Assembly (NCBI RefSeq): GCF_025460765.1
Contig: NZ_JAMWEG010000001.1
Location: forward strand, 496,001-560,000
Length of the DNA: 64,000 nucleotides
DNA from: Micromonospora sp. MA102
Lineage (GTDB): Bacteria; Actinomycetota; Actinomycetes; Mycobacteriales; Micromonosporaceae
Direction of reading: 5' to 3'
The translations under genes and the position numbers were made by a program. Of the stretch, positions 1 through 64,000 are shown in pieces; the stretch's first letter is position 1; each line of letters begins with the position of its first letter. Under the pieces are notes generated by a model. The model saw only the letters and a program-made list of their open reading frames with translations. It was not told the DNA's origin and ran no database searches.

Positions 1-379
1 GCAGCGGCGTGGCCGGGATGATCACCGCGCGCAGCTTGATCGCGGCGAGGATGGTCTCCCAGAGTTCGAGCTGGTTGCCGAGCATGAGGATGAGCCGGTC
101 CCCGGCGCGGACGCCACGGGCGCGCAGCCAGTTCGCCACCCGGTTCGAGCGGCGGGACAGCTCGGCGTACGACCAGCTTCCCTCGCCGCCGCCCGCCTCG
201 ACGATCCGCAGCGCGGTGTCGTCGTTGTCCTCCGCGAGCACGTCGAACCAGTCCAGCGCCCAGTTGAACTCGTCCAGCCGGGGCCAGCGGAACTTCTCGT
301 ACGCGGTCTCGTGGTCCGTCCGGTGCGCGAGCAGGAAGTCGCGTGCCTCGCGGAAGGCCTGGGTGCCGGCGGTGGCCAT
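1..379 (-). CDS. AMP-dependent acyl-CoA synthetase, N-terminal part (cut by window edge)
   Basis: Only the first 126 codons are visible; the gene runs off the left edge. The start is ATG at 379 with a GGAAGG ribosome site about 7 nt upstream. The translation (MATAGTQAFREARDF..., then WSYAELSRRSNRVANWLRARG and a GDRLILML/LELWETILA block) matches the N-terminal region of ANL-superfamily acyl-CoA/acetyl-CoA synthetases, which activate a carboxylate with ATP and load it onto CoA in the cytoplasm. The AMP-binding P-loop and the catalytic C-terminal domain are outside the window, so the substrate cannot be told. It is divergent from the GAF-LuxR gene at 507, a plausible regulator. Confidence 0.85.
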   Translation of the reverse strand, partial: MATAGTQAFREARDFLLAHRTDHETAYEKFRWPRLDEFNWALDWFDVLAEDNDDTALRIVEAGGGEGSWSYAELSRRSNRVANWLRARGVRAGDRLILMLGNQLELWETILAAIKLRAVIIPATPL

Positions 380-468
380 GGGGTGTCCTTCCTGTCCGGG
401 GCGCGCGGCCGGGAGCGGACGGCGCCGCGCGCAGTACGCTGATCCTCGATCGGGTGACGCACGTCTCA

Positions 469-488
469 CCACCCCCGGACGGGGGTGG
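469..488. promoter_or_regulatory. 20-bp palindrome upstream of the GAF-LuxR gene
   Basis: Two 9-bp arms (469-477 and 480-488, CCACCCCCG / CGGGGGTGG) are perfect inverted repeats separated by 2 nt, just upstream of the ribosome site at 494-500. It lies in the divergent gap between the acyl-CoA synthetase and the regulator. It may be an operator; this is inference from position only. Confidence 0.35.
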
Positions 489-506
489 CCGGCGGGAGGT
501 GGCCAG

Positions 507-1360
507 GTGGTGACGCTCTACCCGCGAGACGACGCCGACGAGGTCCGGCGCGGCCTGCTGATCCTGCGCCGCCGCACCGGCCTGCCGGTCGCCTTCGGCG
601 GGCTGGTCGCGCCGGGCGGCCCGCCCCGGATGACCATCACCGAGCTGACCGGCACCAGCACGACCGCGCTGCGCGGCCTCGCCATCCACGCCGGCGCCGG
701 CCTCGGCGGCAAGGCGCTCGCCCTCGGGCTGCCGCTGCGGGTCGACGACTACCGGGCGGCCCGCTCGATCAGCCACGAGTACGACGCCCCGGTCTCCGTC
801 GAGGGACTGCGCTCGGTGCTCGCCGTGCCGGTGGTGGTGCGCCGCGAGGTCCGCGCGGTCCTCTACGGCGCCGTACGCCAGCGCCTGCCCCTCGGCGACC
901 GCCTGGTCGCCGCCGCCGTGGACGCCGGGCGGGACCTGGAACGCCGCCTCGCGGACCGGGACGCCGCCCGGACGGCGCTGGCCGCCCTGCCGACCGTGCC
1001 GTCCCGTCCGGACCCGACCGGGCCGAGTGGGAGCAGGTCCGCCAGGCGCACGCCGAGCTGCGCGGCCTGCTGACCCGGATCGCCGATCCCGAGCTGCGCG
1101 ACCGCCTCGACGCCGTCGCCGACCGGCTCGCCGGCGCGGTGCGCCGCCCGGGGCCGCCGGCGGCCGTGGCCCTGTCACCGCGGGAGACCGACGTGCTGGC
1201 CTGCGTCGCCCTGGGCTGCACGAACGCGGACGTGGCCGGGCAGCTCGGGCTGCGCCCCGAGACGGTGAAGAGCTACCTGCGCTCGGCCATGCGCAAGCTC
1301 GGCGCGCACACGCGCCTGGAGGTCGTGGTGGCCGCCCGCCGCGCCGGCCTCCTCCCCTAG
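507..1360 (+). pseudogene. GAF-domain LuxR-family regulator, apparent frameshift
   Basis: A GTG at 507 follows a GGGAGGT ribosome site (494-500). From there one frame encodes a GAF-like sensor domain to about 1018 (TITELTGTSTTALRGL..., VLAVPVVVRREVRAVLYG). That frame then turns into nonsense and stops at 1073. The frame one base back encodes, from about 1024, a linker and a typical LuxR helix-turn-helix (LSPRETDVLACVALGCTNADVA, then LRPETVKSYLRSAMRKLGAH) ending in TAG at 1358-1360. Each half is low-complexity Arg/Pro in the other frame, so a 1-base loss or 2-base gain between about 990 and 1024 is the simplest reading. The intact protein would have about 284 residues and probably regulate the divergent synthetase. 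A sequencing error is possible. Confidence 0.75.
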
Positions 1361-1459
1361 CGCCGCCCGTTCCCGCTCCACCCGCGTGGGCTCTCTCCGT
1401 CGTGCGGACCCGCACAGTGCCTAGGGCATCCTAGGAGGCTAGCTCCATAGCGGCGACGC

Positions 1460-1489
1460 TGGACAGGCAACCGCGCGGCTGCTTATTCT
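1460..1489 (+). promoter_or_regulatory. Candidate promoter of the ArsR-SRPBCC gene
   Basis: A TGGACA hexamer (1460-1465) and a TATTCT hexamer (1484-1489) are separated by 18 nt and resemble the housekeeping -35/-10 elements of actinomycetes. Transcription would start near 1496, about 38 nt before the GTG at 1534. The element is embedded in the palindrome at 1463-1517. Confidence 0.5.
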
Positions 1490-1517
1490 CGAAACAGGCA
1501 GCCGTGGGGTTGCCTGT
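1463..1517. promoter_or_regulatory. 55-bp dyad operator overlapping the ArsR-SRPBCC promoter
   Basis: Two nested inverted repeats share one axis at 1490: the outer arms ACAGGCAACC (1463-1472) and GGTTGCCTGT (1508-1517), and the inner arms GGCTGC (1477-1482) and GCAGCC (1498-1503). The dyad covers the -35, the -10 and the start region of the candidate promoter. That is the usual position of an autoregulatory site for a dimeric ArsR repressor such as the one encoded next. Binding is inferred. Confidence 0.55.
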
Positions 1518-1533
1518 TCCGGACGGAGGACGA

Positions 1534-2358
1534 GTGGACGAGGTGTTCCGGGCACTGGCCGACGCCAGCCGCCGCCGGCTGCTCGACCGCCTCAACGTCC
1601 GCAACGGACAGAGCCTGCGCGAGCTGAGCGCCGGGCTCGACATGACCCGACAGTCGGTGAGCAAGCACCTCGCGGTGCTGGAGGCGGCCGGCCTCGTCAC
1701 CACCGCGCGACGCGGGCGGGAGAAGCTGCACCACCTCAACGCCGCCCCGATCAACGCCGTCGCCGACCGGTGGATCGGCCGGTACGACCGGGCCCGGGCA
1801 CAGGCCCTCGCCGACCTGCAGACAGCATTGGAGGGGCAGCCCATGGCAGGCCCGACGTTCGTCTACACCACCTACATCCGCACCACACCGGAGCGGCTCT
1901 GGACGGCGCTCACCGCGCCCGAGTTCACCCGGCGCTACTGGGGCGGTGTCACCCTGGTCTCCGACTGGCGCCCCGGCTCGCCCCTGCTCTGGCAGGACTC
2001 CCCCGACAGCGAGCCGAAGGACCTCGGGCAGCGGGTGCTGGAGGCCGAGCCCCACCGGCGGCTCGCGTACACCTGGCACGGCTTCCAGCCCGAGCACGCC
2101 GCGCACTTCGGCTGGTCCGACGAGGAGTTGGCCGTCCGGCTCGGCGAGCGCCGCTCGAAGGTCACCTTCGACCTCACCCCGCACGCCGAGGCGGTGCGGC
2201 TGACGGTGACCCACGACGACTTCTCGCCGGACAGCGAGATGCACCGGGCCGTCAGCGGCCAGCTCGACGGCAGCGGCGGCTGGCCGGAGCTGCTGGCCAG
2301 CCTCAAGAGCCTGCTGGAGACCGGCGAGCCGCTGCCGGAGCCGGTCCCGGCGGGCTGA
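1534..2358 (+). CDS. ArsR-type helix-turn-helix fused to an SRPBCC (AHSA1-like) domain
   Basis: About 274 residues from GTG 1534, chosen because GGAGGA (1525-1530) precedes it; an upstream in-frame GTG at 1504 lies inside the operator palindrome. Residues 1 to about 85 form an ArsR winged helix (VFRALADASRRRLLDRL, MTRQSVSKHLAVLEAAGLV). Residues about 100-255 form a START/SRPBCC fold typical of Aha1-like proteins (YIRTTPERLWTALTAPEFTRRYW..., ending GGWPELLASLKSLLETG). Such one-piece proteins are common in actinobacteria: the C-terminal domain probably binds a hydrophobic ligand that controls DNA binding. The gene is monocistronic, with a hairpin terminator after it. The ligand is unknown. Confidence 0.85.
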   Translation: MDEVFRALADASRRRLLDRLNVRNGQSLRELSAGLDMTRQSVSKHLAVLEAAGLVTTARRGREKLHHLNAAPINAVADRWIGRYDRARAQALADLQTALEGQPMAGPTFVYTTYIRTTPERLWTALTAPEFTRRYWGGVTLVSDWRPGSPLLWQDSPDSEPKDLGQRVLEAEPHRRLAYTWHGFQPEHAAHFGWSDEELAVRLGERRSKVTFDLTPHAEAVRLTVTHDDFSPDSEMHRAVSGQLDGSGGWPELLASLKSLLETGEPLPEPVPAG

Positions 2359-2380
2359 GCCCGCCCGGCCCGTCCGACCC

Positions 2381-2407
2381 GCCGGCCCGGGCATCCGCCG
2401 GGCCGGC
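2381..2407 (+). terminator. Hairpin terminator after the ArsR-SRPBCC gene
   Basis: A perfect 10-bp stem (GCCGGCCCGG 2381-2390 with CCGGGCCGGC 2398-2407) and a 7-nt loop begin 22 nt after the stop codon. There is no U-tract, as is usual for GC-rich actinomycete terminators. Confidence 0.5.
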
Positions 2408-2439
2408 TGGGCCGCCCGCGCCGGATGTGCGCGGGTCGG

Positions 2440-2475
2440 GTCGGGGCTGCCCACCCCCGTGGCGACAGCCCCGAC
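2440..2475 (-). terminator. Hairpin terminator after the DUF6069-like gene
   Basis: A perfect 10-bp inverted repeat (GTCGGGGCTG 2440-2449, CAGCCCCGAC 2466-2475) with a 16-nt loop lies 8 nt beyond the 3' end of the minus-strand gene at 2484. Together with the hairpin at 2381 it separates two convergent genes. Confidence 0.45.
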
Positions 2476-2483
2476 CGGCACCG

Positions 2484-2906
2484 TCACCCGCGGGCCGTGC
2501 GCCGCAGCAGCGGGACGAGCACGGCGGCGGCCACCAGGTGCAGGGCGACCAGCGTCAGGGTCGCCCCCGTGCCCACTCCCCCGCCCACCGGGCCGAGCAG
2601 CGACACCAGCAGCACCAGCGCCGCCGCGCCCGTCCAGACGGCCCGCGCCCGGGCGGTGAACCGCTCCAGCAGGGCCAGCAGCGCCCATCCCGCCAGGCCG
2701 GCGAGCAGGGTGCTGACCCCGACCGCCCCGGCGGTCACGGGCTGCTCGGTCCCGCCGTTGCGCACCACCAGGTCCACCCCGGCCCCGGGAACGGCGGCGG
2801 CCCACACCGCCAGGGTCGCGGCGGGGGCGGCGAGCACCGCCAGGGCACGGTCGCGGCGGCGCGTCGGACGGGCGGCGATGACGGCGGGGGTGGTCGTGGT
2901 GTCCAT
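2484..2906 (-). CDS. Small four-helix membrane protein (DUF6069-like)
   Basis: 140 residues with four hydrophobic segments: LAVLAAPAATLAVWAAAV, VSTLLAGLAGWALLALL, AALVLLVSLLGPV and ATLTLVALHLVAAAVLVPLL. The N-terminus is short, basic and cytoplasmic (ARPTRRRDR). A polar loop (VDLVVRNGGTEQPVTAG) follows helix 1, a layout I associate with the DUF6069 family. The function is unknown. The start is ATG 2906, with GGAGGTACGCC upstream on the coding strand. It is divergent from the histidine kinase gene at 3080. Confidence 0.7.
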   Translation of the reverse strand: MDTTTTPAVIAARPTRRRDRALAVLAAPAATLAVWAAAVPGAGVDLVVRNGGTEQPVTAGAVGVSTLLAGLAGWALLALLERFTARARAVWTGAAALVLLVSLLGPVGGGVGTGATLTLVALHLVAAAVLVPLLRRTARG

Positions 2907-3079
2907 GGCGGCGTACCTCCATCAGCGGGATCGGTCACCGGGAACGCTAGGCCCGCACCGGGCCCCCGCGGATCGCGCCGCGGACCGGTTCGCGCCTCCC
3001 TCCCAGGGACCAGATCCGGCCAAGATCTCCGTCTGGCGACCGATGAACCCGGGCAGGTGCACCGCCTAGCATCCGGGGC

Positions 3080-4243
3080 GTGAACTGCCGGCCCCGCTCC
3101 CATTTCCTGCTGCTGCTCGACGGCGGCATCGCCGCCGTGATGCTCGCCGTCGCCCTGACCGTCGTGCTCGCCCCCGGCACCCCGCCGGACTCGGCGTCCG
3201 GGACCGCCGCCGCGGTCGGCCTCGCCGCCGCGCAGGCCAGCTGTCTGCTGTGGATCCGCCGGCGACCGGGGTACGCGCTCGCGGTGGCCGCCCTCGCCGG
3301 CGTCGGGTTGGAGGTGCTCTGCCCCCCGCTCGGCTGGCTCGGCCTGGTCACCGTGCCGCTGGCGTACGTGGCCCGGCTCCGCCCGCCCCGGTTCTCACTG
3401 GTCGCGCTGGGGCTGCTGGTGCTGCCGACGCCGTGGGAGCTGGTCACCGGGGGGTGGCGGGACCTGCTGTTCGCGGTGACCGCGCTGGGCCTCGGCTGGA
3501 CCCTCGGCGAGCTGCAGCGCGGCCAGTTCCACCGCCGCCGAGACCGGGAGCGGGAGGCGCTCACCCGGGAACGGGAGCGGATCTCCCGCGAGCTGCACGA
3601 CGTGGTGGCCCACCACGTGGCCGTCATCGCCGTGCAGGCCGCCGCCGCCGAGGACGTCTTCGACGCGCACCCGGAGCGGGCCCGCGCCGCGCTCGGCGCG
3701 ATCAACGCGGCGGCCCGGTCCGCGCTCACCGAGCTGCGGGCGATGCTGCACGCGCTGGCCGCCGACGGTGGCGCGGATCCGGACGGACCGCAGCCCGGCC
3801 TCGCGCAGCTCGACGCCCTCGCCGACGCCGTCCGGGCCGTGGGCCTGGAGGTGACGATGGACCGCGACACCGGCGCCGAGGAGTTGCCCGGCGGGGTGCA
3901 GCTGTCGGCGTACCGGATCGTGCAGGAGTCGCTGACCAACGCGTTGCGGCACAGCCACGCCACCCGGGCCGACGTGAGCGTCCGCTACGGCGACGGCGTG
4001 CTGAGCCTGGCGGTGGTCGACGACGGCACGGCGCCACCGCGCCGCCCCGGCGCGGGCGCGGGGCGCGGCATCGTCGGTATGCGGGAGCGGGCCCGGCTGC
4101 TGGGCGGCACGCTGGAGGCCGGTCCGCTGCCCGCCGGCGGGTTCCGCGTGGCGGCCCGGCTGCCGGTGGGGGCGGGGCCAGTGAGCGCGAGGAGTGAGCC
4201 GGGCCTGCGAGCCCCGCAGTCGCGAACCGAGGTGGCACCGTGA
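3080..4243 (+). CDS. NarL/DesK-type sensor histidine kinase
   Basis: 387 residues. Four to six N-terminal membrane helices (residues about 9-145) form the sensor part. A HisKA_3 dimerization domain follows, with the phospho-accepting His near residue 173 (RELHDVVAHHV), then a HATPase_c domain (VQESLTNALRHS N-box, GRGIVGMRERARLLGG). It should autophosphorylate and signal to the response regulator at 4358. The GTG start has a TAGCAT hexamer 7 nt upstream (3067-3072) and no ribosome site, suggesting a leaderless transcript. The last 20 or so codons come from the first copy of a 59-bp repeat, so the C-terminus (SARSEPGLRAPQSRTEVAP) is a repeat-encoded extension. The signal is unknown. Confidence 0.9.
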   Translation: MNCRPRSHFLLLLDGGIAAVMLAVALTVVLAPGTPPDSASGTAAAVGLAAAQASCLLWIRRRPGYALAVAALAGVGLEVLCPPLGWLGLVTVPLAYVARLRPPRFSLVALGLLVLPTPWELVTGGWRDLLFAVTALGLGWTLGELQRGQFHRRRDREREALTRERERISRELHDVVAHHVAVIAVQAAAAEDVFDAHPERARAALGAINAAARSALTELRAMLHALAADGGADPDGPQPGLAQLDALADAVRAVGLEVTMDRDTGAEELPGGVQLSAYRIVQESLTNALRHSHATRADVSVRYGDGVLSLAVVDDGTAPPRRPGAGAGRGIVGMRERARLLGGTLEAGPLPAGGFRVAARLPVGAGPVSARSEPGLRAPQSRTEVAP

Positions 4244-4357
4244 GCGCGAGGAGTGAGCCGGGTCTGCGAGCCCCGCAGTCGCGAACCGAGGTGGCACCGT
4301 GAGCGCGAGGAGTGAGCCGGGCCTGCGAGCCCCGCAGTCGCGAACCGAGGGGGCACC
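4181..4357 (+). repeat. Three tandem copies of a 59-bp repeat carrying start/stop and ribosome-site signals
   Basis: Copies at 4181-4239, 4240-4298 and 4299-4357 are nearly identical (for example GGCCTG versus GGTCTG, and GAGGTGG versus GAGGGGG in copy 3). Each begins with GTGAGCGCGAGGAGTGAGCC and ends in a purine-rich GAGGTGGCACC or GAGGGGGCACC just before the next GTG. Each junction therefore provides a ribosome site, a GTG start and an overlapping TGA. A stem CTGCG/CGCAG surrounds the middle, and CGCGA/TCGCG surrounds that. Copy 1 encodes the kinase C-terminus; the end of copy 3 supplies the ribosome site of the response regulator. I recall similar repeats dispersed in Micromonospora genomes, but cannot check this here. 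Confidence 0.9.
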
Positions 4358-5026
4358 GTGACCGTCCGCGTGGTGGTCGCCGACGACCAGGACCTGATCC
4401 GTGCCGGGCTCGCCATGGTCATCGACGCCCGGCCCGACCTGACCGTCGTGGGCGAGGCCGCCGACGGCGTCGAGGCGGTGGCGGTGGCGAACCGGACCCG
4501 CCCCGACGTGGTGCTGATGGACGTGCGGATGCCGCGGCTGGACGGCATCGCCGCCACCCGGGAGCTGGTGTCCGGCGGCAACCCCGCACGGGTGGTCATG
4601 CTCACCACCTTCGACCTCGACGAGCACGTGTACGCGGCGCTGCGCGCCGGCGCGAGCGCCTTCCTGCTCAAGGACACCCGGCCGGCCGACCTGGCCGAGG
4701 CGGTGCGGGTGGTGGCCCGGGGCGAGGCGCTGCTGGCGCCGACGGTGACCCGCCGGCTGCTCGACCGGTTCGCCGACCGGCTGCCCGGCGCGCCCGCCGA
4801 CCGGGGGCGGCTGGCCGCGCTCACCGCCCGGGAGGTGGAGGTGCTGACGCTCGCCGCGCGCGCACTGTCCAATGCGGAGATCGCCGAACGGTTGTTCCTG
4901 AGCACCGCCACCGTGAAGACGCACATCTCCGCCATCCTCACCAAACTCGGCCTGCGCGACCGGATCCAGGCGGTGGTCTTCGCCTACGACGTGGGCCTGG
5001 CCCGCCCCGAGCCACCGCCCCGCTGA
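4358..5026 (+). CDS. NarL/FixJ-type response regulator
   Basis: 222 residues. The receiver domain has the acidic pair ADD near residues 8-10, the phospho-acceptor Asp55 (VVLMDVRMP), Thr in MLTTFD and Lys105 (FLLKD). A LuxR-type helix-turn-helix follows at about 155-215 (LTAREVEVLTLAARALSNAEIA, STATVKTHISAILTKLGLRDR). It is the partner of the preceding kinase. The GTG start lies directly after the third 59-bp repeat, whose GAGGGGGCACC serves as ribosome site. Translation may be coupled through the repeat array. Targets are unknown. Confidence 0.92.
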   Translation: MTVRVVVADDQDLIRAGLAMVIDARPDLTVVGEAADGVEAVAVANRTRPDVVLMDVRMPRLDGIAATRELVSGGNPARVVMLTTFDLDEHVYAALRAGASAFLLKDTRPADLAEAVRVVARGEALLAPTVTRRLLDRFADRLPGAPADRGRLAALTAREVEVLTLAARALSNAEIAERLFLSTATVKTHISAILTKLGLRDRIQAVVFAYDVGLARPEPPPR

Positions 5027-5331
5027 CGCCGTCCCAGGCCGGGCCGAGCGGCGCAGGCGGGACCGAACCGGACAGACGCGCCGCGCCGCCCCGGCACCGG
5101 ACGTCGCACGCAGCCCGGGACGACCCGCGCCGCCCGGTTGCCCGGGCTGGGCGGGCATGTCCGCCGCTCCCGGGAGCGACCGGGAACACGTGACGGCAAC
5201 GAAGATTTCTCAATTACGCCGAGTGACCGCCGCAACCCTCCTAGTGTTGGCCACACCGGTGCTAGTCACGGAGTTGGCCACCCGAACGACGTCCCACGCA
5301 GACAGCGGACGAAAAGTGAGGGAAGACGCGG
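5027..5331. other. Intergenic stretch before the surface-protein gene
   Basis: No convincing gene or strong hairpin is visible in these 305 nt. Towards the 3' end GTTGGCCAC occurs twice 27 bp apart (5246-5254 and 5273-5281), each preceded by TAGT, which could mark a promoter or regulator-binding region. I cannot assign -35/-10 elements with confidence. Confidence 0.4.
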
Positions 5332-5817
5332 ATGAAGGCAAAGACAGTTCTCGGATCGGCGGCGGTCGGCGTGGGCCTCGGCACACTGCTGCTCCCGGCC
5401 GCCGCCCTCGCGGACACCACCGTCTCACCGGCCACCACCCCGGTCGGCGGGACCGTCGTGCTCACCACGACGTGCAACCCGAAGGCGGGCGACGCGCTCT
5501 TCCGCGTCACCGGCCCGAACCGGGACCAGAACGTCAGATCCACCACGGCCGCGGCGGGCGGCGGGCTGAGCGCCGAGCTCTTCACCGCCGGGTTCACGCT
5601 CGGCACGTACACGGTCACCGCCACCTGCGGCGACGGCAGCAACGGCGGCACGGCCAGCTTCACCGTCACCCCGATCGGCGGCGCGCAGGCCGGCGCCGGC
5701 GGCCGGGACGGCGACACCGGCGTGCTGGTCGCGGGCGGCGCGCTGGCCGCCGCGGCGGTCGCCGGCGGGACGTACGTGATGGTGCGCCGCCGCCGGCGCG
5801 CGAGCGTCGTCGCCTGA
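5332..5817 (+). CDS. Secreted, probably sortase-anchored surface protein
   Basis: 161 residues. A signal peptide covers residues 1-27 (MKAKTVLG..., hydrophobic core, cleavage likely after ALA). An all-beta Ig-like part (about 28-120) has two Cys (TTTCNPKAG, TATCGDGS), which probably form a disulfide. The C-terminus has sorting-signal architecture: a DGDTG motif, a hydrophobic segment of about 21 residues and a basic RRRRR tail. The class E sortase gene follows immediately, so this is its likely substrate. No canonical LPXTG or LAXTG is present; DGDTG may be a divergent sorting motif. It probably sits on the cell wall. Confidence 0.75.
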   Translation: MKAKTVLGSAAVGVGLGTLLLPAAALADTTVSPATTPVGGTVVLTTTCNPKAGDALFRVTGPNRDQNVRSTTAAAGGGLSAELFTAGFTLGTYTVTATCGDGSNGGTASFTVTPIGGAQAGAGGRDGDTGVLVAGGALAAAAVAGGTYVMVRRRRRASVVA

Positions 5818-5841
5818 CGGCCCGCCACCCATCCCTGAGCG

Positions 5842-5874
5842 GGTGCCCGCGCCGGTCCGACCGGCGCGGGCACC
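5842..5874 (+). terminator. Strong hairpin between surface-protein and sortase genes
   Basis: A perfect 14-bp stem (GGTGCCCGCGCCGG 5842-5855, CCGGCGCGGGCACC 5861-5874) with a 5-nt loop lies 24 nt after the surface-protein stop and 27 nt before the sortase start. It may end most transcripts so that substrate greatly exceeds enzyme. Confidence 0.6.
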
Positions 5875-5901
5875 GCGTCCACGACGGACGGAGGTGGGAC
5901 C

Positions 5902-6552
5902 CTGTCGTCGCAGCGCCACCCCGCGGACGGGCGGTCGAGAGCCCGCACCGCCGTCATCGTCGCCGCGGTCACCCTCGCGGGCGCCACCGGCGCCGGGCTG
6001 GTCGCCGCCGGCCTCGGCACCACCTCGGACCCGCCGCCCCAGCCGGGCGCCTCGGCCGCGCCGACCGCCGAGCGCTCCGGGGCGGCCGGCCCGGTGCTCC
6101 CCCGCTCCGAGCCGCTCCGCGTCGCCATTCCCCGGATCGGCGTCGACGCCGACGTCGTCCCGGTCGCCACCGACGCCAACGGCGCGCTGGAGGTGCCGCC
6201 GCTGGACCACCCGGAGATCGCCGGCTGGTACCGCCGCGGCCCCACCCCCGGCGAGGCCGGCAACGCCGTGCTGGTCGGCCACGTCGACTCCCTGCGCGGT
6301 CCCGCCGTGTTCTTCGACCTCGGCCGGCTGCGCCCCGGCGACACCGTCGAGGTCACCCGGGCCGACGGCCGGGTCGCGGTGTTCACCGTGGACGGCGTCG
6401 GCGCGTACCCGAAGGAGCGCTTCCCCACCGAGCGGGTGTACGGCGGCGGCGCCGAGGCCCGCCTCCGGCTGATCACCTGCGGCGGCCGGTTCGACCCGCG
6501 CACCGGCAACTACCCGGACAACATCGTGGTCTTCGCCACCGCCGCCCGCTGA
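5902..6552 (+). CDS. Class E-type sortase, apparently CTG-initiated
   Basis: 216 residues from CTG 5902. The in-frame stop at 5836-5838 leaves no ATG, GTG or TTG between it and this CTG, and a strong GGAGGTGGG ribosome site lies just upstream. Starting here gives a membrane anchor (residues about 16-40) expected of class E sortases. The next in-frame start, GTG within about 6090-6096, would delete it. The sortase fold follows, with catalytic His127 (VLVGHVDS), Cys193 (LRLITCGG) and a nearby Arg (FDPRTG). It is a transpeptidase that attaches proteins to the peptidoglycan on the outer membrane face; the substrate is probably the preceding gene product. Confidence 0.85.
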   Translation: MSSQRHPADGRSRARTAVIVAAVTLAGATGAGLVAAGLGTTSDPPPQPGASAAPTAERSGAAGPVLPRSEPLRVAIPRIGVDADVVPVATDANGALEVPPLDHPEIAGWYRRGPTPGEAGNAVLVGHVDSLRGPAVFFDLGRLRPGDTVEVTRADGRVAVFTVDGVGAYPKERFPTERVYGGGAEARLRLITCGGRFDPRTGNYPDNIVVFATAAR

Positions 6553-6626
6553 CGCGGGCCGAACACCGCCGCCGGGCCGGAAGGCCGTACGGTAGGCCGT
6601 CAGTTCCTGGGCGGCGGAGGTGTGCG

Positions 6627-7739
6627 GTGGGCCGGTCGGCGACACGGACCCGGTGGGGCGGGCGACTGATACCCGGCCTCCTGACCCGCCTGCTCGGCCG
6701 CGCCGGCGAGGCCACCGGGCCGGTGCCCCGCCGCGCCAACCCGGACGCCGTGGTGGACTGCGCGATCTACGTGGCCGGCCGGCGGGAGCCGGGCCGGCCG
6801 CACTACGCCGACGCGTACGAACGGGCCCGCCGCACTCGGCGGGCGTTCGTCTGGCTCGGGTTGCACGAGCCGGGCGCGGCCGTGATGGCCGCGGTCGGGC
6901 GGACCTTCGGGCTGGACGAGCTGGCCGTGGCGCAGGCTCTCGCCGACGGGCACCGGCCCACCGTCCAGCGGCACGGCGACGTGACGCTGCTGGTGCTGCG
7001 CACGGCGGGCTACGTCGAGCACACCGAGCTGACCGCCACCTCCGAGGTGATCGACACCGGCGACGTGATGGTGTTCCTCGGCGACCGGTTCGCGCTGACC
7101 GTCCGCCACGGCGCGACGGGCGCGCTGACCCCGGTGCGGGAGGACGTGCAGCGCCGGCCGGGCCTGCTGGCCGAGGGGCCGTGGGCGGTGGCGTACGCGG
7201 TCTGCGCCCGGATGGTCGACCTCTACCTGGAGGTCGCCGGGCACCTGGAGCGGGACCTGGAGCGCGCCGAGGAGACCGTCTTCGCCCGCGAGCGGGACGC
7301 CGACATCCAGCACATCTACCAGCTCAAGCGGGAGGTGGTGGAGTTCAAGCGGGCGGTGCTGCCGTTGCAGGCGCCGTTGCGCGCGCTGCTGGAGCAGCGG
7401 GGCGAGGGCCCGCCGCCGGGGCTGCACCGCTGGTTCGCCGACGTGGAGAGCCGGCTCACCCGGGCGGTGGACCGGATCGGCTCGTACGACGACCTGCTCA
7501 ACTCGATCCTCCAGTCCCGGCTGGCGCAGCTGGCCGTCGAGCAGAACAACGACATGCGCAAGATCGCGGCCTGGGCGGCGATCGCCGCGACGCAGACCGC
7601 GGTGGCCGGCGTCTACGGGATGAACTTCGCGCACATGCCGGAGCTGGGCTGGCGCTACGGCTACGCGGGGGCGCTGCTGCTCATGGCGACGGCCGCGGTC
7701 ACCCTGCACCGGCTGTTCCGGCGCTCCGGCTGGCTCTGA
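6627..7739 (+). CDS. corA: CorA-family Mg2+/Co2+ transporter
   Basis: 370 residues from GTG 6627, preceded by GGAGG at 6616-6620. The soluble N-terminal domain (FVWLGLHEP, VAQALADGHRPTVQRHGDVTLLVLRTA) and long helices (EVVEFKRAVLPLQAPL, LNSILQSRLAQLAVEQNNDMRKIAAWAAI) lead to two C-terminal membrane helices flanking the signature YGMN (about residues 330-333) with the MPELGW loop. The length and order match CorA, a pentameric channel for Mg2+ across the cytoplasmic membrane. Convergent with the next gene: the two stop codons are 4 nt apart. Confidence 0.93.
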   Translation: MGRSATRTRWGGRLIPGLLTRLLGRAGEATGPVPRRANPDAVVDCAIYVAGRREPGRPHYADAYERARRTRRAFVWLGLHEPGAAVMAAVGRTFGLDELAVAQALADGHRPTVQRHGDVTLLVLRTAGYVEHTELTATSEVIDTGDVMVFLGDRFALTVRHGATGALTPVREDVQRRPGLLAEGPWAVAYAVCARMVDLYLEVAGHLERDLERAEETVFARERDADIQHIYQLKREVVEFKRAVLPLQAPLRALLEQRGEGPPPGLHRWFADVESRLTRAVDRIGSYDDLLNSILQSRLAQLAVEQNNDMRKIAAWAAIAATQTAVAGVYGMNFAHMPELGWRYGYAGALLLMATAAVTLHRLFRRSGWL

Positions 7740-7743
7740 GCGG

Positions 7744-8742
7744 TCAGGGCCGGTCCAGGTCGGACAGTTCGGCGTCGAGCAGCTCGGCGAGGCGGGCCAC
7801 CCGCCCCGGGTCGGACTCGGCCGTGATGCCCCGGCTGGGCATCTCCACGGTCATCAGCAGGTAGAGGTGCAGCCGGTAGAGCCCCAGCCGGCGGCGCGCC
7901 CCGGCGTCCAGCGGGAACGGCGCGGCCGCCCGGTAGGCCCGCACGAGGGGGTCGTCCGGCTCGTCCTCGGCACGCCGGAACAGCAGCGGCGACACCAGGT
8001 CCAGCAGGGGGTCGCCCCAGAGGTGGCGCTCGCCGTCGACAAGCCCGGTGAGCCGGGGCCTTCCGTCGGGATCGTCGAGGGCGAGGACGTTGCCGGCCCA
8101 GCCGTCGAAGTGCAGCAGCGCCGGGCGGCGCACCGCGTCGAGGACGGCGGCGTGCCGGTCGACCAGCTCGCGGATGCGGGCCGCCGGGACGGGCAGCGGC
8201 ACCGCCCAGTCCGCCGCGTCGGCGAGCAGGTCGTCGAGCATCGCCGTGTAGGCGCCGCGCCAGGTGGGTGCGCTGGCCCGGTCGCCGTCGTAGCCGTAGC
8301 GGTCGCCGGTGACGCCGTGCAGCGTGGCCAGCGCCCGGCCGAACTCGGCCCGGACGGCGGCCACCTCGGCGCCGGCCCGGGTCAGGTCCCACAGGGTGCG
8401 GCCGAGCAGCAGGCCGGTGAGCAGCCAGTCGCCGAGCACCGGGTCGCGGCCGTGGTGCAGCAGGGGTGGCACGGGCACGGCGGGCGCCCGCGCGGCGACC
8501 AGCCGCAGGTAGCGCGCCTCCGCGCCGATCATGTCCCGCTCGTAGCGCAGCAGCGGCACGTGCGGCGGCGGGCCCACCTTGAGCGCCACGGCCCGCCCGT
8601 CGTCGAGGGTCGCCCACCAGACGGCGGCGAACCCGCCGCCGGTCAGCGGCCCGCAGTCGGTCACCCCGGGGGTGGAGCCGAGCGAGGCCGCCACGTAGCG
8701 CCGGACCTGATCCGGGTCGAGGTGGCGCTGGGTCGGGCTCAT
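7744..8742 (-). CDS. Aminoglycoside phosphotransferase / fructosamine kinase-like enzyme
   Basis: 332 residues from ATG 8742; an in-frame GTG at 8754 is an alternative. The fold is kinase-like: an N-lobe (GGGFAAVWWATLDDGRAVALKVG with the ATP-binding Lys), the catalytic-loop equivalent LLHFDGWAGNVL (in place of the usual HGDxxxxN) and a metal-binding segment LTGLVDGERHLWGDPLLDLV (VDGE where VDWE is common). These changes keep the catalytic Asp and Asn. Relatives phosphorylate antibiotics, sugars or small metabolites; nothing nearby shows the substrate. Drug resistance cannot be inferred. Confidence 0.75.
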   Translation of the reverse strand: MSPTQRHLDPDQVRRYVAASLGSTPGVTDCGPLTGGGFAAVWWATLDDGRAVALKVGPPPHVPLLRYERDMIGAEARYLRLVAARAPAVPVPPLLHHGRDPVLGDWLLTGLLLGRTLWDLTRAGAEVAAVRAEFGRALATLHGVTGDRYGYDGDRASAPTWRGAYTAMLDDLLADAADWAVPLPVPAARIRELVDRHAAVLDAVRRPALLHFDGWAGNVLALDDPDGRPRLTGLVDGERHLWGDPLLDLVSPLLFRRAEDEPDDPLVRAYRAAAPFPLDAGARRRLGLYRLHLYLLMTVEMPSRGITAESDPGRVARLAELLDAELSDLDRP

Positions 8743-8822
8743 GTCCCGCACCACGCTAGCGGCCGCGGCGCGCCGGCGCTGTCCCCGAAACCGACCGCGG
8801 CGAATTTCGTAGGCTGGCGCGC

Positions 8823-9599
8823 ATGATGTGGCGGCGGTACGTGGCGATCGGCGACAGCACCACCGAGGGCCTGGACGACCCGGACGGGGCGGGCGGCTAC
8901 CGGGGCTGGGCCGACCGGTTCGCCCTCGCGGTGGCCCGCGCGCAGGGCGGCCTGGAATACGCCAACCTCGCGATCCGCGGCCGCACCACCGCGCGGATCC
9001 GGAGCGAGCAGCTGCCGGTGGCGCTGGAGCTGGCCCCCGACCTGGCGACCGTGGTGGCCGGCATGAACGACGTGCTGCGACCGTCGTTCGACGCCGACCG
9101 GGTGGTCGAGGACGTGCGCGCCATGCAGCGCGCGCTGGTCGGCCAGGGCGCCACGGTGCTCACCTTCACCCTGCCCGACCCGGCGCCGGTGATGCCGCTG
9201 GCCCGCCCGCTGCGCGGCCGGGTGCTGGCGCTCAACGACGCGGTCCGGGCGGCCACCGCCGAGACCGGGGCCACCCTGCTCGACCTGGGGGCGCACCCGG
9301 TGGCGTCGGACCCCCGACTGTGGAGCGACGACCGGCTGCACGCCAACACGGCCGGCCACGAGCGGATCGCCGCGGCGCTCGCGCACACCGCCGGGCTGCC
9401 CGATTACGACGACTCGTGGTCGCGCCCCCTGCCGGTGGCCGCCCGCCGGCCCCGGCGGGAGGCGGTCCGCGCCGAGCTGGCCTGGACCCGGCGGCACCTG
9501 GTGCCCTGGCTGGGCCGGCACCTGCGCGGGCGCTCCTCCGGCGACGACCGGGTGGCGAAGCGGCCGGTGCCGCTGCCTGTGGAGCTGCCCGCGTCCTGA
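8823..9599 (+). CDS. SGNH/GDSL-type esterase or lipase
   Basis: 258 residues without a signal peptide, so cytoplasmic. All four SGNH blocks are visible: block I with the nucleophile (IGDSTTEG, Ser12), block II (ANLAIRGRTT), block III (VAGMNDVLR) and block V with Asp/His (WSDDRLHANTAGH). A basic C-terminal tail of about 65 residues (RRPRREAVRAELAWTRRHLVPWLGRHLRG) is usual for actinobacterial members. It hydrolyses an unknown ester. TAGGCT sits 7 nt before the ATG with no ribosome site, suggesting a leaderless transcript. It ends 8 nt from the convergent MFS gene. Confidence 0.88.
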   Translation: MMWRRYVAIGDSTTEGLDDPDGAGGYRGWADRFALAVARAQGGLEYANLAIRGRTTARIRSEQLPVALELAPDLATVVAGMNDVLRPSFDADRVVEDVRAMQRALVGQGATVLTFTLPDPAPVMPLARPLRGRVLALNDAVRAATAETGATLLDLGAHPVASDPRLWSDDRLHANTAGHERIAAALAHTAGLPDYDDSWSRPLPVAARRPRREAVRAELAWTRRHLVPWLGRHLRGRSSGDDRVAKRPVPLPVELPAS

Positions 9600-9607
9600 G
9601 CGCCCGA

Positions 9608-10831
9608 TCAGCCGGCCGCCGGCGCCGGGGCCGGTCGGCCCGCGCCCCGCACCGCCGGGCCGATGGCGGTCGCCGCGGTGGCGTAGAGGGCGGCGAAGGC
9701 CAACCAGCCCGGTCCGCCCCCCTCGACGATCAGCCAGGTCAGCAGCACCGGGCCGAGCATCCGGGCCAGCGGCACGCCGACGCCGAAGAAGCCCTGGTAG
9801 AGGCCGTGCCGGTCGGCCGGGGCCAGGTCGAAGCTGAGCTGCCAGGCGCCGGCGCCGTGCGCCATCTCGGCGTACACCTGGGCGCCCGCGCCGAGCAGCA
9901 GCAGCGCCGCGGCCGGCCACGGCCCGGTGGCGGTGGCCGACAGGGCGAAGAGCGCGCAGGCGACGACCATGGCCGCGCCGGCCCGGCGCAGCGCACGCAC
10001 CGCGCCGGCCGGGTCGGTCACCCGCCGGGCCACCCGCACCTGGGCGAGCATCACCGCCGCCGTGTTGACCACCAGCAGGGCCGCCGCCAGCCAGGCCGGC
10101 GCCGCGGTGCGCCGGGCCACCCAGAGCGGCAGCACGAGACTGAGCAGCGGCAGGTACAGCATGAGGACCGCGTTCAGCGCGGTGAGCAGCGCGTACCGCC
10201 GGTCCCGGAGCACCGCGAGGCGCCCGCCGGCCGCCGCGGCCGGGGCCGCCGGGCCGGGCCGGGCGGGAAGCCGCCGCAGCAGCACCGCGGTGGTCAGGAA
10301 GGCCGCCGCGTCGAGCAGGAGCACCGACCGGTACGCCCCGGCGGTGTGCGCCCAGAGCGCCAGTCCGCCGAGCGCCGCGCCCAGGCCGAGCCCGGCGTTG
10401 GCCACCGACTGCAACCGCGCCCGTACCCCGGTCCGCAGTTCCGGCTCGACCAGCCGGGCCAGCAGCGCCTGCCGCACCGCCGCCAGCGCGGTCTGGCAGC
10501 CGGCGTAGAGGCAGGCCACCAGGACGAACCCGGCGGGCTGGCGGATCAGCAGGAAGGCGGCGACCGCCAGCGCGGTGGCCGCGGCCAGCCCGACGGCGAC
10601 CCGGCGGGCGTCGCGCCGGTCGGCGGCGTGGCCGGCCGGCACGCCGGCCAGCAGGCCTACCGCCCAGCCGGCGGAGAGCCCGAGCCCGACCTGGCCGGGT
10701 GACAGGCCCACCACCTGCGTGAAGTAGAGCGCGGAGGTGACGAGGAAGGCGCCGTCGCCGACCGAGTTGGCCAGCTGGGCCAGGGCGAGCGTCCGGGCCG
10801 GGCCGGGCGCGGGCAGCAGGCGGCCGGACAC
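9608..10831 (-). CDS. Major facilitator superfamily transporter
   Basis: 407 residues from GTG 10831, which lies 2 nt after the TGA of the Rv2466c-like gene; a TTG at 10837 overlapping that TGA is an alternative. About twelve hydrophobic helices are visible (ANSVGDGAFLVTSALYFTQVVG..., FVLVACLYAGCQTALAAV..., LLSLVLPLWVARR...). An MFS motif-A-like loop (HAADRRDARRVAVG) lies between helices 2 and 3. It is probably a proton-driven efflux pump. Translational coupling to a mycothiol-dependent redox-type enzyme hints at a detoxification unit (inference). Substrate unknown. Confidence 0.85.
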   Translation of the reverse strand: MSGRLLPAPGPARTLALAQLANSVGDGAFLVTSALYFTQVVGLSPGQVGLGLSAGWAVGLLAGVPAGHAADRRDARRVAVGLAAATALAVAAFLLIRQPAGFVLVACLYAGCQTALAAVRQALLARLVEPELRTGVRARLQSVANAGLGLGAALGGLALWAHTAGAYRSVLLLDAAAFLTTAVLLRRLPARPGPAAPAAAAGGRLAVLRDRRYALLTALNAVLMLYLPLLSLVLPLWVARRTAAPAWLAAALLVVNTAAVMLAQVRVARRVTDPAGAVRALRRAGAAMVVACALFALSATATGPWPAAALLLLGAGAQVYAEMAHGAGAWQLSFDLAPADRHGLYQGFFGVGVPLARMLGPVLLTWLIVEGGGPGWLAFAALYATAATAIGPAVRGAGRPAPAPAAG

Positions 10832-10833
10832 GG

Positions 10834-11451
10834 TCAACGCTCGATCGGCCGGCGGGTCCGCGCCCGCTTCAGCTCGAAGAACCCGGCGGTGCCGGAGACC
10901 AGCAGCACCCCGTCCCAGAGCCGGCCGGCGTCCTCGCCGCGCGGGATGGGCGCCACCACCGGCCCGAAGAAGGCGTTCAGCCGCCCGTCGGCGCCGGTGA
11001 CGTGGATGGTCGGCGTGCCGAGGTCCTCGCCGACCGGGGTCAGCCCGGCCTGGTGGCTGGCCCGCAGGGCCTCGTCGTGATCGGTGGTCTCCGCGGCGTC
11101 GGCCAGGTCGACGGGCAGGCCGACCTCGGTCAGCGCGGCCACGTACAGCTCCCGGCCGATGGGGGCGCGCTCGTGGTGGATCCGCTCGCCCAGCGCCGTG
11201 TAGAGGTCGCGCAGCACCTCCGGGCCGCACTTCTGCGCGGCGGCCACGCAGACCCGGACCGGCCCCAGGCCCGGCTTCAGCCACTCCCGGTACCACTCCT
11301 CCAGCCCCTCGCGCCCCTCGTTGAGCAGGGACAGGCTCATCACGTGGAAGCGGAGCCGGACCTCGCGGACCCGCTCCACCTCCAGCAGCCAGCGGGAGGC
11401 GTTCCAGGCCCACGGGCAGCGCGGGTCGAACCACATGTCAACTGTCGTCAT
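10834..11451 (-). CDS. Mycothiol-dependent nitroreductase Rv2466c-like protein (DsbA fold)
   Basis: 205 residues. The order of motifs matches Mycobacterium Rv2466c as I remember it: WFDPRCPWAWNASRWLLEV at the N-terminus, FHVMSLSLLNE, SHQAGLTPVGEDLGTPTIHV, FFGPVVAPIPRGEDAGRLWD and FFELKRARTR at the end. The family is a DsbA-like thioredoxin fold using mycothiol as cofactor, cytoplasmic, reducing nitro compounds or protecting against oxidants. Here the active site reads CPWA rather than CPWC, leaving only the nucleophilic Cys, which suits a monothiol mechanism. It starts at ATG 11451 and is the first gene of a two-gene unit with the MFS pump. Confidence 0.85.
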   Translation of the reverse strand: MTTVDMWFDPRCPWAWNASRWLLEVERVREVRLRFHVMSLSLLNEGREGLEEWYREWLKPGLGPVRVCVAAAQKCGPEVLRDLYTALGERIHHERAPIGRELYVAALTEVGLPVDLADAAETTDHDEALRASHQAGLTPVGEDLGTPTIHVTGADGRLNAFFGPVVAPIPRGEDAGRLWDGVLLVSGTAGFFELKRARTRRPIER

Positions 11452-11663
11452 GGTCGTCCAGGTCCTCTCGTTCGCTGTTGCCGATCCCACGCTAGGCGGG
11501 TGATCGGCCCACCGGCAGTGCCGATCCACGCACGTTTCATTGGGCCAATCCATCGCGTGTTTGACCACCGACGCGGCGGGAAGACACGCGCGCCGCGCGG
11601 GCCGGCCGGCCCGACGTCGCCGGACGCACCCGTCCGGGCCGCGGCGGACCGCGAGGAGGACCG

Positions 11664-12275
11664 ATGGCCCAGGCGGCCACCAGACCGAGCAGCGCCAGGA
11701 AGGCCACCGGGGCGCGCAAGGCCCCGATGCCGAACAAGGCGGCGGCGAAGAAGGTCGCGACCGCCACCAAGCGGGCGACCGGGGCGAGCGCCGCCAAGAC
11801 CCCCGGCGGGAAGCCGACCCCGACCACCGCGCGGGCGGCGCGGAAGAAGGCCACCTCGGCCGCCACCGCCACGCCCACCCGCAGGCCCACCGCCAAGGCC
11901 GTCGCCGCGAAGAAGGCCACGGCGGCGAAGAAGGCACCGGCCACCAAGGCCGCCGCCAAGAAGGCGCCCGCCAGCAAGACCGTGGCGAAGAAGGCGCCCG
12001 CCAGGAAGACCGTGGCGACGAAGGCCCCCGCCAGGAAGGCTGTGGCCAAGAAGGCGCCCGGCACCAGAAGCACGGTGAAGAAGGCACCGGCCACGCGGAC
12101 CACGGCGAAGAAGGCGCCGGCCGCCAAGGGTACGGCCCACGCGACCACCGTCAAGAAGGCCGCCGACCGCGCCGCCGAGGCGCGCCGGGTAGCGGAGACG
12201 CGGGCGCCGGCGAAGAAGGCCACCACCATGGAGTCGTTCGGCAACCGGCGGACGGCCCGGACGAGCGGCCGGTGA
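11664..12275 (+). CDS. Histone H1-like Lys/Ala-rich DNA-binding protein
   Basis: 203 residues composed almost wholly of Ala, Lys, Pro, Thr and Arg. Imperfect repeats of about 9-10 residues (AKKAPAxKTV, AKKAPARK) fill residues about 75-185, with matching DNA repeats. There is no folded HU domain, so it resembles the isolated tail of HupS/HU-like or eukaryotic H1 proteins. It should bind DNA non-specifically and help compact the nucleoid. The start is ATG 11664 with AGGAGGACCG upstream. The C-terminus MESFGNRRTARTSGR is non-repetitive. It is divergent from the Rv2466c-like gene. Confidence 0.75.
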   Translation: MAQAATRPSSARKATGARKAPMPNKAAAKKVATATKRATGASAAKTPGGKPTPTTARAARKKATSAATATPTRRPTAKAVAAKKATAAKKAPATKAAAKKAPASKTVAKKAPARKTVATKAPARKAVAKKAPGTRSTVKKAPATRTTAKKAPAAKGTAHATTVKKAADRAAEARRVAETRAPAKKATTMESFGNRRTARTSGR

Positions 12276-12296
12276 GCCGTCGGCGAGAATGAGCGG

Positions 12297-12716
12297 GTGG
12301 CGAAACGCGGTGCCCGCGCCAGCGCGGACGATCCGACCAGCGGACCCTGTCCGTGCGGCTCCGGCCTGCCGTACGCGGACTGCTGCGGCCCGGTCCACCG
12401 GGGCGTCTCGGCGGCGGCGACCGCCGAGGCGTTGATGCGCTCCCGGTACAGCGCCTTCGCGGTGGGCGATGCCGCGCACCTGCTGCGCACCTGGCACTCG
12501 ACCACCCGCCCGTCCCGGCTGGAGCTGGACCCGGGCACCCGGTGGACCCGGCTGGAGGTGCTCGACACGGGCCGGGGCGGGTTGTTCGACACCGAGGGCA
12601 CGGTCCGGTTCCGCGCGCACTACCGGGAGGCCGGCCGGCCCGGCACCGTGGCCGAGCACAGCCGGTTCGTCCGGGAGGACGGCCGCTGGGTCTATCTGGA
12701 CGCGCATCCCGACTGA
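12297..12716 (+). CDS. YchJ/UPF0225 family protein with SEC-C motif
   Basis: 139 residues. The N-terminus carries a SEC-C zinc-binding motif (CPCGSGLPYADCCGP), and the body fits the YchJ family (ALMRSRYSAFAVGDAAHLLRTWH, FRAHYREAGRPGTVAEHSRFVREDGRWVYLDA), an NTF2-like fold of unknown function. The GTG start at 12297 has no clear ribosome site; GAGAAT lies 7 nt upstream, so a leaderless transcript is possible. It is convergent with the gluconokinase gene across a hairpin terminator. Confidence 0.85.
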   Translation: MAKRGARASADDPTSGPCPCGSGLPYADCCGPVHRGVSAAATAEALMRSRYSAFAVGDAAHLLRTWHSTTRPSRLELDPGTRWTRLEVLDTGRGGLFDTEGTVRFRAHYREAGRPGTVAEHSRFVREDGRWVYLDAHPD

Positions 12717-12721
12717 CCGCC

Positions 12722-12747
12722 GGCCGGCGGGGTCCGCCCCGCCGGCC
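12722..12747. terminator. Bidirectional terminator between ychJ-like gene and sugar-acid operon
   Basis: A perfect 11-bp stem (GGCCGGCGGGG 12722-12732, CCCCGCCGGCC 12737-12747) with a 4-nt loop fills the 43-nt gap between two convergent stop codons. It can end transcripts from both sides. Confidence 0.65.
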
Positions 12748-12759
12748 CGCCGGTGCCCG

Positions 12760-13305
12760 TCAGGCGCCGGCGACCCCGGTGCGCACCGGCAGACGGAGCC
12801 GGCTCACCGCCGCCCGGACCAGCTCGTCCGGCGCTGCCGCCACCTCCAGCACCACACCGGCCTCGTCCGGCTCCAGGTGCTCCAGGATGGCCCGCTGCGA
12901 GTCCAGCAGGCTGGCCGGCATGTAGTGTCCCACCCGCCGGTCCAGCCGGTCCCGGATCAGCTCGGCGGTCCCGTCCAGGTGCAGGAACTCCACCTCCGCC
13001 GGCCCCTGCCGCAGCACGTCCCGGTACGCGCGCTTCAGCGCCGAGCAGGTCAGCACGGTGGAGACCCCCTCGGCGTGCCGGTCCGCCATCCACCCGGCCA
13101 GGGCGCGCAACCACGGCCAGCGGTCCGCGTCGTCGAGCGGGACGCCGGCGCGCATCCGGGCCACGTTGGCGGCCGAGTGGAACTCGTCGGCCTCGGCGAA
13201 CCGCAGGCCGGTCAGCTCGCTGATGCCCCGGGCCACCGTCGTCTTGCCCGCGCCGGACACGCCCATCACCACGACGTGCCGGGTGGGCGGCCGGTCACCA
13301 GTCAT
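12760..13305 (-). CDS. gntK: Gluconokinase
   Basis: 181 residues. A Walker A loop (GVSGAGKT, residues 15-22) and the family blocks [37 protein letters not shown] and [18 protein letters not shown] identify GntK-type gluconokinase, which makes 6-phosphogluconate from gluconate and ATP. The ATG overlaps the last 11 nt of the mannonate dehydratase gene, so translation is probably coupled. It is the last gene of the sugar-acid operon and feeds a second acid into central metabolism. Confidence 0.93.
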
Positions 13306-14524
13306 GGACGGTGCCGTCCTTGAGCCGGTTGAACGGCAGGTACGCCGGCTGGTACGGGAAGCGGGCGGCCGCCTCCTCGTCGAGTTCCACGCCGAGGCCG
13401 GGCTGGTCGCCCGGGTGCAGGTAGCCGTCGGCGAAGGTGAAGGACTGCCGGAACACCTCGTTGGTGAGCGGGCCGTGCTGCATGTACTCCTGGATGCCGA
13501 AGTTGTGGATGGCCAGGTCCAGGTGGAGCGCGGCGGCCATGCCGACCGGCGAGATGTCGGTGGGGCCGTGGATGCCGGACTTGATCTGGTACTGGGCCGC
13601 GAAGTCGAGCAGCTTGCGCATGGCGGTGATGCCCCCGGTGTGGGTGACCGCGGACCGGACGTAGTCGATGAGCTGGTCGCGGATCAGCGTCTGGTAGTCC
13701 CACACGGTGTTGAAGACCTCGCCGATGGCCAGCGGGGTGGTGGTGTGCTGGCGGACCAGCCGCAACGCCTCCTGGTTCTCCGCCGGGGTGCAGTCCTCCA
13801 GCCAGAACAGGTCGTACGGCTCCAGCGCCTTGCCCAGCTTCGCGGCCTGGATGGGGGTCATCCGGTGGTGGCCGTCGTGCAGCAGCGGCAGCTCGGGGCC
13901 GAACTCGCCGCGGACCGCCTCGAACACGGCGGGCAGGTGCCGCAGGTAGGCGCGGGTGTCCCAGTCCTCCTCGGCGGGCAGCGGGATGCGCTGGGCGGGC
14001 TCGTAGTCGTACCGCTTGCCGTCGATGCTGGGCTGGGCGGCGACGCCGTACACGGCGTTGATGCCGGGCACCGCGGTCTGCACCCGGATGGACCGGTAGC
14101 CCAGCTCCAGGTGCGCGCGGATGGAGTCGAACAGCTCGGGCAGGTCGCGGCCGGACGCGTGCCCGTAGGCCATGATCCCGGTCCGGGAGGCGCCGCCGAG
14201 GAGCTGGTAGAGCGGCATCCCGGCGGCCTTCGCCTTGATGTCCCAGAGCGCCACGTCGACGGCGGCGATGGCGGCCATGGTGACCGGCCCGCGCCGCCAG
14301 TAGGCCGACCGGTACAGGAACTGCCAGGTGTCCTCGATGCGGTGCGGGTCGCGCCCGATCAGCAGGGGGACGACGTGGTCGGCCAGGTAGGACGCGACGG
14401 CCAGCTCCCGGCCGTTGAGGGTGCCGTCGCCCAGCCCGGTGAGGCCCTCGTCAGTAGTGATCTTGAGGGTGACGAAGTTGCGGTCAGGGCTGGAGACGAT
14501 CACGTCCGCTGCGACGATCTTCAC
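13295..14524 (-). CDS. manD: D-mannonate dehydratase (enolase superfamily, ManD/RspA type)
   Basis: 409 residues from GTG 14524. Enolase-superfamily capping domain (residues 1-115; [33 protein letters not shown] in part), then the barrel with metal and catalytic residues in [24 protein letters not shown] and [35 protein letters not shown] and the QEYMQHG block near the C-terminus are typical of ManD. It dehydrates D-mannonate to 2-keto-3-deoxygluconate (KDG). Some family members also act on gluconate or are nearly inactive, so the exact substrate is inferred from the operon. The gap to kdgK upstream is 23 nt. Confidence 0.88.
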
Positions 14525-14547
14525 GCGGATGCCTTTCTCGGGGTGGG

Positions 14548-15531
14548 TCAGCGAAGGGTGTCGCCGGGCTGCCGGGAGTCCAGGAGGGACAGCTCGTCCC
14601 GGCGCGGCAGGCCCTCCCAGTCGCCCGCTCCGGCGACGGCGAAGGCGCCGAGGGTGACCGCGCGGCGCAGCCGCCCGGCCAGGTCGAGCCCGTCCAGGTG
14701 GCCGGAGAGGTAGCCGGCCGTGAAGGCGTCCCCCGCGCCGACGGTGTCGACCGCCGTCACGGGCAGCGCCGCCTCGTCCCGGCGGCCGTCAGGGGTGTAC
14801 GCCCGGGCGCCGTCGCCGCCGAGCTTCACGAGCACGGTCGACACGCCCCGGGCGAGCAGCCCGGCCACCACGGTCTCCTCGTCCGCGCCGGGCGCGCCGA
14901 CCAGGTCCAGCTCGTCGGCCGAGGCGACCACGACCGAGGCGTGCCCGGCGAGCGGGGTGAGCACGGCCCGCGCCTCGTCCCGGGACCACAGCTTCGCCCG
15001 GTGGTTGACGTCCAGGCAGACCAGCGTCCCGGCCCGCGCGGCGGTCTCCGCCGCCCATCCGGCGGCTTCCCGCGCGCCCGCGGAGAGCGCCGGGGTGATC
15101 CCGGTGAGGTGCAGCACCCGGGCGCCGGCCGCCAGGGCGGGCCGCAGGTCGTCGACGCCCAGCGCCGACCCGGCCGAGCCGGCCCGCTGGTAGAGCACCC
15201 GGGTGAGGTCGGCGGTGCGCCGCTCCAGGAACATGAGCCCGGCGGGGCGCCCGGGGTCGCGGACCACGTGGGTCACGTCGACACCCTCGGCGCGGAGCTG
15301 GCGCAGCAGGAAGCCGCCCAGCTCGTCGTCGCTGACCCGCCCGGCGAAGGCCGCGCGGTGACCGAGCCGGGCCAGCCCGATCGCCACGTTGGCCTCGGCC
15401 CCGGCCAGGTGCGGGGTGAGCGGGCCACCGGTCGTGAGCGGCCCGGTCGACCGCAGCGAGACCAGCGCCTCGCCGAAGGTGAGCAGGTCGAGGCCGGTCA
15501 CCGCCGGGGTGCGGGGTGGAACGCCGGTCAT
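14548..15531 (-). CDS. kdgK: 2-keto-3-deoxygluconate kinase (PfkB family)
   Basis: 327 residues. PfkB signatures: the N-terminal [17 protein letters not shown] and [29 protein letters not shown] (in part), and the C-terminal catalytic motif [13 protein letters not shown]. The middle segment [19 protein letters not shown] is usual in KDG kinases. It phosphorylates KDG (and possibly the galacto epimer) to KDPG for the adjacent aldolase. Its ATG overlaps the TGA of eda (ATGA). Confidence 0.88.
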
Positions 15532-16151
15532 GCGACGGCGGCCAGGTAGGCGCGGGCGCGGGCGCGGAGGGCGTCGAGGTCGCCGCCGGAGGCGGCGTCG
15601 CCGACCAGCGGGCCGCCGACGCCCACGGCGATCGCCCCGGCGGCGAGGTAGCCGGGCAGCTCGGCCAGCCCCACCCCGCCCACCGCGACGAACGGGATGT
15701 CCGGGAACGGGTCGCGCAGCGCCTTGAGGTACGCCGGGCCGCCTAGCGAGGCCGGGAAGAGCTTCACGGCGGCGGCTCCCGCCCGGACCGCCGCGTACGC
15801 CTCGGTCGGGGTGAGCGCACCGGCGGCCACCGGCAGCCCACGGCGGGCCGCCTCGCCGATCGAGTCGACGACGGCCGGGGTGACGACGAACTGCGCGCCG
15901 GCCGCGGCCACGTCGGCGACGGCCGCCGGCGTGAGCACGGTGCCCGCGCCGACCAGGGAACCGGGCGGGGCGGCGGCCCGGATCGCGGCGATGGCGTCCA
16001 GCGCGCCGGGCGTGGTCAGGGCCACCTCGACCACGCGGACGCCCTCGGCGAGCAGGGCGGTGCCGGTGGCGATCGCGGCGGCCGGGTCGGTGCCGCGGAT
16101 GACCGCCAGCAGGCGGGTGGCGGTGAGTTCGGCGGTGAGGTCGAGGGTCAT
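15528..16151 (-). CDS. eda: KDPG (2-keto-3-deoxy-6-phosphogluconate) aldolase
   Basis: 207 residues from ATG 16151. In-frame ATG 16160 and GTG 16157, the latter overlapping the dgoD stop, are equally possible. The class I aldolase motifs are clear: LLAVIRG, RVVEVALTTPGAL with the conserved Glu, SLVGAGTVLTPAAV, the Schiff-base Lys in AAVKLFPASLGGPAYLKALRDPFPD (first part), and VAVGGVGLAELPGYLAAG. It cleaves KDPG to pyruvate and glyceraldehyde 3-phosphate, and may also accept the galacto epimer. Confidence 0.92.
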   Translation of the reverse strand: MTLDLTAELTATRLLAVIRGTDPAAAIATGTALLAEGVRVVEVALTTPGALDAIAAIRAAAPPGSLVGAGTVLTPAAVADVAAAGAQFVVTPAVVDSIGEAARRGLPVAAGALTPTEAYAAVRAGAAAVKLFPASLGGPAYLKALRDPFPDIPFVAVGGVGLAELPGYLAAGAIAVGVGGPLVGDAASGGDLDALRARARAYLAAVA

Positions 16152-16153
16152 GG

Positions 16154-17302
16154 TCACCATTCCGCGTAGGAGCCGTCCCGGTGCCGCCACAGGGGGCTGC
16201 GCCAGGCGTGGCCGCGCTTGTCGGCGGCGCGCACCGCCGCCTCGTCGATCTCGATACCCAGACCCGGGGCGGTGAGTCGCTCGACGTACCCGTCCACGAA
16301 GGTCAGTGGCGTCTTGTCGAGGCAGTAGTCGAGCACCTCGGCGCCGAGGTTGTAGTGGATGCCGATGCTCTGCTCCTGGATCAGGTAGTTCGGGGTGGCG
16401 AAGCCGACCTGGAGGCAGGCCGCGAGGGCGATCGGACCGAGCGGGCAGTGCGGGGCGAGCTGCACGTCGTACACCTCGGCCAGCGCGGCGATCTTGCGGA
16501 CCTCGGTGATGCCACCGGCGTGCGAGAGGTCCGGCTGGGCGACCGCGATGCCGGCCTGGAGGACCGGCAGGAACTCCTGCCGGCTGTAGAGCCGCTCCCC
16601 GGTGGACACCGGCGTGGTGGTGGAGCGGACGAACTCCCCGATGAGGTGCGAGTTCTCCGGCACCACCGGCTCCTCGAGGAAGAACGGCCGGTAGGGCTCC
16701 AGCAGCGGGGCGACCCGGCGGGCGCTGGCCAGGTTGAACCGGCCGTGGAAGTCGACCGCGACGTCCCGTTGGTCGCCGAGCACCTCCCGGGCGGCGGCCA
16801 CCCGCTGGACCACGGCGTCGAGCTCGGCCACCGAGGCCACGGCGCTCATCCGGCCGGAGGCGTTCATCTTGACCGCGGTCAGGCCCGTGTCGAGGGCGGC
16901 GCCGATCTGGTCGCGGACCTCGCCGGGCTCGTCGCCGCCGACCCAGCCGTACACCCGGATCCGGTCGCGGACCGGGCCGCCGAGCAGCTGGTGCACGGGC
17001 GCGCCCCAGTGCTTGCCGGCGATGTCCCAGAGCGCCTGGTCGAGGCCGGCCACGGCGCTGGCGAGGATCGGCCCGCCCCGGTAGAACGACCCCTTGGTCA
17101 GCACCTGCCAGTGGTCCTCGATGCGCAGGGCGTCCCGGCCGACCAGCAGTTCGGCGAGCTGCTCGACGGCGGCGCGGACGGTCTCCGAGCGGCCCTCGCA
17201 GGTGGCCTCGCCCCAGCCGACGATCCCCGAGTCGGTCTCCACCCGGACGAAGAGCCAGCGGGGCGCCACCAGGAAGGTCTCGACGCGCACGATGGTGGTC
17301 AC
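16154..17302 (-). CDS. dgoD: D-galactonate dehydratase
   Basis: 382 residues from GTG 17302, 5 nt after the permease stop. Similarity to E. coli DgoD is visible along its whole length: LDFHGR-like VAVDFHGRFN, EPYRPFFLEEPV, STGERLYSR, AQPDLSHAGGITE, LAPHCPLGPIALAACLQ, QEQSIGIHYN and a final SPLWRHRDGSYAEW. These contain the metal ligands and the catalytic His of the mandelate racemase subgroup. It converts D-galactonate to 2-keto-3-deoxygalactonate. Its presence next to manD suggests that the operon handles more than one aldonate epimer. Confidence 0.92.
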   Translation of the reverse strand: MTTIVRVETFLVAPRWLFVRVETDSGIVGWGEATCEGRSETVRAAVEQLAELLVGRDALRIEDHWQVLTKGSFYRGGPILASAVAGLDQALWDIAGKHWGAPVHQLLGGPVRDRIRVYGWVGGDEPGEVRDQIGAALDTGLTAVKMNASGRMSAVASVAELDAVVQRVAAAREVLGDQRDVAVDFHGRFNLASARRVAPLLEPYRPFFLEEPVVPENSHLIGEFVRSTTTPVSTGERLYSRQEFLPVLQAGIAVAQPDLSHAGGITEVRKIAALAEVYDVQLAPHCPLGPIALAACLQVGFATPNYLIQEQSIGIHYNLGAEVLDYCLDKTPLTFVDGYVERLTAPGLGIEIDEAAVRAADKRGHAWRSPLWRHRDGSYAEW

Positions 17303-17307
17303 GGTGC

Positions 17308-18123
17308 TCAGCCCTTCGTCGCGCCGGCCGTCAGGCCGGAGACCACGTACTTCTGCACGAACAGGGCGATCACCATGATCGGCAGGGTCACCACGGTGGC
17401 TGCCGCCATGAGGCCGCCCCAGTCGATGCTGGCGTACCCGACGAAGTCGAAGATCGCCACCGGCAGGGTCTTGGTGTCCGCGCCGGAGAGGACCAGGGCG
17501 AACATGAAGTTGTTCCAGGAGAAGATGAAGGACAGGATGCCGGCCGTGGCGATGCCGGGCACGGACAGCGGGAGGGTGATCCGGCGGAACGCGCCGATGT
17601 GGGTGAGGCCGTCGACCAGCGCCGCCTCCTCCAGCTCCTCCGGCAGGCCGTCGAAGAAGCCCATCATGATGTAGACGATCAACGGCAGCGAGACGAACAT
17701 GTGGCTGAGGATCAGCACGGTGAAGCCGCCGACCAGCTTCAGGTTCGAGAAGACGTAGTACCAGGGCACCAGCAGCGAGACGCCGGGGATGACCCGGGCC
17801 ATCAGCACCACGAGGGCCGACTTCTTCATGTTGAACCGGCTCATCGAGTACGCGGCCGGCACGCCGAGCAGCAGCGACAGCACGGTGGCGGCGAACGCCA
17901 CCCACAGGCTGTTGCCGATGAACTGGACGTAGTGCGACTGCTTGAGCACTGTCGCGTAGTTGTCCAGGGTGGGCGAGAAGACGAGCGCCTTGCCGGTGTC
18001 GTAGATGTCCACGTTGGTCTTGAACGACGCGGCGATCATCCAGAGCAGCGGCGTGACCAGTGCCAGCACCACGACGACGAGGGCCACCACCCGGAACACC
18101 CGGTACGCGGGACGCGGCTTCAT
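17308..18123 (-). CDS. ABC sugar transporter permease (CUT1, MalG-like)
   Basis: 271 residues with six membrane helices. The EAA loop that contacts the ATPase reads EELEEAALVDGLTHIGAFRRITLPL. It starts at ATG 18123, overlapping the TGA of the partner permease (ATGA). Together they form the membrane channel for the substrate bound by the lipoprotein at 19144. No ATPase gene is in the operon; CUT1 systems of actinomycetes usually share a MsiK-type ATPase encoded elsewhere. Confidence 0.92.
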   Translation of the reverse strand: MKPRPAYRVFRVVALVVVVLALVTPLLWMIAASFKTNVDIYDTGKALVFSPTLDNYATVLKQSHYVQFIGNSLWVAFAATVLSLLLGVPAAYSMSRFNMKKSALVVLMARVIPGVSLLVPWYYVFSNLKLVGGFTVLILSHMFVSLPLIVYIMMGFFDGLPEELEEAALVDGLTHIGAFRRITLPLSVPGIATAGILSFIFSWNNFMFALVLSGADTKTLPVAIFDFVGYASIDWGGLMAAATVVTLPIMVIALFVQKYVVSGLTAGATKG

Positions 18124-19067
18124 CGCTTGGCCTCCTTGCGCCGGGCGGTCAGGGCCCACATCGACCCGATGATGATCAGGAAGAAGAGGATGAGGACGGT
18201 GGAGGAGACGCCGTACTCGTTGTAGTCGAAGCTCAGCCCGTAGGCGTACACGTTCAAGGTCTCCACCTCGTGGAACGAACCGCCGCCGCGGCCCTTGGTG
18301 GCGTAGAGGATGTCGAAGGTCTTCAGCGCGTCGATGCCGCGCAGCAGGACCGCCACCACCACGGTGGGCATGAGCAGCGGCAGCGTGACGTGCCGGAAGC
18401 GCTGCCACGTGCTGGCGCCGTCGATCCGGGCCGCTTCCTGCGGCTCGTCGGACAGCGAGGTCAGCCCGGCGAGCAGGATCAGCACCACCATGGGGGTCCA
18501 CTGCCACACGTCGATGAAGATGGTGGTGGGCAGCGCGGAGTGCTGGCCGGCGAGCCACGGCTGCGGGCCGATGCCGAACCAGCCGAGCACCTGGTTGGCC
18601 AGGCCGATGTTCGGGTCGAAGATGAGCCGCCACATCATGCCGACCGCGACCGGGGTGGCGACCAGCGGCATGAGGATGGCGACGCGCACCCACTTCTGGC
18701 CCTTGAAGGGCCGCCACAGCAGCAGCGCGACCGCCATCCCGAGCACCACCTCGAACAGCAGCGCGACGACGGTGAAGGCGGCGGTGCGGCCGACGGCCGG
18801 CCAGAACCGGTCGGTGTCCGACAGCACGTCGAGGTAGTTCCGCAGGCCGACGAACTCGCTCTCGGCGCGGACCGACCCCTCGGCGTCGGTGAGGCTGAGC
18901 CAGCCGGTCCAGACCAGCGGGATGACGATCAGCGCGGCGACGAAGGTCATGGCCGGCGCGGCGAAGAGCCACTTGCGGTGGTCGTTGGCCCAGCGCGCCC
19001 AGCCGGGCGTGTCGGGCATGACGCCGGCGCCACCGGGCGCGCGGCGGGGGGTGGTGACGGTTGCCAT
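18120..19067 (-). CDS. ABC sugar transporter permease (CUT1, MalF-like)
   Basis: 315 residues: a cytoplasmic N-terminus of about 30 residues, then six helices. The EAA loop is EPQEAARIDGASTWQRFRHVTLP. The periplasmic-side loop before it (WLAGQHSALPTTIFIDVWQW in part) is typical of MalF-like CUT1 subunits. It is separated from the binding-protein gene by 76 nt holding a 17-bp hairpin, which may lower its expression relative to the binding protein. Confidence 0.92.
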   Translation of the reverse strand: MATVTTPRRAPGGAGVMPDTPGWARWANDHRKWLFAAPAMTFVAALIVIPLVWTGWLSLTDAEGSVRAESEFVGLRNYLDVLSDTDRFWPAVGRTAAFTVVALLFEVVLGMAVALLLWRPFKGQKWVRVAILMPLVATPVAVGMMWRLIFDPNIGLANQVLGWFGIGPQPWLAGQHSALPTTIFIDVWQWTPMVVLILLAGLTSLSDEPQEAARIDGASTWQRFRHVTLPLLMPTVVVAVLLRGIDALKTFDILYATKGRGGGSFHEVETLNVYAYGLSFDYNEYGVSSTVLILFFLIIIGSMWALTARRKEAKR

Positions 19068-19102
19068 GGGGATCTCCCGGGGGTGGGCGGGCCGACGGGG
19101 TA

Positions 19103-19137
19103 CGCGGGTGGCGGGGCGGTCCGCCCCGCCACCCGCG
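19103..19137 (-). terminator. 35-bp perfect palindrome between binding-protein and permease genes
   Basis: Arms 19103-19119 and 19121-19137 are perfectly complementary over 17 bp around T19120. In RNA this makes a very stable GC hairpin 6 nt after the binding-protein stop. It likely acts as a partial terminator and 3' stabilizer that gives more binding protein than permease, as in other CUT1 operons. Confidence 0.65.
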
Positions 19138-19143
19138 CGCGGC

Positions 19144-20433
19144 TTACCTGGCCTCGTCGTCCAGGAACTTCTGGAAGGCCTCGTTGGCGGTGTCGGCCGC
19201 GGCCGCCGCGTCCTTGCCGGTGATCGCGTCGACGATCGGCTGACCGACGAGCTCGCGGGCCTGGCCCACCTTCACGACCACGGGCCGGTCGTGGGCGACG
19301 CCGTCCTTGGTGCTCGCGGTGATGGCCTCGACCAGGTCCTTCGGGTAGTTCGCGGTGCCCTCCGGATTGGCCCAGACCGAGGTACGGGCCCCCGGCACGC
19401 CGGCCTTCTGCTGAGCGAGGGTCTGCTCCTTGCCGGTGGCCCACTCGATGAACTTCCAGGCGTTGCTCTTGTTCTTCGAGGCGTCGTTCACGCCCAGCGC
19501 CCAGGAGGGGATGTTGTACGGCTTGGAGCCTGCCGGGCCGGCCGGGAACGGCGCGAAGCCGACGGTGTCGGACACCTTGGACTTGGCCGGGTCGGTGGCG
19601 TTCTTGTAGAGCGAGTTGGCCTCGGTGTAGAAGGCGGCCTTGCCCTGGGTGAAGATGGCCATCGCCTCGGGCCAGCTCATGTCGGTGCTGACGTTGGCCG
19701 GGCCCGAGTCCTTGATCAGGCCGCCGTAGAAGGCGTACGCCTGCTTGGCGGCGTCGCTGTTGACGCTCGCCTTGCCGCTGCCGTCGACGAAGTCACCGCC
19801 GAAGCTGTAGAGGAAGCTGGAGAACTGGGTGACCGCCGGCGACTTGCCGGTCCGGGCCACGAAGCCCGCGGTGCCCGGAACGCTGGCCTTGATCTTCGTG
19901 GCGGCGGCCTTCAGCTCGTCGAGGGTCTTCGGCGGGGCGCTCAGGCCGGCCTTGGCGAGCAGGTCCTTGCGGTAGTAGAGGACCTCCTGCTCGGTGATGA
20001 TCGGCACGCCCACCGGCTTGCCCTCGTACGTGGTGGCCTCGACCGGGCTGGGCTGGAAGTCGGAGTAATCCCAGTCCTTGTTGGACTTGACCTGGTCGGA
20101 CAGGTCGGCCAGGTACTTGTTCTTGGCGAAGAGCTTCCCCTCCTGGAGGGGGCGGTACATCATCACGTCGAGGTCGGACGAGCCGGCGTTGAGCTTGACG
20201 TTGTACTGGTCGGAGAGCTGGTCCTCGCCGAGCTGGGTGATCTCGACCTTGAGCCCGGTCTGCTTCTCGAACTCGGGCAGGGCCGCCTTGATGTTCTCCG
20301 TCCACACGTGGTTCGCCAGGGTCACGCGCACCGTCTTGGACGCGCCGCTGTCGTCGCCACCGCCGCCGCAGGCGGCCAGACCCATGGCGGCAACCACGGC
20401 CAGAGACGTACCGAATATCGATCGACGTCGCAC
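19144..20433 (-). CDS. ABC sugar-acid binding lipoprotein (CUT1)
   Basis: 429 residues from GTG 20433; GGAG lies 7-10 nt upstream (AAAAGGAGAGATGAC before the GTG). A longer reading frame up to 20481 lacks a proper signal start. The lipobox is MGLAAC, so the mature protein is a lipoprotein on the outer membrane face. The body is a family 1 solute-binding protein (YYRKDLLAKAGLSAPPKTLDEL, SWPEAMAIFTQGKAAFYTEA, ALGVNDASKNKSNAWKFIEWATG). The substrate is probably an aldonate, an alduronate or an oligosaccharide giving them, judged from the enzymes downstream. Confidence 0.9.
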   Translation of the reverse strand: MRRRSIFGTSLAVVAAMGLAACGGGGDDSGASKTVRVTLANHVWTENIKAALPEFEKQTGLKVEITQLGEDQLSDQYNVKLNAGSSDLDVMMYRPLQEGKLFAKNKYLADLSDQVKSNKDWDYSDFQPSPVEATTYEGKPVGVPIITEQEVLYYRKDLLAKAGLSAPPKTLDELKAAATKIKASVPGTAGFVARTGKSPAVTQFSSFLYSFGGDFVDGSGKASVNSDAAKQAYAFYGGLIKDSGPANVSTDMSWPEAMAIFTQGKAAFYTEANSLYKNATDPAKSKVSDTVGFAPFPAGPAGSKPYNIPSWALGVNDASKNKSNAWKFIEWATGKEQTLAQQKAGVPGARTSVWANPEGTANYPKDLVEAITASTKDGVAHDRPVVVKVGQARELVGQPIVDAITGKDAAAAADTANEAFQKFLDDEAR

Positions 20434-20509
20434 GTCATCTCTCCTTTTCTCGTGGTCGCCGCCCCGGGGGAAGAGCGCCACAACGCTGTAACGTCCGCTT
20501 AACCACGGG

Positions 20510-20539
20510 ATGCTAGGCCGAAAAAGCTGACTTATTCAA
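20510..20539 (-). promoter_or_regulatory. Candidate promoter of the sugar-acid operon
   Basis: On the minus strand TTGAAT (20534-20539) and TAGCAT (20510-20515) are spaced by 18 nt. The transcript would start near 20503 with a leader of about 70 nt before the GTG at 20433. The element lies back to back with the candidate GntR promoter, so a single regulator site could control both. Confidence 0.5.
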
Positions 20540-20563
20540 GGGTTGTTCCCTCACTGATATGCT
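20536..20563 (+). promoter_or_regulatory. Candidate leaderless promoter of the GntR gene
   Basis: TATGCT (20558-20563) lies 7 nt before GTG 20571, and a weak TTCAAG (20536-20541) is 16 nt further upstream. AGGG-TTGTT-CCCT between them is a small inverted repeat overlapping both divergent promoters and could be the GntR operator (weak inference). Confidence 0.35.
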
Positions 20564-20570
20564 CCGACGC

Positions 20571-21305
20571 GTGGATCACTCCTCCTCCGGGGGCGAGACC
20601 GGGCTGCACGCCCGCGTGCTCGACGAACTCGGCACGGCCGTCTGCGGCGGCGAACTGGCCGGCGGCTCCGTGCTCAACATCGACGAACTCGTCGAGCGGT
20701 ACGCGGTCTCCCGGTCGGTGATCCGCGAGGTCCTCCGGGTGCTCGCCTCGATGGGCCTCATCGAGACGCGCCGCCGGGTCGGTGTCCTGATCCGCCCCGC
20801 CGAGGCGTGGAACGTCTTCGACCCGCAGGTGATCCGCTGGCGGCTGGCCTCCGCCGGAAGGATGGCCCAGCTCCGCTCGATCACCGAGCTGCGGACCGCG
20901 GTCGAGCCGCACGCCGCCTGGCTGGCCGCCCGCCGGATCTCCCCCGACGACGCGAGCGACCTGGTCGGGATCGCGGCGAAGATGTGGGCCGCCGGGCAGG
21001 CCGGGGACGAGGACCGCTTCCTGCGCCTGGACATCGAGTTCCACCGGCGAATCCTCGCCGCCTCCGGCAACGAGATGTTCGGCAAGCTGCGGGAACTGGT
21101 CGCCGAGGTGCTCACCGGCCGGCACCACTACCACCTCATGCCGCACCACCCCGACCAGCAGGCGTTGCAGTTGCACGCCGACGTGGCCTCCGCGCTGCAG
21201 CGCCGCGACGGCGACGCGGCCCGCCGGTCCATGGTGCAGATCATGGAGCAGGCGTTCGACGAGATGAAGTCGCTGTGGGAGCAGACCACCGAGCCGGACC
21301 GCTGA
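20571..21305 (+). CDS. GntR-family regulator, FadR subfamily (FCD domain)
   Basis: 244 residues from GTG 20571, chosen because of the -10-like TATGCT 7 nt upstream and no ribosome site; ATG 20559 is the alternative. An N-terminal winged helix (LNIDELVERYAVSRSVIREVLRVLASMGLIETRR in part) is followed by an all-helical FCD ligand domain (about 95-230) with metal/ligand residues in RLDIEFHRRILAASGNEMF and LQLHADVASALQRRDGDAARR. Regulators of this type bind sugar acids or their phosphates. Divergent from the sugar-acid operon, so it is almost certainly its regulator; repression relieved by an intermediate such as KDG is likely. Confidence 0.9.
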   Translation: MDHSSSGGETGLHARVLDELGTAVCGGELAGGSVLNIDELVERYAVSRSVIREVLRVLASMGLIETRRRVGVLIRPAEAWNVFDPQVIRWRLASAGRMAQLRSITELRTAVEPHAAWLAARRISPDDASDLVGIAAKMWAAGQAGDEDRFLRLDIEFHRRILAASGNEMFGKLRELVAEVLTGRHHYHLMPHHPDQQALQLHADVASALQRRDGDAARRSMVQIMEQAFDEMKSLWEQTTEPDR

Positions 21306-21324
21306 GCCGACCCCGGCCCGACGC

Positions 21325-22119
21325 TCAGCCGAACGCGACGCTCGCCAGCCAGAGGTCCAGCAGCTTCCCGTCGCCGAGGACCTCGACCACCGCCGGGTCG
21401 ACCGGACGCCGCCGGTAGACCATCAGCAGCAGCTCGGTCACCGGGCCACGGACCGCCACGGCCGCCTTCTCGTGCGCCCGCCGCCACGCGACGGTGTCCC
21501 CCGTGAGGTCCACCAGCCACTCGGCGCCCAGCCCGGCGGGCACGTCGGTGGCGTGCAGGTGCAGGGTGCGCCCGGGGCCGAGCAGGTCGCGCCGGTGCGG
21601 ATAGAAGTCCAGCATCTGCGGCAGGGAGCCCAGCTCCATCCACTCGTCCAGCGCGTCGACCGCCATCGCCGGGTCGACGGCGAAGTCCACGCCCAGCGCG
21701 AGGGCGGCGTCGGCCCGGTGCAGCAGCGTCTCGTTGGCGAACCGCCGCGCCCAGAACACCCCCGCGGCCGGCACCGCCAGCGGCGTCCAGGTCGCCACGT
21801 CGGGCCCCGCCGCGCCGAGCGCGTCGGCCAGCGCGGCGGCGCCCTCCACCAGCCAGGGACCGACCACCGCCGGCTCCTCGTCGGCGTACGGGGACAGGTC
21901 GCGGAAGTGGGTGTCCGACGGCGGCCGCTCGGCACGCGTGCGCACCACCTCGGCCGCCCAGCGCTGCCCGCCGCCGAGGTGCCGGGCCAGCTGGCCGACG
22001 TTCCAGCCCGGACAGGAGGCGACGGGCGTGGTCAGGTCGGCGCCGTCGAGGTGGGTGCGGAGCAGGTCGCTCTGGGCGACGATCTCGGCGCGGTGGCGGT
22101 CGAAGCTCAGGGCGGCCAT
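21325..22119 (-). CDS. Mycothiol-dependent maleylpyruvate isomerase family protein
   Basis: 264 residues. The N-terminal DinB-like four-helix bundle shows the family blocks LRTHLDGADLTTPVASCPGW and NVGQLARHLGGGQRWAAEVV, whose His residues form the metal site, and FANETLLHRADAALAL. The C-terminal part (VDLTGDTVAWRRAHEKAAVAVRGPVTELLLMVYRR in part) is the MDMPI C domain. Members use mycothiol as cofactor for isomerisation or thiol transfer in the cytoplasm. The specific substrate cannot be inferred; no gentisate pathway genes are near. The region before it (to 22192) has no clear element. Confidence 0.82.
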   Translation of the reverse strand: MAALSFDRHRAEIVAQSDLLRTHLDGADLTTPVASCPGWNVGQLARHLGGGQRWAAEVVRTRAERPPSDTHFRDLSPYADEEPAVVGPWLVEGAAALADALGAAGPDVATWTPLAVPAAGVFWARRFANETLLHRADAALALGVDFAVDPAMAVDALDEWMELGSLPQMLDFYPHRRDLLGPGRTLHLHATDVPAGLGAEWLVDLTGDTVAWRRAHEKAAVAVRGPVTELLLMVYRRRPVDPAVVEVLGDGKLLDLWLASVAFG

Positions 22120-22192
22120 CAGCCCACGGTAGTGGCCGGCCGGCCGCCCCCGGTGGAGCCACCGATGGGCGTTTCGTCCCGCCCCCGCCCGG

Positions 22193-22582
22193 TCAGGGCG
22201 TGCGGGGCACCGGCTGGGCCAGCGCCCCGATCTCCCGCGGCAGCTCGGCCAGGGCCTGCTCGAACTCGACGTGCCCGACCACCCGGTGCAGGGTCTGCAG
22301 CACGGCCCGCGCGCCGCGCTCGGCCAGATCCGGCGCCGTGCCGGCACGGTCGGCCACCCGGCGCAGGAACTCGTCGTACCCGAAGGCCTCCGGCTCCTCG
22401 GGACGGGCCCGGGCCAGCAGCGGTCGCAGCTCGTGCGCCACGTGGTCGGCCAGGTCCGCCGCCTCGCCGCCGCTGATCCGCTCGGCGAGGGTGCGCAGGG
22501 TGGCCTCGGTCAGGGATCGCGCGGTGTCGGCCGGGACGCCCGCGCGTTCGGCCACCTTCGCCACGAACTCCAGCTCCGCCAT
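22193..22582 (-). CDS. DUF2267 domain protein
   Basis: 129 residues, all helical. It shows two related halves (FVAKVAERAGVPADTARSLTEATLRTLAERIS; FLRRVADRAGTAPDLAERGARAVLQTLHRVV), a pattern of DUF2267 proteins. GGEAADLADHVAHELRPLLA joins them. A GGAAGG ribosome site lies upstream of ATG 22582. Function unknown; members are often seen with stress genes. Divergent from the DNA ligase gene. Confidence 0.85.
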   Translation of the reverse strand: MAELEFVAKVAERAGVPADTARSLTEATLRTLAERISGGEAADLADHVAHELRPLLARARPEEPEAFGYDEFLRRVADRAGTAPDLAERGARAVLQTLHRVVGHVEFEQALAELPREIGALAQPVPRTP

Positions 22583-22703
22583 GTCGGTCCTTCCGTCCCG
22601 GAGACCGCGTGGCTACCCGCAGGCGACCACCACAAACGACCGCCGTGCGGGCGAAAGCCCGGAAACCGCCGTCGCGCCGGGCCGCGACGGCCAGGATCGG
22701 GAC

Positions 22704-23669
22704 GTGGCCGCCAGGATGCCGACGCTCGTGCCGCCGATGCTCGCCGGGCTCGGCGCGCTGCCCACCGGGCCCGGCTGGGGCTACGAGTTCAAGTGGGACG
22801 GCGTGCGGGCGGTCGCGTACGTCAACCGTGGGCTGCGGCTGCTCAGCCGCAACGACCGGGACGTCACCCGGGCGTACCCGGAGCTGGGCGAGCTCGCCGA
22901 CCTCCTGGCCGGCCGGCGGGCGGTGCTCGACGGCGAGATCGTGGCGCTCGACGCCGGCGGCCGGCCCAGCTTCTCCGCGCTCCAGCGGCGGATGCACGTC
23001 CGGGCGCCGGCCGCCGCGCTTATCGCCTCGACCCCGGTCCGGTACTACCTGTTCGACCTGCTGCACCTCGACGGTCGGGACACCACGGTCCTGCCGTACA
23101 CCGAGCGGCGCGCCGCGCTGGAGGGACTGGCGCTCAGCGGCGAGACCGTCGAGACGCCGCCCTACTGGACCGGCGAGGCCGGCCGGGACCTGGCCACGGC
23201 CGCGGCCGACCTCGGACTCGAAGGGGTGGTCGCCAAGCAGCTCCGGTCGCCGTACGAGCCGGGCCGCCGGGGCGCGGCGTGGGTCAAGGTGCCGCTCAAC
23301 GAGACCGTCGAGGTGATCGTGGGCGGCTGGAAGCCGGGCTCCGGCCGGCGGTCCGGCGCCATCGGGTCGCTGCTGCTCGGCAGCTACGACGAGCACGACC
23401 GGCTGCACTACATCGGGCAGGTGGGTACCGGCTTCACCCAGGCCGTGCTGCGGGACCTGGCAAGCCGCCTGGAGCCGCTGACCCGGCCGGACCCGCCCTT
23501 CGCCGCCCCGGTGCCGCGCGAGCACGCCCGGCACGCCGTCTGGGTCGACCCCGTGCTGGTCGGGGACGTCACCTTCCGGTCGTGGACGCCCGACGGCCGG
23601 CTGCGCCACCCCTCGTGGAAGGGCCTGCGCAGCGACCGCGATCCGGCCGAGATCCGGCTGCGACGGTGA
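22704..23669 (+). CDS. ATP-dependent DNA ligase (LigC / LigD ligase-domain type)
   Basis: 321 residues from GTG 22704 (ATG 22716 is the alternative). The adenylation motif KWDGVR carries the catalytic Lys (residue 30). Further nucleotidyltransferase motifs are VLDGEIVALD (III), YYLFDLLHLDG, EGVVAKQLRSPYEPG (IV) and WVKVPL (V). An OB-fold follows (VIVGGWKPGSGRR to PSWKGLRSDRDPAEIRLRR, in part). The size fits stand-alone LigC-like ligases used in repair or end joining. No Ku or polymerase gene is adjacent. Confidence 0.9.
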   Translation: MAARMPTLVPPMLAGLGALPTGPGWGYEFKWDGVRAVAYVNRGLRLLSRNDRDVTRAYPELGELADLLAGRRAVLDGEIVALDAGGRPSFSALQRRMHVRAPAAALIASTPVRYYLFDLLHLDGRDTTVLPYTERRAALEGLALSGETVETPPYWTGEAGRDLATAAADLGLEGVVAKQLRSPYEPGRRGAAWVKVPLNETVEVIVGGWKPGSGRRSGAIGSLLLGSYDEHDRLHYIGQVGTGFTQAVLRDLASRLEPLTRPDPPFAAPVPREHARHAVWVDPVLVGDVTFRSWTPDGRLRHPSWKGLRSDRDPAEIRLRR

Positions 23670-23687
23670 GCCGGAGGCCGGCGCGAC

Positions 23688-23709
23688 CGGTTCCCGCGCC
23701 GGGGAACCG
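23688..23709. terminator. Bidirectional terminator between ligase and transketolase genes
   Basis: A perfect 8-bp stem (CGGTTCCC 23688-23695, GGGAACCG 23702-23709) with a 6-nt loop fills the short gap between convergent stop codons. A competing 8-bp stem CCGGCGCG/CGCGCCGG overlaps it. Confidence 0.5.
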
Positions 23710-25569
23710 TCAGGCCAGGGCGCGCGCCGCGCCGACGATGGCGAAGGCGCCGATGCCCGCCCGGTCCATCTGCTGGGCCGGGGTTCCGGAGCCGGGCAGA
23801 CCGCGCACGGCCAGGTGGTTGACCCGCACCGGCTCGGCCAGGTCGGCCAGCTCCTCCAGCACGGCGGAACCCAGCCCGCCCTGCGGGTAGTGGTCCTCGA
23901 CCACCACCAACCGGCCGCCGGTGTCCCGCACGGCGTCGAGCAGCCGCTGCCGGTCGACCGGCTTCACCGAGTACAGGTCGATCACCCGGGCGTCGATGCC
24001 CTCGCGGGCCAGCTCGTCGGCGGCCGCGAGGCAGTTGTGCACGGTCACCCCGGCGCCGATGAGCGCCACGTCGGTCCCGTCGCGCAGCAGCTTGCTGCCG
24101 CCGACCGGGAAGTCCTCCCCGTTGTCGTAGAGCACCGGGTACTTGCCGCGGGTCGTGCGCAGGTAGCTGACGCCCTCCCGGTCGACCATGGCGGCGACCA
24201 GGGCCGCGCAGGAGACGGCGTCGCTCGGGTAGAGCACTGTCGACCCGTGCACGGCGCGCAGGGCAGCGAGGTCCTCCAACCCCATCTGGGAGGGGCCGTC
24301 CGGGCCGATCTCCACGCCCGCGTGCGAGCCGGCGAGGGCGATGTCGGCCCGCGAGATGCCGGCCATCCGGATGAAGTCGTAGGCGCGGGACAGGAACGCG
24401 GCGAAGGTGGCCACGAACGGCCGGTAGCCACGGACCCGCAGGCCCACCGCGGCGGCGACCAGCTGCTGCTCGGCGATGAACATCTCGAAGAACCGGTCCG
24501 GGTACGCCTCGGCGAACTTGTCCGTCCGGGTCGAGTCGCTGACCTCGCCGTCGAGGACCACCACGTCCGGCCGGACGCCCAGCGCGCGCAGCGCGTCCCC
24601 GTACGCGTTGCGGGTGGCCACCTTCGCCCCCTTCTCGTACCGGGGCAGCTCCGGTGGCGGCCCGGCGGCGGCGGGGGCCGGCGGCGCGGCGGCGGGCCGC
24701 GGCCCGGCGACCCGGATCTGCCGCACCCCGCCGAGGGCCTGGACGGCCCGCTCGGCCTGGTCCGCTTCGAGCGCCTTGCCGTGCCAGTCCGGCCGGTTCT
24801 CGATCTCCGGCACGCCCTTGCCCTTGACCGTCCGGGCCAGCACGACCGTCGGGCCGGTCGCCTCCCGGGCCTGCCCGAACGCCTCGTCGATCGCGGCCAG
24901 GTCGTGTCCGTCGACGACGATGGGGTGGCAGCCGAACGCCTCGACGCGCCGGCGGTAGGTGTCCAGGTCCCACTCCAGCTCGGTCGGGCCCCGCTGGCCG
25001 AACCGGTTCACGTCCACGATCGCGGTGAGGTTGCGGAGCCCGAAGTGGCCGGCCTTGTCCAGGGCCTCCCAGATGGAGCCCTCGGCCGTCTCGCTGTCGC
25101 CGCAGAGCACCCAGACGTGGAACGGCAGCTTGTCGAGGTACCGCCCGGCCAGGGCGACGCCGACGCCGACCGGCAGCCCCTGGCCGAGCGAGCCGGTCGC
25201 GACGTCCACCCAGGGCAGGACCGGGGTGGGATGACCCTGGAGGCGGGAGCCCGACTGGCGGTAGCAGTCCAGCAGCTCCTGCTCGCTGATCGCGCCGGTC
25301 GCCCGGAAGACCGCGTACAGCAGCGGCGAGGCGTGTCCCTTGGAGAAGATCAGGTGGTCGTTTGCCCGGTTGCCCGGGTAGGACCAGTCGTAGCGCAGGT
25401 GGCGGGAGATCAGCACCGCGAGCAGGTCGGCCGCGGACAGGCTCGACGTGGGGTGGCCCGAGCCGGCCCGGGTGCTGCACCGGATCGAGTCGATCCGCAG
25501 CTGGGCGGCGAGGTCCGCCAGCCCGGCCAGCTCCTCGTCGCGCAGGGTGCGCTCTGCTTCCATCGTCAC
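23710..25569 (-). CDS. tkt: Transketolase
   Basis: 619 residues from GTG 25569, 9 nt after a GGAGG site; ATG 25563 is an alternative. The N-terminal half holds the thiamine-diphosphate motif GDSETAEGSIWEALD... NLTAIVDVN and the substrate His residues (AGSGHPTSS, GHASPLLYA, LQGHPTP). The central Pyr domain has DGEVSDSTRTDKF, FEMFIAEQQLV and GISRADIALAGSHAGVEIGPDG (in part); the C-terminal domain ends SGTPAQQMDRAGIGAFAIV. It moves two-carbon ketol units in the pentose phosphate pathway. It is of the shorter, animal/archaeal-like type. A Pro/Ala linker (APPAPAAAGPPPELP) joins the two halves. Not in an obvious operon. Confidence 0.93.
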   Translation of the reverse strand: MTMEAERTLRDEELAGLADLAAQLRIDSIRCSTRAGSGHPTSSLSAADLLAVLISRHLRYDWSYPGNRANDHLIFSKGHASPLLYAVFRATGAISEQELLDCYRQSGSRLQGHPTPVLPWVDVATGSLGQGLPVGVGVALAGRYLDKLPFHVWVLCGDSETAEGSIWEALDKAGHFGLRNLTAIVDVNRFGQRGPTELEWDLDTYRRRVEAFGCHPIVVDGHDLAAIDEAFGQAREATGPTVVLARTVKGKGVPEIENRPDWHGKALEADQAERAVQALGGVRQIRVAGPRPAAAPPAPAAAGPPPELPRYEKGAKVATRNAYGDALRALGVRPDVVVLDGEVSDSTRTDKFAEAYPDRFFEMFIAEQQLVAAAVGLRVRGYRPFVATFAAFLSRAYDFIRMAGISRADIALAGSHAGVEIGPDGPSQMGLEDLAALRAVHGSTVLYPSDAVSCAALVAAMVDREGVSYLRTTRGKYPVLYDNGEDFPVGGSKLLRDGTDVALIGAGVTVHNCLAAADELAREGIDARVIDLYSVKPVDRQRLLDAVRDTGGRLVVVEDHYPQGGLGSAVLEELADLAEPVRVNHLAVRGLPGSGTPAQQMDRAGIGAFAIVGAARALA

Positions 25570-25658
25570 GCCGCGTCGCCTCCGTCCCGACCAGCCCAGC
25601 GCCGGTCGCCCAGGCCGCCCGGGACGACCGGCGTCGGCCACTTCCGCCCATACGGTAA

Positions 25659-27011
25659 TCAGGAAACACCGGTATTTTCGGACAACGACCTATTCGCCCG
25701 AACCCGGCGGGCGGGACGGCGGGTGGCCAGGCGGCCGGCCAGCGCCAGGTAGGGCAGCACGGCCACCGCGAACGCCACCGCGTGGCCGGCGGCCCCCGCC
25801 ACGAGGCCGTACCCGGCGTAGACCGCGATGATCGTCACGTCGGTGGCCATCCCCGCCACCGAGGTGACCGTCGCCCGGTCGGGCCCGCTGATCCGGGCCT
25901 GCAACCGGACATCGGCCAGCACGGTGGCGAGCTGGAACGCCGCGAACGCGACGCCCACCAGGACGAACCCGGCCGGGTGACGCAGCAGTGCGCCCGCGGC
26001 CAGGGCCAGCGCGGCGCCGGCCAGCAGCGCGGCGAAGCCCCGGTCGGTCAGCCGCTCCCCCACCGGAGCCAGCAGCCCGCCCACGGTGGTGCCGGCCCAG
26101 ACCAGCACGAGCAGCAGCGGCACGGTGGCCGCCGGGACCCCGGTGTCCCGGGCCAGCAGCGGCGTGTACTCGTCCAGGCCGCCCCACACGGCGGCGACCG
26201 CCGGCACCAGCAGCAGCGCCGCCCGCACCGACCGGTCGGCGCGGGCCTCGGCCAGCCCGCCGCGAAGGCTGGCCAGCCAGCCGGGCTCGTCCGCGTCGGA
26301 CCGGTCGCCGCCGGCCTGATCCGTGCCGGGCCGGTCGCCGCCGGCCTGGCACGTGCCGGGCTCGTCGCCGCCGGCCTGGTCCGTGCCGGGCTGGTGCGTG
26401 CCGGCTTGGCGGTGGCACATTGCTCGCGCCGCCCGGTGCTCCGGGAACCGGGTGGCGACCGCCGCGGCGGCCAGGCACGCCGCCACGCTCGCGGCACCCA
26501 CGGCCGGGTAGCCGCCGAGGGCCAGCACCGGCGCGGCCAGCCCCATGGCGCCGACCACCCCGAGCAGCTCGGCGGTCCTCGCCCGGCCCGCCAGGCGGGC
26601 GTACCGGCCGGCGGCGCCGAGCCGGTCCAGCTCGGTCCAGACCAGCGCCTCCAGGGCGCCGGAACGCAGCGCGCCGCCCGCGCCCCAGAGCAGGAAGCCG
26701 GCGGCGAACGCCGGGTAGGACGGGACGAGCACCCAGAGGGCGAAGCCGGCGGCGGTCAGCAGCGGGGCGAGGCAGAGCAGCAGCCGCCGCGAGACGGCGT
26801 CGGCCCAGGCGCCCGAGGGCACCTCCAGCAGGATGCCGGCGGCCGACCAGAGGACGAAGAGCGAGGAGATCTGCCCGACCGACAGCCCGGTGTCGGCGAA
26901 GAGCAGCGTGTAGACCGGGTAGAGCAGGACCAGGTCGGTGAGGAACGCGTAGGCGTAGAGCGTGACGGCGAGCCGGCGCTCGGCGGGCACGCGCGCGGAG
27001 ACGACGAGCAT
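25659..27011 (-). CDS. MFS transporter with a repeat-filled central loop
   Basis: 450 residues, about twelve helices (LVLLYPVYTLLFADTGLSVG in part, FAAGFLLWGAGGALRSGALEALVWTELDR in part). A motif-A-like loop (GAWADAVSRRLLL) is present. The cytoplasmic loop between helices 6 and 7 is lengthened by about 3.5 copies of a 10-residue repeat (PGTDQAGGDR-like). The family resembles actinobacterial drug-efflux MFS proteins; the substrate is unknown. An inverted repeat (27036-27059) sits in its 5' region. Confidence 0.82.
   Translation of the reverse strand: MLVVSARVPAERRLAVTLYAYAFLTDLVLLYPVYTLLFADTGLSVGQISSLFVLWSAAGILLEVPSGAWADAVSRRLLLCLAPLLTAAGFALWVLVPSYPAFAAGFLLWGAGGALRSGALEALVWTELDRLGAAGRYARLAGRARTAELLGVVGAMGLAAPVLALGGYPAVGAASVAACLAAAAVATRFPEHRAARAMCHRQAGTHQPGTDQAGGDEPGTCQAGGDRPGTDQAGGDRSDADEPGWLASLRGGLAEARADRSVRAALLLVPAVAAVWGGLDEYTPLLARDTGVPAATVPLLLVLVWAGTTVGGLLAPVGERLTDRGFAALLAGAALALAAGALLRHPAGFVLVGVAFAAFQLATVLADVRLQARISGPDRATVTSVAGMATDVTIIAVYAGYGLVAGAAGHAVAFAVAVLPYLALAGRLATRRPARRVRANRSLSENTGVS
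26304..26409. repeat. 30-bp tandem repeat inside the MFS gene
   Basis: Copies start at 26304, 26334 and 26364, followed by a degenerate partial copy to 26409. Each 30-bp unit adds ten residues (consensus PGTDQAGGDR) to the central cytoplasmic loop without changing frame. Copy number is likely to vary between strains. Confidence 0.8.
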
Positions 27012-27035
27012 GGGGACCTTCCCACGGGGACGTGA

Positions 27036-27059
27036 CGGACACCGGACGTGCGGTGTCCG
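27036..27059. promoter_or_regulatory. Inverted repeat upstream of the MFS gene
   Basis: A perfect 9-bp inverted repeat (CGGACACCG 27036-27044, CGGTGTCCG 27051-27059) with a 6-bp centre lies 25 bp upstream of ATG 27011. Its size and position suit a TetR- or MarR-type operator, but no such regulator is adjacent. Confidence 0.4.
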
Positions 27060-27159
27060 CGGTGGCCCGCGGGCTAGACCCTCGGCAGGGCATCAATGTC
27101 GCCAGTGCACGTGCCGATCGTAACCGGGCGCCCGGCCCCCGCGCCGCCCCACGCACACG

Positions 27160-27195
27160 GACCGGGGTGGGACCCGGAAGGGCCCCACCCCGGTC
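27160..27195 (-). terminator. Terminator of the Ser/Thr kinase operon
   Basis: A perfect 12-bp stem (GACCGGGGTGGG 27160-27171, CCCACCCCGGTC 27184-27195) with a 12-nt loop lies 14 nt beyond the stop codon of the minus-strand gene at 27209. Confidence 0.6.
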
Positions 27196-27208
27196 GGAGG
27201 TCGGTCGG

Positions 27209-28210
27209 TCAGCGGCGGGACCGGTCCACGTCCGCCTGCGGGATGACCATCGTGGCCTCGCTGTCCGCGGCCTGCTCGGCCGTCGGCTGCCGAGGCGTGG
27301 TCGGCTGGGTGCGGTCCGGGTCGGCGTACGCCGGCACCGGCTGGGTCGGCTCCGCCGCGCCGTACGGTGCGACCGGCTGGGTCGGCTCGACCCGGCCGTA
27401 CGGGGCGACCGGCTGGGTCCGGTCCGCCTCGCCCTCACCGGCCACCGGCCGGGTCAGCTCGGCCTCGGCGTACGGGCCGGGCGTCCCGCCGAACCGCGCC
27501 TCGACGTCCCGCCGCCCGGCCTGGTACGCGCGGGCGTGGGTGGCGATGGTCCGCGACTCCTCCTCGGCCCGGGCCAGCCAGTTCTCCCAGCGGCTCTGCA
27601 TGGGGCGGACCAGGCCGCCGCCCACGCCGACGATCAGGATGCCGCCGACGGTGGCGAGCACGGCGATCAGCACCGGAGTGGTCACCGTGGTGGCGACGCC
27701 GATCTGGTTGAGCGCGGCGATGACGCCGAGGCCGAGGATGAACACCGAGGCGATGTTGGCGAGCACCCGGCCGTAGGAGAGGCCGCCGAGGGCGCTGGAG
27801 ATGATGTCCTTCACCGCCCGGGCGATGGCCGCGGCCACCACCACGATGACGATGGCGACGAACGCCCGGGGCAGCCAGGCGACGACGCCGGCGATCAGGT
27901 CGGAGATCGGGTTCGGGCCCCAGATGCCGAAGGCGAGCTGGAGGGTGACCAGCAGCACCGCGTAGTAGGCCAGCTTGGCGACGATGTCGCTGGCGTCGTA
28001 CTTCGAGCGCGCGAGGGCGGTCTTGATGCCACCGCGCTCGACGGCCCGGTCGAAGTGGACCCGCTCCAGGACCTTGTCCACGATCTTCAGCACGGCCTTG
28101 GCGACCAGCCAGCCCACGATCAGGATGGCGATGAAGGCGACCGCCTTGGGCAGGAACAGCATCACCGAGCGGAACGCGTCGCCCACCGCGTCGCCGAAGT
28201 TGTCTTTCAT
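27209..28210 (-). CDS. MscS-like / conserved-TM-helix (CmpX-type) membrane protein
   Basis: 333 residues from ATG 28210, with GGAGG 7 nt upstream. Residues about 15-215 hold four to five membrane helices with the repeated conserved TM-helix motif (FLPKAVAFIAILIVGWLVAKAVLKIVDKVLERV in part; WLPRAFVAIVIVVVAAAIARAVKDII in part), seen in CmpX/MscS-related proteins. The cytoplasmic tail carries repeats of TQPVAPYG type and ends DSEATMVIPQADVDRSRR. Threonines followed by Gln-Pro or Val recur about every 12-15 residues and may be phosphorylation sites for the kinase encoded upstream (inference). It lacks the full MscS beta domain. Confidence 0.75.
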   Translation of the reverse strand: MKDNFGDAVGDAFRSVMLFLPKAVAFIAILIVGWLVAKAVLKIVDKVLERVHFDRAVERGGIKTALARSKYDASDIVAKLAYYAVLLVTLQLAFGIWGPNPISDLIAGVVAWLPRAFVAIVIVVVAAAIARAVKDIISSALGGLSYGRVLANIASVFILGLGVIAALNQIGVATTVTTPVLIAVLATVGGILIVGVGGGLVRPMQSRWENWLARAEEESRTIATHARAYQAGRRDVEARFGGTPGPYAEAELTRPVAGEGEADRTQPVAPYGRVEPTQPVAPYGAAEPTQPVPAYADPDRTQPTTPRQPTAEQAADSEATMVIPQADVDRSRR

Positions 28211-28231
28211 CGAAGGGCCTCCACGCACACA

Positions 28232-28263
28232 GTCAGGGTCGGTTCGCCTGGAGCTACCCTGAC
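28232..28263 (-). repeat. Inverted repeat between the two membrane-protein genes
   Basis: GTCAGGGT (28232-28239) and ACCCTGAC (28256-28263) are perfect 8-bp arms with a 16-nt loop, in the 73-nt gap. It could be a weak terminator or processing hairpin within the operon. Confidence 0.35.
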
Positions 28264-28283
28264 CAGCCGTCCGGGAAACGCGG

Positions 28284-29198
28284 TCAGCCCCCGGGGCAGC
28301 GGTAGCGGACCTGCGTGTCGGCCTGCAGCGGCGACGGTTCGACGATGTTGACGGTGGCGCTCTCGACGGTCGTGCCGACCCCGCTGATCGTCCACTGGAG
28401 AGTGAGGGTGGCGGTCCGCTGGCCGCGGCCGACCCGCTCGGTGAGCAGGCCGCCGGGCGGGGCGTCCGACCGGAACCACTGGTAGCGGATCACGCCGCCG
28501 CGCCCGTTGGTCCGTACGGTGGCCACCACGTCGACGGTGACGTCGCAGGCCACGCCGGGTGGCCGGGGCACCGCCACGGTGACGGCCTCGACCTCCAGCG
28601 GGCGCAGCCGCTGCCACAGGTAGAGCCCGACCACCACCAGCAGCGCCGCGGTGAGCAGGGTGGACAGCACCGAGACGACCCGGCGCCAGACCGGTCGGGA
28701 CCGCCGCGCCGGAGGCATCACCGGCCAGGCCGGGGCCGGCGGCGGGGTGGCCGGGACACCGGGCCCGAAGCGCAGCTCCCCGCCGGGCGCCGGTGCCCCG
28801 CTCACCGCCCGCGCGTCCGCCGTCGCCTCCCGGTACGCCCCGGCGGTGGACCCGCCGCCGGCCGCCGTGGCCGGCCCGGTGGGGTGCTGCCGGGGCCACG
28901 TGGTGTGGTACCCGGTCGGCTCGGCGGCGTCCGGGGCGCCGAACCGCGCGGTCCGGTCCGCCGCCGCTCCGAAGTGCACGGTCGGCTCGGCGGCGCCCGG
29001 CGGGCCGACGGTCGGGGCCCCGAACTGCGCGGTCGGCTCCGCCGCGCCGAGGTGCACCGTCCGGTCCGTCGGGCCGAGGTGAACGGTGGCGTCGGCCGGA
29101 TCCACGGCACCGCCGCGGCCCAGGTCGACGGTCGCGCCGGGGTCGGCGGGCAGCGCGCGGGTGGGCAGCGCCTCGGTCGGCTCCTCGGGGCGGGTCAC
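28284..29198 (-). CDS. Single-pass membrane protein with Thr-rich repeat tail and Ig-like ectodomain
   Basis: 304 residues from GTG 29198. Residues 1-110 hold imperfect repeats around TVHLGAAEPT / TARFGAPDAAEPT. A Pro-rich linker follows, then one membrane helix (VVSVLSTLLTAALLVVVGLYLW in part, near 165-190) and an extracellular beta-rich domain with two Cys (GVACDVTVDV near its start, VRYRCPGG at the end). It lies between the Ser/Thr kinase and the CmpX-type gene on the same strand (55- and 73-nt gaps). No catalytic motif is seen; a kinase substrate or co-receptor role is inference. Confidence 0.65.
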   Translation of the reverse strand: MTRPEEPTEALPTRALPADPGATVDLGRGGAVDPADATVHLGPTDRTVHLGAAEPTAQFGAPTVGPPGAAEPTVHFGAAADRTARFGAPDAAEPTGYHTTWPRQHPTGPATAAGGGSTAGAYREATADARAVSGAPAPGGELRFGPGVPATPPPAPAWPVMPPARRSRPVWRRVVSVLSTLLTAALLVVVGLYLWQRLRPLEVEAVTVAVPRPPGVACDVTVDVVATVRTNGRGGVIRYQWFRSDAPPGGLLTERVGRGQRTATLTLQWTISGVGTTVESATVNIVEPSPLQADTQVRYRCPGG

Positions 29199-29253
29199 GA
29201 GGGCCGTACCCGGGTCACGGCGCGGGTCTGGGCAGCGGGCACGGTCACCACTC

Positions 29254-30894
29254 CTAGCCGGGGGTGCAGTAGTTGTAGAGCGTCACGTACACCGGGGACG
29301 CCGAGGTGGTCGCGTTGCCGGCGGCGTCGACGGCGGTGACCTGGATCGGGATGCGGGTGCTCTGCTTCGGCGCCGGCAGCGGGCCGAGGGTGCCCCGGAA
29401 CACGCCGCGCCCGGCCGAGGCCATCGACCCCGTTCCGGTGGCGCCTCCCAGGGTGTAGCGGAAGGTGACCTTGAGGGCGGCCGGCCCGCTGCGGTCGTCG
29501 GTGACGGTGGCCGTGACCGTGCTGGTCTTGTACCCGTACCGGCAGCCGTCCGGTTCGAGCTGCCCCGGATCGGCGGCGACGCCGCTCACGGAGGGGGCGG
29601 TGACGTCGGGTGGTGGCGGCGGCGAGGTGCTGGTCGACGGGCTCGCGGCGGGCGCGCTGGTGCGTACCGGTGGGCGGGTGGGGGTCGCGGAGCGGGAGCC
29701 GCTCGGCCTGGCACCCGGCGTCGCCGACGCGGACGGGGTGGCGCTCGCGGACGGCGCCGGCGGCTCGGTCGGGGTGCCGCCGCTCGGGTCGGTGGTCGTG
29801 GCGCCGGCGACGGCCGGGCCGGCCGGGTCGGTCGGGCCGTCGGCGGTGACCGGGTCGTCGTGGGCGGTGTAGCTGTAGCCGGCCCCGCCGGCCAGTAGGG
29901 CGGCGACCAGGCCGACGCCCGCCAGCGCGGTCCGCGCGCGGCCGCGGCGGAACCGGCCGCCGCGCCCTGCCGTCGCGCCGAGCGTGGTGCTGGCCAGGCT
30001 GGTGGCGCCGCCCGCGCCGTCGGGGAACGGCCAGAGCGCGGCGAGCAGGGCGGCCCGGCGGGCCAGCTCGCGCAGCCCGCGCTCCTCCCACTCCCCGCCG
30101 TATCCGGCACCGGCCACCCGGTCGAGGATCTCCAGGAACACCTGGGCGGGCTGGGGCCGCTCGTCGGGACGCTTGGCCATGCCGTAGCGGAGCAGCTCGT
30201 GCACGGGCGCGGGGGCCGGGTCGGTCGGGATCGGCGCGGAGGCGTGCTGCTCGCGCAGGGCGAACAGGTCCGGCCCCTCGTACGGGGGCCGGCCGGTGAG
30301 GCACTCGAAGAAGGTGGCGGTGGCCGCGTAGATGTCGCACGCCGGGCTGGCCGGCGCGCCCGTCCACTGCTCCGGAGCCATGTAGCGGGGGGTGCCCGAG
30401 ACGGTGGTGTCCGAGCCCTGGCCGACCGGCATGGCGATGCCGAAGTCGGCGAGCTTACTCAGCCCCTCCCCGGTGACCAGCACGTTCTCCGGCTTGTAGT
30501 CCCGGTGCACCACGCCACGGGCGTGGGCGGCGGCGAGGCCGGTGAGCGAGCCCTTCAACACGCACAGCGCCGCCTCGGGGGTGGTGGGGCCGTGCGCCCG
30601 CAGCATCTGGCGCAGCGAGACCCCGTCGACCAGCTCCATCACGATGGCCGCGCCGTGCGGCGACTCGACGTACTCGTAGAGGCGGCTGACGTGCCGGTCG
30701 TCGATCTCGCCGAGGAGCCGGGCCTCCGCCCGGAAGGCGGTCCGGAAGGAGGAGTCCGCGCCGATGTCGCGGACCAGGTACTTGATGGCGACCGGGGTGC
30801 CGGTGGCGTCGTGGGTGGCGAGCACGACGCTGCCCGACGCACCGGCGCCGAGCCGACGGACCGGCGTGTAGCCGGACAGCTGCCAGCCGCTCAT
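29254..30894 (-). CDS. Transmembrane Ser/Thr protein kinase (PknB-like)
   Basis: 546 residues from ATG 30894, 7 nt after GGAGG. The kinase domain (about 1-270) shows the Gly loop LGAGASGSVV, Lys38 in VAIKYL, catalytic loop HRDYKPENV (Asp132), DFG at 150-152 and SGTPRYMAPEQW. A juxtamembrane stretch leads to one helix (ALAGVGLVAALLAGGAGYSY, about 343-362), a Ser/Thr/Pro-rich stalk and an extracellular Ig-like domain with two Cys (EPDGCRYGY, YNYCTPG). It should sense an extracellular cue and phosphorylate cytoplasmic Ser/Thr residues. It is the first gene of an operon with two repeat-bearing membrane proteins. Confidence 0.92.
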   Translation of the reverse strand: MSGWQLSGYTPVRRLGAGASGSVVLATHDATGTPVAIKYLVRDIGADSSFRTAFRAEARLLGEIDDRHVSRLYEYVESPHGAAIVMELVDGVSLRQMLRAHGPTTPEAALCVLKGSLTGLAAAHARGVVHRDYKPENVLVTGEGLSKLADFGIAMPVGQGSDTTVSGTPRYMAPEQWTGAPASPACDIYAATATFFECLTGRPPYEGPDLFALREQHASAPIPTDPAPAPVHELLRYGMAKRPDERPQPAQVFLEILDRVAGAGYGGEWEERGLRELARRAALLAALWPFPDGAGGATSLASTTLGATAGRGGRFRRGRARTALAGVGLVAALLAGGAGYSYTAHDDPVTADGPTDPAGPAVAGATTTDPSGGTPTEPPAPSASATPSASATPGARPSGSRSATPTRPPVRTSAPAASPSTSTSPPPPPDVTAPSVSGVAADPGQLEPDGCRYGYKTSTVTATVTDDRSGPAALKVTFRYTLGGATGTGSMASAGRGVFRGTLGPLPAPKQSTRIPIQVTAVDAAGNATTSASPVYVTLYNYCTPG

Positions 30895-31010
30895 GCGACG
30901 GCCTCCACGGCGTTCCAGGGGCGGGTGTCGGCCTCCGCCACGCTGGTCATTCTGGTCGCGCCGGCGCAGGAGTCCATCGGCGCAACGGGTGCTTCCCCGC
31001 GCCGGACGGA

Positions 31011-31046
31011 GACCCCGGAACCGGGGTGCCGGCCGGTTCCGGGGTC
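31011..31046 (-). terminator. Terminator of the mce operon
   Basis: A perfect 14-bp stem (GACCCCGGAACCGG 31011-31024, CCGGTTCCGGGGTC 31033-31046) with an 8-nt loop lies about 90 nt past the last mce-operon stop codon and before the kinase promoter region. Confidence 0.6.
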
Positions 31047-31134
31047 GGTCGTGCGTGGGCCGGGCGGGGCGGCGGGCGGATGGTCGGGAACGGACACACC
31101 GCCAACTGCTAGCAGACGCCGGCAAGCTTGCCGG

Positions 31135-31635
31135 TCAGATGGCGGTGGCCTGGACGACCTTCCACTCGCCGTGCACCGGGACCAGCGTGAGCACCACCCG
31201 GTTCTGGTCCACCTTCTCCCCCGCGGTGGTCACGTTGCGCCGGTACTGGTTGAGGTAGAGCAGCAGCTCCACCCGGTCCGGCCGGGCGTCGACCACGCCG
31301 GTGGCGGACACCTCGGCGAGCACCACGGCCTGCTGCTTCGCGGCGGTCGCCTTGAGCGCCGTGGTGGTCTGCGCGTACTCGTCGGCGAACGCGCCGGTGG
31401 CGAAGGTGCGGCCGTTGGCGACGCTGTCGTCGAAGGTGCGGTAGTCGTAGGAGAAGAGGGCCTTGGCGGCGGCCGGAGCGGTGGCCAGGGCCTGGCGTAC
31501 GGCCTGGTCGCGCTGGTCGGCGCGGCGGTCGGCGGTCCAGCCGGCCACCGCCACGGCGCCGGCCAGCAGCAGCGCGACGACGAGCAGCGGCACGGGCCGC
31601 GGCCGGGGTCGACGCAGGACGGTCGGTAGGCGCAT
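31135..31635 (-). CDS. Mce-associated membrane protein (short)
   Basis: 166 residues from ATG 31635, which has AGGAGGAG 5-6 nt upstream; ATG 31656 overlapping the previous stop is the other choice. A basic N-terminus, one membrane helix (VPLLVVALLLAGAVAVAGW) and an extracytoplasmic alpha/beta domain of about 120 residues (ALFSYDYRTFDDSVANG, FADEYAQTT, VVLTLVPVHGEWKVVQATAI) match the Mam/Omam proteins found downstream of mce genes. They are thought to stabilise the Mce transporter in the envelope. Last gene of the operon. Confidence 0.85.
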   Translation of the reverse strand: MRLPTVLRRPRPRPVPLLVVALLLAGAVAVAGWTADRRADQRDQAVRQALATAPAAAKALFSYDYRTFDDSVANGRTFATGAFADEYAQTTTALKATAAKQQAVVLAEVSATGVVDARPDRVELLLYLNQYRRNVTTAGEKVDQNRVVLTLVPVHGEWKVVQATAI

Positions 31636-31652
31636 CGGTCTCCTCCTGTCGG

Positions 31653-32465
31653 TCATCCGACGAACTGGAGCTTGGTCACGAGCCAGTCCCCCGAGTCCCG
31701 GTCCCGAACCAGGTCGAGCTGGATCCGGTAGTGCGAGGGCCGCCCGTCGGGCGACTTGACGTTGCGGACGGTGGCGTCGACCGCCACCAGCACCACCGCG
31801 TGTCGCCGGTCGCCGGAGACGAGCCCGGCGCGCAGCACGGTCCCCTGGGACTGGACCTTGTTCTCCACGACGGCGGCGCGGACCTGGGCCTGGCCGCGGG
31901 TGAACTCGTCCTTGAAGTCACCGGTGGCGCCGGCGGTGATCCGGCTCAGGTCCCGGTCGACGCTGGCGGCGCTGACCGAGACGAAGTTGACCGCGGTCTG
32001 CCGGGCGGCGGCCACGGCCTCCCGGCGGGCCTGGTCGGTGGCCCGGTCGACGTACCAGCGGTGGCCCTGCACGCCGGCGCCGGCCAGGGCGGCGGCCAGC
32101 AGCACCACGAGCAGCGCGATGAGCGCCCGGCGCCGGCCGGGCGGGGCGGTGCCGGCCGGCTCGGCGTCGGCGTCCGGCCCGGCGTCGACGTCGGGATCGG
32201 CGGGCTCGGGGTCGGGCTCGGGCAGGTCCTCGACCTCGGCCGGGTCGCCGACGACCGTGAGGTCCCCGGCCTCGATGGGATCCTCGACCGGCTCCCGGTC
32301 GAGCCGTTCCAGCACCCGCTCGATCGGCTCGTCGGATGCGGGGACCGCCCGGCTGACCAGGCGGCGGCGCGGCACGGTCGGGCCGCCGGCCTTCGCGCCC
32401 TTGATGACCTTCAACGTGGTGTTCCTGCGGCTGGGCACCGCCACCTCCTCGGGTACGCCGGTCAC
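31653..32465 (-). CDS. Mce-associated membrane protein (long)
   Basis: 270 residues. A cytoplasmic, acidic N-terminal part of about 110 residues (Pro/Asp/Glu-rich, PAEVEDLPEPDPEPADPDV) precedes one helix (ALIALLVVLLAAALAGAGVQG) and the same extracytoplasmic fold as its neighbour (TAVNFVSVSAASVDRDLSRI, GDFKDEFTRGQAQ, HYRIQLDLVRDRDSGDWLVTKLQFVG in part). GTG 32465 overlaps the mceF stop (GTGA). Confidence 0.85.
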   Translation of the reverse strand: MTGVPEEVAVPSRRNTTLKVIKGAKAGGPTVPRRRLVSRAVPASDEPIERVLERLDREPVEDPIEAGDLTVVGDPAEVEDLPEPDPEPADPDVDAGPDADAEPAGTAPPGRRRALIALLVVLLAAALAGAGVQGHRWYVDRATDQARREAVAAARQTAVNFVSVSAASVDRDLSRITAGATGDFKDEFTRGQAQVRAAVVENKVQSQGTVLRAGLVSGDRRHAVVLVAVDATVRNVKSPDGRPSHYRIQLDLVRDRDSGDWLVTKLQFVG

Positions 32466-33700
32466 GGGGTCACCCCGGCGAGCAACAGCTGTTTCCAGGA
32501 CTGGGCCCCGGCGGTGCGGTACTGGCCGCCGGTGCCGCCGAACTGCAACGGGCGGCCGTCGGCGCCGAGCACCAGGCCGGTGGCGGCGTCGTACCCGGGG
32601 TCGCCGCCCCCGTCGGCCTCGGGCGGGGGCGTGGGGTCGGCGCCGGAGGGCCGGGGCGCGTTGCCGGCACCGCGCACGCTCGCTCCGGCGGCGCGCTCGC
32701 CGGCGTCGCAGCCGGTGGCACCCCCGCTGTAGACGCAGGACGGCGGGTTGCCCACGTTGACCACCAGGCCGAGGTGGGCGGTGCCGTCGCCGGGGGTGAC
32801 GGTGTAGCCGCCGGCCACCGCGATCGGGTACACCACCAGGAGTTGCTCGATGCCGGGCAGCCGCCGGGCGGCGATCCCGTTGACGGTGACCAGGTTGCCG
32901 AGCAGCACGCCGACGTCGGGTTCCAGGCCGCGCAGCAGCGCCCGCAGCTCGACGCCGGCGGGCGGTCCGCCGGCCAGCAGCCGCCGCAGGTCCGGGTCGG
33001 CGGAGCGGAGCGTGGCGGCGAGCTGCGCCAGCCCGGCCGACCAGCGGCGCAGCGCCTCGGTGGACTCGGCCTGGGTGGTCAGCACGGTGCGGGCGTCGCG
33101 GATCAGCGCGAGGGTCTCGGGCAGCCGCCGGTCCGCCTCGGTGAGCAGGGCGTCACCGGCGTCGAGGATCCGGGCCAGGGCCTGCTCGTTGCCCTCGAAC
33201 GCGGTGCCCAGCTCGGTGACGAGCACGGTCAGGTCGTCCGGGTCGACCGAGCGGACCAGCGCGTCCAGGTTGGTCAGCAGGGTCTCCGGTGCCAGCGGGA
33301 GGCCGGTCCGGTCGGCCGGGATCACCGCCCCGTCGGCGAGGTACGGTCCGCCGTCGCGCTCGGGGCGCAGGTCGAGGTACTGCTCGCCGACGGCGGAGCG
33401 CTGGGCGACCACGGCGCGCAGCGCGTCGGGGACCCGGACGTCCCGGTCGAGGCGCAGGTCGGCGCGGACCCCGTCGCCGCGCAGGGCGACCGCGGTGACC
33501 CGGCCGACGGGCACGCCGCGATAGGTGACCGGGGCGTTGGCGAACAGCCCTCCGGCGCGGGCCAGGTCGACGTGGACGACGTAGCCGGCGTGCAGCAGCC
33601 GGTCGCCGAGGCCGACGTAGCGGACGCCGACGTAGCCGACGCCGAGGATGCTCACCAGCACGAAGGCGAGCACCTGGAGCTTCACGGTGCGTCCGATCAC
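32462..33700 (-). CDS. mceF: MCE-family substrate-binding protein, sixth subunit
   Basis: 412 residues from GTG 33700, overlapping the mceE stop. One N-terminal helix (LQVLAFVLVSILGVGYVGVRY), then the MCE domain (YVVHVDLARAGGLFANAPVTYRGVPVGRV in part; AVGEQYLDLRPERDGGPYL), a long helical region (about 150-300) that builds the hydrophobic tunnel, and a C-terminal Gly/Pro-rich tail. MCE hexamers carry lipids or sterols across the envelope to the YrbE permeases. The substrate of this system is unknown. Confidence 0.9.
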   Translation of the reverse strand: MIGRTVKLQVLAFVLVSILGVGYVGVRYVGLGDRLLHAGYVVHVDLARAGGLFANAPVTYRGVPVGRVTAVALRGDGVRADLRLDRDVRVPDALRAVVAQRSAVGEQYLDLRPERDGGPYLADGAVIPADRTGLPLAPETLLTNLDALVRSVDPDDLTVLVTELGTAFEGNEQALARILDAGDALLTEADRRLPETLALIRDARTVLTTQAESTEALRRWSAGLAQLAATLRSADPDLRRLLAGGPPAGVELRALLRGLEPDVGVLLGNLVTVNGIAARRLPGIEQLLVVYPIAVAGGYTVTPGDGTAHLGLVVNVGNPPSCVYSGGATGCDAGERAAGASVRGAGNAPRPSGADPTPPPEADGGGDPGYDAATGLVLGADGRPLQFGGTGGQYRTAGAQSWKQLLLAGVTP

Positions 33701-35133
33701 GGGATCAGCCCTCCCCCGAGCACGTCGGTCAGGTCGCCGATCTGGCCGGTGACGGCGCCGGTCAGCGGGAGCACGCACTCTGTGGTGAGCACGGTGCCGG
33801 CGGGAAGTTCGGTGCCGGCGGGGAACGCCGTGCCGGGCGGCACGAGGCCCTTGGGCAGCAGGAGGCCACCCAGCGGCACGGTGGAGCCGGGCTTGAGCAG
33901 CTTGCAGCCCGCCGGCAGCCCGCACTCCTTGGGCGGGGTGAAGATGGCCGGGAAGTCCTTCAGGTCCGGCAGGCACTTGAGCAGCGGCAGGTCGGGCAGG
34001 TCGGGCAGGACGCCGCCGCCGGGCCGGGGGCCGGGCCGGGCCGGGCCGCCGGTGGCGGGCGGACGGGGCGCCGTCGGGGTCGCCGGCCGGGAGGTCCGCG
34101 GCGCCGGCGCGGGCGCGGCGGCCACCAGGTTGGCCAGGATGCTGGCGGCGTCCAGGTCGGCCGTGACGGACAGGTTCACGAAGTCGCCGACGATCGCGCC
34201 GGTCACGTTCGGCGGGAACGGGTACGACAGCATGAAGTCCAGCGACCTGGGCAGGTCGTCACCGGCCCGGGCGAGCTGCTCCAGGATCGGTTGCAGGGAC
34301 GTCACGGCGGCCACCGTGTCCGCCCGGCTGCGCTCCACCACCCGGGTGCCCACGATGCCGAGCCGGCCCAGCGCGGTGAGTGCCTTGGTGAGCTGGGCCC
34401 GTTGCCGGGCCAGCACGGTGAGGCCCGGGGCGAGGGAGTCCAGCGCGTCGCCGACGACCTGCCGCTGCCGGGCCAGCCGGCCGCTGAGCCGGTCGAGGGC
34501 GTCGATCGCGCGGACGATGTCGGCCTTCTGCCGGTCCAGCCCGCCGAGGAAGGTGTCCAGCTCGGTCAGGGTGTCCCGCAGCGCCGGTTCGCGGCCGGCG
34601 AGGGCCCGGTTCAGCTCGGCGTTGATGGTGCGCAGCTGGGCCAGGCCGCCGCCGTTGAGCAGCAGGCCCAGGGCGGCGAGGACCTCCTCCACCTCGGCGC
34701 CGCGGGTGGTCCGGGACAGCGGGATGAGGTCGCCGTCGGCGAGTTCACCCCGGGCCGGCTCGGCCGGTGGCGGGGCCAGGGCCACGTACTTCTCGCCGAG
34801 CAGGCTGCTCTGCCGGACGGCGGCGGTGGCGTTCGCCGGCAGCCGCACCGCCCGGTCGACGCGCAGCCGGACCCGGGCGTGCCAGCCGTCCAGCGAGATC
34901 TTCTCGACGCTGCCGACGGTGACGTCGTCGACCTTGACCGCGGCCCGGGGCACCAGGTCCAGCACGTCGGTGAACTCCGCGCTGACCGTGTAGCCGGGGC
35001 TGGTCGGGCGCCCACCGGGCAGCGGCAGGTCCGCCACCTCGGGCAGGCCGCAGCCGGCGGGCAGCAGGGCCACGGCCAGCGCGCCGGCCAGCAGCCGGGC
35101 GGCCGTCCGCGCCCGGGCCGGTCGGGCGGTCAC
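33697..35133 (-). CDS. mceE: MCE-family lipoprotein subunit (LprK-like)
   Basis: 478 residues from GTG 35133, overlapping the mceD stop. The signal peptide ends in a lipobox (LLPAGC), which marks MceE as the lipoprotein subunit. The MCE domain is YTVSAEFTDVLDLVPRAAVKVDDVTVGSV (in part) with SLLGEKYVALAPP; a helical needle region follows. The C-terminal 150 residues are Pro/Gly/Leu-rich with several Cys (LLKCLPDL, KECGLPAGCKLL), longer than usual. Confidence 0.9.
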   Translation of the reverse strand: MTARPARARTAARLLAGALAVALLPAGCGLPEVADLPLPGGRPTSPGYTVSAEFTDVLDLVPRAAVKVDDVTVGSVEKISLDGWHARVRLRVDRAVRLPANATAAVRQSSLLGEKYVALAPPPAEPARGELADGDLIPLSRTTRGAEVEEVLAALGLLLNGGGLAQLRTINAELNRALAGREPALRDTLTELDTFLGGLDRQKADIVRAIDALDRLSGRLARQRQVVGDALDSLAPGLTVLARQRAQLTKALTALGRLGIVGTRVVERSRADTVAAVTSLQPILEQLARAGDDLPRSLDFMLSYPFPPNVTGAIVGDFVNLSVTADLDAASILANLVAAAPAPAPRTSRPATPTAPRPPATGGPARPGPRPGGGVLPDLPDLPLLKCLPDLKDFPAIFTPPKECGLPAGCKLLKPGSTVPLGGLLLPKGLVPPGTAFPAGTELPAGTVLTTECVLPLTGAVTGQIGDLTDVLGGGLIP

Positions 35134-36374
35134 GCCGGACCCCGCAGGATGCCGCCGAGCGTGGGGTCGCTCGGGGTGGAGGAGCCGCCCGGCGCCTCGT
35201 CGGCGGTCGGCGCACCGGGGGAGCTGATGGATCCCGGTGAGGACCCGCCTCCCGCCGGGGCGCCGGGCGGCAGCTTGAGCAGCTTACGCAGCTGGTCGGT
35301 GAGGGGCAGCCCGCGCTGGCGCAGGGTCTGCGCGAGCTTGGTGCAGATCGCCGGCACCTCGGCGACGGGAAGCTGGTCGACCATCAGCGAGCAGGCGAAG
35401 GTGGCCGGGTCGTACGGGCCGAGCGGGTTGTCCCGGGTGTCCAGGGTGCCGGAGCGGGGGTTGTAGGCGAGGTTGAGGTTGCCGATGGCGAGCGGCGCCA
35501 CGTCGAGGATCTGGATGACCGCCCGCTGCTGGCGGACCAGGACCCGGGTGATGTCGGTGAGCGCGGTGACGTTCGAGGTCAGGGCGGTCCGGTTCTGCCG
35601 GACGAAGGTGGTCACGTCGTCGAGCGCGGCGGCCAGGTTGCGCAGCGCCCGGGCCAGCTCCTCCTTCTCCCCGGCGAGCTGCTCGGCGACGTCGGCGAGC
35701 TGCTGCTGGAAGCCGCGTACCTGCTGGTCGCTGCGGGCCAGGGTGGTGGTGAAGCGTTGCAGGTTGGCCACCGTGCCGAAGAGGTCGCCGCGCCCGGCGG
35801 ACAGGGTGCTCAGCGCGCGGGAGGCCCCGTCGAGGGTGTCGTGCAGGTCGGCGCCGTTGCCCTCCAGGTTGGCCCTGCCGGTGGCGACCAGGTCGGACAG
35901 GGCCCCGTCGGCGTTGGCGCCGGTCGGGCCGAGGGTCCGGTTGAACTCGTCGAGCGCGGCGTAGATGTCGTCGATCTCCATGGGCGCGGCGGTCCGGTCG
36001 ACCGGGATCTGCGCCCCGTCGCCCAGCTCGGCGCCGCCGGTGTACGCCGGGGTGAGCTGCACGTAGCGGTCGCTGACCACGCTGGGCGGGACGATGAGCG
36101 CCTGCGCGCCGGCCGGCAGCCGCAGCCGCGGGTCGTAGCGCATCTCGACGCGGACCACCCGCCCCTGCGGGACCACCTTCTCGACCTCGCCGACGCGGAC
36201 GCCGAGGATCCGCACGTCGGAGCCGGCGTACACGCCGACCGCGCGGGTGAAGTAGGCGACCACCCGCCGGTCGGGTGGTTGGTGACGCCACACGGCCGTC
36301 CCGACGGCGAGGGCGGTGAGCAGCACGGTGGCCGCGGCGAGCGGTCGCCGCCAGCGCTGGATCCGACCGGGCAT
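35130..36374 (-). CDS. mceD: MCE-family protein, fourth subunit
   Basis: 414 residues from ATG 36374, overlapping the mceC stop by one base (TGATG). One helix (RRPLAAATVLLTALAVGTAVW), then the MCE domain (VVAYFTRAVGVYAGSDVRILGVRVGEV in part; VSDRYVQLTP). The long helical region is followed by a Cys-containing segment (FACSLMVDQLPVAEVPAICTKLAQ in part) and a Gly/Ser/Pro tail. Confidence 0.9.
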   Translation of the reverse strand: MPGRIQRWRRPLAAATVLLTALAVGTAVWRHQPPDRRVVAYFTRAVGVYAGSDVRILGVRVGEVEKVVPQGRVVRVEMRYDPRLRLPAGAQALIVPPSVVSDRYVQLTPAYTGGAELGDGAQIPVDRTAAPMEIDDIYAALDEFNRTLGPTGANADGALSDLVATGRANLEGNGADLHDTLDGASRALSTLSAGRGDLFGTVANLQRFTTTLARSDQQVRGFQQQLADVAEQLAGEKEELARALRNLAAALDDVTTFVRQNRTALTSNVTALTDITRVLVRQQRAVIQILDVAPLAIGNLNLAYNPRSGTLDTRDNPLGPYDPATFACSLMVDQLPVAEVPAICTKLAQTLRQRGLPLTDQLRKLLKLPPGAPAGGGSSPGSISSPGAPTADEAPGGSSTPSDPTLGGILRGPA

Positions 36375-37360
36375 CAGCGACCTCCGGTGGCGGCGGGCAG
36401 GTACGGCTGGAGCAGTCCGTCCACGTACGAGTCGAACCAGCGCCCGTTGCCGACGACGTTGGCGAAGGCGGTGACGAACGGGCCCATCCGACGGATGGTC
36501 TGCTCCAGGTCGTCGCGGTTGCGTTGCAGCACGGCGACCACCTCGCGCAGCTTGCGCAGCGCCGGTTCCAGCCGGGTGCGGTTGTCGGCGACCAGCCCGG
36601 AGAGCTGCGTGGCGAGCTGGTCGGTGCCGACCAGGAGCTGGTGGATGGCGTCCCGGCGCCGGCTGACCTCGGTGAGCAGCTTCTCCCCGTCGGTGACCAG
36701 CTTGCGGAACTCCTCGTCCCGTTCGGCGAGCACACCCGTGACGCCGCGCGCCCGGGCCAGCAGGGTACGCAGCTCGGCGTCGCGGTCCGAGACGGTGCGG
36801 GACAGCCGGGACAGCCCGGTCAGCGAGGTGTGCACGCTGGGCGGGGTGTCGGCGAAGGTCTCCGACAGGGTGGTGAACGCCCGGGCGAGCTGGTCGGTGT
36901 CGACCTTGTCGAGGGTGTCGGCGAGACCCGTGACGGCCTGCACCACGTCGAACGGGGCGGCCGTGCGGTCCAGCGGGATCTGCCCGCGCTCGGGCAGCTT
37001 CCCGGGGCCGGCCGGGGCGAGCGCCAGGTACTTCTGCCCGAGCACCGTCTTGATCCGGATGGTCGCGCCGGTGTCCCGGCCGAGGCGCACGCCGTCGTCG
37101 TCGACCCGGAACCCGACCCGCACGTACGGCTGCGGCTCGCGGGCGAGTTCCACGGCGGTGACCACCCCGACCCGTACCCCGGCCACCCGCACCTCGTTGC
37201 CGGTGGCCAGGCCGCTGGCGTCGTGGAACGCGGCGGCGTACGACCGGCCGGTGAGCGCGGCGATCCGGTCGAGCTGGAACGCGCCGAGCAGGGCGGCGAC
37301 GAGCACGGTCAGCCCGACCGCGCCGACGATCACCGGGTTGCGTTCGCGGAACGGTCTCAC
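36374..37360 (-). CDS. mceC: MCE-family protein, third subunit
   Basis: 328 residues from GTG 37360, overlapping the mceB stop. Helix VIVGAVGLTVLVAALLGAF, MCE domain (YAAAFHDASGLATGNEVRVAGVRVGVV in part; VLGQKYLALAPAG), coiled helical region to about residue 300, and the short conserved end NGRWFDSYVDGLLQPYLP. The subunit order D after C and B is that of canonical mce operons. Confidence 0.9.
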   Translation of the reverse strand: MRPFRERNPVIVGAVGLTVLVAALLGAFQLDRIAALTGRSYAAAFHDASGLATGNEVRVAGVRVGVVTAVELAREPQPYVRVGFRVDDDGVRLGRDTGATIRIKTVLGQKYLALAPAGPGKLPERGQIPLDRTAAPFDVVQAVTGLADTLDKVDTDQLARAFTTLSETFADTPPSVHTSLTGLSRLSRTVSDRDAELRTLLARARGVTGVLAERDEEFRKLVTDGEKLLTEVSRRRDAIHQLLVGTDQLATQLSGLVADNRTRLEPALRKLREVVAVLQRNRDDLEQTIRRMGPFVTAFANVVGNGRWFDSYVDGLLQPYLPAATGGR

Positions 37361-38391
37361 CGGGCACCTCCGGTGGCGCAGCGGGCGGCGGTGGCGTCGA
37401 CGCCGGGCACGGTGAGCGGCGCGTGGCCGTCGACGGCGAGCCGGCCGTCGAAGTCGCAGAGGTAGAAGTTGAACCAGGAGCCGTAGGAGGCGACCCGGGT
37501 CAGCGACTCGTAGCGCTGCGGCAGCCGGCCCAGGGTGGCGTCGATGACCTCGGAGTTGCGGCCGAGCGTGCCGGCCAGCTCGTCGAGGGCACGGACGTCG
37601 GCGGCGAGCGGCGGCCGGGTCTGGCGCAGCAGCCCGGCGGTGGTGTCGGTCAGCTCGCCGAGGCTGACCAGCGCCTCGCCGATGGCGGTGCGGTCGGCGG
37701 ACAGCCCCGAGACGAACTGCTGGAGCTGGGTGACGCTCTGGTCCAGCTCCCGGTCGTGGCCGGCCAGGGTGCCCAGCACCTGGTTGAGGTTGGTGACCAC
37801 CCGGCCGATCACCGCGTCCCGGTCGGCGAGGGTGCTGGTCAGCGAGGCGGTGCGTCGCAGCAGGCTGGCCACCGTGCCGCCCTCGCCCTGGAGCACCTGG
37901 ACGATCTCGTACGCCAGCTTGTTGACCTCGGCGGGGTCGAGCGCCGTGAACAGCGGCCGGAAGCCGTTGAACAGCACGGTCAGGTCGAGCGCCGGTGTGG
38001 TCTGAGCGAGCGGGATGAGGCCGTCGGGACGCAGCGGGCGGGGGTCGCCGGGGCCCTCGGTCAGCGCCAGGTAGCGCTGGCCGACGAGGTTGCGGTAGCG
38101 GACGGCGGCCCGGACGCCGACGGCCACCGGCACCGTGCGGTCGACGGTAAAGGCGACCTCGGCGGTCGTGTCGTCGACCACCCGGATGTCGGCCACCCTG
38201 CCCACCCGCACGCCGGCGATCCGCACGTCGTCGCCGGCGAGCAGGCCGGTCACGTCGGTGAACCGGGCCCGGTAGGTGGTGCCGTCGGGCGGGAACGCGC
38301 CGAGGGTCTGCGCGAGCAGCCCGGTGGCCAGCAGCGTGATCGCCGCGAACACCAGCAGCTTGACCAGCGCGGGGGTCGTCTTCCCGGTCAT
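37357..38391 (-). CDS. mceB: MCE-family protein, second subunit
   Basis: 344 residues from ATG 38391, overlapping the mceA stop (ATGA). One helix (LVKLLVFAAITLLATGLLAQ), MCE domain (YRARFTDVTGLLAGDDVRIAGVRVGRV in part; LVGQRYLALTEG), helical tunnel region, and the end ASYGSWFNFYLCDFDG typical of MceB. Confidence 0.9.
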   Translation of the reverse strand: MTGKTTPALVKLLVFAAITLLATGLLAQTLGAFPPDGTTYRARFTDVTGLLAGDDVRIAGVRVGRVADIRVVDDTTAEVAFTVDRTVPVAVGVRAAVRYRNLVGQRYLALTEGPGDPRPLRPDGLIPLAQTTPALDLTVLFNGFRPLFTALDPAEVNKLAYEIVQVLQGEGGTVASLLRRTASLTSTLADRDAVIGRVVTNLNQVLGTLAGHDRELDQSVTQLQQFVSGLSADRTAIGEALVSLGELTDTTAGLLRQTRPPLAADVRALDELAGTLGRNSEVIDATLGRLPQRYESLTRVASYGSWFNFYLCDFDGRLAVDGHAPLTVPGVDATAARCATGGAR

Positions 38392-39683
38392 CGGGCGGTC
38401 ACCACCGCGCCGCGCAGCAGCGGGCCCCAGAGCAGCACCGCGATGTCGGGCACCTCGGCGGGTGGTGTCCCGGTGAGCCCGCCGACCAGCGGCTTCACGA
38501 GGGCCCGCTCCTCGCCGGTGCCGGCCCGGCCCATCTCCGGGGAGGCCGGCGCCGCGGGCGCCCCGCCGGCCGGCACACCCACGGGCAGGGGCTTCGGGGT
38601 ACGGGCGGCGCCGTAGTCGTAGCCGTCGGCGACGGCCACCTCCGGCGCGGGCACCTGGGGGCTCGGCAGGCCGCGGCAGTCCGGGCCGTCGTGGGCGGCG
38701 TAGACGGGCTCGTCGCGGCCCCGCTCGTACGGGCCGCCGTCGCGGGTCACCTCCAGGGTGATGTGCATGCGACCGCCCTCGAAGGCCTCCTCGACCCTGG
38801 GTTGCAGGTCGACCAGCCCGTGCACCAGACACGGGTACTCCGGCGCGTAGGCGGCCAGCAGTTCGAGCACCGGGCGGCTGACCTGGCCGAGCCGGATGAG
38901 CTGGTCGCCGTGCCGGTCCAGGAAGCCGCGGGCGGTGTCGGCCGTGTCGGTCGTGTCGGCGAGGAACGCGGCGAGCTGGTCGCGCTGGTCGCCGATGGTG
39001 CGGGCGGTGACGGTCACGTCGCGCAGCAGGGCGAGCAGGTCGGGCAGCGCCGCGTCGTAGCTGTCCAGCACCGTGGCGAGCTGGCGCAGGTCCTCGGTGA
39101 GGGTCGGCAGCTGCGGGTTGACCTGCCGCAGGTACGCGCCGAGCCGGGTCAGGTTCGCGCCGAGCCGGTCGCCGCGCCCCTCCAGGGCGGTGGTGATCGC
39201 GCCGAGGGTCGTGGCGAGCTGGTCGGGGCGGACGGACTGGAGCAGCGGCAGCGCCTCGTCGAGCACCCGTTCCAACTCGACGGCCGTGCGGCTGCGGTCC
39301 TGGGTGATGACCGCGCCGTCGCGGATCGGTCCGGCGGTGCTGCCCGGGGGCGGGACGAGTTCCACGTACCGCTCGCCGAAGAGGGTCTTGGGCAGCAGCC
39401 GGGCCGTCACGTCGGCGGGGATCCGGCCGGTGGTGGCCGGGTCGAGGGCCAGCCCGATCGCCGCGCCGTGGCCGTCGCTGCGGACCGAGCGGACGGCGCC
39501 GACCACCACCCCGCGTACCTTCACGTCGGCGCCTTCCAGGAGGTGCAGGCCGGCGCGGTCGGCGCGGAGGGTGACCCGGTCGACCGGGGTGAACGCCCCG
39601 CGGTACTGCAGCACGGCGGCGGTCAGCGCCGCGGCGAGCAGGGCGACGAAGACGAGGCCGAGCAGACGGTGTCGCATGGTCAC
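38388..39683 (-). CDS. mceA: MCE-family protein, first subunit
   Basis: 431 residues from GTG 39683, overlapping the yrbEB stop. One helix (LLGLVFVALLAAALTAAVL), MCE domain (VTLRADRAGLHLLEGADVKVRGVVVGAV in part; LFGERYVELVPP), helical region, and a large C-terminal domain with AAYAPEYPCLVHGL and PDCRGLPSPQVPAPE found in MceA proteins. First of the six MCE subunits. Confidence 0.9.
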   Translation of the reverse strand: MTMRHRLLGLVFVALLAAALTAAVLQYRGAFTPVDRVTLRADRAGLHLLEGADVKVRGVVVGAVRSVRSDGHGAAIGLALDPATTGRIPADVTARLLPKTLFGERYVELVPPPGSTAGPIRDGAVITQDRSRTAVELERVLDEALPLLQSVRPDQLATTLGAITTALEGRGDRLGANLTRLGAYLRQVNPQLPTLTEDLRQLATVLDSYDAALPDLLALLRDVTVTARTIGDQRDQLAAFLADTTDTADTARGFLDRHGDQLIRLGQVSRPVLELLAAYAPEYPCLVHGLVDLQPRVEEAFEGGRMHITLEVTRDGGPYERGRDEPVYAAHDGPDCRGLPSPQVPAPEVAVADGYDYGAARTPKPLPVGVPAGGAPAAPASPEMGRAGTGEERALVKPLVGGLTGTPPAEVPDIAVLLWGPLLRGAVVTAR

Positions 39684-40483
39684 CCCGCGATCCGGACGGT
39701 GGTGGTGGCGCCCCAGATGGCCAGGGACAGGAAGAAGTCGACGACGTTGACCGCGACGATCGCGGTGCGCACGGCGCGGCCGACGGCGACGCCGACCGCG
39801 GCCGGCCCGCCCTGGGCGGTGTAGCCGTACCAGCAGTGCACGAGCACCACGATCACGCTGAACACCAGCACCTTGCCGAAGGACCAGAGCACGTCCTCGG
39901 GCGGCAGGAACAGGTGGAAGTAGTAGTCGTAGGTGCCGGCGGACTGTCCGAAGTAGCCGACCGCGATGGTGCGGGTGGCCAGGTAGCTGGCCAGCAGGCC
40001 GACCACGTACAGCGGGACGACGGCGACGAAGCCGGCGATCATGCGGGTGGTGACCAGGAACGGCAGCGAGGGCACGCCCATCACCTCCAGCGCGTCGACC
40101 TCCTCGGAGATCCGCATGGCGCCCAGCTGGGCCGTGAAGCCGCAGCCGACGGTGGCCGACAGCGCCAGCGCGGCCACCAGCGGCGAGATCTCCCGGGTGT
40201 TGAAGTACGCCGAGACGAAGCCGGTGAAGGCGCTGCTGCCGATCTGGTCGAGCGCCTGGTAGCCCTGGAGCCCGACCTCGGTGCCGGTGAAGAAGGTGAG
40301 GAAGCAGATCACGCCGACGGTGCCGCCGAGCACGGCGAGCGCGCCGGTGCCGAAGCTGACCTCGGCCAGCAGCCGGACCACCTCGCGCCGGTAGCGGCGC
40401 AGGGTGCGCGGCGCCCAGGCCAGGGCGCGCAGGTGGAAGGCGAGCTGCCCGCCCAGGTCGTCGAGATACCGCAGGACCGTCAC
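39680..40483 (-). CDS. yrbEB: YrbE-type permease of the Mce transporter, second subunit
   Basis: 267 residues. MlaE-like permease with about five helices, preceded by an amphipathic N-terminal segment. Signature region: GFTAQLGAMRISEEVDALEVMGVPSLPFLVTTRM (in part), the EQ-loop-like contact with the ATPase. GTG 40483 follows the yrbEA stop by 1 nt. It pairs with YrbEA as the membrane channel. Confidence 0.93.
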   Translation of the reverse strand: MTVLRYLDDLGGQLAFHLRALAWAPRTLRRYRREVVRLLAEVSFGTGALAVLGGTVGVICFLTFFTGTEVGLQGYQALDQIGSSAFTGFVSAYFNTREISPLVAALALSATVGCGFTAQLGAMRISEEVDALEVMGVPSLPFLVTTRMIAGFVAVVPLYVVGLLASYLATRTIAVGYFGQSAGTYDYYFHLFLPPEDVLWSFGKVLVFSVIVVLVHCWYGYTAQGGPAAVGVAVGRAVRTAIVAVNVVDFFLSLAIWGATTTVRIAG

Positions 40484-40484
40484 G

Positions 40485-41255
40485 TCAGCTCCCCTTCTGC
40501 GGGACGACCTGGAAATACACGGCCGTGACCACGAAGTTCAGCGCGAACAGCAGCATGAAGGTGATCACCACGCTGCGGTTGACCGCGTCGCCGACGCCCT
40601 TCGGCCCGCCCTTCGCGGTCATCCCCTGGTGGCTGGCGACCAGCGCGGCGGCGGCACCGAACAGCAGCGCCTTCACCTCGCCCACCAGCAGGTCGGGGAG
40701 CTGGCCGAGGGCCTGGAAGCTGGCCAGATACGCCCCGGGCGTGCCGCCCTGGAGCACCACGTTGAACGCGTAGCCGCCGGTCACCCCGACGACGCTGACC
40801 AGGCCGTTGAGCAGCACGGCGACCAGCATCGAGGCGAGCACCCGGGGCACCACGAGGCGGTGGATCGGGTCGATCCCGAGCACCTGCATGGCGTCCAGCT
40901 CCTCGCGGATCTTCCGGGCGCCGAGGTCGGCGCAGATGGCCGAGCCGCCCGCGCCGGCGATGATGAGCGCGGTGACGATCGGGCCGGCCTCGCGGACCAC
41001 GGCGAGCACGGAGGCGGCGCCGGTGAACGACTGCGCGCCGAGCTGGCGGACCAGCGAACCGAGCTGGAGCGCGATGACCGCGCCGAACGGGATGGCGACC
41101 AGCGCGGCGGGCAGGATGGACACCGAGCTGATGAACCAGGCCTGCTGCACGAACTCGCGGACCTGCACCGGCCGCCGGCCCAGCCCGCGCAGGGTGTCCA
41201 GGCAGAACGCGAAGAACTCGCCGGTGTTCCGGACCGCGGCGACCGGGGCGCTCAT
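40485..41255 (-). CDS. yrbEA: YrbE-type permease of the Mce transporter, first subunit
   Basis: 256 residues from ATG 41255, overlapping the mceG stop (ATGA) and preceded by GGAGGTGG. MlaE-like fold: REFVQQAWFISSVSILPAAL, AVIALQLGSLVRQLGAQSFTG (in part), and SAICADLGARKIREELDAMQVLGIDPIHRLVVPRV (in part). First permease gene of the operon. Confidence 0.93.
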   Translation of the reverse strand: MSAPVAAVRNTGEFFAFCLDTLRGLGRRPVQVREFVQQAWFISSVSILPAALVAIPFGAVIALQLGSLVRQLGAQSFTGAASVLAVVREAGPIVTALIIAGAGGSAICADLGARKIREELDAMQVLGIDPIHRLVVPRVLASMLVAVLLNGLVSVVGVTGGYAFNVVLQGGTPGAYLASFQALGQLPDLLVGEVKALLFGAAAALVASHQGMTAKGGPKGVGDAVNRSVVITFMLLFALNFVVTAVYFQVVPQKGS

Positions 41256-42223
41256 ACCGCCACCTCCTCGCTCGGGTCGGCCGCCCAGCGGCCCTCGAAC
41301 GACCCGGGCGGCGGGGTGACGCCGTGCTCGCGGCACCACTGGCCCGGCGGGCGCTCGGCCCGGCGCGGCCGCCCGTCCGACGGGGGCAGTTGCAGCGGGA
41401 TCGGCGGCAGCGGCGGGAGTTCCGCGCCGGCCTGCGCCTCGGCCGCGAGTTCCTCGGCGTCCTTCTCCTCGGCCATGCCGATCGGGCCGATCCGCTGGGC
41501 GTTGAGGAACTGCCGGACCACCGGCTCGGTGCTGGACAGCAGCATCTCCCGCGGCCCGAACATGGCCAGGTGCCCGTGGTAGATCAGGCCGATGTTGTCC
41601 GGCACGGTCCGGGCGGTGTTGATGTCGTGGGTGACGATCAGGAAGGTCGCCCCGGTGCGCTGGTTGAGATCGACGATGAGCTGGTTCAGGTAGGCGGTGC
41701 GCACCGGGTCCAGCCCGGAGTCCGGCTCGTCGAAGAGGATGATCTCCGGGTCGAGGACGAGCGCCCGGGCCAGCCCGGCCCGCTTGCGCATCCCGCCGGA
41801 GATCTCGCCGGGCAGCTTGTGCTCGGCCCCCACCAGGCCGACCATCTCCAGCTTCTCGGTGACCACGGCCCGGATCTCCGACTCGGACCGGCGGGTGTGC
41901 TCGCGCAACGGGAACGCCACGTTGTCGTAGATGGTCATCGAGCCGAACAGCGCGCCGTCCTGGAACAGCACACCGAACAGCTTGCGGACCTCGTACAGCT
42001 CGCGTTCGGAGAGCTTCGGCAGGTCCCGGCCCGCGATGAGGACGGAGCCCCGGTCCGGCCTCAGCAGACCGACAAGCGTCTTGAGGAACACGGACTTGCC
42101 CGTGCCGGAGGGTCCCAACAGGACGGAGATCTCCCCGGCGGGCAGGGTCAGGGTGAGGTCCGACCAGACCGGGTGCCCGCCGAAGGACTTGGTCAGTCCG
42201 CGTACCGCGACCTCGACGCCCAT
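41252..42223 (-). CDS. mceG: Mce ABC transporter ATPase (MceG/Mkl-like)
   Basis: 323 residues from ATG 42223, preceded by GGGAGGGG; upstream in-frame ATGs (to 42256) lack such a site. Walker A is GPSGTGKS (37-44); the signature is ISGGMRKRAGLARAL, Walker B LDPEIILFDEPDSGLD and the switch His IVTHD. An extra C-terminal tail of about 70 residues (from EEKDAEELAAEAQAG) is a feature of MceG. It powers lipid import by the YrbE/Mce complex. In mycobacteria mceG is unlinked from mce loci; here it is the first gene of the operon. Confidence 0.93.
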   Translation of the reverse strand: MGVEVAVRGLTKSFGGHPVWSDLTLTLPAGEISVLLGPSGTGKSVFLKTLVGLLRPDRGSVLIAGRDLPKLSERELYEVRKLFGVLFQDGALFGSMTIYDNVAFPLREHTRRSESEIRAVVTEKLEMVGLVGAEHKLPGEISGGMRKRAGLARALVLDPEIILFDEPDSGLDPVRTAYLNQLIVDLNQRTGATFLIVTHDINTARTVPDNIGLIYHGHLAMFGPREMLLSSTEPVVRQFLNAQRIGPIGMAEEKDAEELAAEAQAGAELPPLPPIPLQLPPSDGRPRRAERPPGQWCREHGVTPPPGSFEGRWAADPSEEVAV

Positions 42224-42351
42224 CGTTCCCCTCCCTTCGTGTCTCATCTGGGACATCGGGCGGGGTCGACCGGACGCAACAACTACTTTGCGTCATGGGC
42301 CGGGGACGACCGGCAAGCTATGCAAAACCCCGGAGGTGTCGATAACGTGCC

Positions 42352-42377
42352 GGAAACCGGCCGGCGATGAGGATGTT
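42352..42377 (+). promoter_or_regulatory. ECF-like promoter before sigD
   Basis: GGAAAC (42352-42357) and GTT (42375-42377) are separated by 17 nt, close to the GGAAC-N16/17-GTT pattern of many ECF sigma factors. Transcription would begin within about 6 nt of the ATG at 42389, which has no ribosome site. This suggests a leaderless, possibly autoregulated sigma-factor transcript (inference). Confidence 0.4.
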
Positions 42378-42388
42378 CCACGAACGCC

Positions 42389-42967
42389 ATGACGACAGTG
42401 ATCGAATCCGAGCTCGTCCGCCGGGCCGCCGCGGGCGACCCGGCGGCGGTCGAGGAGCTGCTCGTCGGCGTACGGCCGGGGCTGGTCCGCTACTGCCGGG
42501 CCCGGCTGGGCCGGGTGGGCGGGGCGTACACCACCGCCGACGATGTGGCCCAGGAGGTGTGCGTGGCCGTGCTGCGCGCCCTCCCCCGCTACCGCGAGCA
42601 GGGCGTCCCGTTCGCCGCGTTCGTCTACGGCATCGCCGCGCACAAGGTGGCCGACGCGCAGCGCTCCGCCGTCCGCGACGCCGCGGTGACCCCCACCGAC
42701 AGCCCCGTCGACCGGCCGGACGCCGCGCCCGGTCCCGAGCAGCAGGCCGTGGCGAGCGACCTGGCCCGGCGGCTCTCCGCGCTGCTCGACCGGCTCCCCG
42801 ACGTGCAGCGGGAGATCATCCTGCTGCGGGTCGCGGCGGGACTGTCCGCCGAGGAGGTCGGCGGCATCGTGGGCATGTCCGCGGCCGCGGTCCGGATGGC
42901 CCAGTCCCGGGCCCTGACGCGGCTCCGTACCCTGGCCGGGGGCTCACTGGACGAGGTGGCGGCATGA
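42389..42967 (+). CDS. sigD: ECF sigma factor, SigD/ShbA type
   Basis: 192 residues. Sigma region 2 (VRPGLVRYCRARLGR, YTTADDVAQEVCVAVLRALPRYREQG in part, FVYGIAAHKVADAQRS) and region 4 (LLDRLPDVQREIILLRVAAGLSAEEVG in part, GMSAAAVRMAQSRALTRLR). Region 2 and the neighbouring RsdA-type anti-sigma gene are those of actinobacterial SigD. SigD-type factors control growth-phase or stringent-response genes in other actinobacteria. Overlaps rsdA by ATGA. Confidence 0.85.
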   Translation: MTTVIESELVRRAAAGDPAAVEELLVGVRPGLVRYCRARLGRVGGAYTTADDVAQEVCVAVLRALPRYREQGVPFAAFVYGIAAHKVADAQRSAVRDAAVTPTDSPVDRPDAAPGPEQQAVASDLARRLSALLDRLPDVQREIILLRVAAGLSAEEVGGIVGMSAAAVRMAQSRALTRLRTLAGGSLDEVAA

Positions 42968-43800
42968 CCGGGCGCACGCCGGGCGACGGCGACGACGTGA
43001 TGGACCTGGGGACCATCGCGCGCGACGACGCGCTGCTCGACGCGCTCGGCCGCGGTGAGGCCGCACCCGAGGGCGACGCGCTCGCCGGGGTGCTCGCCCT
43101 CTGGCGGGCGGAACTCGCCGACGAGCCGGCCACCGCGGTCCGCCCGGGCGCGCCGGAACCCGCCGGCGAGGCGCCCGCGCGACGCGCGGCCCGCCGCCCC
43201 CGCCCCTGGACACTGCGGCTGGCGGCCGCCGCCGTGGCGCTGCTGGCGCTGGTCTCCGGGCTCGGCATCGGCAGCCGCGACGCCGGACCGGGCAGCCCGC
43301 TCTGGTCGCTGACCCGGCTGCTGCACCCCCAGCAGGCCGAGGTGCGCGGGATCGAGGACACCATCGGCAAGGCGCGCGCGGCCCTGGACGCCGGCCGGCT
43401 CGACGACGCCGAGGCGCTGGTCGCGCAGGGCCGCCGCGACCTCACCCGGGTCGAGGACCCGGCGGCGGTCACCCGGCTGGGCGCCGCGCTCGACGTCCTG
43501 GCCCGCGACCTGGCGGCGGCCCGTGCGGCGACCGCGCCGCCGGGCGGCGCGCCGCCCGCCACGGCCACGGCCACGCCCGCGCCCACCGCCGTCCCGAGCC
43601 CGACCGTCACCGGTACGCCACGGCCGGCCCCCGCCACCTCGGGCGGCACGCCGAGGGCCGGGTCGAGCCGTCCGCCCAGCCCGGCGGGCAGCCCGCTGCT
43701 GCCGCTGCCCCGGCTGCCGTTGCCGCTGCCGTCGGTGTCGGTGTCCGGGCTTCCGCTGCCCGAGCTGCCGCTGCCCACCGGGGGCGGGTTGCTCGACTGA
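42964..43800 (+). CDS. rsdA: Anti-sigma-D factor RsdA-like membrane protein
   Basis: 278 residues from ATG 42964. The N-terminal sigma-binding segment (IARDDALLDALGRGE, then GDALAGVLALWRAELADEP) matches the RsdA SigD-binding motif. One membrane helix follows (LRLAAAAVALLALVSGLGIG, about 80-100), then a helical extracytoplasmic part (VRGIEDTIGKARAALDAGRLDDAEALVAQG in part) and a long Pro/Thr/Ser-rich tail with LPLPSVSVSG repeats. It should hold SigD at the membrane until regulated proteolysis releases it. Confidence 0.85.
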   Translation: MTGRTPGDGDDVMDLGTIARDDALLDALGRGEAAPEGDALAGVLALWRAELADEPATAVRPGAPEPAGEAPARRAARRPRPWTLRLAAAAVALLALVSGLGIGSRDAGPGSPLWSLTRLLHPQQAEVRGIEDTIGKARAALDAGRLDDAEALVAQGRRDLTRVEDPAAVTRLGAALDVLARDLAAARAATAPPGGAPPATATATPAPTAVPSPTVTGTPRPAPATSGGTPRAGSSRPPSPAGSPLLPLPRLPLPLPSVSVSGLPLPELPLPTGGGLLD

Positions 43801-43842
43801 GCGAATCCGCGCGCGCGACCGGCACTCCGTTACTGTGCTGCC

Positions 43843-45453
43843 GTGAGCAGCGCAGCGACGGCGGCCACGACCGTCACCGAGGGACGCCGGGCGCGGATGA
43901 CCACGAGCCGGCGGCTCAGCGTCATGATGCTCGGGATGACGGTGCTGGTCCTCGCCGGTGGCGGGATCGGCGCGGCGGCCCTGTCCCACACCGCCGCGGT
44001 CTCCGACCGGCTGGCCGACCACATCTCCCCGGCCCGCACCGCGGTGAGCCGGCTGGAGAGCGGCCTGCTGGAGCAGGTGGCGGCGGTCCGCGGGTACGTC
44101 GTCACCGGCGACCCGGAGGCGCTGCGCCGGTACGAGGACGGCGTGGCCGCCGAGCGCGCGACCGCGCGGCGCGCCCGCGACCTGCTCAGCGGCGAGCCGG
44201 ACGCGCGCCGTGAGCTGGACGGCGCGCTGGCTCTCGCGGAGCGCTGGCGGGCCGAGTACCCGGCCCGGCTGATCGCCGCCCGGCGGGCCGGCGAGGGCGC
44301 GGCGGAGCTGGCGCCCGTGGTGCGGCGGGGCGGGGTCGCGTTCGACGCCGCGCAGGCCGCGCTGACCGGCCTGGAGGCCCGACTGGACCGGTAACAGGCG
44401 GCCGGCCGGGCCGACCTCGACCGCGCCCGCGCGCTGCGCGACCTCCTGTTCGTGGCGATCCTGGCCACCCTGCTGCTGTCCAGCATCGTCATCTCGGTGC
44501 TGGTCCGCACCACGGTGCTGCGCCCGCTGGACCGGCTGGGCGCCTCGGTGCGCCGGGTGGCCGGCGGCGACTTCGAGCACCGCCTCGCCGCGGAGGGGCC
44601 GGCCGACATCGCCCGGCTCACCGCCGATGTGGAGACCATGCGGCAGCGGATGGTCGACGCTCTGCACACCAGCCGCCGGCACCGGGACGCCCTCGAACAG
44701 CAGGCCGCCGAGCTGCGCCGGTCCAACGAGGACCTGGAGCAGTTCGCCTACGTGGCCTCGCACGACCTCCAGGAGCCGCTGCGCAAGGTGGCGTCGTTCT
44801 GCCAGATGCTGCACCGCCGCTACGCCGACCAGCTCGACGACCGGGCCCGCCAGTACATCGGGTACGCGGTGGACGGGGCGACCCGGATGCAGAGCCTGAT
44901 CAACGACCTGCTGGCGTTCTCCCGGATCGGCCGCGTCTACGGCGAGGACCGGGAGGTGGACCTGGCCGCCATGCTCGCGCAGGCCGAGTCGAACCTGTCC
45001 GACCGGATCGCCGAGGCGGGCGCCGAGATCGTGGCGGACCCGCTGCCCGTGGTGCACGGCGACCCGACGCTGCTCACCATGCTCTGGCAGAACCTGCTCG
45101 GCAACGCCGTGAAGTTCCGGCACCCGGACCGGGCGCCCCGGATCCGGGTGGCGGTCACCGGGGACGACGCCGGGTGGGAGTTCGCCGTGGCGGACAACGG
45201 CATCGGCATCGACCCCCGCTACGCCGACAAGATCTTCCTGATCTTCCAGCGACTGCACCCGCGCGGCGGCTACGACGGCACCGGGATCGGGCTGGCCATC
45301 TGCAAGAAGATCATCGAGTACCACGGCGGCACGCTGCGGCTGGACGACGGATACGCCGAGGGCGCCCGGTTCGTCTTCACCCTGCCGAGGCCGGCCGGCA
45401 CGGCCGCCGTGCCGGAGCAGGCGGGCGAGCGGACGCCGGTGGCCCCGGCCTGA
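43843..45453 (+). pseudogene. CHASE3-HAMP sensor histidine kinase interrupted by an in-frame TAA
   Basis: Reading from GTG 43843, one frame encodes a first helix (LSVMMLGMTVLVLAGGGIGAAAL in part) and a CHASE3 sensor (RGYVVTGDPEALRRYEDG) up to TAA at 44392-44394. The same frame continues without a break as QAAGRADLDRARALRDLLF, a second helix, HAMP (RPLDRLGASVRRVAGGDFEHRL in part), HisKA (EQFAYVASHDLQEPLRKVASF, with the phospho-His) and HATPase_c (LLGNAVKFRHPD, DNGIGIDPRYADKIF, GTGIGLAICKKII). A single C-to-T change (CAA to TAA) would explain it. The two open parts are 43843-44394 and 44395-45453; GTG 44452 could start the second alone. Orphan kinase of phytochrome-like type. TACTGT lies 6 nt before the start. 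Confidence 0.8.
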
Positions 45454-45468
45454 GCGCGGGGCCACCGG
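45436..45468. terminator. Bidirectional hairpin overlapping the kinase stop codon
   Basis: A perfect 12-bp stem (CCGGTGGCCCCG 45436-45447, CGGGGCCACCGG 45457-45468) has a 9-nt loop that contains the TGA stop. It ends 8 nt before the convergent gene's stop, serving both directions. Confidence 0.6.
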
Positions 45469-45475
45469 CGGCGGC

Positions 45476-46552
45476 TCAGCCGACGGGGCGTTCCCGGTCG
45501 GCGGCCCGGCCCAGCGCCACCATCCGCAGCGTCTCCTCGCGCCGGCGCACCAGCAGCACCCCGGCCAGGAACGTGACCGGCGGGACCAGCACCAGCAGGA
45601 GCCACTGGGCCGGCACCAGCGCGATGGCGTGTCCCATGTGGGCGGTGGACACCGCCCAGCCGGCCAGCGCGGTGTCGATGACCAGCACCAGAGCGACAAC
45701 CGGCGCCAGCAGGACGGCGACCCGCCGGCGGACCGGCCGGCCCAGGCTCACCAGGGTGGCGACGGCGGCCAGGGCCGCGGCGGCGAGCCCGGCGACGTAG
45801 AGCCAGATCACCAGCTCGCTGCGGGCTTCCAGGTCGTAGAGGACGTAGACGGTGCGGCTGTCGGCGGCGACCTGGAAGGGGGGCCGGGCCAGTCGGCTGA
45901 CCGCCAGAACCGACACCACCGCGAGGCCGGCGGCCACCAGCACCACGAGCCGGCGCACGCCGAGGACCGCGACGGCCCGGCGGGCCGGGGCGGGCACGGT
46001 GAGCGCGGCGGCCGCCACCACGGCGAGGGCGAACTGGGGCAGGGTGTCGACGACGTACGTCGGCTGCTCGGCCACCCCCGGCCCGACCAGCACGAGCCAC
46101 CCGGCGACCCCGGTCCAGGCCAGGCCGGCGGCCGCGCGGGGCAACCCGGCCAGCGCGGTCACCGCCACCGCCGCCCAGCCGGCCACCCGCAGCCAGTCGA
46201 CCAGGTCGGGGCCCGCGGGGCGCACCGGCGGCGGCAGGGACGGGTCGACCAGAAGCTGGTCGAGCAGGTTGCGCCCGGCCGCGGCGCAGAGGACCAGCGC
46301 CACGAGGACGCCCGTGACGGCCGCGGCGTCGGCCCAGGCCGGCTCGGTGAACCCCCGTGCGCCCACCCGTAGCCGGGCCCGCAGGCCGGCGCCGATCAGG
46401 TCGATTGTGTCCCGGAACCCCGGCCGGGTCTGTCCGGGCCGCGTGCCGGCCAGGAGGACGGCCACCATCTCCTCCTCGTACACCCGGCGGTGCTCCCAGG
46501 GGTGGACGGCGAGCAGCCGGCGGTAGCGGCGCTCGAGCTCGGCGGCGCTCAC
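45476..46552 (-). CDS. Multi-pass membrane protein co-encoded with a PadR regulator
   Basis: 358 residues from GTG 46552, overlapping the PadR stop (GTGA). The N-terminus ELERRYRRLLAVHPWEHRRVYEEEMVAVLL (in part) is typical of membrane proteins that accompany PadR genes in actinobacteria. Eight or so hydrophobic helices follow (VTGVLVALVLCAAAG, ALAVVAAAALTVPAP, LLLVLVPPVTFLAGVLLV). No transporter signature is recognisable. PadR-membrane protein pairs often answer membrane-active compounds; the function here is unknown. Confidence 0.7.
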   Translation of the reverse strand: MSAAELERRYRRLLAVHPWEHRRVYEEEMVAVLLAGTRPGQTRPGFRDTIDLIGAGLRARLRVGARGFTEPAWADAAAVTGVLVALVLCAAAGRNLLDQLLVDPSLPPPVRPAGPDLVDWLRVAGWAAVAVTALAGLPRAAAGLAWTGVAGWLVLVGPGVAEQPTYVVDTLPQFALAVVAAAALTVPAPARRAVAVLGVRRLVVLVAAGLAVVSVLAVSRLARPPFQVAADSRTVYVLYDLEARSELVIWLYVAGLAAAALAAVATLVSLGRPVRRRVAVLLAPVVALVLVIDTALAGWAVSTAHMGHAIALVPAQWLLLVLVPPVTFLAGVLLVRRREETLRMVALGRAADRERPVG

Positions 46553-46896
46553 GCCATCCCTCCCCCGGGCAGCAGGCCGGCGGCGCGCAGCCGGCGGCCG
46601 GCGGTGTCGGCGTTGCGGCGCAGCCGGGCCGCCTCGTCGGCGAGCCGGGTCGCGCCCGGCGCGGTGAGCCGGTAGTAGCGGCGCAACCGGGACTGCACGA
46701 CCTCCTCGCGGTCGACCTCGATGAGGCCGTCGGCGCGCAGCCGGTCGAGGGCGGCGTAGAGGGTGCCGGCGCGCAACCGGACCCGCCCGTCGGAGATGCG
46801 CAGCACGTCCTCGATGACCGCGTAGCCGTGCCGGGGTGTCTCGGCCAGCGCGGTGAGGACCAGGAACGTCGGTTCCCGTAGGGGGCTGTCGGTCAT
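46549..46896 (-). CDS. PadR-family transcriptional regulator
   Basis: 115 residues from ATG 46896; ATG 46908 would put the start inside the operator. The winged helix is EPTFLVLTALAETPRHGYAVIEDV (in part), RLRAGTLYAALDRLRADGLIEVDRE (in part), RRYYRLTAPGATRLADEAARLRR (in part), the short PadR-s2 type. TATGCT (46904-46909 on the minus strand) lies 7 nt before the ATG, so a leaderless transcript is likely. The perfect dyad at 46905-46929 overlaps that -10, consistent with autorepression of this two-gene unit. Confidence 0.88.
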   Translation of the reverse strand: MTDSPLREPTFLVLTALAETPRHGYAVIEDVLRISDGRVRLRAGTLYAALDRLRADGLIEVDREEVVQSRLRRYYRLTAPGATRLADEAARLRRNADTAGRRLRAAGLLPGGGMA

Positions 46897-46904
46897 GCCG
46901 GCGA

Positions 46905-46929
46905 GCATATACCGGCTATCGGTATATGC
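46905..46929. promoter_or_regulatory. PadR operator: 25-bp perfect dyad
   Basis: GCATATACCG (46905-46914) and CGGTATATGC (46920-46929) are perfect 10-bp arms around a GCTAT centre. The half-site contains the ATAT-rich pattern of PadR boxes and stands out in a GC-rich background. It overlaps the -10 of the padR-like gene. Confidence 0.7.
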
Positions 46930-46938
46930 GCAGTACCG

Positions 46939-47844
46939 TCACGGCGCCGGCCGCCGCCCGTCCCCGTCGGCGGCGGCCGCGGCGACGCCCTCCGTGACCG
47001 GCCCGAGCGCCGGACCCGCCAGGCCCGGCCCGGCGTGCTCCGTCGCGCCCGGCCCGGCCGGTGCGGCCTGCTCGGTGCCCCCGCCGGCGAGCCGGTCGAA
47101 GAAGCGCAGCAGCTCGACGGGGAACGGCATGACCAGGGTGCTGTTCTTCTCCGCCGCCACGTCCACCACCGTCTGGAGCAGCCGCAGCTGGTACGCCCCC
47201 GGCGTGTTCGCCATCGCCCGCGAGGCGTCGGCGAGCCGCCGCGACGCCTGGAACTCGCCGTCCGCCGCGATCACCCGGGCCCGGCGCTCCCGCTCGGCCT
47301 CGGCCTGCCGGGACATCGACCGCTTCATCCCCTCCGGCAGCGACACGTCCTTGACCTCCACCCGCTCGATGAGCAGGCCCCACGGCTTCTCGGTGGGCGC
47401 GTCGATGACCGACTTGAGCTCCGCGTTGATCCGGTCCCGGTCGCGTAGCAGGGTGTCCAGGTCGGCCTTGCCGATCACCGACCGCAGCGCGGTCTGCGCG
47501 ACCTGGAGCACCGCCGACGGGTAGTCGCGGACGTTGACCAGCACCTTCACCGGGTCGACCACCCGGTAGTAGACGACCGCGTCGACGGTGAGCGTCACGT
47601 TGTCCCGGGTGATCACGCCCTGCGCGGGCACCCCGATGACCGTGGTCTGCATGCTCACCCGCACCATCCGGTCGGCCACCGGGATGATGACCTGGAAGCC
47701 GGGCTGCCGGATGTGCTCCAGCACCCGGCCGAAACGGAACACCACCCCGCGCTGGTACTGCTGCACGAGCCGGATGCTCAGCGACGCCACGAGCACCACG
47801 AGCGCGACGACGATGACCAGCACGACGACGGCGGCGGCTGCCAT
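46939..47844 (-). CDS. SPFH/stomatin-prohibitin family membrane protein (slipin)
   Basis: 301 residues from ATG 47844, preceded by GAGGGGG. One N-terminal helix (AAVVVLVIVVALVVLVASLSI in part) and an SPFH domain (QYQRGVVFRFGRVLEHIRQPG in part, MQTTVIGVPAQGVITRDNVTLTVDAVVYYRV in part). Then the typical RSVIGKADLDTLLRDRDRIN, LLIERVEVKDVSLPEGMKRSM (in part) and coiled-coil RQAEAERERRARVIAADGEF. Slipins oligomerise in the membrane and organise microdomains or regulate membrane proteases. No NfeD protease gene is adjacent. The Ala/Gly/Pro-rich C-terminal tail is variable. Confidence 0.9.
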   Translation of the reverse strand: MAAAAVVVLVIVVALVVLVASLSIRLVQQYQRGVVFRFGRVLEHIRQPGFQVIIPVADRMVRVSMQTTVIGVPAQGVITRDNVTLTVDAVVYYRVVDPVKVLVNVRDYPSAVLQVAQTALRSVIGKADLDTLLRDRDRINAELKSVIDAPTEKPWGLLIERVEVKDVSLPEGMKRSMSRQAEAERERRARVIAADGEFQASRRLADASRAMANTPGAYQLRLLQTVVDVAAEKNSTLVMPFPVELLRFFDRLAGGGTEQAAPAGPGATEHAGPGLAGPALGPVTEGVAAAAADGDGRRPAP

Positions 47845-47975
47845 GGTCCCCCTCGATCCCGGAGGCGCCCGCCTCCCGGCCGCGCGCGTACCCGCTCCCC
47901 CGCGCTTCACGCCTGCGCCGAGTCGAGACCGCGAACGCCCGGTCCGGGGAGGGTTCCGGGTCGGTGGGCAGGCTC

Positions 47976-48071
47976 AGCGCCTACGAACCTGATGTCGTCG
48001 ATGACTCAGCCCCGCGCCGCCGCGGCCGGGTCCCGTAATGAGTCACCCACGTCATCAGGTTCGTAGGGGCT
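47976..48071. repeat. Large near-palindromic inverted-repeat element (MITE- or REP-like)
   Basis: Symmetric about 48023.5: outer perfect 15-bp arms CCTACGAACCTGATG (47980-47994) and CATCAGGTTCGTAGG (48053-48067), inner arms TGACTCA (48002-48008) and TGAGTCA (48039-48045) on the same axis, and further matching bases between and outside them. Each arm is therefore a copy of one element of about 30 bp. It lies in the 336-nt gap between the slipin start and the PHP-protein stop. It could form a large hairpin terminator or be a non-autonomous mobile element. The rest of the gap (to 48180) shows nothing else clear. Confidence 0.7.
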
Positions 48072-48180
48072 CACGGGCCATGACCGGCTCCGCGCCGGAA
48101 GCCGGCGGATCCGGGGCCTCGACGCCACGGCCGTCCGGACCTGAGCGCCGCATCTGGCGCACCTAACGGCGATCGCGGGA

Positions 48181-49959
48181 TCAGAAGCGGCGGGCCGGCG
48201 GGATGCCGTGCGGCGCGGCCTGGCGCAGCAGCCAGACCGGGTTGCCGGCGCCGACGAGCACGCCGTCGCGCCCCCGGACCTGGGTGCGGACGTAGCTCCC
48301 GGCGCCGACGGCGACGGACAGGTCGTGCCAGCCCTCACGGAGCTGCCGCCAGGAAATGTGTCCGATGCTGATCGCCGGGGTCGGGTCCGCGACGCCGGCC
48401 CGGTCGACCGCGCCGGTGACCACCTCAAGGGTGGCGCCGGCCGGCAGGTCGGTGGCGCGCAGCCGCACGGTCAGGTCGGCGGCCTCGGTGGTCACCACGG
48501 CGCCCATCGCGCTGCGGCCACCGATCTCCAGGTCGAGGGCGCCCCGGTAGCGGGCCAGGTCGGTGAACCAGGCCTGCCCGGCACGCAGCGCCGCCACGAG
48601 ATCGTCCCGGCCGGTCGAGGCCGCCCAGACGTACGTGACGTGCCGGTCCGGCCCGGCCCGCCAGTCGGTGCCGGCGTGGTCGTCGGTCACCCCGACGGCG
48701 GTGACCGGGATGGCGTTGCGGGCCGCCACGTCGTACGCCCAGAGGTGGTCGTCGACCGGGCTGCGACCGATCTCGATCAGGTCGGCGCCGAGCGCGTGCC
48801 GCTCCACGAGCAGGTGCGCGAGCGATTCGCGCCGTTCCACGTCGAGCGGGTGGTTCCAGCAGACCACCCCGCCGTGGCCGTGCAGGAACTCCACCATCCG
48901 CTCTGTCGCGCCGACGTCGTTGTCCCGGTACGGCGGCGACGGGAAGGGCGGCAGCGTCTGGTCGCCGCCGAACCAGTTGAGGTGCCGGACCATCGACACC
49001 TCGAACGCGCGGTGGTGGGTGACCCCCGGGTACGCCCCGTCGTACCCGCGCAGCACCTCGGCGCGCAGCTCCTCGCCGCCCTGCCCGGCGCGTCGGGCCC
49101 GGTTGAACACCAGCCGGTCGACCACGAACACCCCGCGGGCGCCGGAACCGACCTGCACCCCGAGGCGCAGGCCGCGCAGCGAGTTGTCCCCGGCGACGAG
49201 GTCCGGCCACAGCCGCCGCACGTCGGCCAGCAGGTCGAGGGTGTGCCGCCGCCGGGCGCCGGTCGGGGCGGGCAGGTCGACGGTGCCGTGCCGGCCGTCG
49301 GCGCGGTGCCGGGTCGCGGTCGCCGCGCCGAGGCGGTAGCGGAGGACGAGCTGGCCGGCGGGGCGGCCGGCGCCGGCCGGGTGGTGGGACAGCGCGATCT
49401 CGACGATCAGCGCGGCGTCCGGGCCGGCCACCTCGGGCAACACGTCGAGGTGCAGGGTGGTGTCGGAGATGTTCCCGGTGTGCGTGAAGTTCCACGCCTT
49501 GCCCGCGTACCAGAGGGTGCCGGCACCGGCGGCGGTGAGCCGCAACGCGCGGCCGGGCTCGTCGGCGGGGGCGGCGACGAAGTCGGCGGCGGACGCGGTG
49601 AGCGTGCCCTCGGTGGACGCCTTCCAGGTCCAGGCCAGGCCGCCCTCCGGCTCCTCGGGGCCGTCGAAGTTCACGACCCGGCGGTGGTCGTGGGCGGCGA
49701 CGCGGAAGTCGTGGTCGGTCCACCAGACCACGTCGACGGCGTTGCGGCGGGCCTGGTCGAGGTGGGCGGCGTAGCTGGCGACGCCCTCGCTGAACGAGGC
49801 GTGCAGGTGCATGGCCATGCTGATCGGCCGCCGTCCGCGCGCCGGCGGAGGCGGGTCGCCGGTGGCGGCCAGGCCGACCGGCACGCCGATCCCGGCGACC
49901 GCGAGGCCACCGGCGGCGGCGAGCAGGCTCCGCCGGTCCAGCCGCGCCCGATCGCCCAT
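48181..49959 (-). CDS. Tat-exported PHP-domain (CehA/McbA-type) metallohydrolase
   Basis: 592 residues from ATG 49959, preceded by GGGGGAGCGG. A twin-arginine signal (ARLDRRSLLAAAGGLAVAG) opens the protein. PHP-type metal ligands appear as AMHLHASFSEGV, DVVWWTDHDF, GGVVCWNHPL and VGVTDDHAGTD. A beta-sandwich insert (about residues 130-290) is carbohydrate-binding-like. CehA/McbA proteins are binuclear metal phosphoesterases or esterases. It acts outside the cytoplasm; the substrate is unknown. Confidence 0.82.
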   Translation of the reverse strand: MGDRARLDRRSLLAAAGGLAVAGIGVPVGLAATGDPPPPARGRRPISMAMHLHASFSEGVASYAAHLDQARRNAVDVVWWTDHDFRVAAHDHRRVVNFDGPEEPEGGLAWTWKASTEGTLTASAADFVAAPADEPGRALRLTAAGAGTLWYAGKAWNFTHTGNISDTTLHLDVLPEVAGPDAALIVEIALSHHPAGAGRPAGQLVLRYRLGAATATRHRADGRHGTVDLPAPTGARRRHTLDLLADVRRLWPDLVAGDNSLRGLRLGVQVGSGARGVFVVDRLVFNRARRAGQGGEELRAEVLRGYDGAYPGVTHHRAFEVSMVRHLNWFGGDQTLPPFPSPPYRDNDVGATERMVEFLHGHGGVVCWNHPLDVERRESLAHLLVERHALGADLIEIGRSPVDDHLWAYDVAARNAIPVTAVGVTDDHAGTDWRAGPDRHVTYVWAASTGRDDLVAALRAGQAWFTDLARYRGALDLEIGGRSAMGAVVTTEAADLTVRLRATDLPAGATLEVVTGAVDRAGVADPTPAISIGHISWRQLREGWHDLSVAVGAGSYVRTQVRGRDGVLVGAGNPVWLLRQAAPHGIPPARRF

Positions 49960-50059
49960 GCCGCTCCCCCGCTCCCCGTGCCGGCCCGGGCCAGCGTACG
50001 GGCGGTGGCACCGGGCCGGCATCCGGCGATCGTGCGGGCGGCGCCGGACCGTCGGGTCA

Positions 50060-50109
50060 GGCGGCGCGGCGGACGGGCCGTCGAATCGGGCGGCGCGGCG
50101 GACGGGCCG
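50060..50109. repeat. Short tandem repeat after the CitE-type gene
   Basis: A 21-mer starting GGCGGCGCGGCGGACG occurs at 50060-50080 and 50089-50109 (29-bp period), just beyond the 3' end of the eleven-gene operon. No good hairpin terminator is visible there. Confidence 0.55.
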
Positions 50110-50114
50110 CGGCG

Positions 50115-50936
50115 TCAGGCGGCGTAGCGGGCGGCCAGGTCGACGACCCGGCGGGCGGCCGCCACCATGGCCCGGTCGGCGAACCGCCCGTCGGGCAGCA
50201 CCACGGTGCCGGAGTCGCGGGTGTGCGCGTCGGCGACCGCGGCGAGCAGCTCGCGGGCCCGGTCCACCTCCCGCTCGGCGGGGCGGAACGCGTCGGCGAT
50301 CACCGGCAGCTGGCGCGGGTGGATGGCGGCCCGGCCCAGGAAGCCGAGCCGCCGGCCGGCCGCGCAGGAGGCGGCCAGGCCGTCGAGGTCGGCCACGTCG
50401 GCGTACACCGACATGGCCGGCGGCGGCAGGCCGGCCGCGCGGGCCGCGACCACGATCCGGCCGCGCGCCCAGAGCAGGCCGTCGTCGTCGGCGACGCCCA
50501 GGTCGGAGCGGAGGTCGGCCTCGCCGAGCCCGAGCGAGGCCACCGCCGGGTGGGCGGTCGCGACGGCGTACGCGGACTCCAGCCCGACGGCCGACTCGAC
50601 CAGCGGGTGCAGCGGGGTGTCGACCCGGGCGGCCACCGCCGCCACCGTCGCCGGTGACTCCACCTTGGGCAGCCGCAGCCCGGCCAGCCCCGGCCGGCCC
50701 GCCACGGCGGCCAGGTCGGCGTCGAGATCCGGACCGGTCAGCTCGGTGACCCGCACCTGCACGGGCAGCGGCTGCGGGTCGGCCAGGAACTCGGCGACGG
50801 CGTCACGGGCGTACGCCTTGCGACCGGCCACCACGGCGTCCTCCAGGTCGAGGATGACCGCGTCGGCGCCGGCCGCGACCGCCTTGGCGAACCGGTCGGG
50901 CCGGTCGCCGGGCACGTAGAGCCAGGTGAGCAGCAT
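50115..50936 (-). CDS. HpcH/HpaI aldolase family protein, CitE-like (acyl-CoA lyase)
   Basis: 273 residues from ATG 50936, overlapping the CoA-transferase stop by one base (TGATG). CitE-type motifs: TWLYVPGDRPDRFAKAVAAG (in part), DAVILDLEDAV with metal-binding Asp/Glu, LRLPKVESP, HPLVESAVGLESA and GRAAIHPRQLPVIADAF. Family members cleave malyl-CoA, citramalyl-CoA or citryl-CoA to acetyl-CoA or a thioester plus an oxoacid. Paired with the CoA-transferase gene, it likely splits the CoA ester made by that enzyme. Last gene of the operon. Confidence 0.87.
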   Translation of the reverse strand: MLLTWLYVPGDRPDRFAKAVAAGADAVILDLEDAVVAGRKAYARDAVAEFLADPQPLPVQVRVTELTGPDLDADLAAVAGRPGLAGLRLPKVESPATVAAVAARVDTPLHPLVESAVGLESAYAVATAHPAVASLGLGEADLRSDLGVADDDGLLWARGRIVVAARAAGLPPPAMSVYADVADLDGLAASCAAGRRLGFLGRAAIHPRQLPVIADAFRPAEREVDRARELLAAVADAHTRDSGTVVLPDGRFADRAMVAAARRVVDLAARYAA

Positions 50937-52129
50937 CAGATCACCCCGCGCTCGCGCAGCGCGGCCAGGTCGTCGCCGGTCAGGCCGAGCGCGCCGAACA
51001 CCGCGTCGGTGTCCTGGCCGTGGCGGCGGCCGGCGTGCCGGATCTCCCCCGGGCTGTCCGACATCCGGAACGGCACGTTCTGCATCCGCACCTCGCCCAG
51101 TTCCTCGTCGGGCACGGTGACCACGGTGCCGAGCGCCGCGTACTGCGGGTCGGCCAGGATGTCGCGCACGTCGTAGACGGGGGCCACGGCGGCCTGGGCC
51201 GCCTCGAACGCGGCCACCACCTCGTCGCGGTCCCGCTTGCCCACCCACGCGCCGACCGCCGCGTCGAGTTCGTCGGCGTGCGCGGCCCGGCCGCTGCCGG
51301 TGGCGAACCACGGCTCGTCCACGAGTTCCGGGCGGCCGACGAGCCGGACCACCCGCTCGGCGATGCTCTGCGCGCTGGTGGACACGGCTATCCACCGCCC
51401 GTCGGCGCACCGGTAGGTGTTGCGGGGGGCGTTGTTGTTGGACCGGTTGCCCAGCCGGGGCTGGACGTAGCCGAGCTGGTCGTACCAGGTGATCTGCGGG
51501 CCGAGCATCGCCATGATCGGCTCGATGATGGCGAGGTCGACCACCTGGCCCCGGCCGGTGAGGTCCCGGCCGCGCAGGGCCAGCATGACGGCGTACGCGG
51601 CGGCGAGCGCGGTGACCGAGTCGGCCAGCCCGAACGGCGGCAGGGTCGGCGGCCCGTCGGGTTCCCCGGTGGCCGCGGCGAACCCGCTCATCGCCTCGGC
51701 GAGGGTGCCGAACCCGGGCCGCGGCGCGTACGGGCCGACCTGCCCGAAGCCGCTGATCCGGGCGATCACCAGCCGCGGGTTGACCGCGTGCAGCTCCTCC
51801 GGGCCGAGACCCCAGCGTTCCAGGGTGCCGGGGCGGAAGTTCTCCACCAGCACGTCGGCGTCGGCGAGCAGCCGGCGCAGCAGGTCCGCGCCCTCGGGCC
51901 GGGAGAGGTTGAGCGTGACGGTCCGCTTGTTGCGGCCGAGCACCTTCCACCACAGGCCGACGCCGTCCTTGGCGGGGCCGTGCCCCCGGGACGGGTCCGG
52001 CTTGGCGGGATGTTCGACCTTGACCACGTCGGCGCCGAAGTCGCCGAGGAACGCGGCGGCCAGCGGGCCGGCGAAGAGGGTGGCCAGGTCGACCACCTTG
52101 ACGCCGTGCAGCGGAGCGGTCGTGGTCAT
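50936..52129 (-). CDS. CaiB/BaiF-family (type III) CoA-transferase
   Basis: 397 residues from ATG 52129, overlapping the esterase stop (ATGA). Family blocks: HGVKVVDLATLFAGPLAAAFLGDFGADVVKVE (in part), NKRTVTLNLSRPEG, DVLVENFRPGTLERWG, ARISGFGQVGPYA, and GQVVDLAIIEPI holding the catalytic Asp. It moves CoA from a donor such as succinyl-CoA onto a carboxylic acid. The next gene (CitE-like) suggests a hydroxy-dicarboxylic acid such as malate or citramalate as acceptor (inference). Confidence 0.9.
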   Translation of the reverse strand: MTTTAPLHGVKVVDLATLFAGPLAAAFLGDFGADVVKVEHPAKPDPSRGHGPAKDGVGLWWKVLGRNKRTVTLNLSRPEGADLLRRLLADADVLVENFRPGTLERWGLGPEELHAVNPRLVIARISGFGQVGPYAPRPGFGTLAEAMSGFAAATGEPDGPPTLPPFGLADSVTALAAAYAVMLALRGRDLTGRGQVVDLAIIEPIMAMLGPQITWYDQLGYVQPRLGNRSNNNAPRNTYRCADGRWIAVSTSAQSIAERVVRLVGRPELVDEPWFATGSGRAAHADELDAAVGAWVGKRDRDEVVAAFEAAQAAVAPVYDVRDILADPQYAALGTVVTVPDEELGEVRMQNVPFRMSDSPGEIRHAGRRHGQDTDAVFGALGLTGDDLAALRERGVI

Positions 52130-54273
52130 GGCGTCCCCTTCACCGGGTCGACGGCGGCGAGGAACACGTCCCCGTTGCCGAGCGCGGCGCCGCCGTCGGG
52201 CGTGCCGGCGGTGCGGCCACTGACCAGCAGCCGGCCGTCGGGCCCGACGGTGGCGTAGACGTTCTCCTCGCCGAACGGGTCGGCGGCGTCGTCGCGGGCG
52301 GTGCCGTACTGGGCGACGGCGACCTGCCGGCCCTTGCCGTCGAGGCGCAGGGTGAGCACGTCCGCGCCGCCGGCCGGCACGCCGAGGGTGCTGCCCGTGA
52401 AGCCGACCACCGCGACGGTGCCGTCGGCGAGGGCCAGCACGTCGGTGCCGGCGTCCGCGCCGCGCCCGCCGGTGACGGTCCGCCAGCGCTGCGCACCCCT
52501 GGCCGTGTACGCCACGGTGAGCACGTCCCCGGCCGTGGCGCCGGTGGCCACCACCTGGCCGGCGCCGGTGACCGTGACGCCGCCGAGCAGGTCGTCGCCC
52601 GTGCCGCCGGCCACGGTGAGCCAGTCGCGGGTGCCGTCCGGGGTGAACCGGGCGAGCCAGCCGTCGGCGCCGCCGAGCGGCGTGGTGCCGGGCAGCACCC
52701 CCGAGGTGCCGCCGGCCACGTAGACGCCGTTCGCGTCGGCCGCCACGGCGTACGCCTTGTCCTCGCCGGGGCCGCCGAACTGCCGGGTCCAGGCCAGCGT
52801 GCCGTCGGGGGCGAGCCGGGCGAGGACGGCGTCCTTGTCGCCGGCGCTGGTCCCGCCGAACGCGCCGCTGGTGTAGCCGGCGACGTAGGCCCCGCCGTCC
52901 GGGGCGGCGGTGAGCGCGTAGAACCGGTCGGCCTTGGCGGGGTCGCCGGCCTGGGTGAGCCAGGCCCGCTGCCCGGTGGCGGTCAGCTTCGCCACGAACG
53001 CGTCGTCGGCTGGGCTGTCCGGGTGCCGGCCGTCGAGGTCGCCGCGGGTGTACCCGGCGGTGAGCACGCCACCGTCGGGCAGTGGCACGGTCCCGTAGAG
53101 CCGGTCGTTGGCGGCGGTGCCGAACTGGCTGGTCCAGCGGACCGTGCGGTCGGCGGCGAGCCGGGTGACCACGGCGTCGAGGCCGCCGGCGTACGGCTGT
53201 CCGGCGACGGCGCCGGTGGCCGCGTAGCCGAGGGTGACGTCGCCGTCCGGGTGGGCGGCGACACCGCCGGCCCAGTCGGCGCCGGCGGTGCCGTGCAGCG
53301 GGGCGGGCAGCCCGGCCGGCGGGGTGACGCTGAGGGTGGCGGCCAGGTGCTTCAGTCCGTCGACGAACGCGGGCCGCCAGACGTCCCAGTCGTGCCCGCC
53401 GTCCAGGACGCGGAACTCGGCGGCGACGCCGTCGGCCCGGCGCACCGTGTTGTAGAGGGTGGCGGCCTCGTAGTCGAGGTCGTGCGCGGCGTCGGCCGGG
53501 TCGGGGTTGGCCCACTCGTCGTCGCCGACGGCGATGAACATCCGCACCGGCGACTCGGCGTCGAGGCCGGGCAGCAGGGCCGGGTAGTTCAGCCGCTGGT
53601 ACACCGCGTCGGAGAAGGGCTGGTCGCCGTCGCCGAACGCGCCGAACTCGCGGGCCGACGAGTCGGCCGGCGGCAGCGGCCGGTAGACGGCCGGGCTGAG
53701 CACCAGCGCGTTGGCGAAGATGTCCTGGTGGGCCAGGGCGTAGCGCAGCGCGCCGGCGCCGCCCATCGAGTAGCCGCCGACCAGCCGGGCGTTCCGGTGC
53801 GCGGCGGTGCGGTAGGTGGCGTCGACGTGCGCGACCAGGTCGCGGGTCAGCGCGGTCTCCACCGGCCGGCCGGGGTGGTCGGCGCCGGTGTACGCGGAGT
53901 CGACGTACCAGTTGCCGCGCTCGCTCCACGGCGCGTCGGGCAGCACGGCGATCACCGGCGGCACCTCGCCGTCGGCGATGAGCCGGTCCAGGTCGCTCTT
54001 CACCCGGGTCCACGCCTGCATGGTGTCGCCGCGCCCGTGCAGCAGGTAGAGCACCGGGTAGCGGGTGCCGGCGTTCGCCGCGTCGGCGTAGCCGTGCGGC
54101 AGGTAGACGGTGTAGTCGATGGCGGCGCCGAGGGCCGGCGAGGGGGCGGTCGCGGTGGTGAGGGTGCCGGACCGCTCCTTTCCGGCGACGGCGGTCTCCG
54201 TGGCGAGGCCGGCGAGCCCGACGGCGGTCAGCAGGGCGACCAGGGCGGCGCCGGGGCGCCGCGCTCTTCTCAT
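52126..54273 (-). CDS. Exported esterase fused to an SBBP beta-propeller
   Basis: 715 residues from ATG 54273, overlapping the previous stop (ATGA). A signal peptide covers about residues 1-30 (ALVALLTAVGLAGLATETAVAG in part). An esterase-D/antigen 85-like alpha/beta hydrolase follows (YPVLYLLHGRGD, nucleophile Ser in GGYSMGGAG, Asp in FIAVGDDEW, His in DGGHDWDVW). From about residue 345 there are at least seven repeats of GYTRGDLDG / AYVAGYTSGAFGG / GTLAWTRQFGGPGEDKAYAVA type (SBBP), forming a beta-propeller. It probably removes an acyl group from the imported compound outside the cell, with the propeller binding polymer or protein. Confidence 0.85.
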   Translation of the reverse strand: MRRARRPGAALVALLTAVGLAGLATETAVAGKERSGTLTTATAPSPALGAAIDYTVYLPHGYADAANAGTRYPVLYLLHGRGDTMQAWTRVKSDLDRLIADGEVPPVIAVLPDAPWSERGNWYVDSAYTGADHPGRPVETALTRDLVAHVDATYRTAAHRNARLVGGYSMGGAGALRYALAHQDIFANALVLSPAVYRPLPPADSSAREFGAFGDGDQPFSDAVYQRLNYPALLPGLDAESPVRMFIAVGDDEWANPDPADAAHDLDYEAATLYNTVRRADGVAAEFRVLDGGHDWDVWRPAFVDGLKHLAATLSVTPPAGLPAPLHGTAGADWAGGVAAHPDGDVTLGYAATGAVAGQPYAGGLDAVVTRLAADRTVRWTSQFGTAANDRLYGTVPLPDGGVLTAGYTRGDLDGRHPDSPADDAFVAKLTATGQRAWLTQAGDPAKADRFYALTAAPDGGAYVAGYTSGAFGGTSAGDKDAVLARLAPDGTLAWTRQFGGPGEDKAYAVAADANGVYVAGGTSGVLPGTTPLGGADGWLARFTPDGTRDWLTVAGGTGDDLLGGVTVTGAGQVVATGATAGDVLTVAYTARGAQRWRTVTGGRGADAGTDVLALADGTVAVVGFTGSTLGVPAGGADVLTLRLDGKGRQVAVAQYGTARDDAADPFGEENVYATVGPDGRLLVSGRTAGTPDGGAALGNGDVFLAAVDPVKGTP

Positions 54274-56219
54274 CGGAGGGCTCCTTCGGGCAGGTCGGCG
54301 GCGCAGCGGAAACCGATCGAGGTGGAGCGGGTCAGGCCGGCGCCGGTGAGCAGCAGCTTCACCGACACGTCCGGCGGCTGCGGGCCGCCGTCGAGATACC
54401 AGTCGGAGCCCTCCGCCCGGTAGGCGCAGCCGCCCTTGAGGATGACGAAGCGGGTACGCCCGTCGGAGTGCTCGCTCTCGGTCAGGTTCCAGACGAGGGG
54501 CTCCCGCCGGACCAGCAGGCCCGCCTCGGCGGCCACCTGCCACTCGTCCTCGGTGGGCAGCCGCAGCCCGGCCCAGTCGGCGTACGCGCGGGCATCGGCG
54601 AGGTCGACACCGGTGACCGGGGCGTCGGCGGGGCCCTGCCCGGCGGTGAACCGCTCCGGCCGGACCGGCCGGTAGCCGGTGGCGGCGAGGAAACGCGCGT
54701 ACTCGCCGTGGGTGACCTCGTGGGTGTCGATGGCGAAGCGGCCGAGGCGGACCTGGCGGCGCAGCGTGCCGGTGTGGTGCAGGCGCGGCGGCAGCGGCTT
54801 CCACTCGTCGACGTACGGGGCCTCGCCGTAGAGGCCGGTCTCCCGGACCCGGTGGCGCACGGTCAGCTCGTGCCGGCCACCCTCCATGGTCACCATGCCG
54901 TCGGGCAGGGCGGCGAGGGGTGACCACGGGGTGCGGGCGCGCACGGCGGCGCGGGCCGGGAACGACGGGTCCCCGGTCGGCGGCTCGTGCCGGGGCGCCG
55001 GCGTCTCGGTGGCGACCACGGCGGCGATCGCCCCGGCGGGCAGGGGCCCGCCGACGGCCACCCGGCCGTCCTCAAGTTCGGTGACGGTCAGCTCGGCGCC
55101 GGTGACCAGGTCGACGAAGCGCCCCGGCCGGGCGTCGGTGAGCAGCCACGGGCCGTCGTGGTCGGCGCCCCGGTTGACCACCGTCCACAGCGGCTGGTCG
55201 TCGTGGGTCCAGCGGGACGCGTACACCTGGCCGGCGCCGGGGTGGTCGGCGAGCGGGACCCAGTCCTCGGCGCGCAGCCAGGCGGCGTGGCTGGCCTGCA
55301 CCCGGCGCATGGCCCGCAGCACGGCCCGGTCCCGCTCGTTCCAGCCGACCCAGACACCGAAGACGCTCTCCCAGACCAGCACCCCGCAGCCGTTGAGCCA
55401 GGCGGAGTGCAGCTCGTCGAGGTGGTCCCGGTGCCAGCGGCGGGTGTGGTGCAGGACGTGCCGGCGTTCGAACCACTTGGCGCGCAGCACGCCGGGGGTG
55501 TCCGAGTCGGCGAACCACTGCGCCCAGGACATGGCGTGGTCGGCGATCCGGGCCAGCGGCACCCGGCTCTCCCCCTCCAGGACCAGGCCGGGGCGGACCG
55601 CGTCGAGGGCCTTGCGCAGCTCGCCGGCGCCCTCCTTCAGGGTGTCCAGGAAGACCCCGTCGACGCCCAGCCGGTCGGCCAGCGCGGCGACCTCCTCGGC
55701 GTCCGTGCCGGCCTCCCGCCGGGTGCCGGTGTCCCACGGGTTGTAGTCGACGAACACCCGCACCCCGGCGGCCTGGAACGCGCGGACCACCTCGGGCAGC
55801 TCGGGCACGTCCCGGTACCAGTCGAACTGGTTGCGCTCGTCCAGCCCGATCACCGGGTACGCGTGCCAGAGCACCACGCCGTCGAAGCCGCCGAAGTCGC
55901 GCCGCGCCGCGTCGAGGAACTCCTCGACGGTGAAGGTGCCGCGGTCGTGGTCGTACAGCGTCTCGTCCCAGAGCCAGGCGAGGCAGACGCTGAAACAGTC
56001 GCCGGCGATCTCGTCGTAGTGCGCGCCGGTGTAGCCGAGCCGGGCGCGGGCGTCGGCCCGCCACCGGGTGAGCTGCTCCCGCCAGGCCGGCCAGTCGGCG
56101 GGGTCGTCGGGGGCGGCGAAGATCTTCGCCTCGTCCAGGGTGGTCAGGTCGGCGTGGCCGCCGAGCGGGACCTCGGTGGGCCGGTCGATCGGCCGCGGCA
56201 CGTACGGGTTGAAGCTCAC
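54270..56219 (-). CDS. TIM-barrel glycosidase-like protein fused to an FGE-like domain lacking the catalytic Cys pair
   Basis: 649 residues from GTG 56219, overlapping the ribokinase stop (GTGA). The N-terminal part (about 1-420) looks like a glycoside-hydrolase-type barrel: YDEIAGDCFSVCLAWLWDETLYD (in part), GVVLWHAYPVIG, VRVFVDYNPWDTG, GVDGVFLDTLKEG, VLEGESRVPL. The C-terminal part (about 440-645) is a formylglycine-generating-enzyme-like fold: FAIDTHEVTHGEYARFLAATG (in part), LRLPTEDEWQVAAEAG, FVILKGGCAYRAEGSDW, SIGFRCAAD. The two catalytic Cys of true FGE (after GGSY) are replaced by Arg and Asp, and no sulfatase is near, so this is probably not a sulfatase activator. No signal peptide is seen. 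Reaction unknown. Confidence 0.75.
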   Translation of the reverse strand: MSFNPYVPRPIDRPTEVPLGGHADLTTLDEAKIFAAPDDPADWPAWREQLTRWRADARARLGYTGAHYDEIAGDCFSVCLAWLWDETLYDHDRGTFTVEEFLDAARRDFGGFDGVVLWHAYPVIGLDERNQFDWYRDVPELPEVVRAFQAAGVRVFVDYNPWDTGTRREAGTDAEEVAALADRLGVDGVFLDTLKEGAGELRKALDAVRPGLVLEGESRVPLARIADHAMSWAQWFADSDTPGVLRAKWFERRHVLHHTRRWHRDHLDELHSAWLNGCGVLVWESVFGVWVGWNERDRAVLRAMRRVQASHAAWLRAEDWVPLADHPGAGQVYASRWTHDDQPLWTVVNRGADHDGPWLLTDARPGRFVDLVTGAELTVTELEDGRVAVGGPLPAGAIAAVVATETPAPRHEPPTGDPSFPARAAVRARTPWSPLAALPDGMVTMEGGRHELTVRHRVRETGLYGEAPYVDEWKPLPPRLHHTGTLRRQVRLGRFAIDTHEVTHGEYARFLAATGYRPVRPERFTAGQGPADAPVTGVDLADARAYADWAGLRLPTEDEWQVAAEAGLLVRREPLVWNLTESEHSDGRTRFVILKGGCAYRAEGSDWYLDGGPQPPDVSVKLLLTGAGLTRSTSIGFRCAADLPEGALR

Positions 56220-57148
56220 TGGACCCCTCCGTAGGTGGCGGCGGCGAGCGCGTCGATGGCGGCCCGCTCCGGCAGGGCCGTGGACGCGCCGGGGCGTTGG
56301 GCGCAGGCCGCGCCGGCGGCGCACGCCCAGCGCAGCACGCCGGTGGCGGTGTCGCCCGTGAGCCCGCCGCGTTCGGCCAGGGCGACCGCGAGCGCGCCGG
56401 TGAACGCGTCGCCGGCGGCCGTGGTGTCCACCGCGTCGATCGTCGGGGCCGGCACCTCGATCCGGGCGCCGTCCCGGTCGGCGTAGGCGGCGCCGCGCGC
56501 GCCGAGGGTGAGCACCACCCGGGGCACCAGGCCGACCAGCGCGTCGAGCAGGGCGGCCGGCTCGTCGGTGAACACCCCGGCCACGACGGCGGCCTCGTGC
56601 TCGTTGACCACCAGCACGTCGACCAGGTCGAGCAGCTCGGTGGGCAGCGGCCGGGCCGGGGCGGCGTTGAGCACCACGGCGGCGCCACCGGCGCCGGCCC
56701 AGCCGGCGGCCCGGGTGACCTCCGACAGCGGCACCTCCAGTTGGAGCAGCAGCACGCCGGCCGCCGCCACCGCGTCGCGGTCGGCGTCGTCGAGGGCCAG
56801 CGCGCTGTTCGCGCCGGGGGCGACCACGATGCAGTTCTCCGCCGCGTGGTCCACCGCGATCAGCGCGACCCCGGACGGCCCGTCGACCGTGCGCAGGCCG
56901 ACGACGTCGACGCCGGCCGCGGCCAGGTTGTCCCGCAGCAGCCCGCCGAACCCGTCGCCGCCGATGGCGCCCACGAAGGCGCAGTCGGCGCCGGCCCGGG
57001 CGGCGGCGACCGCCTGGTTGGCGCCCTTGCCGCCGGGCACCATCCGGAAGTCGTCGCCGAGGACCGTCTCGCCGGGGCGGGGCAGCTGCGGCGCGGTGAC
57101 CACGAGGTCCAGGTTGGCGCTGCCGACCACCACCACCCGGGCGCTCAC
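56216..57148 (-). CDS. rbsK: Ribokinase (PfkB family)
   Basis: 310 residues from GTG 57148, overlapping the ADP-ribosylglycohydrolase stop. Ribokinase signatures: VGSANLDLVVTAPQLPRPGETVLG (in part), PGGKGANQAVAAARAGA, NAAPARPLPTELLDLVDVLVVNEHEA (in part), VLTLGARGAA and DTTAAGDAFTGALAV with the catalytic Asp. It makes ribose 5-phosphate (or phosphorylates a nucleoside or similar sugar). In this operon it probably uses the sugar released by the two preceding hydrolases. Confidence 0.88.
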   Translation of the reverse strand: MSARVVVVGSANLDLVVTAPQLPRPGETVLGDDFRMVPGGKGANQAVAAARAGADCAFVGAIGGDGFGGLLRDNLAAAGVDVVGLRTVDGPSGVALIAVDHAAENCIVVAPGANSALALDDADRDAVAAAGVLLLQLEVPLSEVTRAAGWAGAGGAAVVLNAAPARPLPTELLDLVDVLVVNEHEAAVVAGVFTDEPAALLDALVGLVPRVVLTLGARGAAYADRDGARIEVPAPTIDAVDTTAAGDAFTGALAVALAERGGLTGDTATGVLRWACAAGAACAQRPGASTALPERAAIDALAAATYGGVQ

Positions 57149-58548
57149 GCCGCGCTCCCGTGGGCCAGGGCCAGGGTGCGGTCGGCGAGGGTGTCGAAGC
57201 CGATGCCGTCGAATCCGGCGATGCTGCTGGCCAGCCGGTTGCGCAGCGGCGCGACCCAGCGTCCGGGCAGCCGGGCGGCCCCGGTGAGGGCGCCGGTGAC
57301 CGCGCCGACGGTGGCGCCGTTGGAGTCGGTGTCCCAGCCGCCGGCGACCACCGCGCAGATGGAGCGTTCCAGGTCGCCCCGCCCGTACGCCAGGGCCGCC
57401 GCGACCAGCGCGGCGTTGTTGCGGACGTGCACCCAGTGCAGGTGGCCGTGCCGCGCGTAGAGGGTGTCCACGATGCTCTCCCAGTCGTCACCGGCGGCGC
57501 CGAGTGCGCGCGCCTCCCGGACGGCCGCGGTGAACCGGCTGCCCGGGGGCAGCACCGACTCGCCCGCGTCCAGCACCGCGTCCACGTCGCCGGCCACCGG
57601 CGCCGCCGCGGCCATGGCGGCCACCCAGACCGCCCCGTACGCGCCGGCCCGGACGTGGCTCACGGCCGCGTCGCGCCAGGCGGCCTCGGCGGCCCGGTCG
57701 GGGCGGCCGGGGTTGGTCCAGCCGTACACGTCGGTGCGGATCTGCGCGCCGATCCACTCCCGGAACGGGTTGTGCCGGCGGGCGGTGTCCGGCGGGGTGA
57801 GGCCGAGCAGCAGGTTGCGGTAGGCGACCCGTTCGGCGGTGAAGACCCGCCCGGCGGGCAGCCAGTCCAGCCAGGCCTGGGCCACGTCGGCGCTGGTGAA
57901 GCCGGGTCCGTGGGTCTCCAGGACGCGCAGCGCCAGGAGCGGGAAGTTGAGGTCGTCGTCCTCGGGCATGCCGGCGATGTTCTCGGCGAGGCTGTTCGGG
58001 GCGCTGCGCCGGTTCCACGGCCAGCGGGCGGCCACGTCGGCCGGCAGACCCCGCGCCGTGAACCAGTCGCGCAGCGGCCACCGGCCGGTGGCGGTGAGGA
58101 TCTCCCGGATGCCGTGGCGGGGGATCTTCTCCACCGGCTTGCCGAGCAGGCAGCCGGCTGCCCGGCCGAGCCAGGCGCCGTGCAGCCGGTCCCGCTCGAC
58201 GGTGGTCGGCAGGTCCCAGGCGCCCGGCCAGGTCTTGCGGACCCCGTCGAGGTCGTCGGGCTCGTCGGCGATGTCCGGGCCGGGCAGCGCGTCGGCGGCG
58301 TCGAGCAGGTCGACGGCGAGGGCCCGCAGCGCCGGCGGCGCCGGCACCGGCGAGGCCCCGCTGACCGGTGCCGTGACGTCGCCGCCGGCCGCCGCCCAGC
58401 GGTCGGCCAGCGCGGTGACGTCGCGGCCCTCGTCGCGGCTGGCGGCCAGCTCGTGCGGCAGCAGGTCCTCCGGCTGCACCCAGGTTAGCCGCAGCCCGCC
58501 GGCCGTCCCCCTCGGCCGGCCGGCGGCCACGGCGCCCGCAGCGCTCAT
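57145..58548 (-). CDS. ADP-ribosylglycohydrolase family protein (larger paralogue)
   Basis: 467 residues from ATG 58548, overlapping the previous stop (ATGA). A non-conserved N-terminal part of about 110 residues precedes the ARH fold: RLHGAWLGRAAGCLLGKPVEKI (in part), the first acidic motif GMPEDDDLNFPLLAL, and the second WDTDSNGATVGAVTGALTG, which together bind Mg2+ in this superfamily. These enzymes hydrolyse N- or O-glycosidic bonds at ribose C1. The family's GDALG loop is altered here (AAGCLLGK). With the sister gene and ribokinase it suggests riboside breakdown. Confidence 0.85.
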   Translation of the reverse strand: MSAAGAVAAGRPRGTAGGLRLTWVQPEDLLPHELAASRDEGRDVTALADRWAAAGGDVTAPVSGASPVPAPPALRALAVDLLDAADALPGPDIADEPDDLDGVRKTWPGAWDLPTTVERDRLHGAWLGRAAGCLLGKPVEKIPRHGIREILTATGRWPLRDWFTARGLPADVAARWPWNRRSAPNSLAENIAGMPEDDDLNFPLLALRVLETHGPGFTSADVAQAWLDWLPAGRVFTAERVAYRNLLLGLTPPDTARRHNPFREWIGAQIRTDVYGWTNPGRPDRAAEAAWRDAAVSHVRAGAYGAVWVAAMAAAAPVAGDVDAVLDAGESVLPPGSRFTAAVREARALGAAGDDWESIVDTLYARHGHLHWVHVRNNAALVAAALAYGRGDLERSICAVVAGGWDTDSNGATVGAVTGALTGAARLPGRWVAPLRNRLASSIAGFDGIGFDTLADRTLALAHGSAA

Positions 58549-59678
58549 GCCAGCCCGCCGAACCGCTCGGCGCGCCGGGCGAAGCGCTCCCGGTCGCGGT
58601 CGAACACCTCGGTGGCGACCCCGGCGAGGACCCGGGCGGGTTCGACCAGGTCGGTGCGGGACGCGCCGGCGACCACCTCCGACCACTCGGCCGGCACCGC
58701 CGCGGCGCCGCCGAGCGCACCGGCGATCGCGCCGGCCATGGTGGCCGTGGAGTCGGCGTCCCGGCCGTAGTTGACCGAGCCGAGCACGGCCGCCCGGTAG
58801 TCGCCGCCGGCCACCACGAGCATGCCCAGCGCCACCGGCAGCTCCTCGATGGCGTGCAGCCGGCTCGGGCGGCGGGCGCCCAGGCCGGGGCTGCGGTACT
58901 CCTCCCCCACCGTGTCGTAGGGGGCCACCGCGGCGCGCAGCGCCGGGATGGCGGCCTTCCAGTCGTCGTGCCCGCGAGCCTCCTTGACCACCGCGTCGAT
59001 GGCGGCGCGGGTGCCGTCGCGGGCCAGGTCCAGGGCGGCGGCCACGACGTCGTCGACGCCCGCGCCGGGGGTCGCGGCCGCGGCGACCGCGGCGGCGAAG
59101 ACCGCCGCGGCCTCCCGCCCGTAGCTGTGCTGGTGCGCCCCGGCGATCTCCACGGCCTCGGCGTAGGCGCCGGCCGGGTCGCCGGCGTTGACGATGCCGA
59201 CCGGGGCCATGTACATGGCGGCGCCGCAGTTCACGATGTTGCCCACGCCCGCCTCGCGCGGGTCGGCGTGGGCGTGGTGCAGGCGGGTGACCAACCACCG
59301 CTCGGCCGCGGCCAGGCGGTGGAAGGTCACCCCCTCCCGCTCCAGGTCCGGGATGTACACCACCCGCTCGATCAGGTCGGGGACGAGCAGTTCCACCACG
59401 TCGTACGCGTCGAGGTGGTCCCGTTTGGCCGCGTACGCCCGCACCAGCGCGTGGGTCATCAACGTGTCGTCGGTGATGTGCCCGTCGCCCTTGTGGTACG
59501 GCGCGAGTGGCCGCGCGGTGGCCCAGTCGGCGTGGTACGGGGGGACGATCCCCTCGACCCAGCCGCCGAAGCGGGCGCGGATCTGCTCCGGGAGTGCCGT
59601 CTCGGTGGCCCCGCCGAGGGCGTCGCCCACCGCGGCGCCGACCAGGCAACCGACCGACGTGTCGAGCAAGAGTGACAT
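58545..59678 (-). CDS. ADP-ribosylglycohydrolase family protein (canonical paralogue)
   Basis: 377 residues from ATG 59678; the ribosome site GAGGTAACC contains the TAA stop of the binding-protein gene. Canonical ARH motifs: VGCLVGAAVGDALGGATE (in part), GHITDDTLM with the two metal Asp, and GSVNYGRDADSTATMAGAIAGALGG (in part) with the C-terminal metal Asp. It should hydrolyse a ribosyl or ADP-ribosyl bond in the cytoplasm. Sequence length and motifs differ clearly from the neighbour, so the two probably act on different bonds or substrates. Confidence 0.88.
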   Translation of the reverse strand: MSLLLDTSVGCLVGAAVGDALGGATETALPEQIRARFGGWVEGIVPPYHADWATARPLAPYHKGDGHITDDTLMTHALVRAYAAKRDHLDAYDVVELLVPDLIERVVYIPDLEREGVTFHRLAAAERWLVTRLHHAHADPREAGVGNIVNCGAAMYMAPVGIVNAGDPAGAYAEAVEIAGAHQHSYGREAAAVFAAAVAAAATPGAGVDDVVAAALDLARDGTRAAIDAVVKEARGHDDWKAAIPALRAAVAPYDTVGEEYRSPGLGARRPSRLHAIEELPVALGMLVVAGGDYRAAVLGSVNYGRDADSTATMAGAIAGALGGAAAVPAEWSEVVAGASRTDLVEPARVLAGVATEVFDRDRERFARRAERFGGLA

Positions 59679-59680
59679 GG

Positions 59681-60976
59681 TTACCTCAGAACCTGCTTGC
59701 CACCGTCGACCAGCTGCGTGGCGAGCTGGTCCAGGGTGATCTTGTTGGCGAAGTACTGCTGGAGGGCCGGAGTGGCGTACTTGGTCTTCCACTCCGGGTA
59801 GCCGTCGGCCTTTTGGAACGGGGCGACGGTCAGGTCGGCGGCGCTGTCCGCGGCGACGTCCCAGCCCTGCTTGCCGCCGGTGAGCTTGACCAGCTCCTGG
59901 TTCGCCTGCTTGCCGGTGGGCACCAGCCAGTCACCCTTGGCCAGGGCGGCCATGTTGGTCGGGTTCAGGAACCACTCCAGGAACTGCGCGGCCTGCTTCT
60001 TGTGCTTGCTGTCCTCGGCGATGGACAGGGTCTGCGGGTTGGCCGCCTGCTTGGCGGAGAGGCCCTTGACCGGCGGGAGGGTGACCCACTCGAAGCCGGC
60101 GGGGGCCTGCTCGACCATCTGCTGGCGCAGCGAGACCGAGCCGGGAAGCATCGCGTACTTGCCGCCGAAGAAGCCCGGCAGGGTGTCCGCGCCGCTCATG
60201 CCCAGCGCCTCCGGAGAGGCCGACTTGGTCGCGTAGATCATGTCGTGGATCCGCTTCGGCACCTCCTTCTCCGCGTCGCCGACCTTGACCTCGGTCTTGC
60301 CGCCGTCGCCGTAGAAGAACTTGCCGTCGTAGTTCAGCGCCAGGTTCAGCACCCGGTTGGTGGGCGACTTGAGCGCCCACGCGGCGCCGTACTGGCCGGG
60401 CTTGGTGAGCTTCTGGGCGTTGGCCTGGAACTCGTCCCAGGTCCAGCCGCCGTCGGCGGGCGGAACGGCGACGCCGGCGGCGTCGAGCAGCTTCTTGTTG
60501 GCGATGACGACCTGCGACTCCAGCAGGAACGGCACTCCGGTGACCTTGCCGTCGAAGGTGGCGGTGTCCCAGACGCCCGGGTCGATCTGGCCCTTGAAGT
60601 CGTCACTCAGCAGCTTGGAGACGTCGGCCAGGTAGCCCTGCTTGCTGAACTCGCCGATGGCCGAGGCCTCGTAGTGCACGATGTCGGCCACGTCGCCGCC
60701 CTCGAACGAGGTGACCAGCTGGTCGTGGATCGAGTTCCAGTCGCCCTGGACGTACTCGACCTGGATGTCCGGGTGCTCGGCGTTCCACTTGGCGACCAGG
60801 TCCTTGTTGGCCTGGAGCGACTCCTTCTGCCAGGCGAGGCTGAGGAAGCGCAGCTTGACCGGGCCGGACGAGTTCTCGTCCTCGCCGCCGCCGTCACCGC
60901 ACGCGGTGAGGGCGCCGAGCCCGACGACCGCGACCGCGGCGGCCGCGGCGAGTCGGCGGAACCTGCTACGGAGCAT
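59681..60976 (-). CDS. ABC transporter solute-binding lipoprotein (CUT1)
   Basis: 431 residues from ATG 60976, preceded by AAGGAGGAA. The signal peptide ends in the lipobox LGALTAC. The family 1 binding-protein fold shows LRFLSLAWQKESLQANKDLVAKWNAEHPDI (in part), VTSFEGGDVADIVHYEA, GGKYAMLPGSVSLRQQMV and AAQFLEWFLNPTNMAALAKGDWLVPTG (in part). It delivers the unknown glycoside to the two permeases. It ends with TAA 2 nt before the next start, so its stop lies within the next gene's ribosome site. Confidence 0.9.
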   Translation of the reverse strand: MLRSRFRRLAAAAAVAVVGLGALTACGDGGGEDENSSGPVKLRFLSLAWQKESLQANKDLVAKWNAEHPDIQVEYVQGDWNSIHDQLVTSFEGGDVADIVHYEASAIGEFSKQGYLADVSKLLSDDFKGQIDPGVWDTATFDGKVTGVPFLLESQVVIANKKLLDAAGVAVPPADGGWTWDEFQANAQKLTKPGQYGAAWALKSPTNRVLNLALNYDGKFFYGDGGKTEVKVGDAEKEVPKRIHDMIYATKSASPEALGMSGADTLPGFFGGKYAMLPGSVSLRQQMVEQAPAGFEWVTLPPVKGLSAKQAANPQTLSIAEDSKHKKQAAQFLEWFLNPTNMAALAKGDWLVPTGKQANQELVKLTGGKQGWDVAADSAADLTVAPFQKADGYPEWKTKYATPALQQYFANKITLDQLATQLVDGGKQVLR

Positions 60977-61016
60977 GGGGGATTCCTCCTTGGTGGTGGT
61001 TGTGGGGGGGATGTGG

Positions 61017-61856
61017 TCAGCCCTTGACCGCGCCGGCGAGCGACCCGGACGAAAGGCGGCGTTGCATGACCGCGAAGAAGATCAGGCTCGGCAGGGTGGC
61101 CAGCAGCGAACCGGCCGCCAGGGGACCCAGGCGGGCGGTGCCCTCGATGCCGACGAACCGGGCCAGGGCGACCGGCAGGGTCGCCAGCTCGGGCGTCTTG
61201 ACCAGCACCAGCGCGAAGAAGAACTCGTTCCAGGCGGAGATGAAGGAGAACAGCGCGGTCGCCACGATGCCCGGCGCGAGCAGCGGGAAGACCACCCGGC
61301 GCAGCACCTGGAGCCGGCTGGCGCCGTCGACGCTGGCCGCCTCCTCCAGCTCGCGCGGGATGTTGCGAACGAAGCCCTGCAGCATCCACAGGGCGAACGG
61401 CAGCGCCCAGACCACGTAGATCAGCACCAGGCCGGCGTGGGTGTTGGCCAGCCCGACCTGCCGCAGGATCAGGAAGATCGGGATGATCAGCAGCACGAAC
61501 GGGAAGAGCTGCGACAGCAGCACCCAGCCGAGCGCCACGGTGCCCAGCTTGGTCCGGAACCGCGCGAGCGCGTACGAGGCGGGCAGCGCGACCAGCACGG
61601 TGAGCACCGCCGAGGCGAGCGACACCTGGAGGCTGTTCAGCGCGGCCCGGCCGAGCTGCTGCTCGGTGAAGGCCTGCACGAAGTTCTGCACGGTGGGGTT
61701 GCTGGGGATGAGCGTGGGGTGCAGCCGCACCAGTTCACGCGGCGGCTTGAACGCGGTGGAGAGCAGCCAGACCAGCGGGAACCCGAGGAAGATCAGGTAG
61801 CCGGTCAGCGCGACGTACTGGAGGGTCCGCCCGGTGCGGCTCGGCTTTCCGAACAT
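61017..61856 (-). CDS. ABC sugar transporter permease (CUT1, MalG-like)
   Basis: 279 residues, six helices; EAA loop ELEEAASVDGASRLQVLRRVVFP. ATG 61856 lies 1 nt after the stop of the partner permease. A 40-nt gap with a good ribosome site separates it from the binding-protein gene. No ATPase gene is present; a shared MsiK-type ATPase is presumed. Confidence 0.92.
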   Translation of the reverse strand: MFGKPSRTGRTLQYVALTGYLIFLGFPLVWLLSTAFKPPRELVRLHPTLIPSNPTVQNFVQAFTEQQLGRAALNSLQVSLASAVLTVLVALPASYALARFRTKLGTVALGWVLLSQLFPFVLLIIPIFLILRQVGLANTHAGLVLIYVVWALPFALWMLQGFVRNIPRELEEAASVDGASRLQVLRRVVFPLLAPGIVATALFSFISAWNEFFFALVLVKTPELATLPVALARFVGIEGTARLGPLAAGSLLATLPSLIFFAVMQRRLSSGSLAGAVKG

Positions 61857-61857
61857 G

Positions 61858-62790
61858 TCAGTTCGCCTCCCGGAGTCGGCGCCGCAGGTAGACCGCGAGC
61901 AGCGCGACGATGATCACGACCATGACGTTGCCGAGGGCGGCGGCGTAGCCGTAGTTGCCGTAGCGGAACGCCTCCTCGTAGGCGAAGAGCATCGGCAGCA
62001 TGGTCTTGCCGCCCGGCCCGCCCGCGGTGAGCACGTAGACCAGGCCGAACGAGTTGAAGTTCCAGATGAAGTCCAGCGAGGTGATCGCCACGACGACCGG
62101 CGCGATGGCGGGCAGCGTGACGTTGCGGAACCGGTGCCAGGTGCTCGCGCCGTCCACGGCGGCCGCCTCGTGCAGCTCGCGCGGCACGCCCTGCAACCCG
62201 GCGAGGAGCACCACGGTGGTCTGCGGCATGCCGGCCCAGACGCCGACGATGATGACCGCGGGCAGGGCGGTGCTGAAGTCGCCGAGCCAGTTGGTGCGCA
62301 GCCCGTCCGCGCCGACCCGGTGGAAGAACTCGTTCAGCAGGCCGGCGTCCGGGTGGTAGACCAGCTTCCACAGGATGCCGACGACCACGGGCGGCATCGC
62401 CCAGGGCACCACGGCCAGCACCCGGGCCAGCCCGCGGAAGCGCAGCTGCTGGTTGAGCAGCAGGGCGAGGCCGAGGGCGAGCACGAACTGGAGCACGGTC
62501 ACCCCGACCGCCCAGAGCAGGCCGATCTTGAACGAGTTCCAGAACAGCTCGTCGCCGAGCAGTTCCCGGTAGTTGGCCAGCCCGGTGAAGCTGATCTCGA
62601 CGTTGCGGCCGGCCCGGGCGTCGGTGAAGCCGAGCCAGATGCCCCGCACCAGCGGGAAGACCGACAGCACCACGATGGGCAGCAGCGACGGGAGCAGCAG
62701 CAGGTAGATGCCCATCCGGTCGGAGCGGGACCGGGCCCTGCGGGGCCCGTCGGCGCGGGCGACGTCGGGCCGTTCGGCCACCGTGGTCAT
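61858..62790 (-). CDS. ABC sugar transporter permease (CUT1, MalF-like)
   Basis: 310 residues with a basic cytoplasmic N-terminus (residues 1-25) and six helices; EAA loop ELHEAAAVDGASTWHRFRNVTLP. ATG 62790 overlaps the lacI stop (ATGA). The permease genes precede the binding-protein gene, the reverse of the usual order. Confidence 0.92.
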   Translation of the reverse strand: MTTVAERPDVARADGPRRARSRSDRMGIYLLLLPSLLPIVVLSVFPLVRGIWLGFTDARAGRNVEISFTGLANYRELLGDELFWNSFKIGLLWAVGVTVLQFVLALGLALLLNQQLRFRGLARVLAVVPWAMPPVVVGILWKLVYHPDAGLLNEFFHRVGADGLRTNWLGDFSTALPAVIIVGVWAGMPQTTVVLLAGLQGVPRELHEAAAVDGASTWHRFRNVTLPAIAPVVVAITSLDFIWNFNSFGLVYVLTAGGPGGKTMLPMLFAYEEAFRYGNYGYAAALGNVMVVIIVALLAVYLRRRLREAN

Positions 62791-63869
62791 GCCGTCACCT
62801 CCGGGGTACGCGGCGCGGGCGCCGGCTCGGGGACGAGGAGCGGCGTCGTGGCGCTGGAGGCGCGCACGGCGAGGCTGGGGGCGACCTGCTCGCGGCGCGG
62901 CGGCAGGCTCGGGTCGGCGATGCGCGACAGCAGCAGTTCGGCGGCGCGGCGACCGCGCTCGGCCGAGCCGAGGGAGACGCTGGAGAGCTGCGGGAACATC
63001 ATCCGGGCCAGTTCGGTGTCGTCCATGCCGACCAGCGCCACGTCGTCGGGGACGCGCCGGCCGGCGGCGAGCAGCGCGTGCAGCGCGCCGACGGCGATCA
63101 GGTCGTTGGCGCAGACCAGCGCGTCGGGGTGGGCCCGGGCCAGGAGGCGCTCGGTGGCGGCCCGGCCGGCCGCGTACCGGAAGTCGCCGACCTCGACCAG
63201 GCGCTCGTCGAGCGCGATGCCGTGCCCGGCGAGGGCGGCCCGGAAGCCGGCGTCGCGGGCCGCGCCGGGAACGGTGTCCAGCGGGCCGTTGACGAAGCCG
63301 ATCCGCCGCCGCCCGGCCGCGACCAGGTGGTCGACGGCCAACCCCACGCCGGTACGCGAGTCGGTGCGGACGTTGTCCACCGGCGCGTCGGCGGCGAGTT
63401 GCCCGACCACGACCACCGGCACCGGGCTGTCGACCAGCGCGGCGAGGTGGTCGCCGGTGACCCGGATCGGCGAGACGATCATCCCGTCGACGTAGCGGTG
63501 GGCCAGCCGCCGCAGCAGCGCGGTCTCGTTGTCGATCCGGCCGCCCGTGGCGTGCACCAGGAGCTGCCGCCCGGAGGCGGCGACCACGGACTCGATGGCG
63601 CGCATCATCTCGACGTACACCGGGTTGCCGATGTCCTCGACGGCGAGCGCGACGAGGCCGGTGCGCTGCGACTGGAGCGAGCGGGCGATGGCGTTGGGCA
63701 CGTACCCGACCTCGGCCGCCGCCTCGCGCACCTTGCGCACCGTCTCCGGGCTGCCGCCGACGCCGTTGAGCACGCGCGAGGCGGACGCGATGGAGACACC
63801 GGCGCGGGCGGCGACGGTGTGGACGGTGGGCCGGCCGTCGGCCGACTCCTGTAAACGTTTACGACCCAC
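62787..63869 (-). CDS. LacI-family transcriptional regulator
   Basis: 360 residues from GTG 63869, 8 nt after GGAGG; GTG 63878 is too close to that site. Helix-turn-helix and hinge: VHTVAARAGVSIASASRVLNG (in part), VGYVPNAIARSLQSQRTG. The ligand domain is of ribose-binding-protein type (VDGMIVSPIRVTGDHL, RIGFVNGPLDTVPGAARDAGF in part, PDALVCANDLIAVGAL, VALVGMDDTELA). It is the first gene of the eleven-gene operon and has three operator-like palindromes at its own start, so it represses the operon and itself. Codon 6 is the rare leucine codon TTA, which lies in an operator. Confidence 0.92.
   Translation of the reverse strand: MGRKRLQESADGRPTVHTVAARAGVSIASASRVLNGVGGSPETVRKVREAAAEVGYVPNAIARSLQSQRTGLVALAVEDIGNPVYVEMMRAIESVVAASGRQLLVHATGGRIDNETALLRRLAHRYVDGMIVSPIRVTGDHLAALVDSPVPVVVVGQLAADAPVDNVRTDSRTGVGLAVDHLVAAGRRRIGFVNGPLDTVPGAARDAGFRAALAGHGIALDERLVEVGDFRYAAGRAATERLLARAHPDALVCANDLIAVGALHALLAAGRRVPDDVALVGMDDTELARMMFPQLSSVSLGSAERGRRAAELLLSRIADPSLPPRREQVAPSLAVRASSATTPLLVPEPAPAPRTPEVTA
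63851..63862. promoter_or_regulatory. LacI-type operator inside the lacI coding sequence
   Basis: GTAAACGTTTAC is a perfect 12-bp palindrome with the AAACGTTT core of LacI/GalR-family operators. It covers codons 3-6 of the lacI gene. Bound repressor here would act as a roadblock. Confidence 0.65.
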
Positions 63870-63892
63870 GCCCGGCACCTCCAGCTGCTTGC

Positions 63893-63904
63893 TGTAAACG
63901 TTTC
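63893..63904. promoter_or_regulatory. LacI-type operator just downstream of the promoter -10
   Basis: GTAAACGTTTCC shares the AAACGTTT core and 10 of 12 positions with the coding-region operator, 42 bp away (about four helical turns). It sits directly after the candidate -10. Confidence 0.7.
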
Positions 63905-63908
63905 CGGG

Positions 63909-63938
63909 AGTCTGCGCCCGACCCGACGGTCAGGTCAA
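63909..63938 (-). promoter_or_regulatory. Candidate promoter of the eleven-gene operon
   Basis: On the minus strand TTGACC (63933-63938) and CAGACT (63909-63914) are spaced by 18 nt. They lie between the operators at 63893 and 63950, as expected for a LacI-repressed promoter. Confidence 0.5.
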
Positions 63939-63949
63939 GGGCTCGTTAC

Positions 63950-63961
63950 GAAAACGTTTCC
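63950..63961. promoter_or_regulatory. LacI-type operator upstream of the promoter -35
   Basis: GAAAACGTTTCC has the same core (AAACGTTT), 57 bp from the middle site. It could allow looping between sites. It may also serve a divergent gene beyond the window edge. Confidence 0.65.
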
Positions 63962-64000
63962 AACCGGGGCTGAGCTGGGCCGGACGGGCCGAGCCGGACG

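Follow-up and report, generated by a model that had tools for sequence, protein, structure and literature searches.

A conserved actinobacterial gene cluster linking ADP-ribosylglycohydrolase-family proteins to CaiB and CitE: a probable LacI-controlled operon for glycoside catabolism

Eleven genes on the minus strand (positions 50115 to 63869) of the 64 kb stretch of DNA analysed here (the window) probably make up one catabolic operon under LacI control, serving a glycoside with a ribose-like sugar from which an organic acid is released. With slightly less confidence we favour the view that a large branch of the ARH/DraG family in actinobacteria is not involved in ADP-ribosylation and consists of small-molecule glycosidases, which act in sets of two to four at the centre of a so far undescribed pathway coupling riboside cleavage to CoA-dependent cleavage of the released hydroxy acid. 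The initial annotation had described eleven genes on one strand together with their families, and both were recovered from the reading frames, which are backed by codon-position GC, and from Pfam and HpcH_HpaI-CitE profile matches. A crude gene caller placed the starts of ARH2 and lacI further inside. The genes are the following:

62787-63869, minus strand: LacI-family repressor (PF00356, 37 bits; PF13377, 123 bits; GTG start at 63869, alternative at 63878)
61858-62790, minus strand: ABC sugar permease 1 (PF00528, BPD_transp_1, 92 bits)
61017-61856, minus strand: ABC sugar permease 2 (PF00528, BPD_transp_1, 75 bits)
59681-60976, minus strand: solute-binding lipoprotein (PF01547, SBP_bac_1, 136 bits; translation with a lipobox-like LTAC motif)
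58545-59678, minus strand: ARH1, ADP-ribosylglycohydrolase-family protein, 377 aa (PF03747, 164.8 bits)
57145-58548, minus strand: ARH2, ADP-ribosylglycohydrolase-family protein, 467 aa with about 115 extra N-terminal residues (PF03747, 163.8 bits)
56216-57148, minus strand: ribokinase-like PfkB kinase (PF00294, 192 bits)
54270-56219, minus strand: fusion of a GH13-like barrel (predicted) and an FGE-like domain, 649 aa (PF03781, 79 bits)
52126-54273, minus strand: exported esterase with beta-propeller repeats, accessory (PF00756, 99 bits; PF06739, SBBP)
50936-52129, minus strand: CaiB-type family III CoA-transferase (PF02515, CoA_transf_3, 414.5 bits)
50115-50936, minus strand: putative CitE-like hydroxyacyl-CoA lyase (PF03328, HpcH_HpaI/CitE, 97 bits)

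The computed junctions (-4, 1, 40, 2, -4, -4, -4, -4, -4 and -1 nt) agree with the earlier description, in which nine of ten junctions overlap or lie within 2 nt and the tenth measures 40 nt. The next gene beyond CitE encodes a CehA/McbA-like protein (48181-50022, minus strand) and is located 92 nt downstream. That the arrangement reflects one operon-like catabolic unit and not chance is supported at the sequence level, since the gene order recurs in other genera and the copies of AAACGTTT are confined to the lacI start.

Order and strand of the cluster recur in 80 loci from 32 named genera and 11 named families, so that the unit is conserved well beyond this strain; the lack of such conservation, by which the initial annotation would have been refuted, does not apply. 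Gene contents were counted in the 61 of these loci with enough flanking sequence (27 genera) and in a second set of 20 loci, four of which share contigs with the first set of 80. ARH1 was found beside ARH2 in every cluster (61/61 and 20/20), and the LacI gene and each ABC gene were present in 55 of 61 and 16 of 20, which places the ARH genes in a LacI/CUT1 uptake context. CaiB and CitE each occur in 55 of the 61 and 18 of the 20 clusters and never one without the other; both are missing from six and two clusters, respectively, one of these being the same contig in both sets, which speaks against a strict linkage. The ribokinase gene was detected in 56/61 and 18/20 clusters (missing in five and two). 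The esterase gene was found in only 17 of 61 clusters and in none of the 20; deacylation outside the cell, which the initial annotation had proposed, is a weak element of the pathway and is not supported as a core step because the esterase is optional. In an even sample of the phylum (396 genomes) ARH2 was matched in 12, and the ten genomes with a full-length ARH2 orthologue all carry CaiB within about 5 kb, nine of them, all of one genus code, at about 1 kb.

Within the window AAACGTTT occurs three times, and no copy is more than about 100 bp away from the start of lacI:

63948-63963, no strand assigned: operator-like site 3 (AAACGTTT core 63952-63959)
63892-63907, no strand assigned: operator-like site 2 (AAACGTTT core 63896-63903)
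63849-63864, no strand assigned: operator-like site 1, overlapping the 5' end of lacI (AAACGTTT core 63853-63860)

The 10-base form KAAACGTTTM was matched twice in the window and not once in 100 dinucleotide shuffles. Upstream of lacI, AAACGTTT, which resembles a palindromic LacI-type operator, was present in 64 of 66 loci; altogether these loci contain 118 sites in the 15.8 kb around the lacI starts versus four in the remaining 1.34 Mb. The palindromic operator-like site by which a LacI-controlled operon would be recognized was thus found at the putative promoter. Outside the operon the own genome has two further KAAACGTTTM sites. The first falls within a reading frame belonging to a lut-like cluster, the second coincides with no called gene, and neither was accepted as an additional regulon member.

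Both ARH proteins match PF03747 over the whole domain, far above the cut-off of 26.2 bits. In ARH1, E26 is conserved in 79 of 80 rows (one gap) and T69, D70, D71 and T72 as well as D307, D309 and S310 in all 80; in ARH2, E140, the EDDD variant E196-D199 and the DTDS residues D406, D408 and S409 are conserved in 81/81. We take the acidic residues to form the dinuclear metal site and the glutamate to be catalytic. The predicted model of ARH2 (pLDDT 92) has the all-helical ARH fold and matches MJ1187 (best match, TM 0.79 by target length), DraG and ARH3. A G-A-x-M-R segment common to YegU and two paralogues of the own genome is altered in both proteins, with R replaced by Y in ARH1 (80/80) and M by I in ARH2 (81/81), the latter with an additional two-residue insertion.

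In many relatives the cluster includes two further ARH genes, ARHa and ARHb, so that up to four ARH genes occur together. In 36 of 36 rows ARHb lacks the Glu at the aligned position and the first Asp of DxD, and judging from these residues it is apparently a non-catalytic partner. For the most part, though not without exception, ARHa and ARHb replace the barrel-FGE gene: in the first set 36 clusters have the barrel only, 20 ARHa and ARHb only, four all three and one neither, and in the second set the numbers are two, 12, six and zero, respectively. Strict mutual exclusion is ruled out by the four and six loci with both. In the locus counted as neither (L049), ARHb is present and ARHa was not found. 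ARH2-like paralogues lie beside two CUT1-type permease genes in six of 14 loci (L153, L154, L155, L161, L162, L163) and beside an RbsK-like kinase in four of 14 (L153, L154, L155, L157); at L122 such a paralogue is accompanied by both.

The best NCBIfam match of the kinase is TIGR02152, the bacterial D-ribokinase, at 263.3 bits and hence below the equivalog cut-off of 299.65. N12 (73 of 74 rows) and D14, G40, K41, N44, E138 and D247 (74/74) are presumably the ribose-contact and catalytic positions. For the barrel-FGE protein an AF2 model (pLDDT 80) was aligned with VIA-align: approximately residues 47-406 of the predicted structure align with GH13-type enzymes with Z up to 18.2 (TVAII, 1jf5, rmsd 3.6 over 316 residues, 12% identity) and residues 435-645 with FGE (Z 15.4). 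The fusion named in the initial annotation is hereby retained and its barrel refined, being GH13-like in the predicted fold; a Pfam search at E 0.001 returned FGE-sulfatase as the sole domain and no GH13 match. GH13 enzymes have their catalytic Asp and Glu on strands 4 and 5 and a third Asp near strand 7; D192 and E217 (49/49), placed by strand order and not by superposition, are candidates for the first two, and D265 (39/49) may be the third. Formylglycine-generating enzyme carries a copper-binding Cys pair, and no Cys was found among the invariant or nearly invariant columns of the barrel-FGE alignment; position 598 is Cys in only eight of 49. The description of the protein as wholly Cys-free would be too wide, as C75 within the barrel, the most conserved Cys, is kept in 43/49. 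By eye, a signal peptide was not apparent in this protein. In the esterase, whose signal peptide was likewise judged by eye, S169 and H294 are conserved in 18/18.

CaiB is assigned to the family III CoA-transferases by its CoA_transf_3 match and by D170, which is conserved in 66/66 and which we take to be the active-site Asp. For CitE the top solved chain by sequence is 8khl, a probable acyl-CoA lyase, and the best NCBIfam match is RipC_Ccl with 149.5 bits, below its cut-off of 375. Neither of the two reaches any NCBIfam equivalog cut-off.

A conceivable but rather unlikely alternative is that the cluster combines two independent modules, a sugar module (LacI, ABC, ARH, RbsK, barrel) and an acid module (CaiB-CitE) whose acid comes from the environment and is not the ARH product. 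Locus L153, which has the ARH2-like gene, ARHa, ARHb, RbsK and LacI/ABC without CaiB or CitE, is consistent with such a division. The same applies to 11 Nonomuraea-type genomes, in which the ARH cluster lacks both genes and a CaiB of 65-69% identity is encoded elsewhere (11/11), adjoining CitE in 10/11; at none of the eight regions examined was AAACGTTT found, and mostly a GntR-type gene lies nearby. In the CaiB tree seven of these eight form a long-stemmed group of their own beside the ARH-linked proteins (support 88), and the remaining one, L103, falls outside and is flanked by the cyclase and MmgE/PrpD-like genes of another module. The separate CaiB might conceivably still belong to the pathway after a change of location. 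The other module was seen in the regions around CaiB matches in genomes without ARH2 (L106-L120; G380 with a distant ARH2 only), where CaiB is accompanied by cyclase (PF04199) and MmgE/PrpD-like genes and by no ARH in 11 of 15, often with IclR and hydantoinase-like genes as well (Pfam check for L106 only); CitE is present in six of these 11. This neighbourhood suggests a different upstream chemistry. As its CaiB proteins are 58-68% identical, CaiB identity alone proves no link to ARH, and the context named no acid. Against two modules stand the co-occurrence of CaiB and CitE in most ARH clusters, their overlaps of -4 and -1 nt with the upstream genes in the window, and the tree, in which the ARH-cluster CaiB proteins lie on one side of a branch (66/66; support 57).

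Both by name and in assays, ARH proteins are treated as erasers of ADP-ribosylation, and family membership, the conserved metal-site residues and the DraG- and ARH3-like fold of the ARH2 model would agree with reversal of ADP-ribosylation on protein, nucleic acid or small molecules, the operon then salvaging ADP-ribose or NAD-derived ribosides. In the available text of two studies the S. coelicolor homologues are indeed filed as putative DraG/ARH hydrolases (PMC9411070, PMC5087735). We regard this reading as improbable: the genes stand in an uptake and catabolism context, the G-A-x-M-R segment is altered, and a profile search of the eleven operon proteins gave no ADP-ribosyltransferase or Nudix match. 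Another doubtful, though less remote, possibility concerns the sugar, which may not be ribose; the operon would then degrade another alpha-linked glycoside (an alpha-glucoside or similar, as suggested by the GH13-like barrel), with the PfkB kinase acting on a different pentose or hexose. The predicted GH13-like fold and the sub-cut-off TIGR02152 score point this way, and excerpts of the Salmonella RikA study caution that, when a PfkB enzyme phosphorylates ribose, this may be an off-target activity (PMC13432705). Ribose is favoured by TIGR02152 as the best match and by the nearly invariant presumed ribose-contact positions. In addition, ribosyl bonds are the target of those ARH enzymes whose activity is known.

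In the single-operon pathway that we infer, LacI would repress transcription from the AAACGTTT operators at its own promoter, and the binding lipoprotein and two permeases would import the compound, energized by an ATPase supplied elsewhere; the exported esterase may provide an optional pre-treatment. In the cytoplasm ARH1 and ARH2 would hydrolyse glycosidic bonds of small molecules and would not serve to remove ADP-ribose from proteins; they would be partnered by the barrel-FGE protein, in other genera by ARHa/ARHb, or by both. The ribokinase-like enzyme would trap the freed pentose by phosphorylation, CaiB would move CoA onto the released acid, and CitE could cleave the resulting beta-hydroxyacyl-CoA, which would yield an oxo compound together with acetyl-CoA or one of its homologues. 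As candidate substrates, nucleosides, alpha-ribazole, methanopterin, aminoglycoside ribosides and 3-hydroxy-3-methylglutaryl esters found no support in the data.

Canonical ribose and sugar operons share the LacI repressor, ABC import and ribokinase-like enzyme with the window, which differs in that its transporter is of the CUT1 type, with two permeases but without a gene for the ATPase, and additionally contains the ARH proteins, the GH13-like barrel-FGE fusion, CaiB and CitE. As in itaconate/citramalate degradation (RipC/Ccl), CoA activation of an acid would precede a CitE-like lyase; in contrast to that route no MaoC-type hydratase was matched in the operon, and CitE scores far below the cut-off. 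The E. coli operon yegTUV, a target of GgaR/YegW, likewise unites ARH-family YegU, putative sugar kinase YegV and a transporter, but the transporter is of another type and there is one ARH and no CaiB, CitE, LacI or barrel. The effector of GgaR/YegW is given as ADP-glucose in the available text (PMC10819704). In the accessible portions of the open-licence full-text literature (without preprints) no link between ARH and CaiB/CitE and no such pathway was found.

The proposed role, if true, would account for the large number of ADP-ribosyl hydrolase homologues in Streptomyces in the face of few transferases; excerpts of one study call the surplus in S. coelicolor surprising (PMC5087735). Part of this surplus would be explained if at least four S. 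coelicolor hydrolases serve a carbon-source pathway, and together with their relatives in about 30 other genera they would require a correction of the family annotation. The cluster may also lead to a substrate that is new for the ARH fold, show what the unusual GH13-FGE fusion does and help to identify a compound apparently consumed by many actinobacteria. Flanked by gltB on one side and by lgt ... trpB ... trpC on the other, the Streptomyces loci contain four ARH genes, (RbsK), CaiB and CitE. They fit SCO2028-SCO2033 of S. coelicolor, as assigned by synteny and numbering, which would probably be ARHa, ARHb, ARH1, ARH2, CaiB and CitE in this order; trpX, SCO2038 in the printed numbering, is consistent with this trp-side placement. 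SCO2028-2031 are listed as four uncharacterized ADP-ribosyl hydrolase homologues in the available text of PMC9411070, and according to excerpts of PMC13036486 U-alpha-ADPr, the one ADP-ribosyl substrate with a reported negative result, was not hydrolysed by SCO2028 or SCO2030, which are ARH orthologues by synteny; this speaks for the glycosidase reading. Most Streptomyces loci differ from the window in having no adjacent LacI/ABC genes (10 of 11 clusters with upstream sequence) and no barrel, and the operator was detected in one of 13 (L047). In S. spiralis (L082) a Pfam check revealed the Streptomyces-type gene set without RbsK.

The genes at 50115-63869 lie on the minus strand of a window (G000:C1:496001-560000) in a genome of 6.99 Mb and 44 contigs. 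The closest loci were found in Micromonospora, with ARH2 identities of 98% and 94%. All eleven genes named in the initial annotation were recovered in the same order, from lacI to citE, and its description of the gene junctions (-4, 1, 40, 2, -4, -4, -4, -4, -4 and -1 nt) was exact. The proposed unit is real, and the case for it is stronger than the first description could have known: it is a conserved, LacI-controlled and apparently dedicated catabolic operon, which puts proteins of the ADP-ribosylglycohydrolase (ARH) family into small-molecule metabolism. The next gene follows after a gap of 92 nt:

48181-50022, minus strand: CehA/McbA-like metallohydrolase that follows citE at 92 nt; its N-terminus looks twin-arginine-like by eye

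The encoded protein reached 63.6 bits with NCBIfam, below the cut-off of 80. Since this gene accompanies the cluster in only three of 80 loci, all near Micromonospora, it is probably not a cluster member.

For the determination of conservation, ARH2 was searched in one genome per species, which gave at least 586 confirmed relatives. The best 80 of these, comprising 32 named genera and 11 named families, were kept as a first set. Among these best 80, 61 loci from 27 genera had at least 8.5 kb upstream and at least 7 kb downstream of ARH2; they contained ARH1 (61), RbsK (56), LacI and each ABC gene (55), CaiB and CitE (55 each), barrel-FGE (40), ARHa (24) and ARHb (25). A second set of 26 loci was picked from 58 full-length ARH2 matches in 394 sampled genomes of the class. 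The 20 loci with sufficient flanks harbored ARH1 (20), CaiB with CitE (18), RbsK (18), LacI/ABC genes (16), barrel-FGE (8) and both ARHa and ARHb (18). As four of the 26 contigs also occur in the first set, the two sets are not to be pooled. CaiB and CitE are always paired in the clusters, neither occurring alone. The exported esterase was present in 17 of the 61 and in none of the 20 loci, so that the extracellular deacylation proposed initially is at most accessory. The remaining chemistry suggested there, namely riboside cleavage, a kinase step and CoA-dependent cleavage of the acid, is no more than plausible in outline.

The core AAACGTTT, extended as TGGAAACGTTTCCA or CGTAAACGTTTACAG, was matched between -200 and +40 of lacI in 64 of 66 loci, and 41 of the 66 carry two or more copies of AAACGTTT at lacI. 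Around lacI 118 sites were counted in 15.8 kb, against four in the other 1.34 Mb of the same loci. The sites in the window are:

63853, 63896 and 63952: three copies of AAACGTTT, all at lacI

The pattern KAAACGTTTM occurs four times in the window's own genome, two of these sites being those at lacI. The other two look irrelevant as regulon members, and from the distribution of sites the repressor appears to serve this operon alone. The operator-like site was absent from the eight unlinked CaiB regions scanned.

ARH1, ARH2 and the additional ARHa and ARHb of other genera match PF03747, and the predicted ARH2 model (pLDDT 92) matches MJ1187, DraG and ARH3. In ARH1, ARH2 and ARHa, hardly any variation is seen at the positions aligned with the metal site and the catalytic Glu. 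ARHb lacks the aligned Glu and the first Asp of the C-terminal DxD in all 36 sequences and, by its sequence, may be a non-catalytic partner. A Gly-Ala-x-Met-Arg segment, which presumably contacts the ADP part in known enzymes, was found in YegU and two own-genome paralogues. It is altered in ARH1 (Tyr replaces Arg, 80/80) and in ARH2 (Ile replaces Met, 81/81, plus an insertion). Two further PF03747 genes of the genome lie at G000:C1:184143-185051 and G000:C37:246477-247277; in the alignment the latter appears without the catalytic Glu at its usual place.

Fourteen paralogous ARH2-like loci (L153-L166) were read. Two CUT1-type permease genes accompany the ARH2-like gene in six (L153, L154, L155, L161, L162, L163) and an RbsK-like kinase in four (L153, L154, L155, L157); no such set was seen among the genes listed for the remaining loci. 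A further locus, L122, has both the permease pair and the kinase. Such neighbors make a role of this ARH branch in nutrition more likely. In an actinobacterial genome, L153:15514-17469 (minus strand) combines a signal-like N-terminus with PF03747 (47.5 bits) and adjoins ribose-type ABC genes, named by eye; an extracellular riboside hydrolase is possible.

In Streptomyces the order is ARHa-ARHb-ARH1-ARH2-(RbsK)-CaiB-CitE, between gltB and lgt ... trpB ... trpC (Pfam on L082). The operator-like site was found in one of 13 clusters of this Streptomyces type, L047, which has LacI/ABC genes; ten of the 11 with upstream sequence have no adjoining LacI/ABC. By gene order and published numbering, SCO2028-2033 fit this cluster. 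Eight DraG/ARH homologs are given in print as uncharacterized, and SCO2028-2031 make up four of them (PMC9411070). The abundance of hydrolases has been termed surprising (PMC5087735), and trpX of trpCXBA is SCO2038 (PMC5036795). According to PMC13036486, SCO2028 and SCO2030 showed no detectable activity on U-alpha-ADPr. A near described operon is yegTUV of E. coli, whose enzymes have no known function according to PMC10819704. RikA of Salmonella shows that a PfkB kinase active on ribose may belong to a different pathway (PMC13432705).

CaiB belongs to the family III CoA-transferases and CitE to the PF03328 lyases; neither passed a named equivalog cut-off. In 396 genomes evenly drawn from the phylum (thresholds E 1e-60 for ARH2 and 1e-110 for CaiB), ARH2 was detected in 12 and CaiB in 45. 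CaiB has other uses, because 34 of these 45 genomes lack ARH2. Full-length ARH2 occurs in ten, the window's genome and nine of one genus code, with CaiB no more than about 5 kb away in all ten and about 1 kb in the nine; within this sample CaiB accompanies full-length ARH2 wherever the latter occurs. Two genomes have distant ARH2-like genes: G020 gave no CaiB match, and in G380 CaiB lies on another contig as part of a module that includes cyclase and MmgE/PrpD-like genes. This module, probably another pathway, holds the CaiB relatives of 58-68% identity in 11 of 15 regions:

L106, L107, L109, L111, L112, L113, L114, L115, L116, L119, L120: CaiB, cyclase-family and MmgE/PrpD-like genes

CitE is present in six of the 11, and several carry IclR or hydantoinase-like genes (Pfam check on L106 only). 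In the tree, 66 ARH-linked CaiB proteins fall on one side of a branch with a support of only 57. Eleven genomes (ten Nonomuraea, one Sphaerimonospora) have an ARH cluster without CaiB/CitE and a CaiB of 65-69% identity elsewhere, adjoined by CitE in ten. Neighbors and tree place the Sphaerimonospora CaiB (L103) in the other module. Among L098-L105, where CaiB lies away from the ARH cluster, CitE directly adjoins in 7/8 and CaiB is divergent from a GntR-type gene, assigned by eye, in 7/8. In several, an ABC transporter of ribose type and a TetR gene are close by, again named by eye.

The predicted model of the barrel-FGE protein (pLDDT 80, weak at about 220-249) suggests a GH13-like glycosidase that carries an FGE-like domain. 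GH13-type enzymes align over residues of about 47-406 (Z up to 18.2, 12% identity) and FGE over 435-645 (Z 15.4). D192 and E217 are invariant (49/49); assigned by order, they sit where strands 4 and 5 end. A conserved Cys pair was not found in the FGE part, and the only Cys conserved in most sequences, C75, is located in the barrel; the FGE-like domain probably has a binding role. Barrel-FGE and ARHa/ARHb occur together in 4/61 loci of the first and 6/20 of the second set. Almost all clusters contain either or both (60/61 and 20/20), which is consistent with interchangeable roles.

Two further gene groups of the window were named by eye from first residues only:

12760-20385, minus strand: second sugar-type cluster with gluconokinase-like, two enolase-superfamily dehydratase-like, KDG-kinase-like and KDPG-aldolase-like genes, two ABC permeases and a binding protein; a GntR-like gene lies on the opposite strand
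31135-42223, minus strand: mce-type operon with several Mce-like genes, two YrbE-like permeases and an ABC ATPase
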